From Mastigias papua (Eukaryota; Cnidaria; Scyphozoa; Rhizostomeae; Mastigiidae): a stretch of DNA of 64,000 nt. Location: assembly GCA_964019165.1 (NCBI GenBank), contig OZ025269.1:8853191-8917190 (forward strand), given 5' to 3'. A model generated the notes under the pieces. The model was given only the letters and a program-made list of their open reading frames with translations, was not told where the DNA came from and made no database searches. This document shows, piece after piece, positions 1-64,000 of this stretch (positions are counted from its first letter, which is position 1; every line of letters begins with the position of its first letter). A program made the translations under genes and the position numbers.

Positions 1-2439
1 AAATTAGCCTTAGTCTTTGTTTTTACACTATAGACAGCTTTATAGTGCTTTAAATGTAGCATAACTGACAATACTGTGCAATGCCTACAATCACTATAAG
101 TACGTGAGTCATAGCTCGAAAACATAATCTAAGCATGTTTCTATAGTCAATCTAGAATTTATCATATCATATCATATCACCATCAGATCTGTAGTCATTG
201 CTGTATTGTAAGACTTTGCACACATACGTATTTTAGGCCCATCACAAGCAATGACAATATGTGTATATACTGCTGTATGATTGAATTTAGGTGGATGTAC
301 TTCAATGTCATGCATTAACCGTCTTTTACATGTATGGTTGCACGGATGCCAGTAGTTTAGCTAATGGTTCCTACTAAAATTAACCTTAGTCTTTCTTTTT
401 AAGCTATATACAGCTTTAAAGTGCTTTAAATGTAGCACAACTGACAATACTATGCAAGGCCTACAATCACTATAAGTACGTGAGTCATAGCTCCAAAACA
501 TAATCTAAGCATGTTTCTACAGTCAATCTAGCATTTATCATATCATATCACCATCAGATCTGTAGTCATTGCTGTATTGTCAGACTTTGCACACATACGT
601 ATTTTAGGCCCATCACAAGCAATGACAGTATGTGTATATACTGCTGTATGATTCAAATTGAATGGTTGTACGTCAATGTCATGCATTAAACGTCTTTTAC
701 ATGTATGGTTGCACCGATGCCAGTAGGTTAGCCAATGTTTCTACCTCAAATTAGCCTTAGTCTTTGTTTTTACACTATATACAGGTTTAATGTGCTTTAC
801 ATCTATCAAAACTGACAATACTATGCAAGGCCTACAATCACTATAAGTACGTGAGTCATAGCTCCAAAACATAATCTAAGCATGTTTCTACAGTCAATCT
901 AGCATTTATCATATGATATCACCATCAGTTCTGTAGTCATTGCTGTATTGTCAGACTTTGCACACATACGTATTTTAGGCCCATCACAAGCAATGACAAT
1001 ATGTGTATATACTCCTGTATGATTGAATTTGAGTGGATATACGTCATTGTCATGCATTAAACGTCTTTTACAAATATGGTTGCACCGATGCCAGTAGTTT
1101 CGCTAATGTTTCCACCTCAAATTAGCCTTAGTCTTTGTTTTTGCACTATATACAGCCTTAATGTGCTTTACATGTATCAAAACTGACAATACTGTGCAAG
1201 GCCTACAATCACTATAATTACGTGACTCAAAGCTCCTAAACATAATCTAAGAATGTGTCTACAGTCAATCTAGCATTTATCATATCATATCACCATCAGA
1301 TCTGTAGTCATTGCTGTATTGTAAGACTTTGCACACATACGTATTTTAGGCCCATCACAAGCAATGACAATATGTGCATATACTGCTGTATGATTGAATA
1401 TGAGTAGATGTACTTCAATGTCATGAATTAAACGTTTTTTACATTTATGGTTGCACCGATGCAAGTAGTTTCGCTAATGGTTCCTACTCAAATTAGCCTT
1501 AGTCTTTGTGTTTACACTATATAAAGCGTTATAGTGCTTTCCATGTAGCAACACTGACAATTGAGTGCAAGGCCTACAATCACTATAAGTACGTTACTCA
1601 TAGCTCCTAAACATAATCTAAGCTTGTTTCTACAGTCAATCTAGCATTTATCATATCATATCACCATCAGATCTGTAGTCATTGCTGTATTGTAAGACTT
1701 TGCACACATACGTATTTTAGGCCCATCACAAGCAATGACAATATGTGTATATACTGCTGTATGATTGAATTTAAGTGGATGTACTTCAATGTCATGCATT
1801 AAACGTCTTTTACATGTATGGTTGCACAGATGCAAGTGGTTTCGCTAATGTTTCCACCTCAAATTAGCCTTAGTCTTTGTTTTTACACTATAGACAGCTT
1901 TAGAGTGCTTTAAATGTAGCATAACTGACCATACTGTGCAATGCCTACAATCACTATAAGTACGTGAGTCATAGCTCCAAAACATAATCTAAGCATGTTT
2001 CTATAGTCAATCTAGAATTTATCATATGATATCATATCAACATCAGATCTGTAGTCATTGCTGTATTGTAAGACTTTGCACACATACGTATTTTAGCCCC
2101 ATCACAAGCAATGACAATTTGTGTATATACTGCTGTATGATTGAATTTAGGTGGATGTACTTCAATGTCATGCATTAACCGTCTTTTACATGTATTGTTG
2201 CACAGATGCCAGTAGTTTAGCTAATGGTTCCTACTAAAATTAACCTTAGTCGTTCTTTTTAAACTATATACAGCTTTAAAGTACTTTAAATGTAGCACAA
2301 CTGACAATACTATGCAAGGCCTACAATCACTATAAGTACGTGAGTGATAGCTCCAAAACATAATCTACGCATGTTTCTACAGTCAATCTAGCATTTATCG
2401 TATCATATCACCATCACATCTGTAGTCATTGCTGTATTG

Positions 2440-3480
2440 TAAGACTTTCCACACATACGTATTTTAGGCCCATCACAACCAATGACAATATGTGTATATA
2501 ATGCTGTATGATTGACATTGAGTGCAAGTACGTCAATGTCATGCATTAAACGTCTTTTACATGTATGGTTCCACAGATGCCAGTAGGTTCGCTAATGTTT
2601 CCTACTCAAATTAGCCTTAGTCTTTGTTTTACACTATATACAGCTTTAATGTGCTTTACATGTAGCAAAACTGACAATACTATGCAAGGCCTACAATCAC
2701 TATAAGTACGTGAGTCATAGCTCCTAACCATAATCTAGGCATGTTTCTACAGTCAATCTAGCATTTATCGTATCATATCACCATCAGATCTGTAGTCATT
2801 GCTGTATTGTAAGACTTTGCACACATACATATTTTAGGCCCATCACAAGTAATGGCAATATATGTATATAGTGCTGTATGATCCAACTTGAGTGCAAGTT
2901 CGTCAATGTCATGCATTAGACGTCTTTTACATGTATGGTTGCACCGATGCAAGTAGTTTCGCTAATGGTTCCTACTCAAATTAGCCTTAGTCTGTGTTTT
3001 TACACTATATACAGCTTTAAAGTGCTTTAACTGTAGCAAAACTGACAATACTGTGCAAGGCCTACAATCACTATAAGTACGTGAGTCATAGCTCCACAAC
3101 ATAATCTAAGCATGTTTCTACAGTCAATCTAGCATTTATCATATCATATCACCATCAGTTCTGTAGTCATTGCTGTATTGTCAGACTTTGCACACATACG
3201 TATTTTAGGCCCATCACAAGCAATGACAATATGTGTATATACTGCTGTATGATTCAAATTGAATGGTTGTACGTCAATGTCATGCATTAAACGTCTTTTA
3301 CATGTATGGTTGAACGCATGCCAGTAGGTTAGCCAATTTTTCTACCTCAAATTAGCCTTAGTCTTTGTTTTTACACTATATACAGCTTTAATGTGCTTTA
3401 CATCTATCAAAACTGACAATACTATGCAAGGCCTACAATCACTATAAGTACGTGAGTCATAGCTCCAAAACATAATCTAA
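2440..3480. repeat. Higher-order repeat block, copy A
   Basis: This stretch of about three monomers carries rare shared variants: GTTTTACACTATA with one T fewer, CCAACTTGAGTGCAAGTTCG near 2883, and GAACGCATGCC at 3312. The same variants in the same order reappear 2967 bp downstream, that is 8 monomers later. The boundaries are approximate. Confidence 0.8.
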
Positions 3481-5406
3481 GCATGTTTCTACAGTCAATC
3501 TAGCATTTATCATATCATATCACCATCAGTTCTGTAGTCATTGCTGTATTGTCAAACTTTGCACACATACGTATTTTAGGCCCATCACAGGTAATGGCAA
3601 TATGTTTTTATACTGCTGTATGATTGACATTGAGTTTATGTACGTCATTGTCATGCATTAAACGTCTTTTACATGTATGGTTGCACCGATGCCAGTAGTT
3701 TCGCTAATGGTTCCTACTCAAATTAGCCTTAGTCTGTCTTTTTACACTATATACAGCGTTATAGTGCTTTACATCTATCAAAACTGACAATACTATGCAA
3801 GGCCTACAATCACTATAAGTACGTGAGTCATAGCTCCAAAACATAATCTAAGCATGTTTCTACAGTCAATCTAGCATTTATCATATCATATCACCATCAG
3901 TTCTGTAGTCATTGCTGTATTGCCAGACTTTGCACACATACGTATTTTAGGCCCATCACAAGCAATGACAATATGTGTATATACTCCTGTATGATTGAAT
4001 TTGAGTGGATATACGTCATTGTCATGCATTAAACGTCTTTTACATATATGGTTGCACCGATGCTAGTAGTTTCGCTAATGTTTCCACCTCAAATTAGCCT
4101 TAGTCTTTGTTTTTGCACTATATACAGCTTTAAAGTGCTTTACTTGTAGGAAAACTGACAATACTATGCAAGGCCTACAATCACTATAAGTACGTGACTG
4201 ATAGCTCCTAAACATAATCTAAGCATGTTTCTACAGTCAATCTAGCATTTATCATATCATATCGCCATCAGATCTGTAGTCATTGCTGTATTGTAAGACT
4301 TTGCACACTTACGTATTTTAGCCCCATCACAAGCAATGACAATATTTGTATATACTGCTGAATCATTAAAAATGAGTGGATGTACGTCACTGTCATGAAT
4401 TAGACGTCTTTTACATGTATGGTTGCACCGATGCAAGTAGTTTCGCTAATGGTTCCTACTCAAATTAGCCTTAGTCTTTGTGTTTACACTATATACAGCT
4501 TTAATGTGCTTTACATGTAGCAAAACTGACAATACTATGCAAGGCCTACAATCACTATAAGTACGTTACTCATAGCTCCTAACCATAATCTAGGCATGTT
4601 TCTACAGTCAATCTAGCATTTATCATATCATATCACCATCAGATCTGTAGTCATTGCTGTATTGTAAGACTTTGCACACTTACGTATTCTAGCCCCAACA
4701 CAAGCAATGACAATATGTGTATATACTGCTGTATGATTGAAATTGATTGGATGTTCGTCATTATCATGCATTAAACTTCTTTTACATGTATGGTTGCACC
4801 GATGCAATCAGTTTCGCTAATGGTTCCTACTCAAATTACACTTAGTCTTTGTTTTTACACTTTATACAGCTTTAAAGTACTTTACATATAGCAAACCTGA
4901 CAATACTATGCAAGGCCTACAATCACTATAAGTACGTGACTCATAGCTCCAAAACATAATCTAAGCATGTTTCTACAGTCAATCTAGCATTTATCATATC
5001 ATATCACCATCAGATCTGTAGTCATTGCTGTATTGTAAGACTTTGCACACTTACGTATTTTAGCCCCATCACAAGCAATGACAATATTTGTATATACTGC
5101 TGTATCATTGAAATTGAGTGGATGTACGTCATTGTCATGAATTAGACGTCTTTTACATGTATGGATGCACCGATGCAAGTAGTTTCCCTAATGGTTCCTA
5201 CTCAAATTAGCCTTAGTCTTTGTTGTTACACTATATACAGCTTTAAAGTACTTTACATGTAGCAAAACTGACAATACTATGCAAGGCATACAATCACTAT
5301 TAGTACGTGAGTCATAGCTCCACAACATAATCTAAGCATGTTTCTACAGTCAAGCTAGCATTTATCATATCATATCACCATCAGATCTGTAGTCATTGCT
5401 GTATTG

Positions 5407-6447
5407 TAAGACTTTGCACACATACGTATTTTAGGCCCATCACAACCACTGACAATATGTGTATATACTGCTGTATGATTGACATTGAGTGCAAGTACGT
5501 CAATGTCATGCATTAAACGTCTTTTACATGTATGGTTGCACAGATGCCAGTAGGTTCGCTAATGTTTCCTACTCAAATTAGCCTTAGTCTTTGTTTTACA
5601 CTATATACAGCTTTAATGTGCTTTACATGTAGCAAAACTGACAATACTATGCAAGGACTACAATCACTATAAGTACGTGAGTCATAGCTCCTAACCATAA
5701 TCTAGGCATGTTTCTACAGTCAATCTAGCATTTATCATATCATATCACCATCAGATCTGTAGTCATTGCTGTATTGTAAGACTTTGCACACATACATATT
5801 TTAGGCCCATCACAAGTAATGGCAATATGTGTATATAGTGCTGTATGATCCAACTTGAGTGCAAGTTCGTCAATGTCATGCATTAGACGTCTTTTACATG
5901 TATGGTTGCACCGATGCAAGTAGTTTCGCTAATGGTTCCTACTCAAATTAGCCTTAGTCTGTGTTTTTACACTATATACAGCTTTAAAGTGCTTTAACTG
6001 TAGCAAAACTGACAATACTGTGCAAGGCCTACAATCACTATAAGTACGTGAGTCATAGCTCCACAACATAATCTAAGCATGTTTCTACAGTCAAGCTAGC
6101 ATTTATCATATCATATCACCATCAGTTCTGTAGTCATTGCTGTATTGTCAGACTTTGCACACATACGTATTTTAGGCCCATCACAAGCAATGACAATATA
6201 AGTATATACTGCTGTATGATTCAAATTGACTGGTTGTACGTCAATGTCATGCATTAAACGTCTTTTACATGTATGGTTGAACGCATGCCAGTAGGTTAGC
6301 CAATTTTTCTACCTCAAATTTGCCTTAGTCTTTGTTTTTACACTATATACAGCTTTAATGTGCTTTACATCTATCAAAACTGACAATACTATGCAAGGCC
6401 TACAATCACTATAAGTACGTGAGTCATAGCTCCAAAACATAATCTAA
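5407..6447. repeat. Higher-order repeat block, copy B
   Basis: This is the counterpart of the block at 2440-3480. The GAACGCATGCC variant lies at 6279 against 3312, and the CGTCAATGTC that follows GCAAGTT lies at 5868 against 2901, both offset by 2967 bp. The pair shows that multi-monomer units, not only single monomers, have been copied in this array. Confidence 0.8.
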
Positions 6448-9400
6448 GCATGTTTCTACAGTCAATCTAGCATTTATCATATCATATCACCATCAGATCT
6501 GTAGTCATTGCTGTATTGTAAGACTTTGCACACATACGTATTTTAGGCCCATCACAACCAATGACAATATGTGCATATACTGCTGTATGATTGAATATGA
6601 GTAGATGTACTTCAATGTCATGAATTAACCGTTTTTTACAGGTATGGTTGCACCGATGCAAGTAGTTTCGCTAATGGTTCCTACTCAAATTAGCCTTAGT
6701 CTTTGTGTTTACACTATATAAAGCGTTATAGTGCTTTCCATGTAGCAACACTGACAATTGTGTGCAAGGCCTACAATCACTATAAGTACGTTACTCATAG
6801 CTCCTAAACATAATCTAAGCTTGTTTCTACAGTCAATCTAGCATTTATCATATCATATCACCATCAGATCTGTAGTCATTGCTGTATTGTCAGACTTTGC
6901 ACACATACGTATTTAAGGCCGGTCACAAGTACTGACAATATGTGCATATACTACTGTATGATTGAAATTGAGTGCAAGTACGTCAATTTCATGCATTAAA
7001 CGTCTTTTACATGTATGGTTGAACGCATGCCAGTAGTTTCGCTTGTGTTTCCCACTCAAATTACCCTTAGTCTTTCTTTTTACACTATATACAGCTTTAA
7101 AGTGCTTTACATGTAGCAAATTTGACTATACTATGAAAGGCCTACAATCACTATAAGTACATGAGTCATAGAACCAAAACATAATCTATGCATGTTTCTA
7201 CAGTCAATCTAGCATTTATCATATCATATCACCATCAGATCTGTAGTCATTGCTGTATTGTAAGACTTTGCACACATACGTATTTTAGGCCCATCACAAG
7301 CAATGACAATATGTGTATATACTGCTGTATGATTGAATTTAAGTGGATGTACTTCAATGTCATGCATTACACGTCTTTTACATGTATGGTTGCACCGATG
7401 CAAGTGGTTTCGCTAATGTTTCCACCTCAAATTAGCCTTAGTCTTTGTTTTTACACTATATACAGCTTTATAGTGCTTTAAATGTAGCATAACTGACAAT
7501 ACTGTGCAATGCCTACAATCACTATAAGTACGTGAGTCATAGCTCCAAAACATAATCTAAGCATGTTTCTATAGTCAATCTAGAATTTATCATATCATAT
7601 CATATCAACATCAGATCTGTAGTCATTGCTGTATTGTAAGACTTTGCACACATACGTATTTTAGGCCCATCACAACCAATGACAATATGTGTATATACTG
7701 CTGTATGATTGAATTTAGGTGGATGTACTTCAATGTCATGCATTAACCGTCTTTTACATGTATGGTTGCACAGATGCCAGTAGTTTAGCTAATGGTTCCT
7801 ACTAAAATTAACCTTAGTCTTTCTTTTTAAACTATATACAGCTTTAAAGTGCTTTAAATGTAGCACAACTGACAATACTATGCAAGGCCTACAATCACTA
7901 TAAGTACGTGAATAATAGCTCCAAAACATAATCTACGCATATTTCTACAGTCAATCTAGCATTTATCATATCATATCACCATCACATCTGTAGTCATTGC
8001 TGTATTGTAAGACTTTGCACACACACGTATTTTAGGCCCATCACAACCAATGACAATATGTGTATATACTGCTGTATGATTGACATTGAGTGCAAGTACG
8101 TCAATGTCATGCATTAAACGTCTTTTACATGTATGGTTGCACAGATGCCAGTTCGTTCGCTAATGTTTCCTACTCAAATTAGCCTTAGACTTTGTTTTAC
8201 ACTATATACAGCTTTAATGTGCTTTTCATGTAGCAAAACTGACAATACTATGCAAGGCCTACAATCAGTATAAGTACGTGAGTCATAGCTCCAAACCATA
8301 ATCTAAGCATGTTTCTACAGTCAATCTAGCATTTATCATATCATATCACCATCAGATCTGTAGTCATTGCTGTATTGTCAGACTTTGCACACATACGTAT
8401 TTTAGGCCCATCACAAGTACTGATAATATATGCATATACTGCTGTATGATTGACATTGAGTGCAAGTACGTCAATGTCATGCATTAAACGTTATATACAA
8501 GTATGGTTGAACCGATGCCAGTAGTTTCGCTGATGTTTCCCCCTCAAATTATTCTTAGTTTTTGTTTTTACACTATATACAGCGTTATAGTGCTTTACAT
8601 ATAGCAAAACTGACAATTCTGTGCAAGGCCTACAATCACTATAAGTACGTGAGTCATAGCTCCAAAACATAATCTAAGCATGTTTCTACAGTCAATCTAG
8701 CATTTATCATATCATATCACCATCAGATCTGTAGTCATTGCTGTATTGTCAGACTTTGCACACATACGTATTTCAGGCCCATCACAACCAATGACAATAT
8801 GTGTATATACTGCTGTATGATTCAAATTGAATGGTTGTACGTCAATGTCATGCATTAAACGTCTTTTACATGTATGGTTGCACCGATGCCAGTAGGTTAG
8901 CCAATGTTTCCACCTCAAATTAGCCTTAGTCTTTGTTTTTACACTATATACAGCTTTAATGTGCTTTACATCTATCAAAACTGACAATACTATGCAAGGC
9001 CTACAATCACTATAAGTACGTGACTCATAGCTCCTAAACATAATCTAAGAATGTGTCTACAGTCAATCTAGCATTTATCATATCATATCACCATCAGATC
9101 TGTAGTCATTGCTGTATTGTAAGACTTTGCACACATACGTATTTTAGGCCCATCACAAGCAATGACAATATGTGCATATACTGCTGTATGATTGAATATG
9201 AGTAGATGTACTTCAATGTCATGAATTAACCGTTTTTTACATGTATGGTTGCACCGATGCAAGTAGTTTCGCTAATGGTTCCTACTCAAATTAGCCTTAG
9301 TCTTTGTGTTTACACTATATAAAGCGTTATAGTGCTTTCCATGTAGCAACACTGACAATTGTGTGCAAGGCCTACAATCACTATAAGTACGTTACTCATA

Positions 9401-12400
9401 GCTCCTAAACATAATCTAAGCTTGTTTCTACAGTCAATCTAGCATTTATCATATCATATCACCATCAGATCTGTAGTCATTGCTGTATTGTAAGACTTTG
9501 CACACACACGTATTTTAGGCCCATCACAACCAATGACAATATGTGTATATACTGCTGTATGATTGAATTTAAGTGGATGTACTTCAATGTCATGCATTAA
9601 ACGTCTTTTACATGTATGGTTGCACCGATACAAGTGGTTTCGCTAATGTGTCCACCTCAAATTAGCCTTAGTCTCTGTTTTTACACTATATACCGCTTTA
9701 AAGTGCTTTACATGTAGCAAACCTGACAATACTATGCAAGGCCTACAATCACTATAAGTACGTTAGTCATAGCTCCTAAACATAATCTAAGCATGTTTCT
9801 ACAGTCAATCTAGCATTTATTATATCATATCACCATCAGATCTGTAGTCATTGCTGTATTGTCAGACTTTGCACCCATACGTATGTTAGGCCCATCACAA
9901 GTACTGACAATATGTGTATATACTGCTGTATGATTGAAATTGAGTGCAAGTACGTCAATGTCATGCATTAAACGTCTTTACATGTATGGTTGAACGCATG
10001 CCAGTAGTTTCGCTTGTGTTTCCTACTCAAATTAGCCTTAGTCTTTCTCTTTACACTATATACAGCGGTATAGTGCTTTACATGTAGCAAAACTGACAAT
10101 ACTATGCAAGGCCTACAAGCACTATAAGTACGTGAGTCATAACTCCAAAACATAATCTAAGCATGTTTCTACAGTCAATCTAGCATTTATCATATCATAT
10201 CACCATCACATCTGTAGTCATTGCTGTATTGTAAGACTTTGCACACATACGTATTTTAGGCCATCACAAGCAATGACAATATTTGTATACACCGCTGTAT
10301 GATTGAATTTGAGTGGATGTACTTCAATGTCATGCATTAAACGTCTTTTACATGTATGGTTGCACCGATGCCAGTAGTTTCGCTAATGGTTCCTACTCAA
10401 ATTAGCCTTAGTCTTTCTTTTTACACTATATACAGCTTTAAAGTGCTTTAACTGTAGCAAAACTGACAATACTGTGCAAGGCCTAAAATCACTATAAGTA
10501 CGTTAGTCATAGCTCCTAAACATAATCTAAGCATGTTTCTACAGTCAATCTAGCATTTATTATATCATATCACCATCAGATCTGTAGTCATTGCTGTATT
10601 GTAAGACTTTGCACACATACGTATTGTAGGCTCATCACAAGCAATGACAATATGTGTATATACTGCTGTATGATTGACATTGAGTGGAAGTACGTCAATG
10701 TCATGAATTAAACGCCTTTTAGATGTATGGTTGCACCGATGCCAGTAGTGTCGATAATGTCTCCTGCTCAAATTAGCCTTAGTCTCTGTTTTTACACTGT
10801 ATACAGCTTTAAAGTGCTTTACATGTAGCAAAACTGACAATACTATGCAAGGACTACAATCACTATAAGTACGTGAGTCATAGCTCCAAAACATAATCTA
10901 AGCATGTTTCTACAGTCAATCTAGCATTTATCATATCATATCACCATCAGATCTGTAGTCATTGCTGTATTGTAAGACTTTGCACACATACGTATTTTAG
11001 GCCCATCACAAGCAATGACAATATTTGTATACACCGCTGTATGATTGAATTTGAGTGGATGTACTTCAATGTCATGCATTAACCGTCTTTTACATGTATG
11101 GTTGCACCGATGCCAGTAGGTTAGCCAATGTTTCTACCTCAAATTAGCCTTAGTCTCTGTTTTTACACTATATACAGCTTTAAAGTCCTTTACATGTAGC
11201 AAAACTGACAATACTATGCAAGGCCTACAATCACTATAAGTACGTGAGTCATAGCTCCAAAACATTATCTAAGTATGTTTCTACAGTCAATCTAGCATTT
11301 ATCATATCATATCACCATCAGATCTGTAGTCATTGCTGTATTGTCAGACTTTGCACACATACGTATTTTAGGCCCATCACAAGCAATGACAATATGTGTA
11401 TATACTAATGTATGATTGAAATTGAGTGGATGTACGTCAATGTCATGCATTAAACGTCTTTTACATGTATGGTTGCACCGATGCCAGTAGTTTCGCTAAT
11501 GGTTATTACTAAAACTAGCCTTAGTCTTTGTTTTTACACTATATACAGCTTTAACGTACTTTACATGTAGCAAAACTGACAATACTATGCAAGGCCTACA
11601 ATCGCTATAAGTACGTGAGTCATAGCTCCAAAACATTATCTAAGTATGTTTCTACAGTCAATCTAGCATTTATCATATCATATCACCATCAGATCTGTAG
11701 TCATTGCTGTATTGTCAGACTTTTAGGCCCATCACAAGCAATGACAATATGTGCATATACTGCTGTATCATTGAAATTGAGTGCAAGTACGTCAATGTCA
11801 TGCATTAAACGTCTTTTACATGTATATTTGCACTGATGCCAGTAGTTTCGCTAATGTTTCCTACTCAAATTAGCCTTAGTCTTTGTTTTTACACTATATA
11901 CAGCATTAAAGTGCTTTACATGTAGCAAACCTGACAATACTATGCAAGGCCTACAATCACTATAAGTACGTGAGTCATAGCTCCACTGCATAATCTAAGC
12001 AAATTTCTACAGTCAATCTAGCATTTATCATATCATATCACCATGAGATCTGTAGTCATTGCTGTATTGTAAGACTTTGCACACATACGTATTTTAGGCC
12101 CATCACAAGCAATGACAATATGTGTATCTACTGCTGTATGATTGAAATTGAGCGGATGTACGTCAATGTCATGCATTAAACGTCTTTTACATGTATGGTT
12201 GCACCGATGCCAGTAGTTTCGCTAATGTTTCCTACTCAAATTAGCCTTAGTCTTTGTTTTTACACTATATACATCTTTAGAGTGCTGTACATGTTGCAAT
12301 GCTGACAATACTATGCAAAGCCTACAATCACTATACGTACGTGAGTCAAAGCTCCAAAACATAATCTAAGCATGTTTCTACAGTCAATCTAGCATGTATC

Positions 12401-14615
12401 ATATCATATCACCATCAGATCTGTAGTCATTGCTGTATTGTCAGACATTGCACACATACGTATTTTAGGCCATCACAAGCAATGACAATATGTGTATCTA
12501 CTGCTGTATGATTGAACTTGAGTGGATGTACGTCAATGTCATGCATTAAACGTCTTTTACATGTATGGTTGCACCTATGCCAGTAGGTTCGCTAATGTTT
12601 CCTACTCACATTAGATTAAGTCTTTGTTTTCACACTATATACAGCTTTAATGTGCCATACATGTAGCAAAACTGACAATACTACGCAAGGCCTACAATCA
12701 CTATAAGTACGTGAGTCATAGCTCCAAAACATAATCTAATCATGTTTCTACAGTCAATCTAGCATTTATCATATCATATCACCATCAGATCTGTAGTCAT
12801 TGCTGTATTGTCAGATTTTGCACACATGCGTATTTTAGGCCCATCACAAGCAATGACATTATTTGCATATACTGCTGTATGACTGAAATTGAGTGGAAGT
12901 ACGTCAATGTCATGTATTAAACGTCTTTTAGATGTATCCTTGAAACGATGCCAGTAGTTTAGCTAATGTTTCCACCTCAAATTAGCCTTATTCTTTGTTT
13001 TTACACTATATACAGCTATACAGTGCTTTACATGTAGCAAAACTGACAATACTGTGCATGGCCTACAATCACTATAAGTACGTGAGTCATAGCTCCAAAC
13101 CATAATTTAGGCATGTTTCTACAGTCAATCTAGCATTTATCATACCATATCACCATCAGATCTGTAGTCATTGCTGTATTGTCAGACTTTGCACACATAC
13201 GTATTTTAGGCCATCACAAGCAATGACCATATGTGCATATACTACTGTATGATTGACATTGAGTGTAAGTACGTCAATGTCATGCATTAATTGTCTTTTA
13301 GATGTATGGTTTTACCGATGCCAGTAGTTTAGCCAATGTTTCCACCTCAAATTAGCCTCAGTCTTTGTTTTTACACTATATACAGATTTAAAGTGCTTTA
13401 CATGTAGCAAAACTGATAATACTATTCAAGGCCTACAATCACTATAAGTACGTGAATAATAGCTCCAAAACATAATGTAAGCATGGTTCTACAGTCAATC
13501 TTGCATTTATCATATCATATCACCATCAGATCTGTAGTCATTGCTGTATTGTCAGACTTTGCACACATACGTATGTTAGGCCCATCACATGCAATGACAA
13601 TATGTGCATATACTGCTGTATGATTGATATTGATTGCAAGTACGTCAATGTCATGCATTAATCGTCGTTTAGATGTATCCTTGCACCGACGCCGGTAATT
13701 TAGTCAATGTTTCCACCTCAAATTAGCTTTAGTCTTTGTTTTTACACTATATACAGCTTTAAAGTGCTTTACATGTAGCAAACCTGACAATACTATGCAA
13801 CGCCTACAATCACTATAAGTACGTGAGTCATAGCTCCATAACATAATCTAAGCATGTACCTACTGTCAATCTAGCATTTATCATATCATATCACCATCAG
13901 ATCTGTAGTCATTGCTGTATTGTAAGACTTTGCACACATGCGTAGTTTAGGCCCATCACAAGCAATGGCAATATATGCATAGACTGCTGTATGATTGATA
14001 TTGAATGCATGTACTTCAATGTCATGCATTAACCGTCTTCTAGCTCTATGGGTGCACCGATGCCAGTAGTTTCGCTAATGTTTCCTACTCAAATTAGCCT
14101 TAGTCTTTGTGTTTGCACTATATACTGCTTTAAAGTGCTTTACATGTAGCAAAACTGACAATACTATGCAAGGCCTACAATCACTATAAGTACGAGAGTC
14201 ATAGCTCCAAAACATAATCTAAGTATGTTTCTACAGTCAATCTAGCATTTATCATATCATATCACCATCAGATCTGTAGTCATTGCTGTATTGTCAGACT
14301 TTTAGGCCCATCACAAGCAATGACAATATGTGCATATACTGCTGTAAGATTGACATTGAGTGCAAGTACGTCAATGTCATGCATTAAACGTCTTTTACAT
14401 GTATGGTTGCACCTATGCCAGTAGTTTGGCTAATGTTTCCTACTCAAGTTAGCCTTAGTCTTTGTATTTACACTATATACAGCTTTAAAGTGCTTTACAT
14501 GTAGCAAAACTGACAATACTATGCAAGGCCTACAATCACTATAAGTACGTGAGTCATAGCTCCAAAACATAATCTAAGCATGTTTCTACAGTCAATCTAG
14601 CATTTATCATATCAT

Positions 14616-14628
14616 ATCACCATAAGAT
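14616..14628. repeat. Target-site duplication, left copy (RTE-like insertion)
   Basis: ATCACCATAAGAT ends where satellite sequence stops. An identical 13-mer is found at 15429-15441, where the satellite resumes in the correct phase. The normal satellite reads ATCACCATCAGAT, so both copies share the same private variant. Confidence 0.9.
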
Positions 14629-15428
14629 GACAATATGCGATGTGCTGATGACACCACATTGGTGGAAGACACTGAACATGGGATGAAAAACCTAATAAAA
14701 TGAGTAAAAGATGAAAGTTAGAAGGCTGGACTATATCTAAACATAAAAAAGACAAAGCTTATGACAACAGATAATATAACAGAATTCAAAATTGATGATG
14801 AATATATAGAAATAGTGGAAAGTTTCATATTCTTAGGTAGCCAAATAACAAGAAATGGAGGCAGCGATAGTGAAATAAGAAGGAGGATAGGATTGACCCG
14901 AACAACAATGAAAAAGTTAGCACATGTGATAAAGAACAATGATTTAACTCTGAAGACAAAAATTAGACTAGTAAACACCTTAATATTTTCTGTTTTTTTG
15001 TATGGATGTGAGAGCTGGACTATAAGGAAAAACAAAAGAAAAAAGATAGATGCTTTAGAGCTCTGGTGTTGGAGAAAACTATTAAAAATTTCATGGATAG
15101 ATAAAATTACCAATGCAAATGTATTAGCACAAATCCAACCAGTCATATCACTTGAAGGAAAAATAAACAATCAAAAGCTTAGCTATTTTGGGCACATTAT
15201 GAGAAGCAAAGATAGTTTGGAAAAGAGTATACTAGTAGGAAAATGTGAAGGAAAAAGGAAAAGAGGGAGGCAAAGGATGAGGTGGCATGACAATTTGAAG
15301 GAAGTAACTGGTAAAGATTTGATAGAGTTGAAAGAACTGGTCAAAGATAGAAGCAAGTGGAGACGTTTCGTGCAAGAAATCACCAGGAGTCGATAACGAC
15401 TCGACGGAACATGATGATGATGATGATG
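14629..15428 (+). mobile_element. 5'-truncated RTE/BovB-like LINE inserted in satellite
   Basis: An 800-bp insertion is bounded by the 13-bp duplication ATCACCATAAGAT. It begins inside the reverse transcriptase, at the ADD catalytic box, runs to the end of the ORF and finishes in a (GAT)n-type simple tail at about 15410-15428. A short 3' microsatellite and heavy 5' truncation are typical of RTE-clade elements that insert by target-primed reverse transcription. The orientation is plus. The insertion is younger than the monomer it interrupts, because the flanks rejoin without loss. Confidence 0.88.
14638..15396 (+). pseudogene. RTE-like reverse transcriptase, C-terminal part
   Basis: The frame opens with CADDT, the catalytic YADD-type box of an RNA-dependent DNA polymerase. 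It continues through two in-frame stops (TGA 14701-14703, TAG 14719-14721), then stays open for 211 codons to TAA at 15394-15396. Recognisable C-terminal landmarks are FLGSQITRNGG, LYGCESWT, ELWCWRKLL, FGHIMRS, a basic KRKRGRQRMRW stretch and DRSKWRRF. These match the thumb and tail of RTE/BovB-type LINE proteins as I know them. The apurinic endonuclease and most of the RT palm are missing, so it cannot be active. A host origin is unlikely given the flanking target duplication. Confidence 0.88.
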
Positions 15429-18400
15429 ATCACCATAAGATCTATAGTCATTGCTGTATTGTCAGACTTTGCACACATACGTATTTTAGGCCCATCACAA
15501 GTACTGCCAATATGTGCATATACAGCTGTATGATTGAAATTGAGTGCAAGTACGTCAATGTCATGCATTAAACGTCTTTTACATGTATAGTTGCAACTAT
15601 GCCAGTAGTTTAACCAATGTTTCCTACTCAAATTAGCCTTAGTCTTTGTTTTTACACTATATACAGCTTTAAAGTGCTTTACATGTAGCAAAGCTGACAA
15701 TACTATGCATGGCCTACAATCACTATAAGTACGTGAGTCATAGCTCCAAACAATAATCTAAGCATGTACCTACTGTCAATCTAGCATTTATCATATCATA
15801 TCACCATCAGATCTATAGTCATTGCTGTATTGTCAGACTTTGCACACATACGTATCTTAGGCCCATCACAAGCAATGACAATATATGCATATACTGCTGT
15901 ATGATTGATATTGAGTGGAAGTACGTCAATGTCATGCATTAAACGTCTTTTACATGTATGGTTGCACCGATGACAGTAGTTTCGCTAATGTTTCCTACTC
16001 AAGTTAGCCTTAGTCTTTGTATTTACACTATATACAGCTTTAAAGTGCTTTACATGTAGCAAAACTGACAATACTATGCAAGGCCTACAATCACTATAAG
16101 TACGTGAGTCATAGCTCCAAAACATAATCTAAGTATGTTTCTAAAGTCAATCTATCATTTATCATATCATATCACCATCAGATCTGTAGTCATTGCTGTA
16201 TTGTCAGACTTTGCACACATACGTATGTTAGGCGCATCACAAGTACTGAGAATATGTGCATATACTGCTGTATGATTGAAATTGAGTGCAAGTAGGTCAA
16301 TGTCATGCATTAAACGTCTGTTAGATGTATCTTTGCACCGACGCCAGTAGTTTAGTCAATGTTTCCTACTCAAATTAGCCTTAGTCTTTGTGTTTACACT
16401 ATATACAGCTTTAAAGTGCTTTACATTTAGCAAAACTGACAATACTATGCAAGGCCTACAATCACTATACGTACGAGAGTCATAGCTCCAAAACATAATC
16501 TAAGCATGTTTCTACAGTCAATCTAGCATTTATCATATCATATCACCATCAGATCTGTAGTCATTGCTGTATTGTCAGACTTTGCACACATACGTATGTT
16601 AGGCGCATCACAAGTACTGAGAATATGTGCATATACTGCTGTATGATTGAAATTGAGTGCAAGTAGGTCAATGTCATGCATTAAACGTCTGTTAGATGTA
16701 TCTTTGCACCGACGCCAGTAGTTTAGTCAATGTTTCCTACTCAAATTAGCCTTAGTCTTTGTGTTTACACTATATACAGCTTTAAAGTGCTTTACATTTA
16801 GCAAAACTGACAATACTATGCAAGGCCTACAATCACTATACGTACGAGAGTCATAGCTCCAAAACATAATCTAAGCATGTTTCTACAGTCAATCTAGCAT
16901 TTATCATATCATATCACCATCAGATCTGTAGTCATTGCTGAATTGTTTGACTTTTAGGACCATCACAAGTCATGACAATATGTGCGTATACTGCTGTATG
17001 ATTGAAATTGAGTGCAAGTACGTCAATGTCATGCATTAAACGTCTTTTACATGTATGGTTGCACCTATGCCAGTAGGTTCGCTAATGTTTCCTACTCAAA
17101 TTAGCCTAAGTCTTTGTTTTCACACTATATACAGCTTTAAAGTGCTTTACATGTAGCAAAACTGACAATACTATTCAAGGCCTACAATCACTATAAGTAC
17201 GTAAGTCATAGCTCCTAAACATAATCTAAGCATGTTTCCACAGTCAATCTAGCATTTATCATATCATATCACCATCAGATCTGTAGTCATTGCTGTATTG
17301 TCAGACTTTTTGGCCCATCACAAGCAATGACAATATGTGCATATACTGCTGTATGATTGAAATTGAGTGCAAGTAGGTCAATGTCATGCATTAAACGTCT
17401 GTTAGATGTATCCTTGCACCGACGCCAGTAGTTTAGCCAATGTTTCCACCTCAAATTAGCCTCAGTCTTTGTTTTTACACTATATACAGCTTTAAAGTGC
17501 TTTACATGTAGCAAAACTGACAATACTATGCAAGGCCTACAATCACTATAAGTACGTGAGTCATAGCTCCAAAACATAATCTAAGCATGTTTCTACAGTC
17601 AATCTAGCATTTATCATATCATATCACTATCAGATCTGTAGTCATTGCTGTATTGTCAGACTTTGCACACATACGTATGTTAGGCCCATCACAAGCAATG
17701 GTTATATGTGCATATACTGCTGTATGATTGATATTGAGTGCAAGAAGGTCAATGTCATGCATTAACCGTCTTCTAGCTGTATGGGTGCACCGATGCCAGT
17801 AGTTTCGCTAATGTTTCCACCTCAAATTATTCTTAGTCTTTGTTTTTACACTATATACAGCTTTAATGTGCTTTACATGTAGCAGAACTGACAATACTAT
17901 GCAAGGCCTACAATCACTATAAGTACGTGAGTACTAGCTCCAAAACATAATCTAGGCATGTTTCTACAGTCAATTTAGCATTTATCATATCATATCACCA
18001 TCAGATCTGTAGTCATTGCTGTATTGTCAGACTTTGCACACATACGTATGTTAGGCACATGACAAGCAATGACAATATGTGCATATACTGCTGTATGATT
18101 GATATTGATTGCAGGTACGTCAATGTCATGCATTAACCGTCTTTTAGATCTATCCTTGCACCGATGCCAGTAGTTTAGCCAATGTTTCCACCTCAAATTA
18201 GCCTTAGTCTTTGTGTTTACAGTATATACAGCTTTAAAGTGCTTTACATGTAGAACCACTGACAATACTATGCAAGGCCTACAATCACTATAAGTACGTG
18301 AGTCATAGCTCCAAAACATAATCTAAGCATGTTTCTACAGTCAATCTAGCATTTATCATATCATATCACCATCAGATCTGTAGTCATTGCTGTAGTGTCA

Positions 18401-20848
18401 GACTTTGCACACATGCGTATTTTAGGCCCATCACAAGCAATGACATTATTTGCATATACTGCTGTATGATTGATATTCAGTGGAAGTACGTCAATGTCAT
18501 GCATTAAACGTCTTTTACATGTATGGTTGCACCGATGCCAGTAGTTTAGCCAATGTTTCCACCTCAAATTAACCTTAGTCTTTGTTTTTACACTATATAC
18601 AGCTTTTACGTGCTTTACATGTAGCAAAACTGACAATACTATGCAAGGCCTACAATCACTATAAGTACGTTAGTCAACGCTCCAAAACATAATCTAAGCA
18701 TGTTTCTACAGTCAATCTAGCATTTATCATATCATATCACCATCAGATCTGTAGTCATTGCTGTAGTGTCAGACTTTGCACACATGCGTATTTTAGGCCC
18801 ATCACAAGCAAAGACATTATTTGCATATACTGCTGTATGATTGATATTCAGTGGAAGTACGTCAATGTCATGCATTAAACGTCTTTTACATGTATGGTTA
18901 CACCGGTGCCAGTAGTTTACCCAATGTTTCCAACTCAAATTAGCCTTAGTCTTTGTTGGTACACTATATACAGCTTTTAAGTGCTTTACATGTAGCAAAG
19001 CTGACAATACTATGCAAGGCCTACAGTCACTATTATTACGTTAGTCTTAGCTCCAAAACATAATCTAAGCATGTTTCTACAGTCATTCTAGCATTTATCA
19101 TATCATATCACCATCAGATCTGTAGTCATTGCTGTATTGTCAGACTTTGCACACTATGTATTGTAGGCCCATCTCAAGCAGTGACAATATGTGTATATAT
19201 TGATGTATGATTGAAATTGAGTAGAAGTGCGTCAATGTCATGCATTAAACGTCTTTTACATATATGGTTGCACCGATGCCAGTAGTTTAGCTAATGTTTC
19301 CTACTCAAATTAGCCTTAGTCTTTGTTTCTACACTATATTCAGCCTTAACGTGCTTTACATCTAGCAACATTGACAATACTATGCATGGCCTTCAATCAC
19401 TATAAGTACATGAGTTATAGCTACAAAACATAATCTACGCATGTTTCTACAGTCATTCTACTATTTATCATATCATATCACCATCAGTTCTGTAGTCATT
19501 GCTGTATTGTCAGACCTTGCACACATATGTATTGTAGGCCCATCTCATGCAATGACAATATGTGCATATACTGTTGTATGATTGACATTAAGTGGAAGTG
19601 CCTCAATCTCATGCATTAAACGTCTTTTAACTCTATGGTTGCACTGATGCCAGTAGATTAGAAAATGTTTCCTACTCAAATTAGCATCAGTCTTTGTTTT
19701 TACACTATAAACAGCTTTAAAGTGCTTTACATGTAGCTAAACTGACAATACCATGCATGGCCTTCAGTTATTTTACGTATGTGAGTTATAGCTCCAAAAC
19801 ATAATCTAAGCATGTTTCTACAGTCAATCTAGCATTTATCATATCATATCACCATCAGATCTGTAGTCATTGCTGTATTGTCAGAGCTTGCACACATATG
19901 TCTTTTAGGCCCATCACAAGCAATAACAATATGTGCATATACTGCTGTATGATTGAAATTGAGTAGAAGTGCGTCAATGTCATGCATTAAACGTCTTTTA
20001 CATATATGGTTGCACCGATGCCAGTAGTTTAGCCACTGTTTCCTACTCAAATTAGCCTTAGTCTTTGTTTCTACACTATATTCAGCTTTAACGTGCTTTA
20101 CATGTAGCAAAATTGACAATACTATGCAAGGCCTTCATTCACTATAAGTACGTGAGTTATAGCTCCAAAACATAATCTACGCATGTTTCTAAAGTTATTC
20201 TACTATTTATCATATCATATCACCATCATATCTGTATTCATTGCTGTATTGTCAGACTTTGCACCCATATGTATTGTAGGCCCATTTGAAGCAATGACAT
20301 TATTTGCATATACTGCTGTATGATTGACATTAAGTGGAAGTGCCTCAATCTCATGCATTAAACGTCTTTTAAATCTATGGTTGCACTGATGCCAGTAGGT
20401 TAGAAAATGCATCCTTCTCAAGTTAACTTTAGTCTTTGTTTCTACACTATATACAGCTTTAAAGTACTTTACATGTAGCAACACTGACAATACTGTGCAA
20501 GGCCCACAATCACTATAAGTACGTGAGTCATAGCTCCAAAACATAATCTAAGCATGTTTCTACAGTCAATCTAGCATTTATCATATCATACCACCATCAG
20601 ATCTGTAGTCATTGTTGTATTTTTAGACTTTGCACACATACTTATGTTAGGCCCATCACAATCAATGACAATATGTGCATATTCTGCTGCATTATTGAGA
20701 TTGAGTTGAAGTGCGTCAATTTCATGCATTAAACGTCTTTTACATCTATGGTTCCACCGATGTCCCTTTGTTAACCAATGTTTCCTACTCAAATTAGCCT
20801 TAGTCTTTGTTTTTATACTATATACAGCTTTACATTGCTTTACATGTA
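15429..20848. repeat. 371-bp satellite array, middle block
   Basis: The satellite resumes after the LINE and runs about 14.6 monomers to the TA at 20847-20848. It includes two almost identical neighbours (16188-16558 and 16559-16929) and a second similar pair near 18361-19100. From about 19100 rightwards monomers carry many more private changes than those at 1-9000. Confidence 0.96.
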
Positions 20849-21127
20849 CAATACCCGACAAAAGTCCAGGGACACTTTGCACTTTTTTCAGTCTGCAAGA
20901 AACTTTCATTCCCCTCTCCCCCTGAAACAATGTTGGTTGTCTGGAGAAGTACCTGCGATAATGGGAGAATTTAGCGTGCACGCCAACTTCAAATGTATCA
21001 CAAACGAATCAAAATTGTTCTAGCGGGAAGGGTTTTTAATGTTTGTAGCAACTATGACAATATGTAGAGGAAAATGGTTTTTTTATCTGTTTCTTCTAAG
21101 TGTCCCAAGGACTTTTGTCCACTATTG
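20849..21127. repeat. Left 279-bp MITE-like module of composite copy 1
   Basis: It starts CAATACCCGACAAAAGTCC and ends GGACTTTTGTCCACTATTG, a terminal inverted repeat of about 28 bp with a small mismatch block. A second inverted pair inside (CCCCTGAAACAATGTTG against a degraded partner) makes it largely self-complementary. Its outer side abuts TA, its inner side abuts TCTGG. Confidence 0.85.
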
Positions 21128-21240
21128 TCTGGTGTCAAATTTGAAAGATAAAAGCTATTTGGCTGCAATCATGGCGATCATAGGTTGTTCGGGGGCGCTG
21201 ATTACGATAGTGACAACAGTTTTTACGTATCTTTATCCTA

Positions 21241-21259
21241 TGACGTCATGCTGACGTCA
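21241..21259. promoter_or_regulatory. Paired CRE-like TGACGTCA octamers
   Basis: There are two perfect TGACGTCA octamers, at 21241-21248 and 21252-21259, separated by TGC. The octamer is the known binding site of CREB/ATF bZIP proteins. Both are intact in the second copy at 47241-47259, where flanking CCCT/AGGG extends the palindrome. A promoter role is inference. Confidence 0.45.
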
Positions 21260-22092
21260 CAGTGTAGATTTATTGGGCTTGTCTCTTGAAGGTGCATATG
21301 AACAGTACTGTTTTAAACACGAGTGCAACTGTACGTCATGCTCATAAATATATGAGGCTCTAGCTTCTATATAGCAAAAACGCAGAAGAATTATGTGCAG
21401 TAGTTTGCGCTTAACATCGTATTAATGACGTAGCCTCGTAATCGTGAACTTGAATGTAGGAATTGAACAACTGTCATAGGCGGCTGCAGATGGCTACAAA
21501 TGTGTACCATAAGGGTACACAGAGATTGAAATGAGATGACGAGAGAAGCGAAAATTACTGATGAGAATAATGAAGTTGTTAATTTGTGGCGAAAGGAGTT
21601 TAACTTGCCGCATAGTGAAATCACATTTCGGTGTAGGATCTCTGAATCTAGAGTAAACGCATAGGCAAGCAGTGTATGGAGTCAAAACCACTCAAAAAAG
21701 AGTTATGAGCCTCCAGCACTAACTAGAAGGGAGAAGGGTCGTTTTCTCAGAAATTTTAGGTCATGACAGAACAGATTCAGGCCCTCTGAAGAGGCCAGAA
21801 AGGCTATGAGGGGAGGGGCAAGGCCTCCCCATCTTCGGGGATCCAGATAATGAGCACACAAGTAAATTCGATGATGATAATATAGGGTATGCTGTTCAAC
21901 CTGTTATCACTTCTAGCCCCCTTGACTACCTTAACAGTCAGTTTGAATTATGGAAAGATACGGGAAATGATTATTTAACAAAATAAAGTGGACAAACTAC
22001 GTTCTGTGGAATACAATACATGCAATACATTACACGGCTCAGCGTCCTTCAATGCAAACCAGACTGAACAACAACAATAATATGCACTTGCG

Positions 22093-22520
22093 ACAGTTTA
22101 CACGGTTAACACTCACAGTTTACACTTGAAAATCAGGCGAAAAAGGGTGCTTCCCTTGACGAAAGCAAAAAAGGTGACCACCATGCCAGGTGTACACTAT
22201 CTATGTACATGCTTTAATGATTTTTCATGAATTTTTTAGTATACTGGTAAGGAAATAATGAGGAAACACTCCACGGTTTACACTTTTTTGCATAAAGAAT
22301 CACATGACCTAACTCTTAATACCTTGGAAAGTGTAAACCGTGGAAAAAGGCCAATTTTCATACCACTACTACGTTTTCTATAAACTTGAATGTTGTTGAT
22401 GGGTGTACACATATTGTGTACATCTTTTACGTATTTTACACAAATTAAATACTAAGCGTATGCAGAAATACAGAGCTTTTTGCAAGTGAAAACTGTGGTG
22501 TAAAACATGTAAACTGTGGA
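22093..22520. repeat. Palindromic GTTTACAC-box module, copy 1
   Basis: Boxes of the form (A/G)GTTTACAC sit forward at the left and reversed at the right of a ~425-bp interval, with an inner hairpin pair. Several boxes have decayed here (GGTTAACAC, AAAACATGTAAACTG). The cleaner version is in the second element at 48093-48518. Confidence 0.65.
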
Positions 22521-23557
22521 ATGCATAGCAACAACACACTGCGGGATACTTATTGCATTCCGTTGTTGTCAAGCTGCATACAAAAGCGTAGGTACAAAAA
22601 GGACAGAGGAAGGGGCAATTACAGCATTGATCTGAAGTGACAAAATGTAACAATAAACTGCCAATGAGCAAAACAACAGCCACATAGAGTGACTGTCTCT
22701 TCACCAGACATGTGAATCTAGCGAACATATTGGCGGTTGGCATCATTCATTATTGTCTCTATCTCTAGTGCATCAATAAATTGTTGTTGTTATCTAGTGA
22801 AGCCATTTAGATTACTAGTGTGAATGTACTTTTGATCGTTGTTCTTTTTAGCCAACTAGTAATTGTGTAACACGAAGGAAACTTTGAATATCCCTGCCGT
22901 CTGTTCTGTCTGTTTTGCTGATAACGGAAGTATTCCTGAAATTTCGCCATGCAGACAGGCATATGTAATCAATAGCGAATGTTTTCATTGGGGGTGTTTC
23001 TTGGGTACAATTTGAACTGTAATGCATAGCCAGTTAACACACCAGCCATAAAAGCAGTGCACATATAACGTCTCTTGTATAGAAAAAGTTGCCAAAATAC
23101 ATAAGCAGAATATATTTTAGGAATTTGAATAAGAACGAATGGTGAAATTAATAAGTTACGGGCTGCATCTGCGTAACCATAGCAATACTACCGTTAGTAC
23201 ATGTTCTAACGTCTGTCTTGGCCTCGTTTACAAGTTCTTGCAAAGTTCAAGTAAAGCCGGTATTTAGAGCGTTTTTGCAAGCTATGTTGCTCGAACTGTT
23301 CCTATATTTTCAAGATAAGTCTCGTGAGGCACGTTTCGTCGATTACATTGATTTTCGAAGATAAAAATTATGACCTAATACCGATTTGGGTAGGAGCACT
23401 GCCAGAGGGAGAGAATGATAGACACCCACGTGACATGACATCACAAAGATGACTTAAAGAAATTTAAATATCACTATCTTTTTCAGCACCATCGGTTACC
23501 CCTTTACCACCCAACACATTGCAGGTGTAACGTGTTTTGAAAAATTTCAATACCAGA

Positions 23558-23835
23558 CAATACCCGACAGAAGTCCTGGGACACTTTGCACTTTTTGCAG
23601 TCTGCAATAAACTTTCACTCCCCTCTCCCCCTGAAACAATGTTGGTTACCTGGAGAAGTACCTGCAATAATGGGAAAATTTCGCGTGCACGCCACCTTCA
23701 AATGTACCACAAACGAATCAACATTGTTCTGGGGGGAAGGGGGTGCATGTTTGTAGCAACTATGACAATATGTAGAGGAAAATGGTTTTTTTATCTGTTT
23801 CTTCTAAGTGTCCCAGGGACCTTTGTCCACTATTG
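23558..23835. repeat. Right 278-bp MITE-like module of composite copy 1
   Basis: This is a direct repeat of the module at 20849-21127, with the same TIRs and only scattered differences. Its outer end is followed by TA and the resumed satellite. Confidence 0.85.
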
Positions 23836-24840
23836 TAGCAAAACTGACAATACCATGCATGGCGTTCAGTAACTATAAGTACGTTAGTCATAGCCCCGAA
23901 ACATAATTTAAGCATGTTTCTACAGTCAATCTAGCATTTTTCATATCATATCACCATCAGATCTGTAATCATTGCTGTATTGTCAGACTTTGCACCCATA
24001 CGTATTTTAGGCCCATCACAAGCAATGACAATATGTGCATATACTGCTGTATGATTGAAATTGAGTGGAAGTGCGTTAATGCCTTGCATTACCCGTCTTT
24101 TACATCTATGGATGCACCGATGCCAGTAGTTTAGTCAATGTTTCCTATTCAAATTAACCTTAGTCTTTGTTTTTACACTATATACAGCTTTAAAGTGCTT
24201 TACATGTAGCAACACTGACAACACAATGCAAGGCCTTCAATCACTATAAGTACGTGAGTCATAGCTCCAAAACATAATCTGAGCATGTTTCTACAGTCAA
24301 TCTAGCATTTATCATATCATATCACCATCAGATCTGTAGTCATTGCTGTATTGTAAGACTTTGCACACATACGTATGTTAGGCCCATCACAAGCAATGAC
24401 AATATGTGCATATACTGCTGTATGATTGATATTGAGTGCAAGTACGTCAATGTCATGCATTAACCGTCTTCTAGCTGTATGGGTGCACCGATGCCAGTAG
24501 TTTCGCTAATGTTTCCTACTCAAGTTAGCCTTACTCATTGTTTTTATACCATATACAGCTTTAGAGTTCTTTACATGTAGCAACACTTGCAATTCTATGC
24601 AAGGCCTTCAATCAGTATAAGTGCGTGAGTCATAGCTCCAAAACATAATCTAAGCATGTTGTTACAGTCAATCTAGCATTTATAATTTCATATGACTATC
24701 AGATCTGTAGTCATTGCTGTATTGTCAGACTTTGCACACATACGTAGTTTAGGCCCATCACAAGCAATGATAATATATGTATATACTTCTGTATGATTGA
24801 AATTGAGTGGAAGTGAGTCATTTTCATGCACTAAACGTCT
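23836..24840. repeat. 371-bp satellite array, right end
   Basis: About 2.7 monomers complete the array. The last recognisable satellite text is the GTCATTTTCATGCACTAAACGTCTTA variant of the usual motif near 24816-24841; after that similarity stops. These edge monomers differ from the consensus more than those further left. Confidence 0.92.
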
Positions 24841-25400
24841 TATGAAATGTACGCTTTTTTGTATAGGATGCTTTCTTCCCCCTTTAGCTTGGATGGTTCT
24901 TAATATGGTGTCAAATCCAGCCTTAACTGTTTTGTACGTGCTTCTTGAAATTCTTATCGCAGCAGAGGTTTATAATAGTTCGTCTTTGAAATAGAGACAC
25001 TTGTTCTAACAGAATCCTAGAGTGGTTTTGTGGCACTTTGTTTTGAGTATCATCGAAGTAGAGAACCAGTTGCTTCGGACAATTGTTGGCATTGTTGCTA
25101 GATCAATTATTTCTTTATGTTAAGAAATTCTTCTCTGGCATTATTAGCAAAATTGGAAATCTGGAACATGGGTAATACCTTGGTGTGGGGTTCAAGCTTA
25201 TATGGTAGGGTAGTAATGCCCTGTGGAAATGAAATCTCCCATCAATAGTTTTTAGTGAAGTAGGGGTTAATTATGATTCTGTAATTAATATGCCATTGAA
25301 TTTGCCTTGATGTTTCTGCCATATTTGTCAAGGCAACGGTAATTGTTTGGGTGTGATCTTTGGGTGTGGCTTTATATTTTGAAACTTTGAGACTGTTAGA
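24841..25400. other. Unannotated stretch
   Basis: This is AT-rich sequence between the satellite edge and a LINE tail. I see no gene, RNA or repeat here; a 65-codon plus ORF (24797-24994) starts in satellite and looks accidental. Confidence 0.6.
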
Positions 25401-25407
25401 AAATTTG

Positions 25408-25600
25408 CTGGATCCGCCCCTGATATTCAAGGGCAAGATAACAGGAAAAAAGGCAAGAGGGAGACAAAGGATCACATTTATCCATAGAATTGCAGAATGG
25501 AGTGGGCTGTCAGGGATTGAGCTAATTCAGTGCACGGAAAGCAGGAACGAATGGCATAAACTGGTTACCGATGTCATAAGATAGGGCACAAGAAGAAGAA
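25408..25600 (+). pseudogene. LINE 3' tail (endonuclease-RT type), fragment
   Basis: A plus-strand frame gives a basic KGKITGKKARGRQRITF stretch, then a ...EWSGLSGIELIQ... and RNEWHKLV pattern, ending at a stop near 25582-25584. It is followed by GGGCACAAGAAGAAGAA. The order GKKxRGRQR, an acidic helix with W, an ending DVI, then a GAA-type simple tail is the usual 3' end of insect and invertebrate endonuclease-RT LINEs. Only about 60 codons survive. The clade cannot be fixed from this piece. Confidence 0.6.
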
Positions 25601-25670
25601 CATCGTTTCAGGTCGTTTCAGATCGTTTCAGATCGTGTCAGCTGGTTTCAGTTGGTTTCAGCTCGTTTTA
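25601..25670. repeat. 10-bp minisatellite, 7 units
   Basis: Seven tandem decamers follow the form (G/C)ATCGTTTCA with variants GGTCGTTTCA, GATCGTGTCA, GCTGGTTTCA, GTTGGTTTCA and GCTCGTTTTA. It directly abuts the GAA tail of the LINE fragment. Confidence 0.9.
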
Positions 25671-25957
25671 ACTTTTATCAATTATGACATGACCGAGAAT
25701 TACACAGAATCCTCATCCATTGTTTAGAAACATTCTAGAAAAAATCAGGATTACGCAATGCTTCTTTTGTACTGAAATCTGCATCGAAATTATGCAATGG
25801 ATAGCAGCAAAACTGCTGACACAACGTTAGATATCATGGAGTATATATAGCCCACGTACATTAAGTTAAGAGAGTTAAGCTAGAGTTAGAGTTGTTAGAG
25901 ATGGAAAAAATGGACAAGAGAGTTATCATGCAAGCATGCATGGTATAACGTAGAGTT
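25671..25957. other. Unannotated stretch
   Basis: I see no feature in this interval between the minisatellite and the microsatellite tail of the next LINE. Confidence 0.5.
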
Positions 25958-25960
25958 ATG

Positions 25961-26011
<51 letters not shown>
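25958..26011. repeat. (ATA)n microsatellite, LINE 3' terminus
   Basis: An uninterrupted trinucleotide run of about 54 bp. It lies at the 3' end of the minus-strand LINE next to it. The related plus-strand LINE tail at 62728-63075 also ends in (TTA)n, which supports it as the element's own terminal repeat. Confidence 0.85.
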
Positions 26012-26125
26012 GAATTCTTTTAAGTTGGTTTTACCATAGGTGAAACTAATTTAGACCAACTATTTACAATAATATACACCAAACCGATATAAAATGAAAT
26101 TTTAAAAAGCGATGTTTGTTTTTTT

Positions 26126-28007
26126 TTAGTTACAAATTTTACAGTTACATTCCTCTCCACTCCAGCTTTTTATGCATTTTCTAAATGAGCAGACGGAGGT
26201 TTTGCTTTTAATTTCATTCTCAAGGTAGTTCCATAATATACTGCCTCGAAAGGTTAAACTGTCATTTCCATATCTAACAGTGATGGTTTGACGCAGCATT
26301 AGCAGGTTATTAGAGCGTAAATCATATCTACTGCTCTATTCAAGGAACATGTTCCACATAAAAGATGGATTTTCTTTGTTGATACATTTGTAAACCTCAA
26401 GCATTAACTTCTGCAAATTTTTGATATGAATTTTGCATTCATTCGATTTCCGTAGAAGTTCTTCAAATGAAGAAGAATAGTCATTGTGTAGAATTCGAAG
26501 TGCTCTCTTGTGGGTGCGGTTTAAGTCTTCATTGGCTACTTTTCCATAAAACATCCATATTAAGGAACAATAATTAAACTGAGATATTATAAATGAGTTG
26601 TAGAGAATAATCAATTGTTTCTTATCAAGGTAATTTGAGATTCTAGAAAAAGCACTAATTTTTGTGTTTACTTTTGGCAAATGTTAGATACATGTTGGTT
26701 AAACTTTAATTTAGAATCAACTTTCACCCCTAGTAGAGTAACATTGTTAGCAACATCAATTGAGCGCCCTCCTACTTCCAGAATAATGCTCTCATTAGAA
26801 TTCAATGCAAAAAATATAGCTTGAAATTTTGACGCATTCACAACCATTTGATTTGTTTTACACCAAGACATCGATCTAGATATATCTTCTTCAAGACTTG
26901 GAGCAACATCTTCAAAAGAATTGCCACAAGAGAAAATAGGGTTATCGTCTGCAAAATTGCATACCTCCGACTGCTCAATCATATATAGGAAATCATTAAT
27001 ATATTGAAGAATAACGGGCCTAGCACAGATCCTTGAGGTACTCCGGTCTTCGTTTTCAACCAACCACTGTAGGTTGTGCCTATTTTTACTCTTTGTTTCC
27101 TATTTGAAAAGTAATTTGCAATTAGTCTTAGACTCTGTGCCCCAAAGCCATATGCATTTAATTTTGCAATTAGCAAATCGTGTGGCATGCAATCAAATGC
27201 CTTCGACAGATCCATCGAGATCATGCCTACAACACCTTTCGAATCTAACATCTTGCGTATTTTCTCGGTTACTCTGATGAGTGCATGTTCAGCACTATAG
27301 TTCTTTCTATAAGCACAAAGCAGATTAGATATTTTAGTATCGATGAAAGGGACGATCTGTTTTTCTATCAAGCGTTCGAAAACTTTAGACATTGCTGAGG
27401 GTACACTAATAGGTCTATAGTTAACTTTGGAGGTGGGATCAGAAGCTTTATGAATAGCAGATACATCTACTGCCTTTAGACGATCTGGGAATTTGCAAGA
27501 AATGAGCATATGATTAAAGTATTCCGCTAATTGAGTATGGCAGATTCCGGTGATTTTCTTTATAATGTCAATTGAGAGTGCACCGCTAGTTTTCTTTGAA
27601 CGATCTAAGTTGTTTATTTCATTTGCAATATCTACACAGCTGATTGGCTGAAACTCAAATGGTTGAGAACATTGTATGTTGTTTTTAATCAAAACCACAC
27701 TGGGATGATTTTCATATTTTCTGAGCGCATCAATAATTGGATCTCTTAATGGGACATAAGATGGTGTAGTCACATAGGGCTCAATAGTTAGTGAATCTGT
27801 AATATTGATAAAGTAGTGATTAAAGCACTCTGCTATTTGCCTTTCACAACTTATTATGGATTCATTTTTAACCAAGGTAACTTTTTGTGAAACACTGCCT
27901 GATTTATTGGAGAATAGAGGCTTGAAAGTTTTCCTGAAGCGCTTGCCATTTGTTAGATTAGACACATCTAAGCTCCTATAAAATTCCGTTTTGGCTAATT
28001 TGTTCAT
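26126..28007 (-). pseudogene. LINE reverse transcriptase with frameshifts
   Basis: Reading leftwards from 28007, a 342-codon frame covers the RT fingers and palm. Landmarks are VNYRPISV, FERLIEKQI, the AYRKNYSAEHAL region, MDLSKAFDCMPHDLL and TGVPQGSVLGPLFF. A frameshift near 27000 leads to INDFLYM and the catalytic FADDN box (FADD for YADD). A second shift near 26675 leads to KVNTKISAFSRI and the thumb (LYNSFIISQFNYCSLIW). An in-frame TAG at 26336-26338 precedes the conserved end SLTFRGSILWN...CNCKIC, finishing at TAA 26126-26128. The domain order and the PQGSVLGP and (Y/F)ADD motifs are diagnostic of LINE RTs; assignment to a CR1/Jockey-like group is from general pattern. Confidence 0.88.
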
Positions 28008-28010
28008 TTT

Positions 28011-31000
28011 GACAACTGTTCATTATGTGAATAGTCAATGGCGGGGACGCATGTCACCCAGTCGAGTCATGTATAGATATAGAGTGAGTAGTTTAAATAG
28101 TTTCATGAAATTGCGGTATACCAACGATGACTACTCTCTGGAGACGATTCCGATTCTACAACGACTTACAGACCGCTCGCAGTCATCACAGAATATCATA
28201 TCACCCTAGTTTAACATCTAAAATATAGTTCAGCCCACAACGATCATAATAATAATTTTTTTAAACTTTGACATATATAAACTAAACATACAAATAAAAA
28301 TCTCTCTAATGATAGGTAATTTGTACTTGGCTGGCCTAATTACAGATAATGTTAAAACAAGAAAAAAAGTAGAGACATATTGCATATATGAACAAGCTAG
28401 CGGAGGAAAGAAAGTTATTACTAAGAAAGAAGTTCCGGGTTAGTCAGGGCCTGTTGCGCTTGCAGAATATGTAATAAGTTGTGCGAATTATTACACTCGT
28501 TAATTTAGTAATTATGAAGATAGTGTGCCAATAGTTAGTTATCATCACAATTTCCATCTCTTGCCTATTTATTTTTACATTTTACAGGACCAGACCTTTC
28601 AGATTTTATGAAAGCGCCCTTTCTACATTTAGAGATATTCCCATTTGAAAGAATCCATACGATGAAACTATGGAGGAAATCACCGATTATTTTTGTGAAT
28701 AAAGGTACTAGCTTCTATAGCATTACTGGACAAATCTAGCTAATCACAAATTCCAAGCATAAAGGGTATTTATCCTTCCCGTAAGCCTCGTTGCTATATT
28801 TAGGAATTTTCGTAAGTGTACGTTAGAGGTCCTGCATAAAATTATCTAAAGCTTTCAGTCTTGCTCAGTTTCTGAACCTCTTTTACCGTACTAACATAGA
28901 CTTCCATGCAGGAATGTCAAGTGTGCCGCATCTCGCGGGATTTGCACGCATTCTTTTGTCAAACCCGTATTCCCGCACGCTTGCTCTAAAATAGGCCATC
29001 AGTCTCATTTTTCCAAAAAACTTAATAGACTACAATAACATTGACATTGTTTTTGTAAAAGCCATCCGGTACTCGAGATTTGATATGAAACAGTTCAAAT
29101 TTAATTTAGTGTCGTTTCAATCCTAGATAAGGATCTATCTTGTATTTGCATGGTAAGAAAGAGGGACGTGCTACAAGAATCAATAATTTGTATTTTGCCA
29201 CAATCAGTCCTGTGCGCTTATTAACTTTGTAAGTATACGCTTGTTTGTCGGCAAGGCACAGCCAAAAAAAGTTGAGGGGGGGTGGAGAATACAAGCAATA
29301 AATTGCTTGACAAAAGTTAAACAAATCGCTGGCTTGCGAAAAATGGGACTAAAGCCTCCATCCCCCCTGCCAACAATGTGGCAGGTTTATCCCTCTTCTC
29401 CATTCCAAAACTTGACAGCCCTGTCTATGGAACAGTAATATAATGGCAAAATACAGGGTTTACAGACAAAATTCAGAACATTGTAGGTTCTTGCATCCCA
29501 CGCATATCAGTAAATCCTTCCCAAATGTATGGCTAACATTGCTGCATGAGTTCATTTAAATTTGTGAAGTTCAAAATACCAAATATTAAACTACATAACC
29601 ATTTGAGCAAATTGTGAACAACCGAAACATGCATCTGTGCAACATATGAGACCTACTATCGATACATCAGTTAATTTCGCTCACTGAACAGAACTAGTAT
29701 ACCATTTTTCGATACATTATAAATACATCATACTTACTAGACTTCTTACAGAACAAACAAGAATCTTCAACTTTAGCTATCAATGGTACTTTGTAAAGAA
29801 TCGCTGTTGCTGACAAGTTTATATTTATGCAAATGGAAGGCCTACCCCCAATAAACCATACACGATTCGATAGCTCTCAGTGATTAGATAACGAAGATAC
29901 CATCATTTAGCCCATAGCTCAACGTTGCGAGAATTTGTAGCCTGAAAAAACAACTTACCACTAGCTGATATGGCTGCCAAGTTTTCTCGCTAAACATTTG
30001 TTCATAAGTATCCTTGCTCAAGGTCTTGTTCAAGAAGTTCCTCATTGTTTGAACTCCAACGATCAAATTGTACCACTAAGCGTTACTTAATAGTTCCTTA
30101 ATTTCTACTGCACAATTGGTGCCATAAAAATGGTACAGACACAAGTGAAACGTAGACATTCTGAATTTTGCCTTTGATTTTGGCTATAACTTGAGACCAA
30201 ACCACGAAGAAGGTCAATGAGACACTTGACACAAGCATAGCAACAAATCTATTCTGGTTCTGGTTGCAAATGAATGGAACCGGCTTCCTAATTCTTGATT
30301 CCTTGCAGTTACATATAATTTTGAAATTAAGCAAGTCCTCAATGAATTTTTCTTTGGTAGATTAAGCTTTTTAGATGTTTAAGTATGCTACATTAAGTTA
30401 CTTATAAGTTGGTTCTTCATAAACCAGATGTAAGCTGTAAGCATGCAGGTTTAGCAGGTCAAGTAAACTGCAGGTCACAGCCAAAAACAGGAAGTTATGC
30501 GGATGTTGTTAATCCCTTGTGGCTGCGTGGATGACTTGCTGCCATCCATTATTTTTCTCATACTCCATTGTGCGCAATTTTTATCCAGACACTGAGATGT
30601 ATTTTCATTTTCGGTTGACTGCAAGTACCCTATACAAGAAAAAGCTGATTATACGACCTTTCTCACTCAACAGACATTAAGAAAACAAGCCAAGTTCAGA
30701 CAGAAAAGTGCCTTTCTTGTAACAGAAGCATGTATTTAGTCTTTGGTGAACTAGTTTTCCGAGAATTTGCCAACTCGATGGCACCTGCGGGGAACTTTCC
30801 CCCTTGCCTTCGGATAACTATTACTAATTTGAAGTATACACATGTATTACAGATAATCAAAGCAGTCACACTTTAGACAAATTCCTGGATGAAAAATATA
30901 CATTTGCAGCGCAAAGTGTCTCCAATAGTCCTTTCAAAAAAAAGACAACAAGAGCTGACGATGTACATAGGCGGTCGCAATAAAAGCAAGGGGCTGGAAA

Positions 31001-31608
31001 ACTTTTAAGAGCTATTTAGTTGGGAGGGGACTGTTGGCAATTTTTATATATGTGCCTAATAACTTTTGTGACAGCACTCCGCCCTCAAGATATTCTTTCT
31101 ATAGGCCCCTCGTTTTCAGTTTCAGTATTACGTGGTAAGAGATCGTTTTTATCACTTTGTTTACAGTTGAAAGGATGTGTGGGCACTTTCCGCCCACTCC
31201 GCCTATCCCAACCACCGTCTCTGTTTGGGACTTTGGAGTATGCACTTTTCGATACACAAGAGTACCGAACTTTCCAACCTAATTCTAGGTTTCAACATTT
31301 TCCAACTCCATCCCACCAGCGGATATTCCAATACACCAATTATTCGCTTTGATTATTTCTTGCTAGATATAGTGTTTCTTTTGTGCTTTATTCAGTCAAA
31401 TCAACATTATTTACTATTCTATTTTCCAGACTTCTGATCGCAAAAAAGAATGTGTGAAAATAGCTGCACTAAGGATACATGGATTATATTCTTCAAGCAC
31501 CCTGATTATTGATTTTCAGAAAAATAACCTTAAATAACCAAATTCTATACCCCCAATTATTCGGTACTCAACGGTAAATGAAATGCCAAACAATAAAATG
31601 TGTCCCAA
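28011..31608. other. 3.6-kb stretch without recognised features
   Basis: This is AT-rich sequence. ORFs here are short (at most 110 codons, 31020-31352) and show no motif, signal peptide or repeat architecture I recognise. I found no tRNA-like box pair and no clear inverted repeat. It may hold unrecognised introns, degraded transposons or intergenic DNA. Confidence 0.5.
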
Positions 31609-31908
31609 TTAGATAGGTCCTTTGCTGGAAAAATTAGGCCTTTTTCCTGTCAGTGTTTTCTCTTCGGATTCCTTGTCAAGAAAAGTACTGGAAGAAATTA
31701 AGACTTGGGGCATCTTGAAATTTGCCGAAAATTTCAAGATGGCGGAATTCGTCAAAATGGCGGCATTTTTCCACTGTTTTGGCTATACTTTGGCAATATA
31801 ATCTTGTAAAACGAGCAGGTATATGGACCAAAGCGTCTTATCGCATCAAGGACATCATTTGCAGTCATCACTGATCATTGAAAATTATCAATATGGTGTT
31901 CTTAGCAT
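31609..31908 (+). repeat. Left inverted arm of foldback element
   Basis: It pairs with 33476-33773. Similarity is lost immediately inside at 31909 and outside before about 31609. Confidence 0.8.
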
Positions 31909-32552
31909 GGTAGAACTCCAAAAATCGAAAAGTTTAGCAACTTTGCTATATAGCAAATTAGTTTTTAAGATCCAAAACTTTCCAAAAGCTAAATAAAATT
32001 CAGAAGAGAGCGTCATAAGTAAGAATAGGGCTCTATGAAACAAAGAAAACCAGTTTCACGAAAAGAAATGGGAAAAAATCGTACAAGCAGAAGCTGATCA
32101 GAGATTTTGGAGGGGAGCATTTCAACTTTCTAGGTAAATGATTGGTAATAGTTAATGGCAAGATATGGTCATTCCATGCCGTGTTTAGTGTTTTAGTGTG
32201 TCATGGCCCCGGGTAGTCATAGTTATTGTTCCCCGGGGTATCGTTCTTGTCATGTATGTCATGTAGCTTATAAGTTATAGTAGTAGTAATTTTGTCTTGC
32301 AGATTTTTAATGGTGTAAAAAAAACTGTCTAGGACTCTATTGCAAGCTGAACATATCTCAAGTTTCTAATATTGTCCAACTCTATCATAACTGTCCAAAT
32401 TCAAGCTAAAAACTATCCTCACTTCCATTTGAGTCTTCATCGAAGTCAAAGTCAGTATTTTTTATCTGCATTTCGCTTTATCAGTCTTTTGACACATTAA
32501 AGGTCGTATTGGCTAGTTTTGTCTTTAGTAATTATGCACGTCAAGCACAGTT

Positions 32553-32665
32553 AACGCAGGGTTTTGGGAGGCTTTCCTGTGATAATGACCTAACACAGGG
32601 ATTAATAGGCTTTCCTGTGATAAAGAATTAACACAGGGTTAGGGTGGCTTCCGCATGATAACGCT
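32553..32665. repeat. 38-bp tandem repeat, 3 units
   Basis: The units start at 32553, 32592 and 32630, each with AACRCAGGG followed by GGCTTTCCTGTGATAA (the third has GGCTTCCGCATGATAA). The array lies inside the foldback element. Confidence 0.8.
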
Positions 32666-33475
32666 CAATTTGAAAACCCTTGAAAGGACACATTCTAGCC
32701 TCGGATTTAAAGAAAAGATGGTAGACACTGATGTAAAAACTCAAGGGTCTTTTGATCAAGCAATGGAGGGAAAGCCGTATTATAGAAAAAGGTGCTGTGA
32801 GACAAAAGAATCAAGCGCAATTTACAACCTGAGCAAGTATTACTGCAAAAATGTTTTCCAATTTCAGCATGAAAATTGCCCCTATTGCCTGACATATTAA
32901 CATGTCATGCTGTAGGCAGGCACAAAGCTAGGAAGCACACAGGCATTGCCCGCCCAGCTATAAGATTTTGCTCCTCTTGCCACCCCAAGAAAATTGTAGG
33001 ATGAAAGCTCTTTCATCTAAGAATTCTGAAAAGCTGCAAAAATTGACATAACACAGCTGACTAATGACGGCGGATGCAGTATTGGTTGATATAGAAGGGG
33101 CGTTTTCTTAGACTTCAAAAGGTATTGTCCCAGATACATGTCTGGGCTACGCCTCAATCACGCCCCTCTAGATCCCTGCTGCCCTCTTACCTTTTCAGAG
33201 CTAGCTTTTTTACTGTCTTTAGTATATAAAGCTTAATCAGAAGGTAGTATGAATCAGTCTCTGACTCAAGATACTTAGTTATTCATGGTGATTTGGGAAG
33301 TAAAAGTGAGAATGCAAGGTGAATTTTAGCAGTGCTGAAAATGCTGTTGATGCATCTGTAAAGGTCAATCCTTTCATCTCAACTGTTCAGGTCAAACTGA
33401 AGGCTACAAGGGCTAATGTAAATATTGTAATGAATAGCGTTTTCTTAAGAAGTATGAAGCAGTTGTAAGTCTGCA

Positions 33476-33773
33476 ATGCTAAGAACACCATATTGATAAT
33501 TTTCAATGATCAGTGACGACTGCAAAAGATGTCCTTGATGCGATAAGTCACTTTGGTGCAAATACCTGCTCGTTTTACAAGGTTACATTGACAAATTATA
33601 GCCAAAACAGTGTAATGCTGCCATTTTGATGAATTCCACAATCTTGAAATTTTCTGCAAACTTCAAGATGCCCCAAGTCCTATTTTCTTCCAATACGTTT
33701 CTTGACAAGGAATCCAAAGAGAAAACCTTGACAGGAAAAAAAACCTAATTTTTCCAGCAAATGACCTGTCTAG
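33476..33773 (-). repeat. Right inverted arm of foldback element
   Basis: This is the inverted counterpart of 31609-31908. Confidence 0.8.
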
Positions 33774-34321
33774 ATACATGTTGCCAAAAGTATTCGATTG
33801 GAAAGTGCGCTCTGACATAAAGTCCAGGTATCAACACATATGACTTCGTTCTTGTGAATATGAAAATTCCCCATTAGGTACACGAAAATGTGAAAAGTTG
33901 ATAGCAATATCTGCTAAAACACATGATATCGCTTTGTTGTTCCTAGTGGTTATCAGATACATTGACGGCCCCTTAGCCTTGACACAGATTAACTCAAATA
34001 GTCCACTCAAGCGGCTGACCGCGTGACCAGCATTTTACTTCACCTGCTAACCTACATTTTACAGATGCCCAAAATAGACCATGTAGAGGGATAACGGAAA
34101 GCTTGGGGTTAAGTTTTGATCTGTTTCATCGTTGTCATATTAGTAGATTTAGAGATTGATAAAATATTAATGGTCTGTTATTACTTAAACAAAAATTTCT
34201 TTCTAAATCCTTTATGAAGGAAATTCTCGTAGAAAGAGAAATACATTATAACTGACGAGTAATGAACAGCATCTACGCTCGCAAACCTACGACTACAACC
34301 TATGGATTAGAAAATATAGAC
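33774..34321. other. Unannotated stretch
   Basis: AT-rich spacer between two inverted-repeat elements; I see nothing else in it. Confidence 0.5.
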
Positions 34322-34324
34322 TTA

Positions 34325-35316
34325 GGGCCTGATTATATAAGGCAGGCTGGCTCGGTGCTGGTTCGCTTACAACCCGGTGCCAGCTCGGTATTATATGACA
34401 AATACGAGAACGGGCCAGCTCTGTGCCAACCCATTCTCAACCCGGGAAATCACTAAAGATAGCAGGTGCATACAGCAAACAACTGCAGTGTTAGATTATT
34501 ACTTTATCAAGATTGCAAACCTTTTTATAAGAATACCTAAATTTTTGCCGAGCCTTAATAGATTTACATTTTTTGTGAATTTGAACCTAAGAAAATTCTG
34601 TAATTACTCTTAAATTTTAGCAATGTTTGAGCATTAATACTCCTATAGAATATATTCTTATTATGAAAAGTGTGTAACTGACACTCCCTGAAGAGTTGCT
34701 GAGTCGCATTATAGTATAATGAATCAGAGACCCGATAAATGAAGTTCACATTTGTTTTCTTTCCTAAAGAAAACTCAAATAAGTAAAACACGTAAGCCTT
34801 GATGAAACTTGAACTTTGCAGTATTCTTAAATTTTTCATAAATCTCAGCAATTTTGAGCCTTGATATTTAAAAGTCCTGGCAATTGAACCCCACTGTTGT
34901 TATATACTATCCAATAGGTTTCAGTATGTCCCTACTAATTTACTACTCATACTTGTATTTTCAACTATACATTTTACTGCTTTCAGTTTATTTGTTTGAA
35001 AAGCAGTAGTTACGTTTTCGTCACAGAGCCAGTACACTACCATTTGTGTTTAGTTTTATGCCATTGCGCATGCACCAGCCCGTTTCTGTCCCGGGACCAG
35101 CTATTATATGAGCGAGCCAGCTCGGTTCAAGTGGGCTGCCCCGTTTCGTGAAAACGAGCCAGCTCGGCAAGTGAGCCAACTCGCTTTAAACCCGCCTCTA
35201 GCTCTCGTCATATAATCGCATTTTGTCTTTATTTGGGATTTGACCGAAGCACCGGGACAGCTCACTGAGCCGTAAACGAGCTACAAGTGGGTCAGCTCGC
35301 TCATGTAATCAGGCCC
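34325..35316. mobile_element. 992-bp TIR element with GAGCCAGCTCGG-type subterminal repeats
   Basis: The left end is GGGCCTGATTATATAAGG; the right end read inward is GGGCCTGATTACATGAGC. It is flanked by TTA (34322-34324) and TTC (35317-35319), an imperfect 3-bp duplication that would fit the TWA preference of PIF/Harbinger elements. Both ends carry many copies of a GC-rich motif around GCCAGCTCGG, in contrast to the AT-rich centre. There is no transposase ORF, so it is likely non-autonomous. Confidence 0.75.
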
Positions 35317-35559
35317 TTCTTGACTTTCATCCTTTTTCTGTACAGCCCCGTAGCCTAGCGCAGGTATCCGAGCATTTTTTTCCATAATTTTTTCTCGTAA
35401 TTTTGCTCGATTTACACAATGCAAGGCCGAAGGTCACGTGCTACATGACAGAGGCCCATGATGTCACCTTCTCTTGATCCTATGCGAGCTTTTTGGATTC
35501 TTGCTCCTCAATAATGCAGACCATGCAGCTTTCATGGGGGCACAGCATTAGTCTTTCTA
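35317..35559. other. Short spacer and probable LINE 3' UTR
   Basis: I see no gene. It holds CCCCGTAGCCTAGCGC, a motif type that recurs beside the inverted fragments at 51613 and 62060 in this window. The right part is probably the 3' untranslated end of the minus-strand LINE that follows. Confidence 0.4.
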
Positions 35560-35630
35560 AGGCTAATCTGTAACCTTTTGAACTGGGGATAGGGGAGCAC
35601 GCGTTTAGCGGGCTTTCAGTATTAAGCTAG

Positions 35631-36600
35631 TTACATTTCTAAAGTTCTTCTTAATATCCTAGCAGCTCCAAAGAGTGTACTCTTTTGCAATGTCTCTGTT
35701 CTTATGCTAACTCCAGGTTTCCCAAGCCACATTTCTAGTTTTGTGATATCATGCCTAGAGCACCAATCACGATTGGAATCATTTGAACCTCTTTGGTTCC
35801 CCAAAGATGTGCTATCTCTTGTCTGAGATCTTGGTACTTCTCTGTCTTTTCCTGCTTCTTACTTCCAACTCTATCATCATTTGGCAAAGCAACATCAATG
35901 ATCTTACACTCCTGTTTTCATTTCTTAATAACAATAATATCCGGTATTAAGTTTTGAACGTACCTATCACACTGAATAGTAAAATCCCAGAGAATTTTCA
36001 TCTCCTCACTTTCTATGACACTCTGTGGTATATGCTCATACCATCTATTTTCTCTTTCAAAGCCGTACATATCACATAATTTTCAATGAATGTTTTGTGC
36101 AACACTGTCATGCCTTTCCTTGTATTGTTTTTCGACAAGTTTACTACATTCACTAATGAGATGCGAGATGCTTTCCCCTTTGATACCACATAGTCTGCAA
36201 AGTGTTGATTCAGATGTTTTATCTCAATGGAATTTTGTGTAATTAGTTCTTAAAGCTAGTTCCTTAACAGAGAAAAGCAATGCAGTTGTATGTGATTTAA
36301 GATCTGAATTTTTCACCCAGTTCCAAGATTTACTCTCACTTATATCCTCCTTGGTCTCCCTAACAAATTTTCCATACATTCTCTTCTCTCTCCACTTGCT
36401 TTTTAACTCATCAGTAGCCACTTTCTTAAATTCCTCTGGTTCTGTCGATGTTTCCGTATCAATAATATTTGATTCACTTAGTAACTGGAGTATATACTCT
36501 GAACTGTTCCTCATATACCATCCTAACCTGATTTCTTCACCTCTGATGCATCTTTCACAACTGATCAAACCTCTGCCACCTTTTTCACGTGGAACGTGAA
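35631..36600 (-). pseudogene. C-terminal half of RLE-type LINE protein
   Basis: From 36600 leftwards the frame gives VPREKGGRGLISCE, then WREKRMYGKFVRET, LALRTNYTKFH and, after a stop, DKTSESTLCRLCG...SHLISEC, a C-x2-C...H-x4-C motif. It continues with YEHIPQSV, LWDFTIQCD, the PDIIVIKK...IIDVALPND segment (PD-x-D/E endonuclease core), and KYQDLRQEIAHLW. A frameshifted end LGAARILRRTLEM stops at 35631-35633. The restriction-like endonuclease cleaves DNA to prime reverse transcription. Several stops (for example within 35990-36230) make it inactive. The order of motifs fits the family; the exact clade (R4/Dong-like or other) is uncertain. Confidence 0.78.
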
Positions 36601-37376
36601 ACCTGAACTGCGATGTACCGCAGGGATCGTGCATTGGTCCACTACTATTTTTGATATACATAAATGATTTGCCCTGTGCGCTGCAATGCACAAAAGTGAC
36701 CATGTACGCTGATGACACATGCATTTCGTACTTATCAAAATCTGTAGCCGAGATAAATGAAGCAGTTAATTCAGACCTTAAAAGGCTTCAGATTTGGTTG
36801 GGAGGTAATAACTCCCCCTTAATGTAGCCAAAACGCAATGCATGATCCTTGGTTCCTCGAGTAATCTGAAAAAACATCATATGGACAATGGAGATCCTAA
36901 GATCAATCTCCATATAACCGAGGACAACCTAGACATGATTGGATCTAATAAGTATCTTGGCGTTCAGATTGATTCAGAACTTTAAGTGGAGAGAACATAT
37001 AACTTTTGCTATAGGTAAGATTTCCAGAGCAATGGGCATGCTTAAGTATGCTAAAACATATCTCCCCCTAGAAATAGTAAAAAAAATATATACAAGTATA
37101 GTTGAGCCGCATTTCAGAAACTGCTGCTCGGTGTGGGGTTGTTGTGGAGAAACCCTGCATGATAAGCTGCAAAAGTTGAAAAACCGTGCCGCACGAATCG
37201 TTACCAACAGCTCTTATGATGCATCATCTCTTCCTTTGATTGGAAGCTTAGGGTGGTTAACTATAGAAGAAATGATCGAATTTGAAACTGCAACTACAGT
37301 TTACAAGTCTCTCCATGGATTAGCTCCTGAATATATGCAGTTAATGTCTACAAATTGTGGGAAAAAATTCACGGTC
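36601..37376 (+). pseudogene. Inserted plus-strand LINE RT fragment (Jockey/CR1-like)
   Basis: In the plus direction the sequence reads [20 protein letters not shown], then the YADDT catalytic box at about 36704-36718. After decayed frames it continues in the 189-codon frame at 36939: FKWREHITFAIGKISRAMG, the PHFRNCCSVWG thumb motif, KLQKLKNRAARIVTNSSYD and YKSLHGLAPEYM. The piece has neither its own 5' nor 3' end and sits antisense inside the RLE element, joined to its text at 36600 and 37376. About 80 codons of the host element expected between YFRRL and VPREKGG are missing. The junction therefore involved loss or replacement, not simple insertion. Confidence 0.83.
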
Positions 37377-39600
37377 TTCAAGCCTTCTAAAATATTCTTT
37401 GCGAAATTTTTCTTTCATATCACTCTCCATAGTACCATCCAACTCGAGCACTCCAAGATATTTATATCCAGCCTTTTCAACTTGCTTTATTACGTCTCCT
37501 TTTGGTAATTGAATTCCATCACATTTAGTCAATTTTCCTCTTTTCATTACTACTTCGCTACACATGTTTACCCCCAATGTCATACCAATGTACTAACTGA
37601 ACAGATGTCCTGTGTTTACTAATGAATCAATCTGATCTTTTATCCTACCAATTAGCTTTAAATCGTCCATAAAAACAGATGATTAACTTTAGCTCTTTTC
37701 CTTTTGAATTCGTATCCAGCATTAACACCTCTCAGTATCAACGTTATTAATAATGAAAAGTAAAGGGGACAGACTATCTTCCTGAAAAATTCCCCTTCTG
37801 GTATTAACTGTTCCTAAATACTCTCCCGATGATATAAACTTTGATTTCCAGCGATTCATGCTACCTGCTACAAATTTCCTAACACTTACAGCAATACCAA
37901 ACATTTCCATACACTAGAAAATCTATGAATGGGGCACCATATCGTTCGCCTTTCGATAGTCCAACCAGGCCATGGCTAAATTTGTGTGTCTCCTTTTACA
38001 ATCTCTTAAAATCATTTGATCTATCAACAGTTGATCTTTCGTACCCCTAGATTTTCTTCCGCACCCCTTTTGCTCTGATGGAAGCAAACTAGTTTCTCCA
38101 AGATATACATACATATTGTTTGCCAAAATACTTGTCATCAATTTCCACATAAGTGGAAGGCATGATATTGGTCTGAAATTCCTCACTTCATTCCCCTTTG
38201 TTGGATCTTTCTGACACAAAATAGTCCTACCTACTGTCATCCATTCTGGTAGTGTATCATTGTTCATATAATCAGCATGTTCAATTGTCTTGCTATCCTC
38301 TCATGACATGATGTTACTCTCTTATACCAAAACCCTTGCACTCTATCAGATCCAGGTGCCTTCCAATTTGGAAACTTCCGACACCCTTTCTTTACTTGCT
38401 CTATTGTTATTCTCACATTCTCTTGCTCAAGGCCATCATTTTAATGTTCTTTTAAATTCTTCTACCATTCTGCTGTTTTATTATGGTGCTTGTCACCATC
38501 ACTTCAAAAATCCCCCAAAATCTTAAACTATCCAATTTTTTCTTATCTGTACTAAATTTGCGATTTTGCCTAAGCTGGTTTATTCATTGTTCATAACTTT
38601 TAATTTTTGCCACCTTAGTTTCCAATAGTTATTTCAATTCCTCCATCACTAGGAAGAGTCCTTTTTATCAACTTTGTACTGTTTATTTAATTCTACGTAC
38701 TTCATTCTCGATCTAAACTCTCCGTTTCGTTCTCGATCTAGTATACTAATGTGTTTGCGCAAATCCTTGAAGGTCCTCTCGATCCTTCTTTTCCTTGAAG
38801 GTCCTCTCGATCCTTCCTTCTGTCTCTATTCATAAGTTCTCCCTCTAATTCTTAGTCCTGATCTTTCTCCAATAAGCATACTTACAGCCCCCCCCAAAAA
38901 ATTTTTCTTTTGTGTGAAGTTATCAGTTTCAATAAAATTACAAACATTTTCACTTTTTGCGTAATAGTGTTCAGCTTCTACCTTTCCATACTCTTAAATG
39001 AAGTTAATTCAGCGTATTCTTTGTTTGATATTATTTCAAGTAGTCTATTTAAAGTTCCAGTCTTATCATCATCCAATTCTAGACATTGTCTGCTTTATTC
39101 CCAATGACAAATATCGTCAGCAGTGTGCTCTTCGTTATTAGAAACTTCATTACCTTCTTCATTTCACGTGGTTATATTGACGTCCTGTCTCTCCATATTT
39201 GCTTGTCTATCTTGTACGTCTTCATTTAACACCTTCCTCTTCATACCTTCCAACTCCGTATCTGTCAACCAACCATTCTTTCTTATAGCTCTAGCCTGAT
39301 CCGCTATTCCCTGTTCCGTTGATGTAAACTTGTCTCTATCCAGCCATTATATGTAAATTTACTGTCTGTAACCTCTCACGGGTACTCCATTCTCATCAAC
39401 TGGCCTACATCGAAGGTAGCACTCCATTATTATCATATATATCTCTTTGCTGCACCGTCTCCTTGATTTATTAGCTGTAACTGGATGACGGCCGAGCCTG
39501 CGCTGCAGTTCCACAGGACATCTACCGGATGAGAGGCTTTCACTATCTGCTCCAGTCCCATTCACGTCATCATACTGAAAATATTCTTGATTTATTTTAT
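37377..39600 (-). pseudogene. N-terminal and RT half of RLE-type LINE protein
   Basis: From the right, frames give RCPVELQRRLGRHP, then STEQGIADQARAIRKNGWLTDTELE (39250-39330) and a degraded mid-region. RT follows with [54 protein letters not shown] and [25 protein letters not shown]. Then come [31 protein letters not shown], the catalytic FMDDLKL at about 37652-37672, and GIQLPKGDVIKQVEKAGYKYLGVLE. At least six stops or shifts separate these blocks. FMDD instead of YADD is known in some LINE RTs of this type. The product would be the RT-endonuclease polyprotein. Confidence 0.8.
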
Positions 39601-39610
39601 ACTCAAAAGA

Positions 39611-40106
39611 AGTTGTATTTTCTGGTGTACAACCACCAGTGTTCTATCGTGAGAAGATCACTAGAGAAGTTGTCTGCCAAGACTAAAGAGTCCCCTCTAA
39701 CCATGAGACAGACTAACCCCCGCCGGACGCCAATCCGGTACTTCAAGGTCTAAGAGAGAGCTAATAGGTGCTACAACTTGCTCAAGAGTGACCTGGAGGT
39801 AGCTGTAGAAAAGGGAACCTCATTATCCAACGTCAAAACTCTAAAAACAGGTTTAGTATTACGTCATACCCAGGACGGACATCATCATTATTATTCTTAA
39901 AGAAACGAAGTGTACAATTATGTATAATTTATTCCAATTTACATATTGTTTCATTGGCCAAACTCTCTCCCCATTTCGCGTAGTTTGAATTCAACAAGTT
40001 AAGGTCCTTGGGTTTACCGAAAGAACAATTACAAAAGCTTGCAAAACAGCGGGAAAAGGAGAGAAATCAAAAGCTAACAAAATTGGGTAGCTTATTTACA
40101 AAACAG
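39611..40106. other. Unannotated stretch between LINE fragments
   Basis: I see no gene. The region includes possible 5' untranslated sequence of the family-1 LINE and 3' sequence of the next fragment. Confidence 0.45.
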
Positions 40107-40640
40107 TCATATCAGTCCGGTAAATACTATTCCAATGATGGCCTCACTCTCCCATAATACAATCCTTTGCATTTCACATACTATTCTGCTGCGCTCATTA
40201 CTGTCCTGTACTAACTGGCACAAATCTTCCTCCAGCTGTCCAACTCCCCCCCCCCCAAGCATCCTATAATGCTGGTATGAATTGTACTTTATACGAACTC
40301 CTCCTATCTCTTAATTCGAAAAATAGCTATTGGCATTTTATAATTTTCTCCAATCACTTGTTTACTCTGTTATTTTTACTAGGGCATGCCATATCTACAA
40401 TATATATCTCATTCTTCTCTTTATCTCTTAGGGTCAGATCTGGTCGTCTAGCAATGCAAGTCATTCTCATTCTATATTCCCAGTCCCACAGCAGTCTCTT
40501 TCCGCCATGTTCTAAAATCTTTCCTTTTCCGATTTCTCCATATACCATTTTGATTCTTTCTATGATGAGAAGATAATGTGCATGGGATATGTGTATGAAA
40601 ACACCATGTCTCCCAAACATTGGTTGTAATTTGCCGTTGA
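40107..40640 (-). pseudogene. RLE-type LINE C-terminus, family 2
   Basis: The minus strand encodes LLWDWEYRMRMTCIARRPDLTLRDKEKNEIYIVDMACPSKNN, the R-P-D...D core of a restriction-like endonuclease. After frameshifts it gives IIGCLGGG, QLEEDLCQLVQDSNER and a final ...MQRIVLWESEAII...FTGLI before TGA at 40107-40109. The spacing between PD and the second acidic residue (about 14) matches the PD-(D/E)xK-like fold of RLE LINEs. It differs from family 1 in sequence (WDWEYR against WDFTIQ), so it is a different element. No RT domain is present. A C homopolymer (40245-40258) adds instability. Confidence 0.75.
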
Positions 40641-41270
40641 TACGGTAAGTGTTACTGTGTTAGAGTCAGACAATCAACTACTGTTAAATCTATTAAAACA
40701 ATTATGGGCCAACTGTGCTCCCAATCCGAGTCGAACAGTGCCACACCATTGGAATGCAAAAAGCACACACAGATTCGAAACAGTACACCCTAATACTACT
40801 CGTCAATTGTCAGGATGTCAGAAAATGCCGCCTGTGGAGAAGGGTTTTTGAGTAATCAGGATAGTATTTCGACATTCAAATGTCAACTGAATCGAGAGAA
40901 CAATCATTGGACAAAGATCTAAAATCATACTTAAAAATGATTGACTGCCTCTACTTACACCCGTTGAAGAACAAAATTAAGAAACTTCTAGAATACGCAT
41001 ACAGCAAATTCAGATAGCAATTTATGACATACCAGAGACATGGATTGTTTAACACCTCGACAACCATAAGTTACGTTTCATTAGAAAATGGTTAAATCTT
41101 CACTCTGGTGCAAACACGTGTCATCTAAGATTGAATAAGATTGCTGGAGGAATCTCACCTTATTTGGTGTCTGGATTTGATTTCATTTGGGAAAGTAGCA
41201 AGTTAACGCTACAGCGAATATTAGCATCTTCCAAAAAATAATGAGATCAGAACCTGCACATGATAGCATC
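40641..41270. other. Unannotated stretch
   Basis: I see no recognised gene. A tRNA B-box-like GTTCGACTC on the minus strand near 40727 has no matching A box and I do not call a tRNA. Confidence 0.45.
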
Positions 41271-41279
41271 TACAAAATT

Positions 41280-42110
41280 TGTAAAGCAAGACGAAGCAAT
41301 TAAGAAAGCCATGAAAGAGGTATGGTCTGGGCAGAAAGTCAAGGTAATATGAGAAAAAAATTTTACAGTAAAGAATGAAGAAGGTATATGTACAGAGGCC
41401 ATGAAACTTTAAGGGCAAATTTCACTTATAAAACATCCAGTGAGCCATTGTGCCAGTGTTTAATATGGAAATGACACAAAGTTATCAGTCGCATGCCAAA
41501 GGAGATTTACTCATCTTGTTAAAGAGCTTTAATACTATCACTTCCCAACAAGTCTAACCTCAAAAGGTGGAATTCATCATATGATGATTTATGCAGCCTC
41601 TATGGATAGAAACAGACACAGCTGCGTGTCCTCTCTAACTGTAAAAAAGCTCTAGTAAAAGAATGGTACGCTTGTAGACACAATTAAGTGTTGTGGACAG
41701 ATACGAAGTGCCTTGAAGCGTTGAGAGAATTTCGACAATATTGTAGATCTAGGAGGATATACAAGCTCTTCATTTTGCTTCAGACGTCTCAGACCCGATA
41801 TAGTATTGAATACAAAAACAAGGAGATCATAGTAATAGAACTGACAGTATGCTATGAAGCTAATACTCAAAGATCTTTGACTGTAAGGGGAAAAAAGTCA
41901 GACTGCAGAGATGACATAGTGATTGAATGTAAACATCTACTGTTAGTGCTTCTCGAAGTGACAAGTTATGGTTTCATTAGCAATACACACAAAGGATTTC
42001 AAAGCATTTGCTAGAGAACTTAAGCTAGACTGCAACGGACTGATTGAAAAATGCATTTAAGCTGCTTTAAGAGCTTCATATTTTATATTTACAAGAAGGA
42101 ACAAGCCAGG
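41280..42110 (+). pseudogene. RLE-type LINE C-terminus, family 3
   Basis: Plus-strand frames, broken by several stops and shifts, give MKEVWSGQK, TSLTSKGG, NSSYDDLCSLYG (zinc-motif region), VLSNCKKALVKEWYACRHN, RPDIVLNTK followed by IIVIELTVCYE (R-P-D...E endonuclease core), and TSYGFISNTHKGF. A short end runs to RASYFIFTRRNKPGT. The order cysteine motif, (W)RH(D/N) box, RPD...E, then a terminal helical region matches the C-termini of RLE-bearing LINEs. No start or stop can be assigned. It is heavily decayed. Confidence 0.68.
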
Positions 42111-42439
42111 GACATACCCTGCCCTATTTAACTTCTATTAATTGAACTTTGATATTTTTGATTTTTTAAGCCTTTATTTCGTCTAAGGCATCTCCCTATT
42201 AATGTTAGTAAACAGGGAAGTCAATGGCATAATTTTACTGTTGTAATGTGTAAATATGGATGAATGAAACGTGTACATTATCTGTTAAATTTCTTCAAAG
42301 CCAAAATGTCCTCCGAACTTCCCTAAAGTCTTCACAGATTTATGCCATTGCCATTGTCACATTGTGGAAAATGCAAGTTACAGCATTAACTTACAATATG
42401 ACTCATATAAGAATAATAAGTACCCCCTACAGGTTGTGT

Positions 42440-43036
42440 GCCTAGAACACAAAGAAAAACTGAAATCCCAGCTTCCATCCCAGGGCTTTATCATATCTTT
42501 CCTTTAAGATCAAGCTCTGGGTACTCTCAACTCTTTGTAGTCCTCTACATAGAGTAAGCTGCCTAAACATATTTTCAGTTTCACTGTACAGTACCTCAAT
42601 ACTACGCTAGCTAATCATACGAATCTCCACAAATGGAAACTCTCGCCTTCACTCGATTGTCCTGTTTGCTTGCACCACGAGTCTGCTATTCATGTTGTAG
42701 CAAGTTTTAAGTCATACCTTGTAGATGGCCGCCACACTTGGAGACATAACTCAGTTCTACATTTCGTAGCTTCAACATTAAAATATATTAAAAACTCCAC
42801 TCCGTATGTTGACTTCCCAGGTTTTCTCTCACCTTGCAATTTTGACATGGAACCTGTTGCGGCCCGATTTCCTTCCCTGCATTGGAACGGCTACGATCTA
42901 TGTCGTCAAGCTTACCCTTGGATTTAAAACTAATATAAACTTGAACGCAAATGGGAAGAGCGATAAATACCTGCATCTCATTCGTTACCTCTCTTCAAAA
43001 TACCGTAATACCAATCAACCAATGAATTATCTCTTA
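42440..43036 (+). pseudogene. RLE-type LINE C-terminus, family 4, copy 1 (left part)
   Basis: Frames show LPSQGFIISFL, ANHTNLHKWKLSPSLDCPVCLHHESAIHVVASF (C-x2-C...H with the last Cys lost), DGRHTWRHNSVLHFVASTL and YVDFPGFLSP. A frameshift then leads to LRPDFLPCIGTATIYVVKLTLGFKTNI, the endonuclease core with K in place of the usual acidic residue before LT. The text is cut at 43036 by a MITE and resumes at 43371. The same family recurs at 44200-44846. Confidence 0.72.
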
Positions 43037-43367
43037 GGGACCGGTCATTATTTATGGCCGGGGTCGGGACTGAAGAGAAAGTGTTTTGTGCCCTCAAAAA
43101 AATTTTACCCCATTATTTGAGTAAGTGAAATTTTCTTTACCCAACCAAAGGAAAATAGTAAAACAAAGGTGCATTTATGCCTAAATATGTCATATGTTTT
43201 TACACTACCCCTGTCGTCAAAAATTATTCTTCTACCCTACATTTCAGTGCTTATTTTTTCAGTTACTCCACCATTTTAGCTGTTGCTGTTACTGCTAATC
43301 TATTGCTGTACATGCTTATAATATACAGTATAATATCCCATCCCGGTCATAAATAATGACCACTCCC
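43037..43367. mobile_element. 331-bp MITE with TTA target duplication
   Basis: The left end GGGACCGGTCATTATTTATG is matched inverted by the right end (inward GGGAGTGGTCATTATTTATG). TTA flanks both sides (43034-43036 and 43368-43370). A 3-bp TTA duplication fits PIF/Harbinger-type transposition; an ISL2EU-like assignment is possible because of the GGGACCGGTCA start. The interrupted LINE tail rejoins when it is removed. Confidence 0.82.
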
Positions 43368-43370
43368 TTA

Positions 43371-43500
43371 GGAATGTTTGGGAAATCTTGCACATCTTTC
43401 ATTGAAATATGCAATGATCTTGGTATTGAAAAACAGCACTTAATATTCAGCTCGAGAAACAAAACCTGGACTAACCCCAATCTTCTAACGTACTAAGGGC
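43371..43500 (+). pseudogene. RLE-type LINE C-terminus, family 4, copy 1 (right part)
   Basis: It continues the tail after the MITE: GMFGKSCTSFIE-like text in mixed frames, then IEKQHLI and SRNKTWTNPNLLTY before a stop. The RNKxWT ending is shared with the copy that ends near 44840. Confidence 0.6.
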
Positions 43501-44199
43501 TATAGTAACATGTAACCTCACTGTATAGACTTGTATTGCTGTTTGCGTTTACTTTTTTATGTACATTTTTGTTTTGTTATGGTTTTGTTGACTGTATATA
43601 CAACCCTGTCTGCCAGATAAAAACTACCTATTATTAGAGAGATTTGTGCTGTGTTGTTGCTATTGCATTGTTTTGTTCGTTCTTTTAACGCTTAGATGAC
43701 GTAATAATATGTAATGTAATTGACTATATTCGTTGTTGCATAGGAACGGAGAGGGAGGGTTTTTGGAGTATGCATAGAGGTGAGAATTTTGGAAAAAGGA
43801 ATTACACTTGGAGTCTTGGAATTTTCGTCAACTGAAAGCAATTATTAAATTAGAAGTTGGGATCCACTTTGGATACATTTATGCTGTTGCTGTTACTGCT
43901 AATCTATTGCTGTACATACTTATAATATACAGTATAATACCCAATTGTCTTGTTCTCTTGTATTGGCCTATTTGTTACTGTGTACGCTTCGCTCGGGATT
44001 TGGATCGCACCTACCTTTTTACCAATGGATAAATAACGCATAAATATGCAAAATTTGTATTTTTACTAGTAATTTGAATATGCACATGAGAAGTTTAAAA
44101 AAGTAAAACTGTTATTCGCAAATACTATGAATATCGCATTAATCATGAATCAACACCACAGGATTTCATTATGTATTTCATTATAAACCTCTCAGGTGT
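43501..44199. other. Spacer with a partial repeat of MITE interior
   Basis: At about 43880-43940 there is a ~60-bp near copy of 43284-43345, sharing TGCTGTTACTGCTAATCTAT and TATAATATACAGTATAATA. The second site lacks the MITE ends. I see nothing else here. Confidence 0.6.
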
Positions 44200-44846
44200 T
44201 AAGGTCCTTGGTCCTTGGTAAATTGTAAACCAAAATATCAAAATATGCTTAGGAACATCTTCAATGTCATGATTAAATACCTAAACAACACTCTGCTAAC
44301 TAGGAAGAACCTTCACAAATGGCCTCTTTCTGATTCTTCTTTGAGATCTTTCTGCTTTCATTCAGAAACAGTTCAGCATGTTGCCTCGAGTTGCGATTTG
44401 GACATTGTGGATGCTAGATTCACCTGGCATCAAAATTCTGTGCTTCTCTTTCTTTCAAGATCATTCTCTTCTTTGCAGAATTCCATGTTATGTGCTCATC
44501 TCCTTCTCCTTTCATCGCCTTCTTCGATCATTAGTGACTCCCTTAGGCCAGATCTTGCTTTAATTCCCCCTGAAAATACTCTCCATCTCCTAGAGTTTAC
44601 TGTGGGATTTTAAAACCAATATAGTAAGCAATAGCAATCGTAAAGCTGCTAAGTATAAGCCTCTTGTGCGCGATCATAGTTCAAACTATCGCAGCATCCA
44701 TTGCATGCAGTTGTCAATAAGTCAATTTAGGTTTTTGACAAAAACAACCGAAGTGAAGTTGTCAAGAAAGTATCAACAATTCTGTTCCGTGCACTTATTA
44801 TATTTTATGCTGCAGAAATAAACCATGGACAACTTCAGAACATTTA
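44200..44846 (+). pseudogene. RLE-type LINE C-terminus, family 4, copy 2
   Basis: A 132-codon frame contains NNTLLTRKNLHKWPLSD, a decayed C-motif (FCFHSETVQHVASSC), DARFTWHQNSVLLFLSRSF and LRPDLALIPPENTLHLLEFTVGF, the RPD-x12-E endonuclease core. Frames then continue through NRKAAKYKPLVRDHSS to a final KKVSTILFRALII and a decayed RNKPW-type ending near 44840. It aligns block by block with 42440-43500, so these are two insertions of the same family about 1.7 kb apart. It carries only the 3' part, as expected for 5'-truncated copies. Confidence 0.73.
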
Positions 44847-45575
44847 GACTTTTAGAACTATACATTTATTTACTTCTTGGTATCCACATATCTTTACTTT
44901 TATTTTTCTTGCTTCTTTTTAATGTATGTTTATTTTTTGCTAACTTCATGATATAAACAAGTCAATAGTACACTGCCTGAAACTAGAGAGGTGTATCATT
45001 GTATCGTTGTTGATTTTAACATTTTATAAAAGTTAGATCAAGTTTAAAAACAGAGTTGATCTTACTTAGGCACTAGTATCTGTGCTTTAGTAACTGTGTT
45101 AGCACCCTCCATAGCTTTAGTTTGTCTTGTTGAGCCCCCCCCCCCACCAGAAATCATGCTCTGTCGTCCCTGAAAACCTGGAGATTTTAGATTTTACCAT
45201 AGAAAACCAAGGAGATTTGGCAAAGCTCCATGTTATAACTGAAATTCGTTACAAATATAAATATACGCGGTTTTTATAAGAAAAAATCTATAAGAAAATG
45301 AGGCTCAATAGCCATAATCTTAAAAAAGTTGTAAGGAAATCACAAGTCTCAAATTCCAAAAATCACCTTTCTTACCTACCAGAAATCGAGAACCTCTATT
45401 AACTAGTTTACTCCAATACAAGATAACAAAGTTTTATGAAAATCTCAGCCTCAAATTTGGAATAGTTTAGAAATTCGAGGCTCAGACCAAAGAGTTGTTT
45501 TCTTATATAAAAACGTGCATTTGTAAACGAATGTGCGTGGCAAATAAATTACACCAAGTCTCAAAGTCGTTCTAC
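44847..45575. other. Unannotated AT-rich stretch
   Basis: I see no gene. A C homopolymer of about 12 lies at 45136-45147. Confidence 0.5.
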
Positions 45576-45579
45576 AGCT

Positions 45580-46848
45580 CTTTGTTTTCTATGCCATGCA
45601 TAAAGTCACATTGCCCACAACTGCCCGAAAAGACATAATATCAGTCATTGTAATAGCTGTCTTGGATGGGGTCACATAGCAGGAAGCTGTGCCAATAATA
45701 ACAATCAACATATCAGTAGTAAGCTTTCTGTAAACTTCAAAGGGGTGTTTCAATATTGGTTTAGAGCGATGAACATCCCTCAGTCCTCTATGCTGGGAAT
45801 GCTTCTGATATCGAACCCAAATCTTTAGGCCAATCCTTTGTTTCGTGGAAAGTTCTTGGTGGTCTTCAGCTGTCAGCCTTAAGTGATACTACGTTAATGA
45901 AATCAATTTTATTCCAAGAAACTTTCAGGCAACTTATGACGTCTCGACCATCCAATTCTCTCACTAAGATTAGACGTACTCTCAATACCTGTGTTTCGAT
46001 TGCGAGACAAGCTTTGAATTCCTAAGGTTTAGGTTTCGTCCCAATGTCTTTGGCTGGTAGTATCGTTATATAAGATTGTGAATTTCTGAATTGTGATAAT
46101 GTGCTATAACCTTTGCAGTATACTGTAGGGTGAGGCTTTATTTTTGCGAATTATTCTCAACTAAATATATCGGATGCATCATATTTTCTTGTTAGATCCC
46201 ATGGTAGTACTACATTCAGTTCAGTGTCCCCTGTTTAGGCCCATTTCCTAAAAAGCTTCCACAGCTGCATCGCGGGTTTCTATTGCTGATTCTTCCTTTA
46301 TGCTCCGGCAATCATTCACTCAAGGGCTAGTTGCTGCTGTTCTTGCGAACAATGTTACTCTCTCATGTTGAACAGAATGTTTTTATTCAAGGGTTTGTTC
46401 CTAAAAGCTATGCTAATTAGTTTGGGATGGTATGTAATGTTGAAGCTTCAGTAGACGCCTAGTTGTGGATTGCACATACTATCAGTCAAGCTCATCAGCG
46501 TAGTTTTCCAGTTAGAATAATGAATGCTTCCAGTTCATCAATCGAGCTTCATGCAGGGAAGAAAATAGCGTCATTTTACCAGTGTTTGAGGAACCTTGGG
46601 CAAAGAATTTCGCAACACATATTTGTGGTGGCTTTAGAGGACCGTCAGAAATGAGCAAAACTACATCTTCCTAGTTAACATCTGCGATCTGCGATTAGTC
46701 CCAAGTTAAGTCAACATGATAGAGGGAAACTCTTGGAAACTTTACTTTCATTTCCTGACGCTTTTTAATTATAGCCCTGGCCATACTACTGTAGTCGAAC
46801 TTAGAGCTGACACTGGAGATTCTGTTCCCATCCGGCAATATCCAGGTA
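45580..46848 (+). pseudogene. Decayed Ty3/gypsy gag-pol, 5' part
   Basis: The start encodes two tandem zinc knuckles, the first with an internal stop (C-F-L-C-H-A-*-S-H-I-A-H-N-C) and the second intact (CNSCLGWGHIAGSC, C-x2-C-x4-H-x4-C, ending at 45690). These are the RNA-binding nucleocapsid motifs of Gag. After about 700 bp of broken frames comes FPVRIMNASSSSIELHAGKKIA (46508-46573), the protease-RT linker pattern of Ty3/gypsy. The first strands of RT follow near 46730-46846 with PGHTTVVE, DTGDSVPIRQYP. The text stops at 46848, where the composite element has inserted. No LTRs were identified. Confidence 0.75.
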
Positions 46849-47126
46849 CAATACCCGACAAAAGTCCTGGGACACTTTGCACTTTTTGCAGTCTGCAACA
46901 AACTTTCATTCCCCTCTCCCCCTGAAACAATGTTGGTTTTCTGGAGAAGTACCTGCGATAATGGGAAAATTTTGCGTGCACGCCAACTTCAAATGTACCA
47001 CAAACGAATCAACATTGTTCTAGGGGGAAGGGGGGTGCATGTTTGTAGCAACTATGACAATATGTAGAGGAAAATGGTTTTTTATCTGTTTCTTCTAAGT
47101 GTCCCAAGGACTTTTGTCCACTATTG
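46849..47126. repeat. Left 278-bp MITE-like module of composite copy 2
   Basis: Direct repeat of 49559-49836 and of the two modules in copy 1, with inverted ends and an inner inverted pair. Confidence 0.85.
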
Positions 47127-47240
47127 TCTGGTATCAAATTTGAAAGATAAAAGCTATTTGGCTGCAATCATGGGCGATCATAGGGTTTTCGGGGGCGCTG
47201 ATTACGATAGTGACAACAGTTTTTACGTATCTTTACCCTA

Positions 47241-47259
47241 TGACGTCATGCTGACGTCA
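47241..47259. promoter_or_regulatory. Paired CRE-like octamers in a palindrome
   Basis: TGACGTCA lies at 47241-47248 and 47252-47259, nested in CCCTA...AGGG inverted flanks (TTTACCCT on the left, AGGGTAAA on the right). The octamers are conserved in both copies of the element. Binding by CREB/ATF-type proteins is inference. Confidence 0.45.
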
Positions 47260-48092
47260 CAGGGTAAATTTATTTGGCTTGTCTCTTGGAGGTGCATATA
47301 AACGGTACTTTTGTACACACAAGTGCAACTGTAAGCCATGTTCATAAAAATATAAGGCTCGAGCTTCTATATAGCAAAAACGCAGAAGAATTATGAGCAG
47401 TAGTTTGCGCTTAACATCGTATTAAAGACGTAGCCTCGTAATCGTGAGCTTGACTGTAGGAATTGAACAACTGTCATAGGCGGCTGCAGATGGCCACAAA
47501 AGTGTACCATAAGGGTACACAGAGATTGAAATGAGATGACGAGAGAAGCGAAAATTACTGATGAGAAGAATGAAGTTGTTAATTTGTGGCGAAAGGAGTT
47601 TAACTTGCCGCATAGTGACATCACAACTCGGTGTAGGATCTCTAAATCTAGAGTAAACGCATAGGCAAACAGTGTATGGAGTCAAAACCATCCAGAAAAA
47701 GAGTTGTGAGCCTCCAGCACTAACTAGAAGGGAGAAGGGTCGTTTTCTCAGAAATTTTAAGTCATGACAGAACAGATTCAGGCCCTCTGAAGAGGCCAGA
47801 AAGGCTATGAGGGGAGGGGCAAGGCCTCCCCATCTTCGGGGACCCAGATAATGAGCACACAAGTAAATTCGATGGTGATAATATATGGTATGCTGTACAA
47901 CCTGTTATCACTTCTAGCACTCTTGACCACCTTAACAGTCAGTTTGAATTATGGAAAGATGCGGGAAATGATTATTTGACAAAATAAAGTGGACAAACTA
48001 CGTTGTATGGAATACAATACATGCAATACATTACACGGTTCAGCGTCCTTCAATGCAAATGAGACTGAACAACAACAACAATATGCACTAGC

Positions 48093-48518
48093 GACAGTTT
48101 ACACGGTTTACACTCACAGTTTACACTTGAAAATCAGGCGAAAAAGGGTGCTTCCCTTGACGAAAGCAAAAAGGTGACCACCATGCCAGGTGTACACTAT
48201 CTATGTACATGCTTTAATGATTTTTCATGAATTTTTTAGTATACTGGTAAGGAAATAATGAGGAAAAACTCCACGGTTTACACTTTTTTGCATAAAGAAT
48301 CACATGATCTAACTCTTAATACCTTCGAAAGTGTAAACCGTGGAAAAAGGCCAATTTTCATACCACTACTACGTTTTCTATAAACTTGAATATTGTTGAT
48401 AGGTGTACACATATTGTGTACATCTTTTACGTATTTTACACAAATTAAATACTAAGCGTATGCAGAAATACAGAGCTTTTTGCAAGTGTAAACTGTGGTG
48501 TAAACCGTGTAAACTGTG
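48093..48518. repeat. Palindromic eight-box GTTTACAC module, copy 2
   Basis: Forward boxes lie at 48095-48104, 48105-48113, 48117-48126 and 48274-48283. Reversed boxes lie at 48331-48340, 48486-48495, 48498-48507 and 48507-48516. All pairs are centred on about 48306. The outer arms ACAGTTTACACGGTTTACAC are ~34-bp inverted repeats, and the inner pair CCACGGTTTACACTTT / AAAGTGTAAACCGTGG forms its own hairpin. It could be a small nested TIR element or a transposase or host-factor binding array. Confidence 0.8.
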
Positions 48519-49558
48519 GAATGCATAGCAACAACACACTGCGGGATACTCATCGCATTCCGTTGTTGTCAAGCTGCATACAAAAGCGTAGGTACAAAAA
48601 GGACAGAGGGAGGGGCAATTACAGCATTGATCTGAAGTGACAAAATGTAACAATAAAACTGCCAATGAGCAAAACAACAGCCACATAGAGTGACCGTCTC
48701 TTCACCAGACATGTGAACCTGACGAACATATTGGCAGTTAGCATCGTTCATTACTGTCTCTATCTCTAGTGCTTCAATAAATTGTTGTTGTTATCTAGTG
48801 AAGCCATTTAGATTACTAGTGTGAATGTAATTTTGGTCGTTGTTCTTTTTAGCTAACTAGTAATTGTGTAACACGGAGGAGACTTTGAATATCCCTGCCG
48901 TCTGTTCTGTCTGTTTTGCTGATAACGGAAGTATTCCTGAAATTTCGCCATGCAGACAGGCATATGTAATCAATAGCGAATGTTTTCAATGGGGGTGTTT
49001 CTTGGGTACATTTTGAACTGTAATGCATAGCCAGTTAACACACCAGCCATAAAAGCAGTGCACATATAACGCCTCTTGTATAGAAAAAGTTGCCAAAATA
49101 CATAAGCAGAATATATTTTAGGCATTTGAATAAGAACGAATGGTGAAATTAATAAGTTACGGACTGCATCTGCGTAACCATAGCAATACTACCGTTAGTA
49201 CATGTGCTAACGTCTGTCTTGGCCTCGTTTGCAAGTTCTGGCAAAGTTCAAGTAAAGCCGGTATTTAGAGCGTTTTTGCAAGCTATGTTGCTCGAACTGT
49301 TCCTATATTTTCAAGATAAGTCTCGTGAGGCTCGTTTCGTCGATTACATTGTTGTTGGAAGATAAAAATTATGTCCTAATACCGATTTGGGTAGGAGCAC
49401 TGCCGGAGGGACAGAATGATAGATACCCACGTGACATGACGTCACAGAGATGACTTACAGAATTTTAAATATCACCATCGTTTTTAGCACCATCGATTAC
49501 CCCTTGACCAACCAACACATTGCAGGTATAACGTGTTTTGAAAAATTTCAATACCAGA

Positions 49559-49836
49559 CAATACCCGACAAAAGTCCTGGGACACTTTGCACTTTTTGCA
49601 GTCTGCAACAAACTTTCATTCCCCTCTCCCCCTGAAACAATGTTGGTTTTCTGGAGAAGTACCTGCGATAATGGGAAAATTTTGCGTGCACGCCAACTTC
49701 AAATGTACCACAAACGAATCAACATTGTTCTAGGGGGAAGGGGGGTGCATGTTTGTAGCAACTATGACAATATGTAGAGGAAAATGGTTTTTTATCTGTT
49801 TCTTCTAAGTGTCCCAAGGACTTTTGTCCACTATTG
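49559..49836. repeat. Right 278-bp MITE-like module of composite copy 2
   Basis: Direct repeat of 46849-47126; its outer end CTATTG abuts TA and the resumed gypsy text. Confidence 0.85.
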
Positions 49837-49900
49837 TAGGTTACCATTTTATAAGGTTGAACTTAACGAACACCAGGCTGGTCATTCTAGGGAAGGCAAG
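49837..49900 (+). pseudogene. Gypsy pol remnant right of the composite element
   Basis: Joining 46848 to 49839 keeps a readable frame (RLPFYKVELNEHQ), the position of the usual RxxP start of the RT fingers. Similarity fades within about 20 codons. Confidence 0.45.
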
Positions 49901-50135
49901 TAACGTTGTAAAAAGCCAACTGTAAGAGAACGCTTCCCTTTGCATCGCTGACGAGTCCCCGTTGACTGAGAAGAGACAGGGACGCGATTGGGACGTGATG
50001 TAACTGTGCTATTTTGTTCTCTTCGTAAATTGTATGCATAGTGACTTCGTGTCCTTTCCCGCCGTAGGTAGTTAGACTTTTTGCTTGATAGATAAAACAA
50101 AAAGACAAGATTACCATATCACCATCGTGCTGAGG
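49901..50135. other. Unannotated stretch
   Basis: I see no gene or repeat here; it may be the remaining gypsy 3' end. Confidence 0.4.
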
Positions 50136-50139
50136 TGTG

Positions 50140-50440
50140 CAGTGCAACTAAACAATTGTGCACCGACCACGAACAATCGTGCAGCAGAGCCTGACAATCG
50201 TGCATCAAAACTTAACAATGGTGCAGATTACCTGTGGTTTGATGTCAGGATTGTTTTCTTTTATCTCAAATGTCAGATGATTGTGCAGCATCTCAAATTC
50301 TCAACAATGGTTTGTGCAGCACATCAAACTTGTAATGCTGCACAATAGATTCTACTATATCACAATCGATTTAGAGCGCCTTACAATTGTCTCCTACCGC
50401 AGCACAATAGTACTCTGACAGGCTACAATTCACGCACAAT
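50140..50440. repeat. Degenerate AATYGTGCA repeat cluster
   Basis: ACAATTGTGCACC, ACAATCGTGCAGC, ACAATCGTGCATC and ACAATGGTGCAG recur about every 21-22 bp from 50150 to 50228. Reversed forms (TGCTGCACAAT, GCAGCACAAT) follow from about 50290 to 50410. The opposite orientation on the two sides suggests a small palindromic element. Confidence 0.6.
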
Positions 50441-50833
50441 AAGCGATGAGCCATATATGGAATGCCCAATTCGTTCTCAGCACTCAGCATAAAAGTGATG
50501 GCGAGACCAGATACGGGGGTACACAAATATCCGAACGATGATGCGTGGGGACTTACGAAGAGTTTTCTTGAAATTCGACTGCCTTTCGTAAGGCTTGTGC
50601 ATTACACTGCATCCGTCCCTGCTGCCCTCTAAGTGATTTCTATTAATTCTCCGGAGTCTGATTTAACATGGAATCAATATTATTGTCCATTTTTGGCCGT
50701 ATCTTAAGCAGAACAATCGCAAAAGTGAATAAGTAGCTCTTTTCCCCGTACTGTGCATTGTTGGTAATGAATCTGGAAAATCACTTGCCTCATTTTCATC
50801 AGAGGTCAAGCCCTTTCTACGTCACTGTTGAAA
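50441..50833. other. Unannotated stretch
   Basis: I see nothing recognisable in this interval. Confidence 0.45.
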
Positions 50834-51612
50834 GGGATATGCTATACGGACATACATTGACCGCGCTCAAAGTCCATTGAAATTATGCGAACTTCCGATA
50901 CTTTGGTCGTTTACCGGCCCTGCGAAAACCGAGGTAGCTTATTGTAAAATAACACGATTTTACAGCGTAACAAATATACAGAAATTAACACAAAAATACA
51001 CAAGTTCTTTTGTAACAAAAGATGTCTCGAATCCTACTCAATAATGACTTTCACTGACAACAACTCCTCAGCAAACTCAATACAGTAACGAATTCCAGAA
51101 CGGCAATACCACAACGACTTTAACTTCAACTCCACGATGACAACTACTAACGACGACAACTGCTAACGACGACTTCACACAACAACTGACTATACAGAAA
51201 ATTAAATGCTTTATTTATATCAACACACATGACGTAGCAAAACAATTATAACATATGACGGACTAAGGGGGCAATGCAATGGCATGGTAACACAACACAA
51301 CAAACAACAGTGTACTAAGATTAGAGAATACGTCACAGACAAGGAAAACAACATGATGACAGTAGCAGTGGGAGATGATGATGATGCAACACTTAGAAAT
51401 ATGATGACGGGGCAACAAAAACGGAACACATAGGAACAGAGAACCAACGTTACTTAACATGACGAAATCAAAGATACAAATAAAACTAGTATTATAACAT
51501 TATAGAGGCAAAGAAAATTATTACACGAGAATGTTTATGGTAGGTATTGTGTGCGAACATCCGTGGAACGTAATAAAACTTGTGGAGGGAAGGGTTTATT
51601 CAGAAGTGTTGC
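50834..51612 (+). repeat. Unknown fragment, left inverted copy, split by a solo LTR
   Basis: With 50943-51499 removed, the sequence from GGGATATGCTATACG to TTCAGAAGTGTT matches the complement of 62258-62465 closely. In one frame both copies read GYAIRTYIDRAQSPLKL...NVIKLVEGRVYSEV with conservative and non-conservative changes. I do not recognise the protein. It could be an exon of a repeated gene or part of a transposon. Confidence 0.75.
50943..51499. mobile_element. Solo LTR, 557 bp
   Basis: It starts TGTAAAATAAC and ends TATTATAACA (TG...CA) and is flanked by TTAT on both sides (50939-50942 and 51500-51503). Removing it restores the text seen uninterrupted in the inverted copy at 62258-62465 (GTAGCTTATAGAG). 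It has no internal region, so it fits LTR-LTR recombination of an LTR retrotransposon. The family is unknown. Confidence 0.82.
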
Positions 51613-51722
51613 AAGCCCGTAGCCAGCTTGAAGTCACAATGGGGACACAGCCAATATATACAATACATTTATATATTTAATTCATTTCTGTCGGGGAGGC
51701 GTGGAGTCAAATTTTACAAATC
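51613..51722. other. Short spacer
   Basis: It contains GCAAGCCCGTAGCCAGC, matched in inverted orientation near 62062-62071 beside the other fragment copy; otherwise nothing is seen. Confidence 0.5.
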
Positions 51723-51772
51723 TTTTGAGGGACAATCTGAAATTACTGTTGACAATTTTGCTGCTATTTGTA
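51723..51772 (+). repeat. Copia 5' LTR, first part
   Basis: It matches 61760-61809 with substitutions and is interrupted at TA by the TIR transposon. Confidence 0.8.
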
Positions 51773-52717
51773 GGGTAATTCGGGGCAAAATGTGACGCTC
51801 AAGCAAATAGTCTACTCTTGCTCAGCCAGGAATACGTGAATAAAAGAGGACAGCTTTCATATACTTACTTAAATATATGAACTATTCAACAGCAAGAGCA
51901 ATTTTCCCTAGCTTTTCATAACTTGACAATTTCAAGCTTTTTCGACAACAGGAATATCGTCTCATTTTGCCCCACAAGTGGGGCAAAATGAGACACTTTA
52001 TCTTCAATGTTTATAACTCTTAAAGACATACATCTACTAGTTACATTTTTAAATGATAAGTGGCGGAGGCAAGAGACATTTCATTCAACAGTTTTTAGCA
52101 ATATATTACTAATTGAAATGACTGAAATAAGTACACTTTCATTCGAATTAATTTAATGAAATTTATGAAATTCTTCTAAAAATTATGTAGTGGCGAAATA
52201 TCAACGAGGTGCGTGGTTATGCAAATTAGATGCAAATTACAAAGCATATCAAAAAGAACAGGCGGTCGAAATACGGCCAATGAAAAAGTTATCATATGAA
52301 GATTCGAAAGTTAAACATTGTTGCGAAAAAGCTTTTGTTAAAACAGATCTTTAATCGATGTTTTAATGGGTAGCCACGCATTTTTGGACAGCTTCGAATG
52401 TCAAACCTAATGTTCTGCTATCTGAAGAAGTTTTGAGTTAACTCTGCTCTGTGATCAGATGCATTATCCTGTTGACAAACGAGAGTTTTTCTTGATTGCT
52501 ATGGATATTGCGAATACTTTAAGAACGATTTTCTTGAAGCAAGGAAACATAACATGTTCAATTCAACCTTCATGTTATTGAGTCGTTTCTAAGGCCAAAC
52601 GACAATCGTTAGAGAATACCCACTGAAGAAGGACCCGGCAGTTTTTTGCTGAAATAAAAGTCTTTGCTTTTTTATATTCTTTGATAAGTGAGCACCATCT
52701 GAGATCAAAGTCAATTC
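51773..52717. other. Left non-coding part of the TIR transposon
   Basis: AT-rich sequence with a hairpin of the subterminal motif near 51955-52005; no gene is visible. Confidence 0.55.
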
Positions 52718-52838
52718 TATAGTGTTCTCGTATTCAAATGCTTCTCTGATTGCTACTCTAATACTCTAATCTCAAAATGCTACCATACGATTAATATATG
52801 CTAAATGTCACGTGGTAAATTACTACATGTCAACACTA
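52718..52838 (-). repeat. Gypsy 3' LTR
   Basis: The TG...CA core is 113 bp (52723-52835); identity with the other LTR extends to TATAG and CTA on the sides. It differs from 57149-57269 at TCGTATTC against TCGAATTC. Confidence 0.88.
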
Positions 52839-52850
52839 CATCTCTCCCTT
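52839..52850 (-). promoter_or_regulatory. Polypurine tract
   Basis: The minus strand reads AAGGGAGAGATG immediately before the 3' LTR, as expected of the plus-strand primer of an LTR retrotransposon. Confidence 0.7.
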
Positions 52851-53063
52851 GCTTTAAATGAATTGTCCAATTATCTAAATCAATAGTAAGTCCATAAAAT
52901 TAAATATGATGTATGATATGTTTGAAATAAACCACAAAACTTCTGATACGATTGAAAACAAAACACAAATATACGTGCAAACAGAACTGTTATATATATA
53001 TAAGATAAAACATGAATATAGTTGAAAATACTTGTATGTTTTGTCCTATATCCAGCTTTGTAA

Positions 53064-56000
53064 TTACGGATTATAAATGTTCATTCCATATCTTCGAACT
53101 GGATGTCTTTTACGTCGTGGATAACGATTATTTCCTTCTGCACCCGGCAATCCATTTATTCCGGGGCAGTTGATATAGTCATCGTATTGGTTCATATCAT
53201 CATTTTCATCGTTGTCACCATCAAAAGAACCATGAAACTTCTTGAAAAACGATACATTTCGTGTAACGTAGTGTCCATTTCGAACAACGGTAACACGATT
53301 GCCTTTCCTTTTCACGATTTTGTATGGCTTGGGGTTGTCACGTGCAGACAATTTAGTTATGTTCGAATTCTTTACCGGGATGATATCGCCTTCTACGAGA
53401 TCTGATTCTGTTGCTCGACATTTCCGATCTGCATAAGATTTCATCCGCTCTTTTGCTTGAGTATCTCTGTCTTTCAAGTCAACACTGGCATTATTGCTTA
53501 CAAGTTGTGGGAGCTTTGTAGTAATTTCCCCATTAAATAGTAAGTTAGCCGGTGATTTTCCTGTTGTTGCATGAGGAGTCGCACGGTAGTTCAATAGATA
53601 TTTATATATTGAACGTTTCCACTCCTTGCCTTCTAGATGTGCAGTCTTTATAGCTTTTGCTAGGGGTTGCATAAATCTTTCAACTTCAGCATTACCTTGT
53701 GGCCAATAAGGTGAACTTGTTGTGTGTTTTGCGCCCAATTCCTTCATAAAGTGATAAAACTGTGTGCCATGAAAAGGTGGTCCATTGTCACTTTTGACAA
53801 CTTTAGGGAGTCCATGCGTTGCAACTATACGTTCTAATTTCGGAATGGTAATCTCTGCAGATGTTGATGTTATAATTTCAACTTCTGGAAAGCGACTAAA
53901 AGCATCAATCACTACCAGTAAATAATAACCACCAGGAAAAGGACCGCAAAAATCAATGTGAACTGTATGCCATGGCCCAGGAGGTAAATCACTCATAATC
54001 AATGGTTCCGGCCCTGGAACTGTGCTAGTTACTTGACAGGATAAACACGGATCAATGAGCTGTTTTGCCATCTCATCAATGCCTGGAAACCAAACTTTTT
54101 CTCTTAGTAATTGCTTAGTTTTTACAAGGCCCTGATGTCCTTCGTGGGCAATACTTAGGGCTTGCTGTCGAAGAGCAGCAGGCAGAACAATACGGGAACC
54201 TCGTAGGATAATATCACTGTTGACACAAAAAGTTAATTCATCTTTGACTCGACGGAAATATTGCAGTTCAGAAAGCGAAATGGTCGAATATAGGGGTTTG
54301 TCTTGGCAATCTAAGGATTTCCAGAGACCACTTTCAATCAACGTAGCGAGATGTTGCATAGTTGTATCAGCTTTTGTAGCCTGTTGTACTTGTGACAAAT
54401 TCATTGCCCGAGGAACTGCATGCTCAGTAAGAAACTTTAAATATGCTGTTGTTATGGTCTGACAATCTTGATTTAAAGATGCTTGATTTAAGCTATGATG
54501 TCGTGATAAGAAATTAGAAGGATTTTCCATACCTTTAACGTATCTGACGTCAAAATCAAAATCTTGAATTCGTAGGTTCCATCGCTCAATTCGTGCAGGG
54601 GGCTTTGACATCGAATTGTTTAAGATCAGTTCTACTGGTTTGCAATCTGTTACAAGAGTAAAATGTCCACCAAATAGATACAAATATAGCCGTTCCATGG
54701 CCCAAACAATGGCCAATGCTTCTCGTTCAGTTTGGGAATATTTCTGTTCCACAGGTGTGAGTGCACGACTAATGTAGGCAACAATTCTACGATTATCTTC
54801 ACCAGGAGAATGTTGCGATAAGATTGCAGATAAGCCTGTGGGAGAGGCGTCAGTAATGAGCTCTGTATTCTTGTGCTTATCAAAATAATCCATCACTGTA
54901 TCACTGGTGAGAGCTGCCTTTGTTGCTTGAAAAGCTTGCTCGTGCCGATATGTCCAGCAAAACACTGTATTCTTCTTCGTTAGTGTGCGAAGAGGTTCAG
55001 TCAAATCACTAAAATTTGGAATAAATTTTGAGCAATAAGTAGCTAACCCGAGGAAACTGCGTACGTCCTTGCAACTTGTCGGTGGGGGAGCATCGTGAAT
55101 TGCAGCAACTTTGATAGGATCTGGTGATATACCCTCTGAGGAAAATACAAATCCAAAAAATGGTAGTTTGTCTTGATTGAATAAGCACTTCTGTTTATTC
55201 AAGGTCTAACCTTTGTCCGCTAATCTTTGAAAAACAGAACGTAGCGTGTTGTCATGCTCAGTCTGTGTGGCACCAGACACGATTACATCGTCGCTAATGT
55301 TAATGACATTGGGAATATCTCGAAGCAGTTCTTGAATGATATGCTGAAAGATTTCACTTGCTGAACAAGTTCCGAAAGTGAGCTTCCTGTAGCGGCGTAA
55401 TCCCTGATGTGTAGCGAATGTGGTGATATAACGACTTTCGGGAGCGAGGGTTAATTGGTGATAACCAGCTCTTAAGTCTAATTTTGAAAAAACTTTCGCG
55501 CCATTCATGGAATGAATCAAATCATCTATTGTGGGTTTATGATGTCGCTCTCTGCGGATAGCTTTATTCGCCATACGCATGTCAACACATAACCGCACAC
55601 CACCATCTTTCTTGGGTACAATGACAAATGGTGAGACAAATGGGGTCGGTCCGTCGACTTTTTCGATAATCCCTTGCTGTTCTAACACCACAAGTTCTTG
55701 CTCAAACTTTTTGCGTAAATGAAAAGGAATTCTCCTAGCTGGTTGTACAACAGGGGTAACTGAGCTATCAATATGTAGGTGAACTTCATAGTCTTTCAAA
55801 ACGCCAACACCATCAAAAATACGTGGAAATTCTGCAATGAGTTGCTTATAAACGTGTTTATCCTTGGCTTCCACGTGATTGATATGCAATTGTATTAAGC
55901 TAAGTGCCTTTGCAGAATTGTAACTGAGGAGACAACCGTACTGTCCTTTAACGACATGAACAGTAGTTGCGTGAAAGGTCTGATTGCTCTCCATGGTAGC

Positions 56001-57113
56001 AGCAAGTTTTCCCAAGATAGGAAGCTGGGTGGATGCACCATACGCAAAAATACGGGCTGTTGAACGTTGGAGGGAAACTCTATGCTTCAAACGATCGAAA
56101 GTAGGTTCATCAATGATATCTAGGGACGCACCGGTGTCCATGGTCATAGAGATGGGCGTATCATTGAGTTTCACTGTAACAATTGGCGTTGTATTCGCAG
56201 CTTTCACTTGAACCGTAAAAAGATATTCCTCTTCCGCACAAGTAGTGTAACAGACATTAGTGGAAGGCGTTGCATCTGCAGATACTTGCTTGACGGCTTG
56301 TCGTGGGGGGCGAGAGAAACAGCGTTTGCTACTACGACATACCAATGCAAAATGTTTAGCCTTGCCGCATGCGTTACAACTTTTACCTTTTGCGGGGCAG
56401 GGACGCAAACGATGAGGCCAGGATCCACCCCAATGATTACAACGATTTTGAGGTGAGGGTGTTGTAGGCGGGCGTGACTGTGAGAGTGGTTTGTGGTGAG
56501 GCGCAGAGCTAGGTTTGGATGAAATGACTTGCGCTTGGTCGTCGGATATTGGCGAAGTTTGTAGGGAGGTCTCCATACCAGCAGCGTGAATTTCGCTTGA
56601 CTCAAATGCACGGGCTTTCGCCAACAGCTGAGATAACATAACATCCGCTTCGACGAAGGCATAACGACGTAACCTTTTCGAAGAGCAGTTTTGAATGAGG
56701 ACAGATTTGATTTCTTTATCCACATCTGCTAAATCACAGGTGGAGGCAAGTTTGCGCAACCTGGTAACGTACTGGTCCACTGTCTCATCAGAACGTTGAG
56801 ATTCCTTGCGAAATGTAAAGATCTCAAAATCGGCATTCTTTAAAGGCGTAAAATAAGCATCTAGTTTCTGCATAGCTAAAGTATAATTGGCTGCATCACC
56901 AGTATCAGGTTATGTATAAAAAATATCCTGTGTAGCCGGTCCAGATTGATAAAGTAGTAGAGCACGCTTTCGCGTTGGACCGCTAATTCCAAGAGCAGCG
57001 ATATACGTCTCAAAACGCCGTTTCCATAATTTCCAACGTGGGCCGATCGAAGACGGGTCGGAATATGGATCGAAAAACGGTAAAGAAGGCAAATCATTCG
57101 AACTAGTAGTCAT
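53064..57113 (-). pseudogene. Gypsy gag-pol polyprotein, two nonsense codons
   Basis: A single frame of 1350 codons runs from ATG at 57111-57113 to a stop at 53064-53066. Gag has PRWKLWKRRFETYI and a Cys-rich region with a knuckle CNACGKAKHFALVC. Aspartic protease shows MTMDTGAS. RT shows FVSPFVIVPKKDGGVRLCVDMR, FSKLDLRAGYHQ and the catalytic ISDD box (Ser for Tyr, also known in mag-like RTs). RNase H shows TDASPTGLSAILSQ and ERLYLYLFGG. Integrase has an H-x3-H/C-x2-C zinc site (HEGHQGL...CLSC) and catalytic D, D, E in HIDFCGPF, KSDNGPPF and GNAEVERF. A basic end follows. TAA at 56910-56912 and TAG at 55206-55208 interrupt the frame; there is no frameshift. It is otherwise full length. Confidence 0.92.
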
Positions 57114-57136
57114 CGCTGGGTTTTCAGTACCAAATA

Positions 57137-57146
57137 CTCGTCGCCA
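57137..57146 (-). promoter_or_regulatory. Primer binding site, tRNA-Ser-like
   Basis: The minus strand reads TGGCGACGAG, complementary to the 3' end CTCGTCGCCA of tRNA-Ser(GCU), whose acceptor stem is conserved in animals. It lies two or three bases inside the 5' LTR. Confidence 0.65.
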
Positions 57147-57148
57147 TT

Positions 57149-57269
57149 TATAGTGTTCTCGAATTCAAATGCTTCTCTGATTGCTACTCTAATACTCTAA
57201 TCTCAAAATGCTACCATACGATTAATATATGCTAAATGTCACGTGGTAAATTACTACATGTCAACACTA
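57149..57269 (-). repeat. Gypsy 5' LTR
   Basis: TG...CA core at 57154-57266, nearly identical to 52718-52838. Confidence 0.88.
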
Positions 57270-57775
57270 AAAATTCAACGTATATTTTAATCCATGTTAA
57301 GAAATACTAGTATATACTATGATTCCTAGTGGTAGAATAGGATGGACTTAGGCCATCTTCGCATTTTGCCCCAGTTTAATAACAGAAGAAAGAAAGAAAC
57401 TAAGCATAAAATTGTGCATTCCATCATGCTATGGTATTGCGAGTAATGTACAGTTGTGCTTAACTAAATTCTGTACGGGGTTGTATCTCACTCACCTTGA
57501 ATCATTAGCGCAAAAATTTGAAAAAGTTTTCAAGATATTTTCGTTAGCCTTGGCAAAATTGCTGTTTTAATCATCGATGAATCCGCAAAAAATTCGTTTT
57601 TCTTACCTCAGCTTTTCGTTACCACAGAAGCAACGGTTGAAAAGCTGAAAGAGGGAGTTTAATTCTTATGTTATAGATTGAGCTGATTTGTGTCTCCACC
57701 GGACAAACCGAAAATTCATTATGAAAGAAGAAATGTCGCATTCTGCCCCGTGTCTCATTTTGCCCCGAATTACCC
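57270..57775. other. Right non-coding part of the TIR transposon
   Basis: It ends with two TTTTGCCCC motifs and the 20-bp TIR. No gene is seen. Confidence 0.55.
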
Positions 57776-57842
57776 TATTATCATAATATAAGCGCACAAA
57801 TTAGAGAGTCGATCATGAGAATGAACGGGAAGCAAGATTATC
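57776..57842 (+). repeat. Copia 5' LTR, second part
   Basis: It continues the LTR after the TIR element and matches 61811-61874 (ATTATCATAATATA, GATCATGAGAATGAACGGGA). Homology ends abruptly, implying a deletion. Confidence 0.8.
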
Positions 57843-57851
57843 AGTTAACCG

Positions 57852-60800
57852 TTAACAGTCCGAACTAGTTCAAGTATTGGACGAGAGATCATTACTGCTT
57901 ATTATGACCGATTGCAGAAACGACGGACGAGCTGCATTTAAAGTATTACGCGAACATTATCAGAGTACAGAAAAACCACGGGTGCTTACTCTTTCTGAGG
58001 AATTAACAACGCTCAGAATGAGTGGGGGGGGGGAAGATATAACGGACTATGTTATCAGAGCTGAAATGGCCTCGACGGGCCTACGCTCAGCAGGTTAGAC
58101 AATCACAGATAATTTAGTCATAGCTATGCTTTTCAAAGGGTTACCAGAAGCCTACAAGCCTTTCGTAGTTGTACACGCACAACTAGATAAACATAAAACA
58201 CCCGTTGAATTTAAGGCAGCGCTCACAAATTACGCTAACACTGAAGCAGTGAGAATTCCAGCCCTGGCATCTGCAATGACATTCTCAAAACAGAGTAAAC
58301 GCCCACAATCTCAAACACAAGTTCAACGGCCATGTTTATCATGTGGCAAAAAAGGTCATAGGTCACGAGATTGTCGTAGGACAGGAGGGCTAAGATGCAA
58401 TTGTTGCCATAAACAAGATCATATTGAACAAGTGTGTTTCCAAAAGAAAAAGTCTTCAGCAAACACAACTGCAGACTTTTAATTTTTGACAAAAGCACAT
58501 CAAGGGAGCATGGAGCACCTAAAATATGATCAGATATTAGTCGACTGTGGTGCTACATGTCACTTAATAAACAGTGCAGAGCATTTTACAGCGTTTGACA
58601 AATCTTTTGATCCACATAATCATATTATAGAGCTTGCAGACGGTAGGAGGAGCAACAAACTTGTAACAGCTAGAGGGGATGCCAAGTTCACTATACTTGA
58701 TTCAAAAGGGATTCCTAGAGACATTACCCTGAAAAATGCACTTCTTACACCAGATTTCCCAACAAGTCTTTTCTCCGTAAGAGCAGCTACAGATGCAGGA
58801 GCAAAGGTAACATTTGAAAAAGGGGCTGCTTGCCTAGTATATGGGAGTGCAACTTTTGACTTGTTAAGACGTGGAAACCTATATTTTCTACCAAACAATG
58901 GCACAAAGGTCAGCACAGCTCGCACATTACAAGAATGGCATATTTCTCTTGGACATACGAACTATAATGACATCACAAAATTACAGTTGATTACCACTGG
59001 TATGAAAATTGCGCAAGGTAAACAAAATATGCCAACATGCCTAACATCCACAGAAAATAAAATGACAAAATGCCCAAAGACACATGACATTCCACAAAAG
59101 TACGCAGAAAAACATCTTGATCGTGTACACACTGATATATGTGGCCCCATACTTGCAACATCACGTGAAGGCTTTAAGTATATCATCAATGTCATTGATG
59201 AATACTTAAGTATGCTTTTTGTTTATTTTCCCCGCTCAAAAGATAAAGCTCGTATTGCTTTCAAGCAGTTTGTTCCCGACGTGGCGCCAATTGGTCGTAT
59301 CACAGAGGTACACAGTGACAATGGGGGCGAATACACATCACAAGCATTCAAGACAGTTTTAAAGGACAATGGTATAAAACATACACTGACCGCGCCGTAC
59401 TCTCCGTACCAAAATGGTAAAGCTGAACGAAGTTGGAGAAGTTTAATGAAAGTAGCTAGATGTCTACAAAAAATGACACCATGATACCAAAGTCATATTG
59501 GATGTATTCTGTGAAACATGCTCAATACCTACGTAACAGGAGCTACCAAAGAAGAACAAATTCTACAGCTTACCAGATAATCACCGGTATAAAATCAGAC
59601 ATGGGAAGCATTTACTCATTTGGTGCGCCTTGTTTAATTTACACTGAAGGCCCTAAGCAAAAGATACAACCTCGGGGACAAGAAGGTATTTACTTAAGGA
59701 TCAACCCCGCAAGCAAGAGTTATTACGTGCTGAATCGAAAGAGTAACAAGGTTATCACATAATGTAATGTACGGATTTTAGATCTCCAGTCGGAGGAACC
59801 TGAATACATAAACATTCCATTAAGAAAGAATCCTAAAGAAAGTACCAACAAGCAGAGTGACATTACAGATCCACAAATTGGAGAAAATGGGCAGGAAACA
59901 CCAGCTATCGAGGATGAAACACAGCGGAATGCAAGGCCACAACGCGACACTGGCCCTCCAAAACACTTAAGCGACTATTACCTTACTGCAAGTGTTGATT
60001 ATGCATATGCTGCAATTCTTAACATCCCAAGTACGTACGAGGAAGCTGTCCAATCTAAAGATACATACAAATGGAAGGCAGCAATGGACAAAGAAATCAA
60101 CACCCTAATGGACAACAAAACGTGGGATCTTACGCCATTGCCAGAGAACCGTACAGTGACAAAAGGAAGCTGGGTCTATACACTCTAGCAAGGGAAAGAG
60201 CCTGGGAAAGTACAATACAAAGCTCGATACGTCGCACGAGGATTCAAAAATCAAGAAAAGTTCACGGTCTTGATTACGACGAAACGTTTTCACCAATGAC
60301 TTGTTTCACTTCAATAAGAGTATTGTTGCAGAAAGCTGCTAATGATAATCTCTATCTCCATCAAATGGATGTGAAAGGAGCATATTTGAATGCACCAATT
60401 GACAAAGATATATTCTTGCAACAACCACCTGGGTACGAACAAACCAAAGATGATGGTTCACAACTTACCTGTCATCTTCGTAAGTCAATATATGGTCTTA
60501 AACAAAGTGGCGGAAACTGGCACAAGACACTTACAGATTTTCTAAAATCACAAGAGTCTACACCAAATCAGAATGACTCATGTATTTACAGTCATACCTC
60601 ATCTGGCAACAATCAACTTATCATTTTATTCTGGGTGGGTGATATTAGCAAAGCCGCCAAATGTTTGAGAGCTCTGTCTGGTCTATTTTCTCCCAAACTA
60701 ATTGACCAATCATCATGCAGGATTCTGACCACACATGTTAAGGCTAGGCCTGTTTTGCATGATGATTGGTGAATTAGGTTGGGAGAAAATAGACTTTATC

Positions 60801-61765
60801 TGAGTTCAAAAACATTTGGCAGCTATGTTGGTGATATTATAATTGCAAGTAACAGTTTCGACCTTATTTCCAAGACGAAAGAGCTTTTACACAGCAAGTT
60901 TGAAATGGACGATAGAGGAGAACTTCAATGGTTCTTAGGAATTGATTTTGAAAGAACAAAAGACGGATACTACAAGATGAGTCAAGAACGATATGTAGAA
61001 GAACTTCTGAAAGGATTCAATATGTCAGAATGTAAGCCAACAGCTACGCCAGCAGAAAAGAAACTCGTTCTCACCAATAATTCAAATGAAGACAGTGCCA
61101 ATTTTCCATATTGCAAAGCTATAGGCAGTTTAGTCTACCTTGCAACTGCAACAAGACCGGACATTAATTGAATAATTTCCAAGTTATCACAGTACCAAGA
61201 AAACCATGGAACAGAACATATTGCATCACTCAAACGTGTGTTCCGATACATTAACGGTACAAAAACATACTATTTATCCTACAAATCATCAGGTGGACAA
61301 TTGCAAGGTTATTGTGATTCAGATTGGGCAGGTGATACAACAGATCGACGATCAACATCAGGCTGTGTATTCACACTCGGTGGAACACCAATAGCATGGA
61401 AGACACGAAAACAGCCAACTATTGCACTGTCATCGTGTGAAGCGGAATACATGTCATTAACCGAAGCCACAAAGGAATTGATCTATTTACGATCTTTTTG
61501 CCAATCAATGGGACTTGAACAACCAACGCAATCAACGATTTACTATGACAATCAAGGTGCTTTAGCATTAACAAAAGAAACTTCAAAACAACATATTCGG
61601 ACCAAACACATAGATGTACGTTACCATTTGATCAGAAGTCAGACAGAAATCATTTACAAATACATTGGAACAGAGAACAATCCTGCTGATATATTCACAA
61701 AACCCTTAAGCAGACTCCGTCATAGCAAAGCAATACACCAACTTCAGATTGAGGGAGTGTGTTGA
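57852..61765 (+). pseudogene. Copia gag-pol polyprotein, multiply broken
   Basis: Gag lacks its N-terminus: VLDERSLLLIMTD, LREHYQSTEKPR, LTLSEELTTLRM, then knuckle CLSCGKKGHRSRDC. Protease has VDCGATCHLI (Cys for the usual Ser). Integrase has VHTDICGP, HSDNGGEY and YQNGKAER, giving D, D and E. RT has MDVKGAYLNAPI and IYGLKQSGGNW with the catalytic box split by a MITE, then FLGIDFERTKDGYY. RNase H has YCDSDWAGD, SSCEAEYM and RTKHIDVRYH, ending with ADIFTKPL. Lesions are TAG 58096, TAA 58480, a frameshift near 59475, TAA 59760, TAG near 60186, a frameshift near 60255, the MITE at 60647-60829 and TGA 61169. The last stop overlaps the 3' LTR. Confidence 0.9.
60647..60829. mobile_element. 183-bp MITE with 9-bp target duplication
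   Basis: GGTGATATT flanks it (60638-60646 and 60830-60838). Inverted arms of about 70 bp pair AGCCGCCAAATGTTTGAG with its partner ending CAAAAACATTTGGCAGCTA, and TCTATTTTCTCCCAA with TTGGGAGAAAATAGA. They meet at TGCATGATGATTGGT and its complement. A 9-bp duplication is typical of Mutator-like elements, and long arms fit. It interrupts the Copia RT between GDI and GDIIIAS. Confidence 0.85.
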
Positions 61766-61990
61766 GGGATAATCTGAAATTACTGTTGACATTTTTGCTA
61801 CTATTTTGATTATCATAATATATGCGCATAAATTAGAGAGGCGATCATGAGAATGAACGGGAAGCAAGATTATCGAACAGCTGAATGAAATCATCGTTGA
61901 TTTACAGCTATACAGGTATTTCTTTTGTATTGTCTTTATCGTCGATGCGCTGTGGATATTGAGTTCTTTTCATATGTTTCGTCTACAAGT
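61760..61990 (+). repeat. Copia 3' LTR
   Basis: It starts TGTTGAGGG just after a purine-rich AGATTGAGGGAGTG. The first ~115 bp match the split 5' LTR. The end is placed near CGTCTACA (61981-61988) by the TG...CA rule only. Confidence 0.65.
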
Positions 61991-62071
61991 TATTACACAC
62001 CCACAGGATAGGCAAACACTCCTTACAAAATCCAAGTGGCCTTGCCCCCAAGGCCCCTTGGCTACGGACCT

Positions 62072-62257
62072 GAAGTGTTTGCAGCATCTTTGTCTAAAAG
62101 ACTGTCCTTAGCTATAGCTAAATAAGGAAGATTACTCTAGTTTACCGGAAGTGATATGTTAGTTCCAATTTCCCATCTACTAGTGAACAGAAACAGATCT
62201 TTCTTATTTAGCTATAGCTAAGGACAGTCTTTTAGACTAAGGTGCTACAAACACTTC
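62072..62257. mobile_element. 186-bp hairpin MITE
   Basis: GAAGTGTTTGCAGC...AAATAAGGAAGA (62072-62131) is repeated almost perfectly inverted at 62198-62257, with only about 66 bp between the arms. The corresponding place beside the left fragment copy (51605-51630) lacks the hairpin, so it behaves as an insertion next to the fragment end. Confidence 0.75.
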
Positions 62258-62465
62258 TGAATAAACCCTTCCCTCCACAAGTTTTATTACGTTCCCTGGA
62301 CGTTCGCACACAATACCTACCGTAAACATTCTCGCGTAATAATTTTCTTTGTCTCTATAAGCTACATCAGTTCTCGCAGCGCCGGTAAACGACCAAAGTA
62401 TAGGAAGTTCCGATAATTTCAATGGACTTTGAGCGCGGTCAATGTATGTACGTATAGCATATCCC
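62258..62465 (-). repeat. Unknown fragment, right inverted copy
   Basis: It is the uninterrupted inverted counterpart of 50834-51612. On the minus strand it encodes 76 codons beginning MGYAIRTYIDRAQ and including LPILWSFTGAAR and NVIKLVEGRVYSEVF. I do not recognise the family. The frame is open in both copies, but I cannot tell coding from chance. Confidence 0.65.
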
Positions 62466-62727
62466 ATTGTGAAAAGGGTTTATAACGGTGCATATACACG
62501 AGAGCCTTAAACTGTCCTTTAAACGGTAACGTGCTGCGCAAGTAGTTGTGAATTCCTGACCGTCTGTCCCTATTTTCCTCATCAAAATGAGTAACATTTG
62601 TCAATTAGTCTAATACATGATGACTGATCATAACATAGCGTTTTAAAGATTCTCCGCGGCAGTTCCTTATACATCTTGTTGTACAAGGTCGTTGTCTGGT
62701 GATGCTAATTCCTGATGACAGGGATTA
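62466..62727. other. Unannotated stretch
   Basis: A minus-strand 61-codon ORF (62419-62604) overlaps the unknown fragment in another frame; nothing else is seen. Confidence 0.45.
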
Positions 62728-63075
62728 ATGAGAAAACAATGCTCATTGGAAGAATCGGAAGAAGTAACGGTCCATTGTAGTAACCTACAAAAGCTGATGA
62801 TTGAAATATATGAATGTACCAATCACATTGGCCCTGCTGTCTTGACAGAGTTCTTTACAACTAAAGAAATAATCTATGATCTGAGAATAAAAAATCTCCT
62901 CCAGATACCAAAAGTAAAAACATCCTCGTATGGACAAAGCTCCATATCGTTTAGAGGTAGTATACTTTGGAACACTCTTTCAGACAGCATAAAATCGGCT
63001 CAAAATATTAAAGGATTTAAAACAATGATCAAAAACTGGAAGGGAGAAAATTGTACCTGTATCATTTGTAAATAA
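62728..63075 (+). pseudogene. LINE C-terminal tail (CR1/Jockey-like)
   Basis: The frame has NLQKLMIEIYECTN, IYDLRIKNLLQIPKVKT, SISFRGSILWNTLSDSIKSAQ and a final CTCIIC before TAA at 63073-63075. It is followed by about 70 bp of 3' UTR and a (TTA)n tail at about 63150-63172. The same blocks occur in the minus-strand LINE at 26126-26450 (NLQKLMLEVYKC, LTFRGSILWN, CNCKIC), so the two belong to related families. It is 5' truncated to the last ~115 codons. Confidence 0.82.
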
Positions 63076-63180
63076 CAATATTGTAATTAAATAGTTGGTG
63101 TATATTAGTTTATTTTTGAACTACGTTTTTTACCAACTGTAAATAAATTAGTTATTATTATTATTACTATTATGTTGCCT
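63076..63180. repeat. LINE 3' UTR and (TTA)n tail
   Basis: Untranslated end of the preceding LINE with a trinucleotide run near 63150-63172. Confidence 0.7.
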
Positions 63181-63216
63181 TAAAATAAGGGCAGCTTGAG
63201 AGCAGCCCTTATTTTA
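63181..63216. repeat. Short hairpin TAAAATAAGGGC
   Basis: TAAAATAAGGGCAGC (63181-63195) pairs with GCAGCCCTTATTTTA (63202-63216) over a 6-base loop with one mismatch. It could be the end of an inverted-repeat element reading rightwards; no right end is in the window. Confidence 0.6.
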
Positions 63217-63449
63217 TAGGCCGGTCCTTTTCATCCTTACAAGTGAAAGGAATAAGGTGGACTTCGCAAAATGGACCATATACACTAGGACCCAAAGCGC
63301 TAATTGCCTTAATCATTGCAAAAATGTCCTTATTTTGCTCGTGTATATGGGCCCTAATAGACCTGTAGACAGGGCTGAACGCAACATTTTTGCAACTGCG
63401 CAAGCTCAATCTCAGCGGTTGTAGGTGGAACTCGCCATGTTGGATTTAT
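63217..63449. other. Spacer upstream of the terminal ORF
   Basis: It contains an ATGGACCATATACA...TGTATATGGGCCC near-palindrome (63271-63353); nothing else is seen. Confidence 0.4.
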
Positions 63450-64000
63450 AATGGCGAATGGAAAAAAATAGTTGGTCGGAAACTAGCAAGTGTAAATGGC
63501 TTGAAATGGACTGCCGACATGATCCAAGATTTACCTGAAGGTCTCTATGAATACATAAGTGAAATGGAGTACAGGAATTGTGACTTTATTGCCGATGAGG
63601 CACAACAATATGAGTCCCTACGATCATGCATGGCCGTCAAGTATTCATGCGACAAAACAACGTTTGGCCCTGAAAAAATTACAGCTAAGACAGAATCCTG
63701 TAACCAAGAGGAGTATGCAAAATTGTGTGAGGAGGAAACAGCTATGATAAAGAAAGGATAAGGTAGCATTCATGAAAAAATAAGGGAATTGAGACAGGGA
63801 TTTAGTTTAGCAGTTGTGAAGGGAACGAGATCTGGGCCTGGCAAAATGGTTATAGAATTTTATGACCTCATGTTGCAAATTTGGGGAGGGTCTCCTGTCA
63901 GTGATCCCTTGCCGCTTGGAATCATGTCAGCTGCAGAAGAGCAAGGTAATGAACAAGAGACAGCATGTTTTGAGAAAGAGCAGGATACAAAAAGCAATGA
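63450..64000 (+). pseudogene. Unrecognised protein, N-terminal part, cut by window edge
   Basis: A plus frame reads GRKLASVNGLKWTADMIQDLPEGLYEYISEMEY, then an acidic Lys/Glu-rich segment. It meets TAA at 63759-63761 and continues open in the same frame (IHEKIRELRQGFSLAVVKGTRSGPGKMVIEFYDLMLQIWGGSP) to the window end. The block after the stop resembles the helical, GSGK-containing region of SANT/Myb-like proteins encoded by some DNA transposons, but this is only an impression. An ATG at 63451 is one base out of frame, so both a frameshift and a nonsense codon may be present. The hairpin at 63181 may be the left end of its element. Confidence 0.4.

Follow-up and report, generated by a model that had tools for sequence, protein, structure and literature searches.

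HUH-Rep elements include Helitrons, Replitrons and CRESS-type replicons. Composites bounded by MITEs have been described in bacteria as TIME-COMP (PMC4133298; PMC13367494), and among cnidarians the CMITEs of corals form tandem arrays in a source that also treats CMITE-IN (PMC2872659). Tandem hAT-derived MITEs are on record from cod (PMC12368964). These statements follow the available portions of each source, and the available portions of PMC3212995, PMC12595863 and PMC6887750 describe no system closer to the present one than these and those compared at the end of this text.

Within the window, by which we mean the whole 64-kb stretch of DNA that was analysed, a unit made of a module, a core and a second module is present twice, at 20849-23835 and at 46849-49836, with TA on the left and right of both copies as the first-pass annotation of this DNA had described. 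The features of the two units are as follows.

20847..20848, no strand: left TA target duplication of unit 1, from sequence reading and the empty-site join
20849..21127, plus strand: left module L1, a hairpin of 279 bp with the ends CAATACCCGAC... and ...GTCCACTATTG
21128..23557, plus strand: core of unit 1, 2430 bp
21551..21772, plus strand: decayed N-terminal region of a transposase in core 1; the transposase frame in the 5-kb relative described below is 29.9% identical to it (E 1.3e-4 against the window)
23558..23835, plus strand: right module R1, 278 bp
23836..23837, no strand: right TA target duplication of unit 1, from sequence reading and the empty-site join
46847..46848, no strand: left TA of unit 2
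46849..47126, plus strand: left module L2, 278 bp
47127..49558, plus strand: core of unit 2, 2432 bp, with a Pfam domain in 0 of 6 frames
47549..47773, plus strand: decayed transposase region in core 2, with E 4.7e-6 when only the core is searched and 0.003 for the whole window
48257..48359, no strand: central palindrome region of core 2, which shares 66.7% identity with the intergenic palindrome of that relative
49559..49836, plus strand: right module R2, identical to L2 at 278 of 278 positions
49837..49838, no strand: right TA of unit 2

Each module is approximately a single long hairpin, L2 scoring 197 against its own reverse complement compared with a maximum of 111 in 200 shuffles, and carries outer inverted repeats of 24–25 nt that are 83–84% complementary. 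The tip sequence of the module was found in no publication by literature search. No TA adjoins the inner ends of the modules. The core starts with TCTGGTAT (TCTGGTGT in unit 1) and ends with ATACCAGA, so that its two edges form nearly a mirror pair, and an exact 8-bp match like that of the edges was obtained in 2 of 200,000 random 2430-bp segments of the window. Inner and outer module ends had been regarded as equivalent; with no TA at the inner ends and near-mirror core edges bounding them, they are not. The central palindrome sits within nested inverted repeats spanning 48094-48517. Translation of core 2 in six frames with X at each stop gave no Pfam match at E 1; the core is regarded as non-coding and has no transposase domain of its own. 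No RNA families were found in the unit or in the 5-kb repeat.

The insertion sites of the two units were read as joined flanks. At unit 1, joining the flanks via a single TA gave a 299-nt sequence with a gapless alignment to the 371-bp satellite (89% identity). This exact empty site bears out the claim that removal of the copy restores the satellite. The site of unit 2 had been called gypsy pol. Its joined flanks keep one frame open across the join; the joined 59 aa gave no Pfam domain at E 0.1, and BLAST of the join against 120 related pol proteins returned nothing at E 0.01, so this assignment was not confirmed. A pol protein is encoded at 53064-55205, the best named matches of which are from Paramuricea clavata (octocoral) at 51–60% identity and the best full-length match, unnamed, is at 65%. 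The surroundings of the units are indeed unrelated, since the 1.5-kb flanks of unit 1 and unit 2 have nothing significant in common (best E 0.28), and the 200-bp left flanks of 29 loci showed no matches among one another. Segmental duplication as the source of the two units is thereby ruled out.

The window unit represents n=1 in a family with the structure (module-core)n-module, in which n ranges from 0 to about 24. The genome surveyed comprised 346.8 Mb in 172 contigs, and a search of it with the module revealed rows of modules every 2.71 kb among the 40 of 1217 candidates that were scored. Outer TA-flanked left ends numbered 395 at up to one mismatch and core-to-module junctions 280 at up to two mismatches, the reversed-pattern control giving 0 in both cases; positions were taken from the first 100 places of each. 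Thirty exact outer ends were read, of which 17 led into a core and 13 belonged to solo modules. The 30 loci are exact matches in listing order rather than a random sample, and the 17 that lead into a core include both window units and the arrays on contigs C5 and C4. Eleven solos were intact with TA on both sides, one was internally deleted with TA on both sides and one had TT on the right. The solo module has the properties of a MITE, being short and non-coding with terminal inverted repeats, a target site duplication and solo copies (11 intact among 30 ends).

At 11 of the 17 core-leading loci, the 700 bp around the position expected for the end of an n=1 unit were read. This resulted in six complete n=1 units ending at TA, three loci that continued into another core and two without a module at that place. 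Complete TA-bounded n=1 units were found at 10 loci, namely both window units, C8, L032, L034, L039, L044, L048, L052 and L067. The array on C5 spans 65 kb with 24 modules and 24 cores between TAs; one module is absent where two cores adjoin, and one module and its following core are interrupted by a run of N. The C4 array spans 22 kb with nine modules and eight cores, again between TAs, as are a single unit on C8 and a solo module on C1. Chaining of exact ends and junctions on contigs C1 to C13 assigned n=1 to 11, n=2 to 4 and n=8 to 2 of 47 outer ends. The other 30 had no exact junction at the expected step, a group that includes solos as well as units with a mutated or rearranged junction, and in the same procedure the C5 array was split by its missing module. 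Further arrays, by position only, comprise junction runs of 16 and 4 on C10 and of 7 on C1. Neither of the outcomes that the first-pass annotation had named as refuting its reading occurred, since no cores without a module were seen at the junctions looked at and the loci have no flanks in common.

An interval of 8.9 kb between modules on C12 was considered as a larger, possibly autonomous version and turned out to be an n=1 unit whose core harbours a nested element that is BEL/Pao-like by eye. Other long module spacings of 9.5, 9.1 and 6.1 kb were also seen. A protein-database search with the frame spanning the core-module junction returned 13 other proteins in public contigs. By reading, 12 of these show the core-module join, its module side being diverged in three, and the thirteenth has a different flank. 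A second protein search returned two right ends with a TAY codon before them, and the resemblance of the flank of one of them to a reverse transcriptase was not confirmed on checking. The public contigs with junction proteins may come from the same genome or from others. Three patterns from the module or its tips and one from the core had no exact match in viral contigs.

Right ends without a following core, that is of solos, n=1 units and two arrays, had TA in 22 of 23 cases, and in this tally the right flanks lay outside the search pattern. The target preference is two-sided, with A at -5 in 24 of 30 left flanks and T at offset 4 in 15 of 23 right flanks, giving a preferred target of about A-N-S-TA-S-N-T. 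Exceptions to TA include a C6 array of three modules flanked by AAT on either side and the solo with TT on its right.

The relationship among modules bears on how the unit arose. The first-pass annotation had likened it to a bacterial composite and suggested that the outer ends of two MITEs were used together to move the DNA between them. Mobility as a whole stands, as the TA-bounded unit is found at ten loci and its modules also occur solo. An origin from two MITEs that landed independently 2.4 kb apart has in its favour the TA-flanked solo modules of the same genome and the composite mobilisation by MITEs shown in bacteria (TIME-COMP, available portion of PMC4133298), but it is contradicted by the distribution of variants. 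In the four window modules, 23 columns are variable: 10 are private to L1, 8 are private to R1, 4 have three states, 1 separates unit 1 from unit 2 and 0 separate left from right. Similarly, across 15 units, 21 variants are shared by the two modules of a single unit and occur nowhere else, and no side-specific variant is common to two or more units; the old unit L052 supplies 11 of the 21, and without it the comparison is 10 against 0. In this comparison the right module was the second module of the array for L031, L033 and L055 and the last module for C4, C5 and C6. The missing TA at the inner ends, the near-mirror inner flanks and the existence of tandem arrays likewise count against independent insertion, which we consider very unlikely. 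The other option named in the annotation, a distinct element with palindromic direct terminal repeats, comes nearer to these results.

Left and right modules did not differ at all in nine of the 15 units and differed at 1–4 positions in four, the remaining two being the old units L052 and unit 1 with 18 and 23 differing alignment columns; a separate comparison of L1 with R1 gave 21 substitutions and one gap. Identical direct terminal repeats in nine of 15 units would also be expected of a miniature LTR retrotransposon (TRIM or LARD). Such an identity is contradicted by the termini, CAATA...TATTG rather than TG...CA, and by a target duplication of TA rather than of 4–6 bp, and the core edges by eye contain neither a primer-binding site nor a polypurine tract, so we give this explanation next to no credence.

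Similarity was also pronounced inside arrays. Mean differences per 2.71 kb were 1.7 within C5 (17 repeats) and 0.5 within C4 (7/8 repeats) against 57 between C5 and C4, the C5 mean leaving out two diverged repeats with 23 and 27 differences as well as the interrupted repeats. Repeat length is nearly constant inside arrays and spans 2708–2713 bp across them, being mostly 2708 on C1, 2709 on C10, 2711 on C5, 2712 on C6 and 2713 in one C3 array, and 2710 on C4, C12, C8 and in another C3 array. A few odd repeat steps occur on C1, C5 and C10.

At 17 unit loci, identity to unit 2 co-varied in module and core when part of the core was compared by eye: three old modules of 92–93% have cores of 90–92%, unit 1 is at 95% in both, and the other 13 loci, unit 2 included, have modules of 98.6–100% with cores of 97.3–100%. 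In the module tree, solos and unit modules are interspersed. This interspersion and the tandem arrays would suit a scheme in which solo modules spread as MITEs and circles of module and core integrate into resident solos by homologous recombination, the core being a circle-hopping satellite and not cargo. The agreement between module and core identities at the 17 loci goes against that scheme, as do the private variants shared by left and right modules, for an unrelated resident should yield recombinants whose left and right modules differ. We consider it unlikely.

A relative with an open transposase frame was found through a DDE_3 search, in which 150 of 628 candidates were scored and most of these were one open frame recurring at about 5,047 bp. 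Arrays of this frame occupy about 30 short contigs, and two copies lie on C1. The 5-kb relative is known from one repeat that was read, L068; the next copy on that contig lies at 5,060 bp, and an alignment check at exactly 5,047 bp failed (18/54). The repeat contains a homologue of the module, 62.5% identical over 277 bp (E 5e-13) and scoring 114 in a global alignment where 300 shuffles reached at most 25. This homologue has flanks similar to those in the window, AAATTT..CAGA before it and TCTG..AAATTT after it. The repeat also holds a palindrome homologous to the centre of the 2.4-kb core (66.7%, E 1.4e-5). Its predicted transposase frame is open over 362 aa and matches DDE_3 (E 5.8e-17) and HTH_Tnp_Tc3_2 (E 3e-9). 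The D and E are separated by 34 residues, a DD34E spacing that we take to mark it as Tc1 type. The piece in the 2.4-kb core is a decayed remnant of such a transposase, with 27% identity along 78 residues (E 4.7e-6 in a search of the core by itself). The module of L068 has the opposite orientation relative to the transposase to that in the window units.

On the strand opposite to the transposase, L068 carries a Rep-like open frame of 476 aa, which matches REP_ORF2-G2P at E 4.2e-5 with 24.2 bits, under the curated cut-off of 27.8. The motifs HFH, YRYVVK and GPANCGKT were recognised by eye, and weaker matches were obtained to DUF6736 (0.0076), Glyco_hydro_42C (0.021) and Gemini_AL1 (0.051). All matches to solved structures were weak, namely papillomavirus E1 helicase at residues 291-377 (E 0.29), geminivirus Rep at 68-127 (E 1.1) and six others. 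The first methionine is only residue 110, which would fit a spliced, incomplete or dead gene. In viral contigs two stretches fitted the pattern of the Rep-like protein and none was confirmed. No Rep remnant was found in the 2.4-kb core (best E 0.13), for which reason Rep is perhaps not ancestral to the 2.4-kb family. Judged from these homologies, the 2.4-kb unit appears to be related to an element that pairs a cut-and-paste enzyme with a replication-like protein, and the Rep-like frame of the arrayed relative is a possible copying engine.

The reading that we favour, at a confidence just short of calling it probable, is that the unit is a non-autonomous derivative of Tc1 type that is inserted at TA by a transposase and multiplied as a circle or concatemer. 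The Tc1/mariner features present are the TA duplication, the terminal inverted repeats and the predicted DDE transposase of a relative with related ends; a transposase in the element itself is absent, the core having only the decayed N-terminal piece. The 2.4-kb family would descend from an element like the 5-kb relative, with module, Tc1-type transposase frame, central palindrome and Rep-like frame. A transposase of Tc1 type would be provided in trans; it would cut the element at its outermost module tips and insert the whole unit at TA. The inner tips, to judge from their sequence, would be poor substrates, and we propose that the unit stays together because these tips lack a neighbouring TA. 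Between jumps the element may exist as a circle of one module and one core, from which a Rep-like protein could generate head-to-tail concatemers by rolling-circle copying. As each new insertion would be copied from one circle or concatemer, it would begin with identical modules and repeats. Solo modules would have arisen as n=0 forms when modules recombined with each other, or by transposition of the module. The AAT...AAT flanks of the C6 array count against this reading, as do the two diverged repeats, the module-less repeat and the odd lengths within C5, the opposite module orientation in L068, the low score and late first methionine of the Rep-like frame, and the negative search for a Rep remnant in the core.

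The main rival to multiplication as a circle is unequal recombination after insertion, which accounts for most of these observations. In this explanation, which is quite possible, the unit is of the same Tc1 type, and arrays, solos and the identity of left and right modules come about once the element is inserted, through homologous recombination and gene conversion between its direct modules, much as in LTR elements and without a circle or Rep. The series n=0, 1, 2, 8 and 24 between TA flanks is the pattern of unequal exchange, variants private to the left and right modules of a unit can come from conversion, and tandem arrays are recorded for the Tc1 element Bari1 (PMC4877112) and for coral MITEs with similar spacers (PMC2872659), as far as the available portions of these sources go. 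It nevertheless requires that several loci expanded repeatedly and recently, with almost no divergence within arrays, and it leaves the long arrays of the related 5-kb element with its Rep-like frame unexplained.

A bolder extension of the circle and concatemer reading, which we regard as possible though less likely than not, would define a new class of eukaryotic element. Such an element would combine a rolling-circle gene (HUH-Rep with a P-loop helicase part) with a Tc1-type transposase, form circles and concatemers from the hairpin module and insert them at TA as single or multimeric copies, the window units being non-autonomous passengers. If this were true, transposition and satellite formation would be one process. 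The pairing of a cut-and-paste enzyme with a replication-like protein is unusual and would matter if confirmed. If the Rep-like frame is real and active, the 5-kb relative would unite two transposition systems in one hybrid element and point to a testable route from mobile element to satellite DNA, in which concatemers arise before insertion and no later unequal exchange is needed. Independently of this, one genome shows every step from MITE to bracketed mobile unit to young satellite array, nearly all of the series being bounded by the same TA-inserting ends.

Compared with Tc1/mariner elements and their MITEs, the present family shares the TA duplication, the terminal inverted repeats and, in its relative, a predicted DD34E transposase frame; it differs in that a whole 278-bp hairpin is directly repeated at both ends, in its variable n and in its long arrays. 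It resembles HUH-Rep elements in the Rep-like frame of the 5-kb relative, which unlike in those elements lies beside a DDE transposase frame, the related family inserting at TA. The remaining comparisons hold for the available portions of the sources cited. The heterochromatic arrays of Bari1 likewise consist of a Tc1 element in tandem, but there full copies follow one another without alternation of module and core (PMC4877112). The transposon pDv of Drosophila virilis has long direct terminal repeats similar to a satellite (PMC3411249). Coral CMITEs and CMITE-IN are cnidarian MITEs in tandem with similar spacers, yet they are of piggyBac type with TTAA and about 100 bp long, and no 2.4-kb core is described for them (PMC2872659). 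In TIME-COMP, as here, two MITE copies bracket and mobilise a core that has no transposase; those composites belong to the Tn3 family, make 5-bp duplications and occur in bacteria, whereas here the bracketing modules share recent ancestry and are repeated in arrays (PMC4133298; PMC13367494).

The core of unit 2, the second module-core-module copy in the window, carries TGACGTCA motifs contained in an inverted repeat, and the similar GACGTCACAG is located close to the 3' end of the core (window ~49440). This repeat is listed below together with the surroundings of unit 1 and the retroelement frames of the window, the latter named by their Pfam domains.

1-20848 and 23834-24841: satellite with a 371-bp monomer, host of unit 1
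~14629-15416: non-satellite DNA breaking the satellite
14722-15396: 224-aa open frame inside the interrupting DNA
26982-28019: retroelement frame, RVT_1
47232-47268: near-perfect 17-nt inverted repeat, close to the 5' end of the unit 2 core
55209-56909: retroelement frame, RVT_1
58483-60769: retroelement frames, integrase core and RVT_2

Elsewhere in the genome, two cores were observed to be joined directly (G000:C5:4252973-4257822); a module is absent between them, together with 16 bp from the end of the core. A three-module array (G000:C6:13028566-13034267) is bounded at its left and right ends by AAT rather than TA, which is an unusual target duplication. A solo module (L036, G000:C3:16959112) has lost its middle through an internal deletion and is 100% identical to the left module of unit 2 across both retained ends. 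In a single (n=1) unit on G000:C12, a retrotransposon (L067, 2055-8255) with a 1866-aa open frame was found inserted within the core and was judged by eye to be BEL/Pao-like.

Tandem repeats of ~5 kb each occur in L068 (G000:C103:14700-19800) and ~30 short contigs. They contain a Tc1-type transposase frame that is open, and the single repeat that was read, that of L068, also has an open Rep-like frame on the opposite strand.
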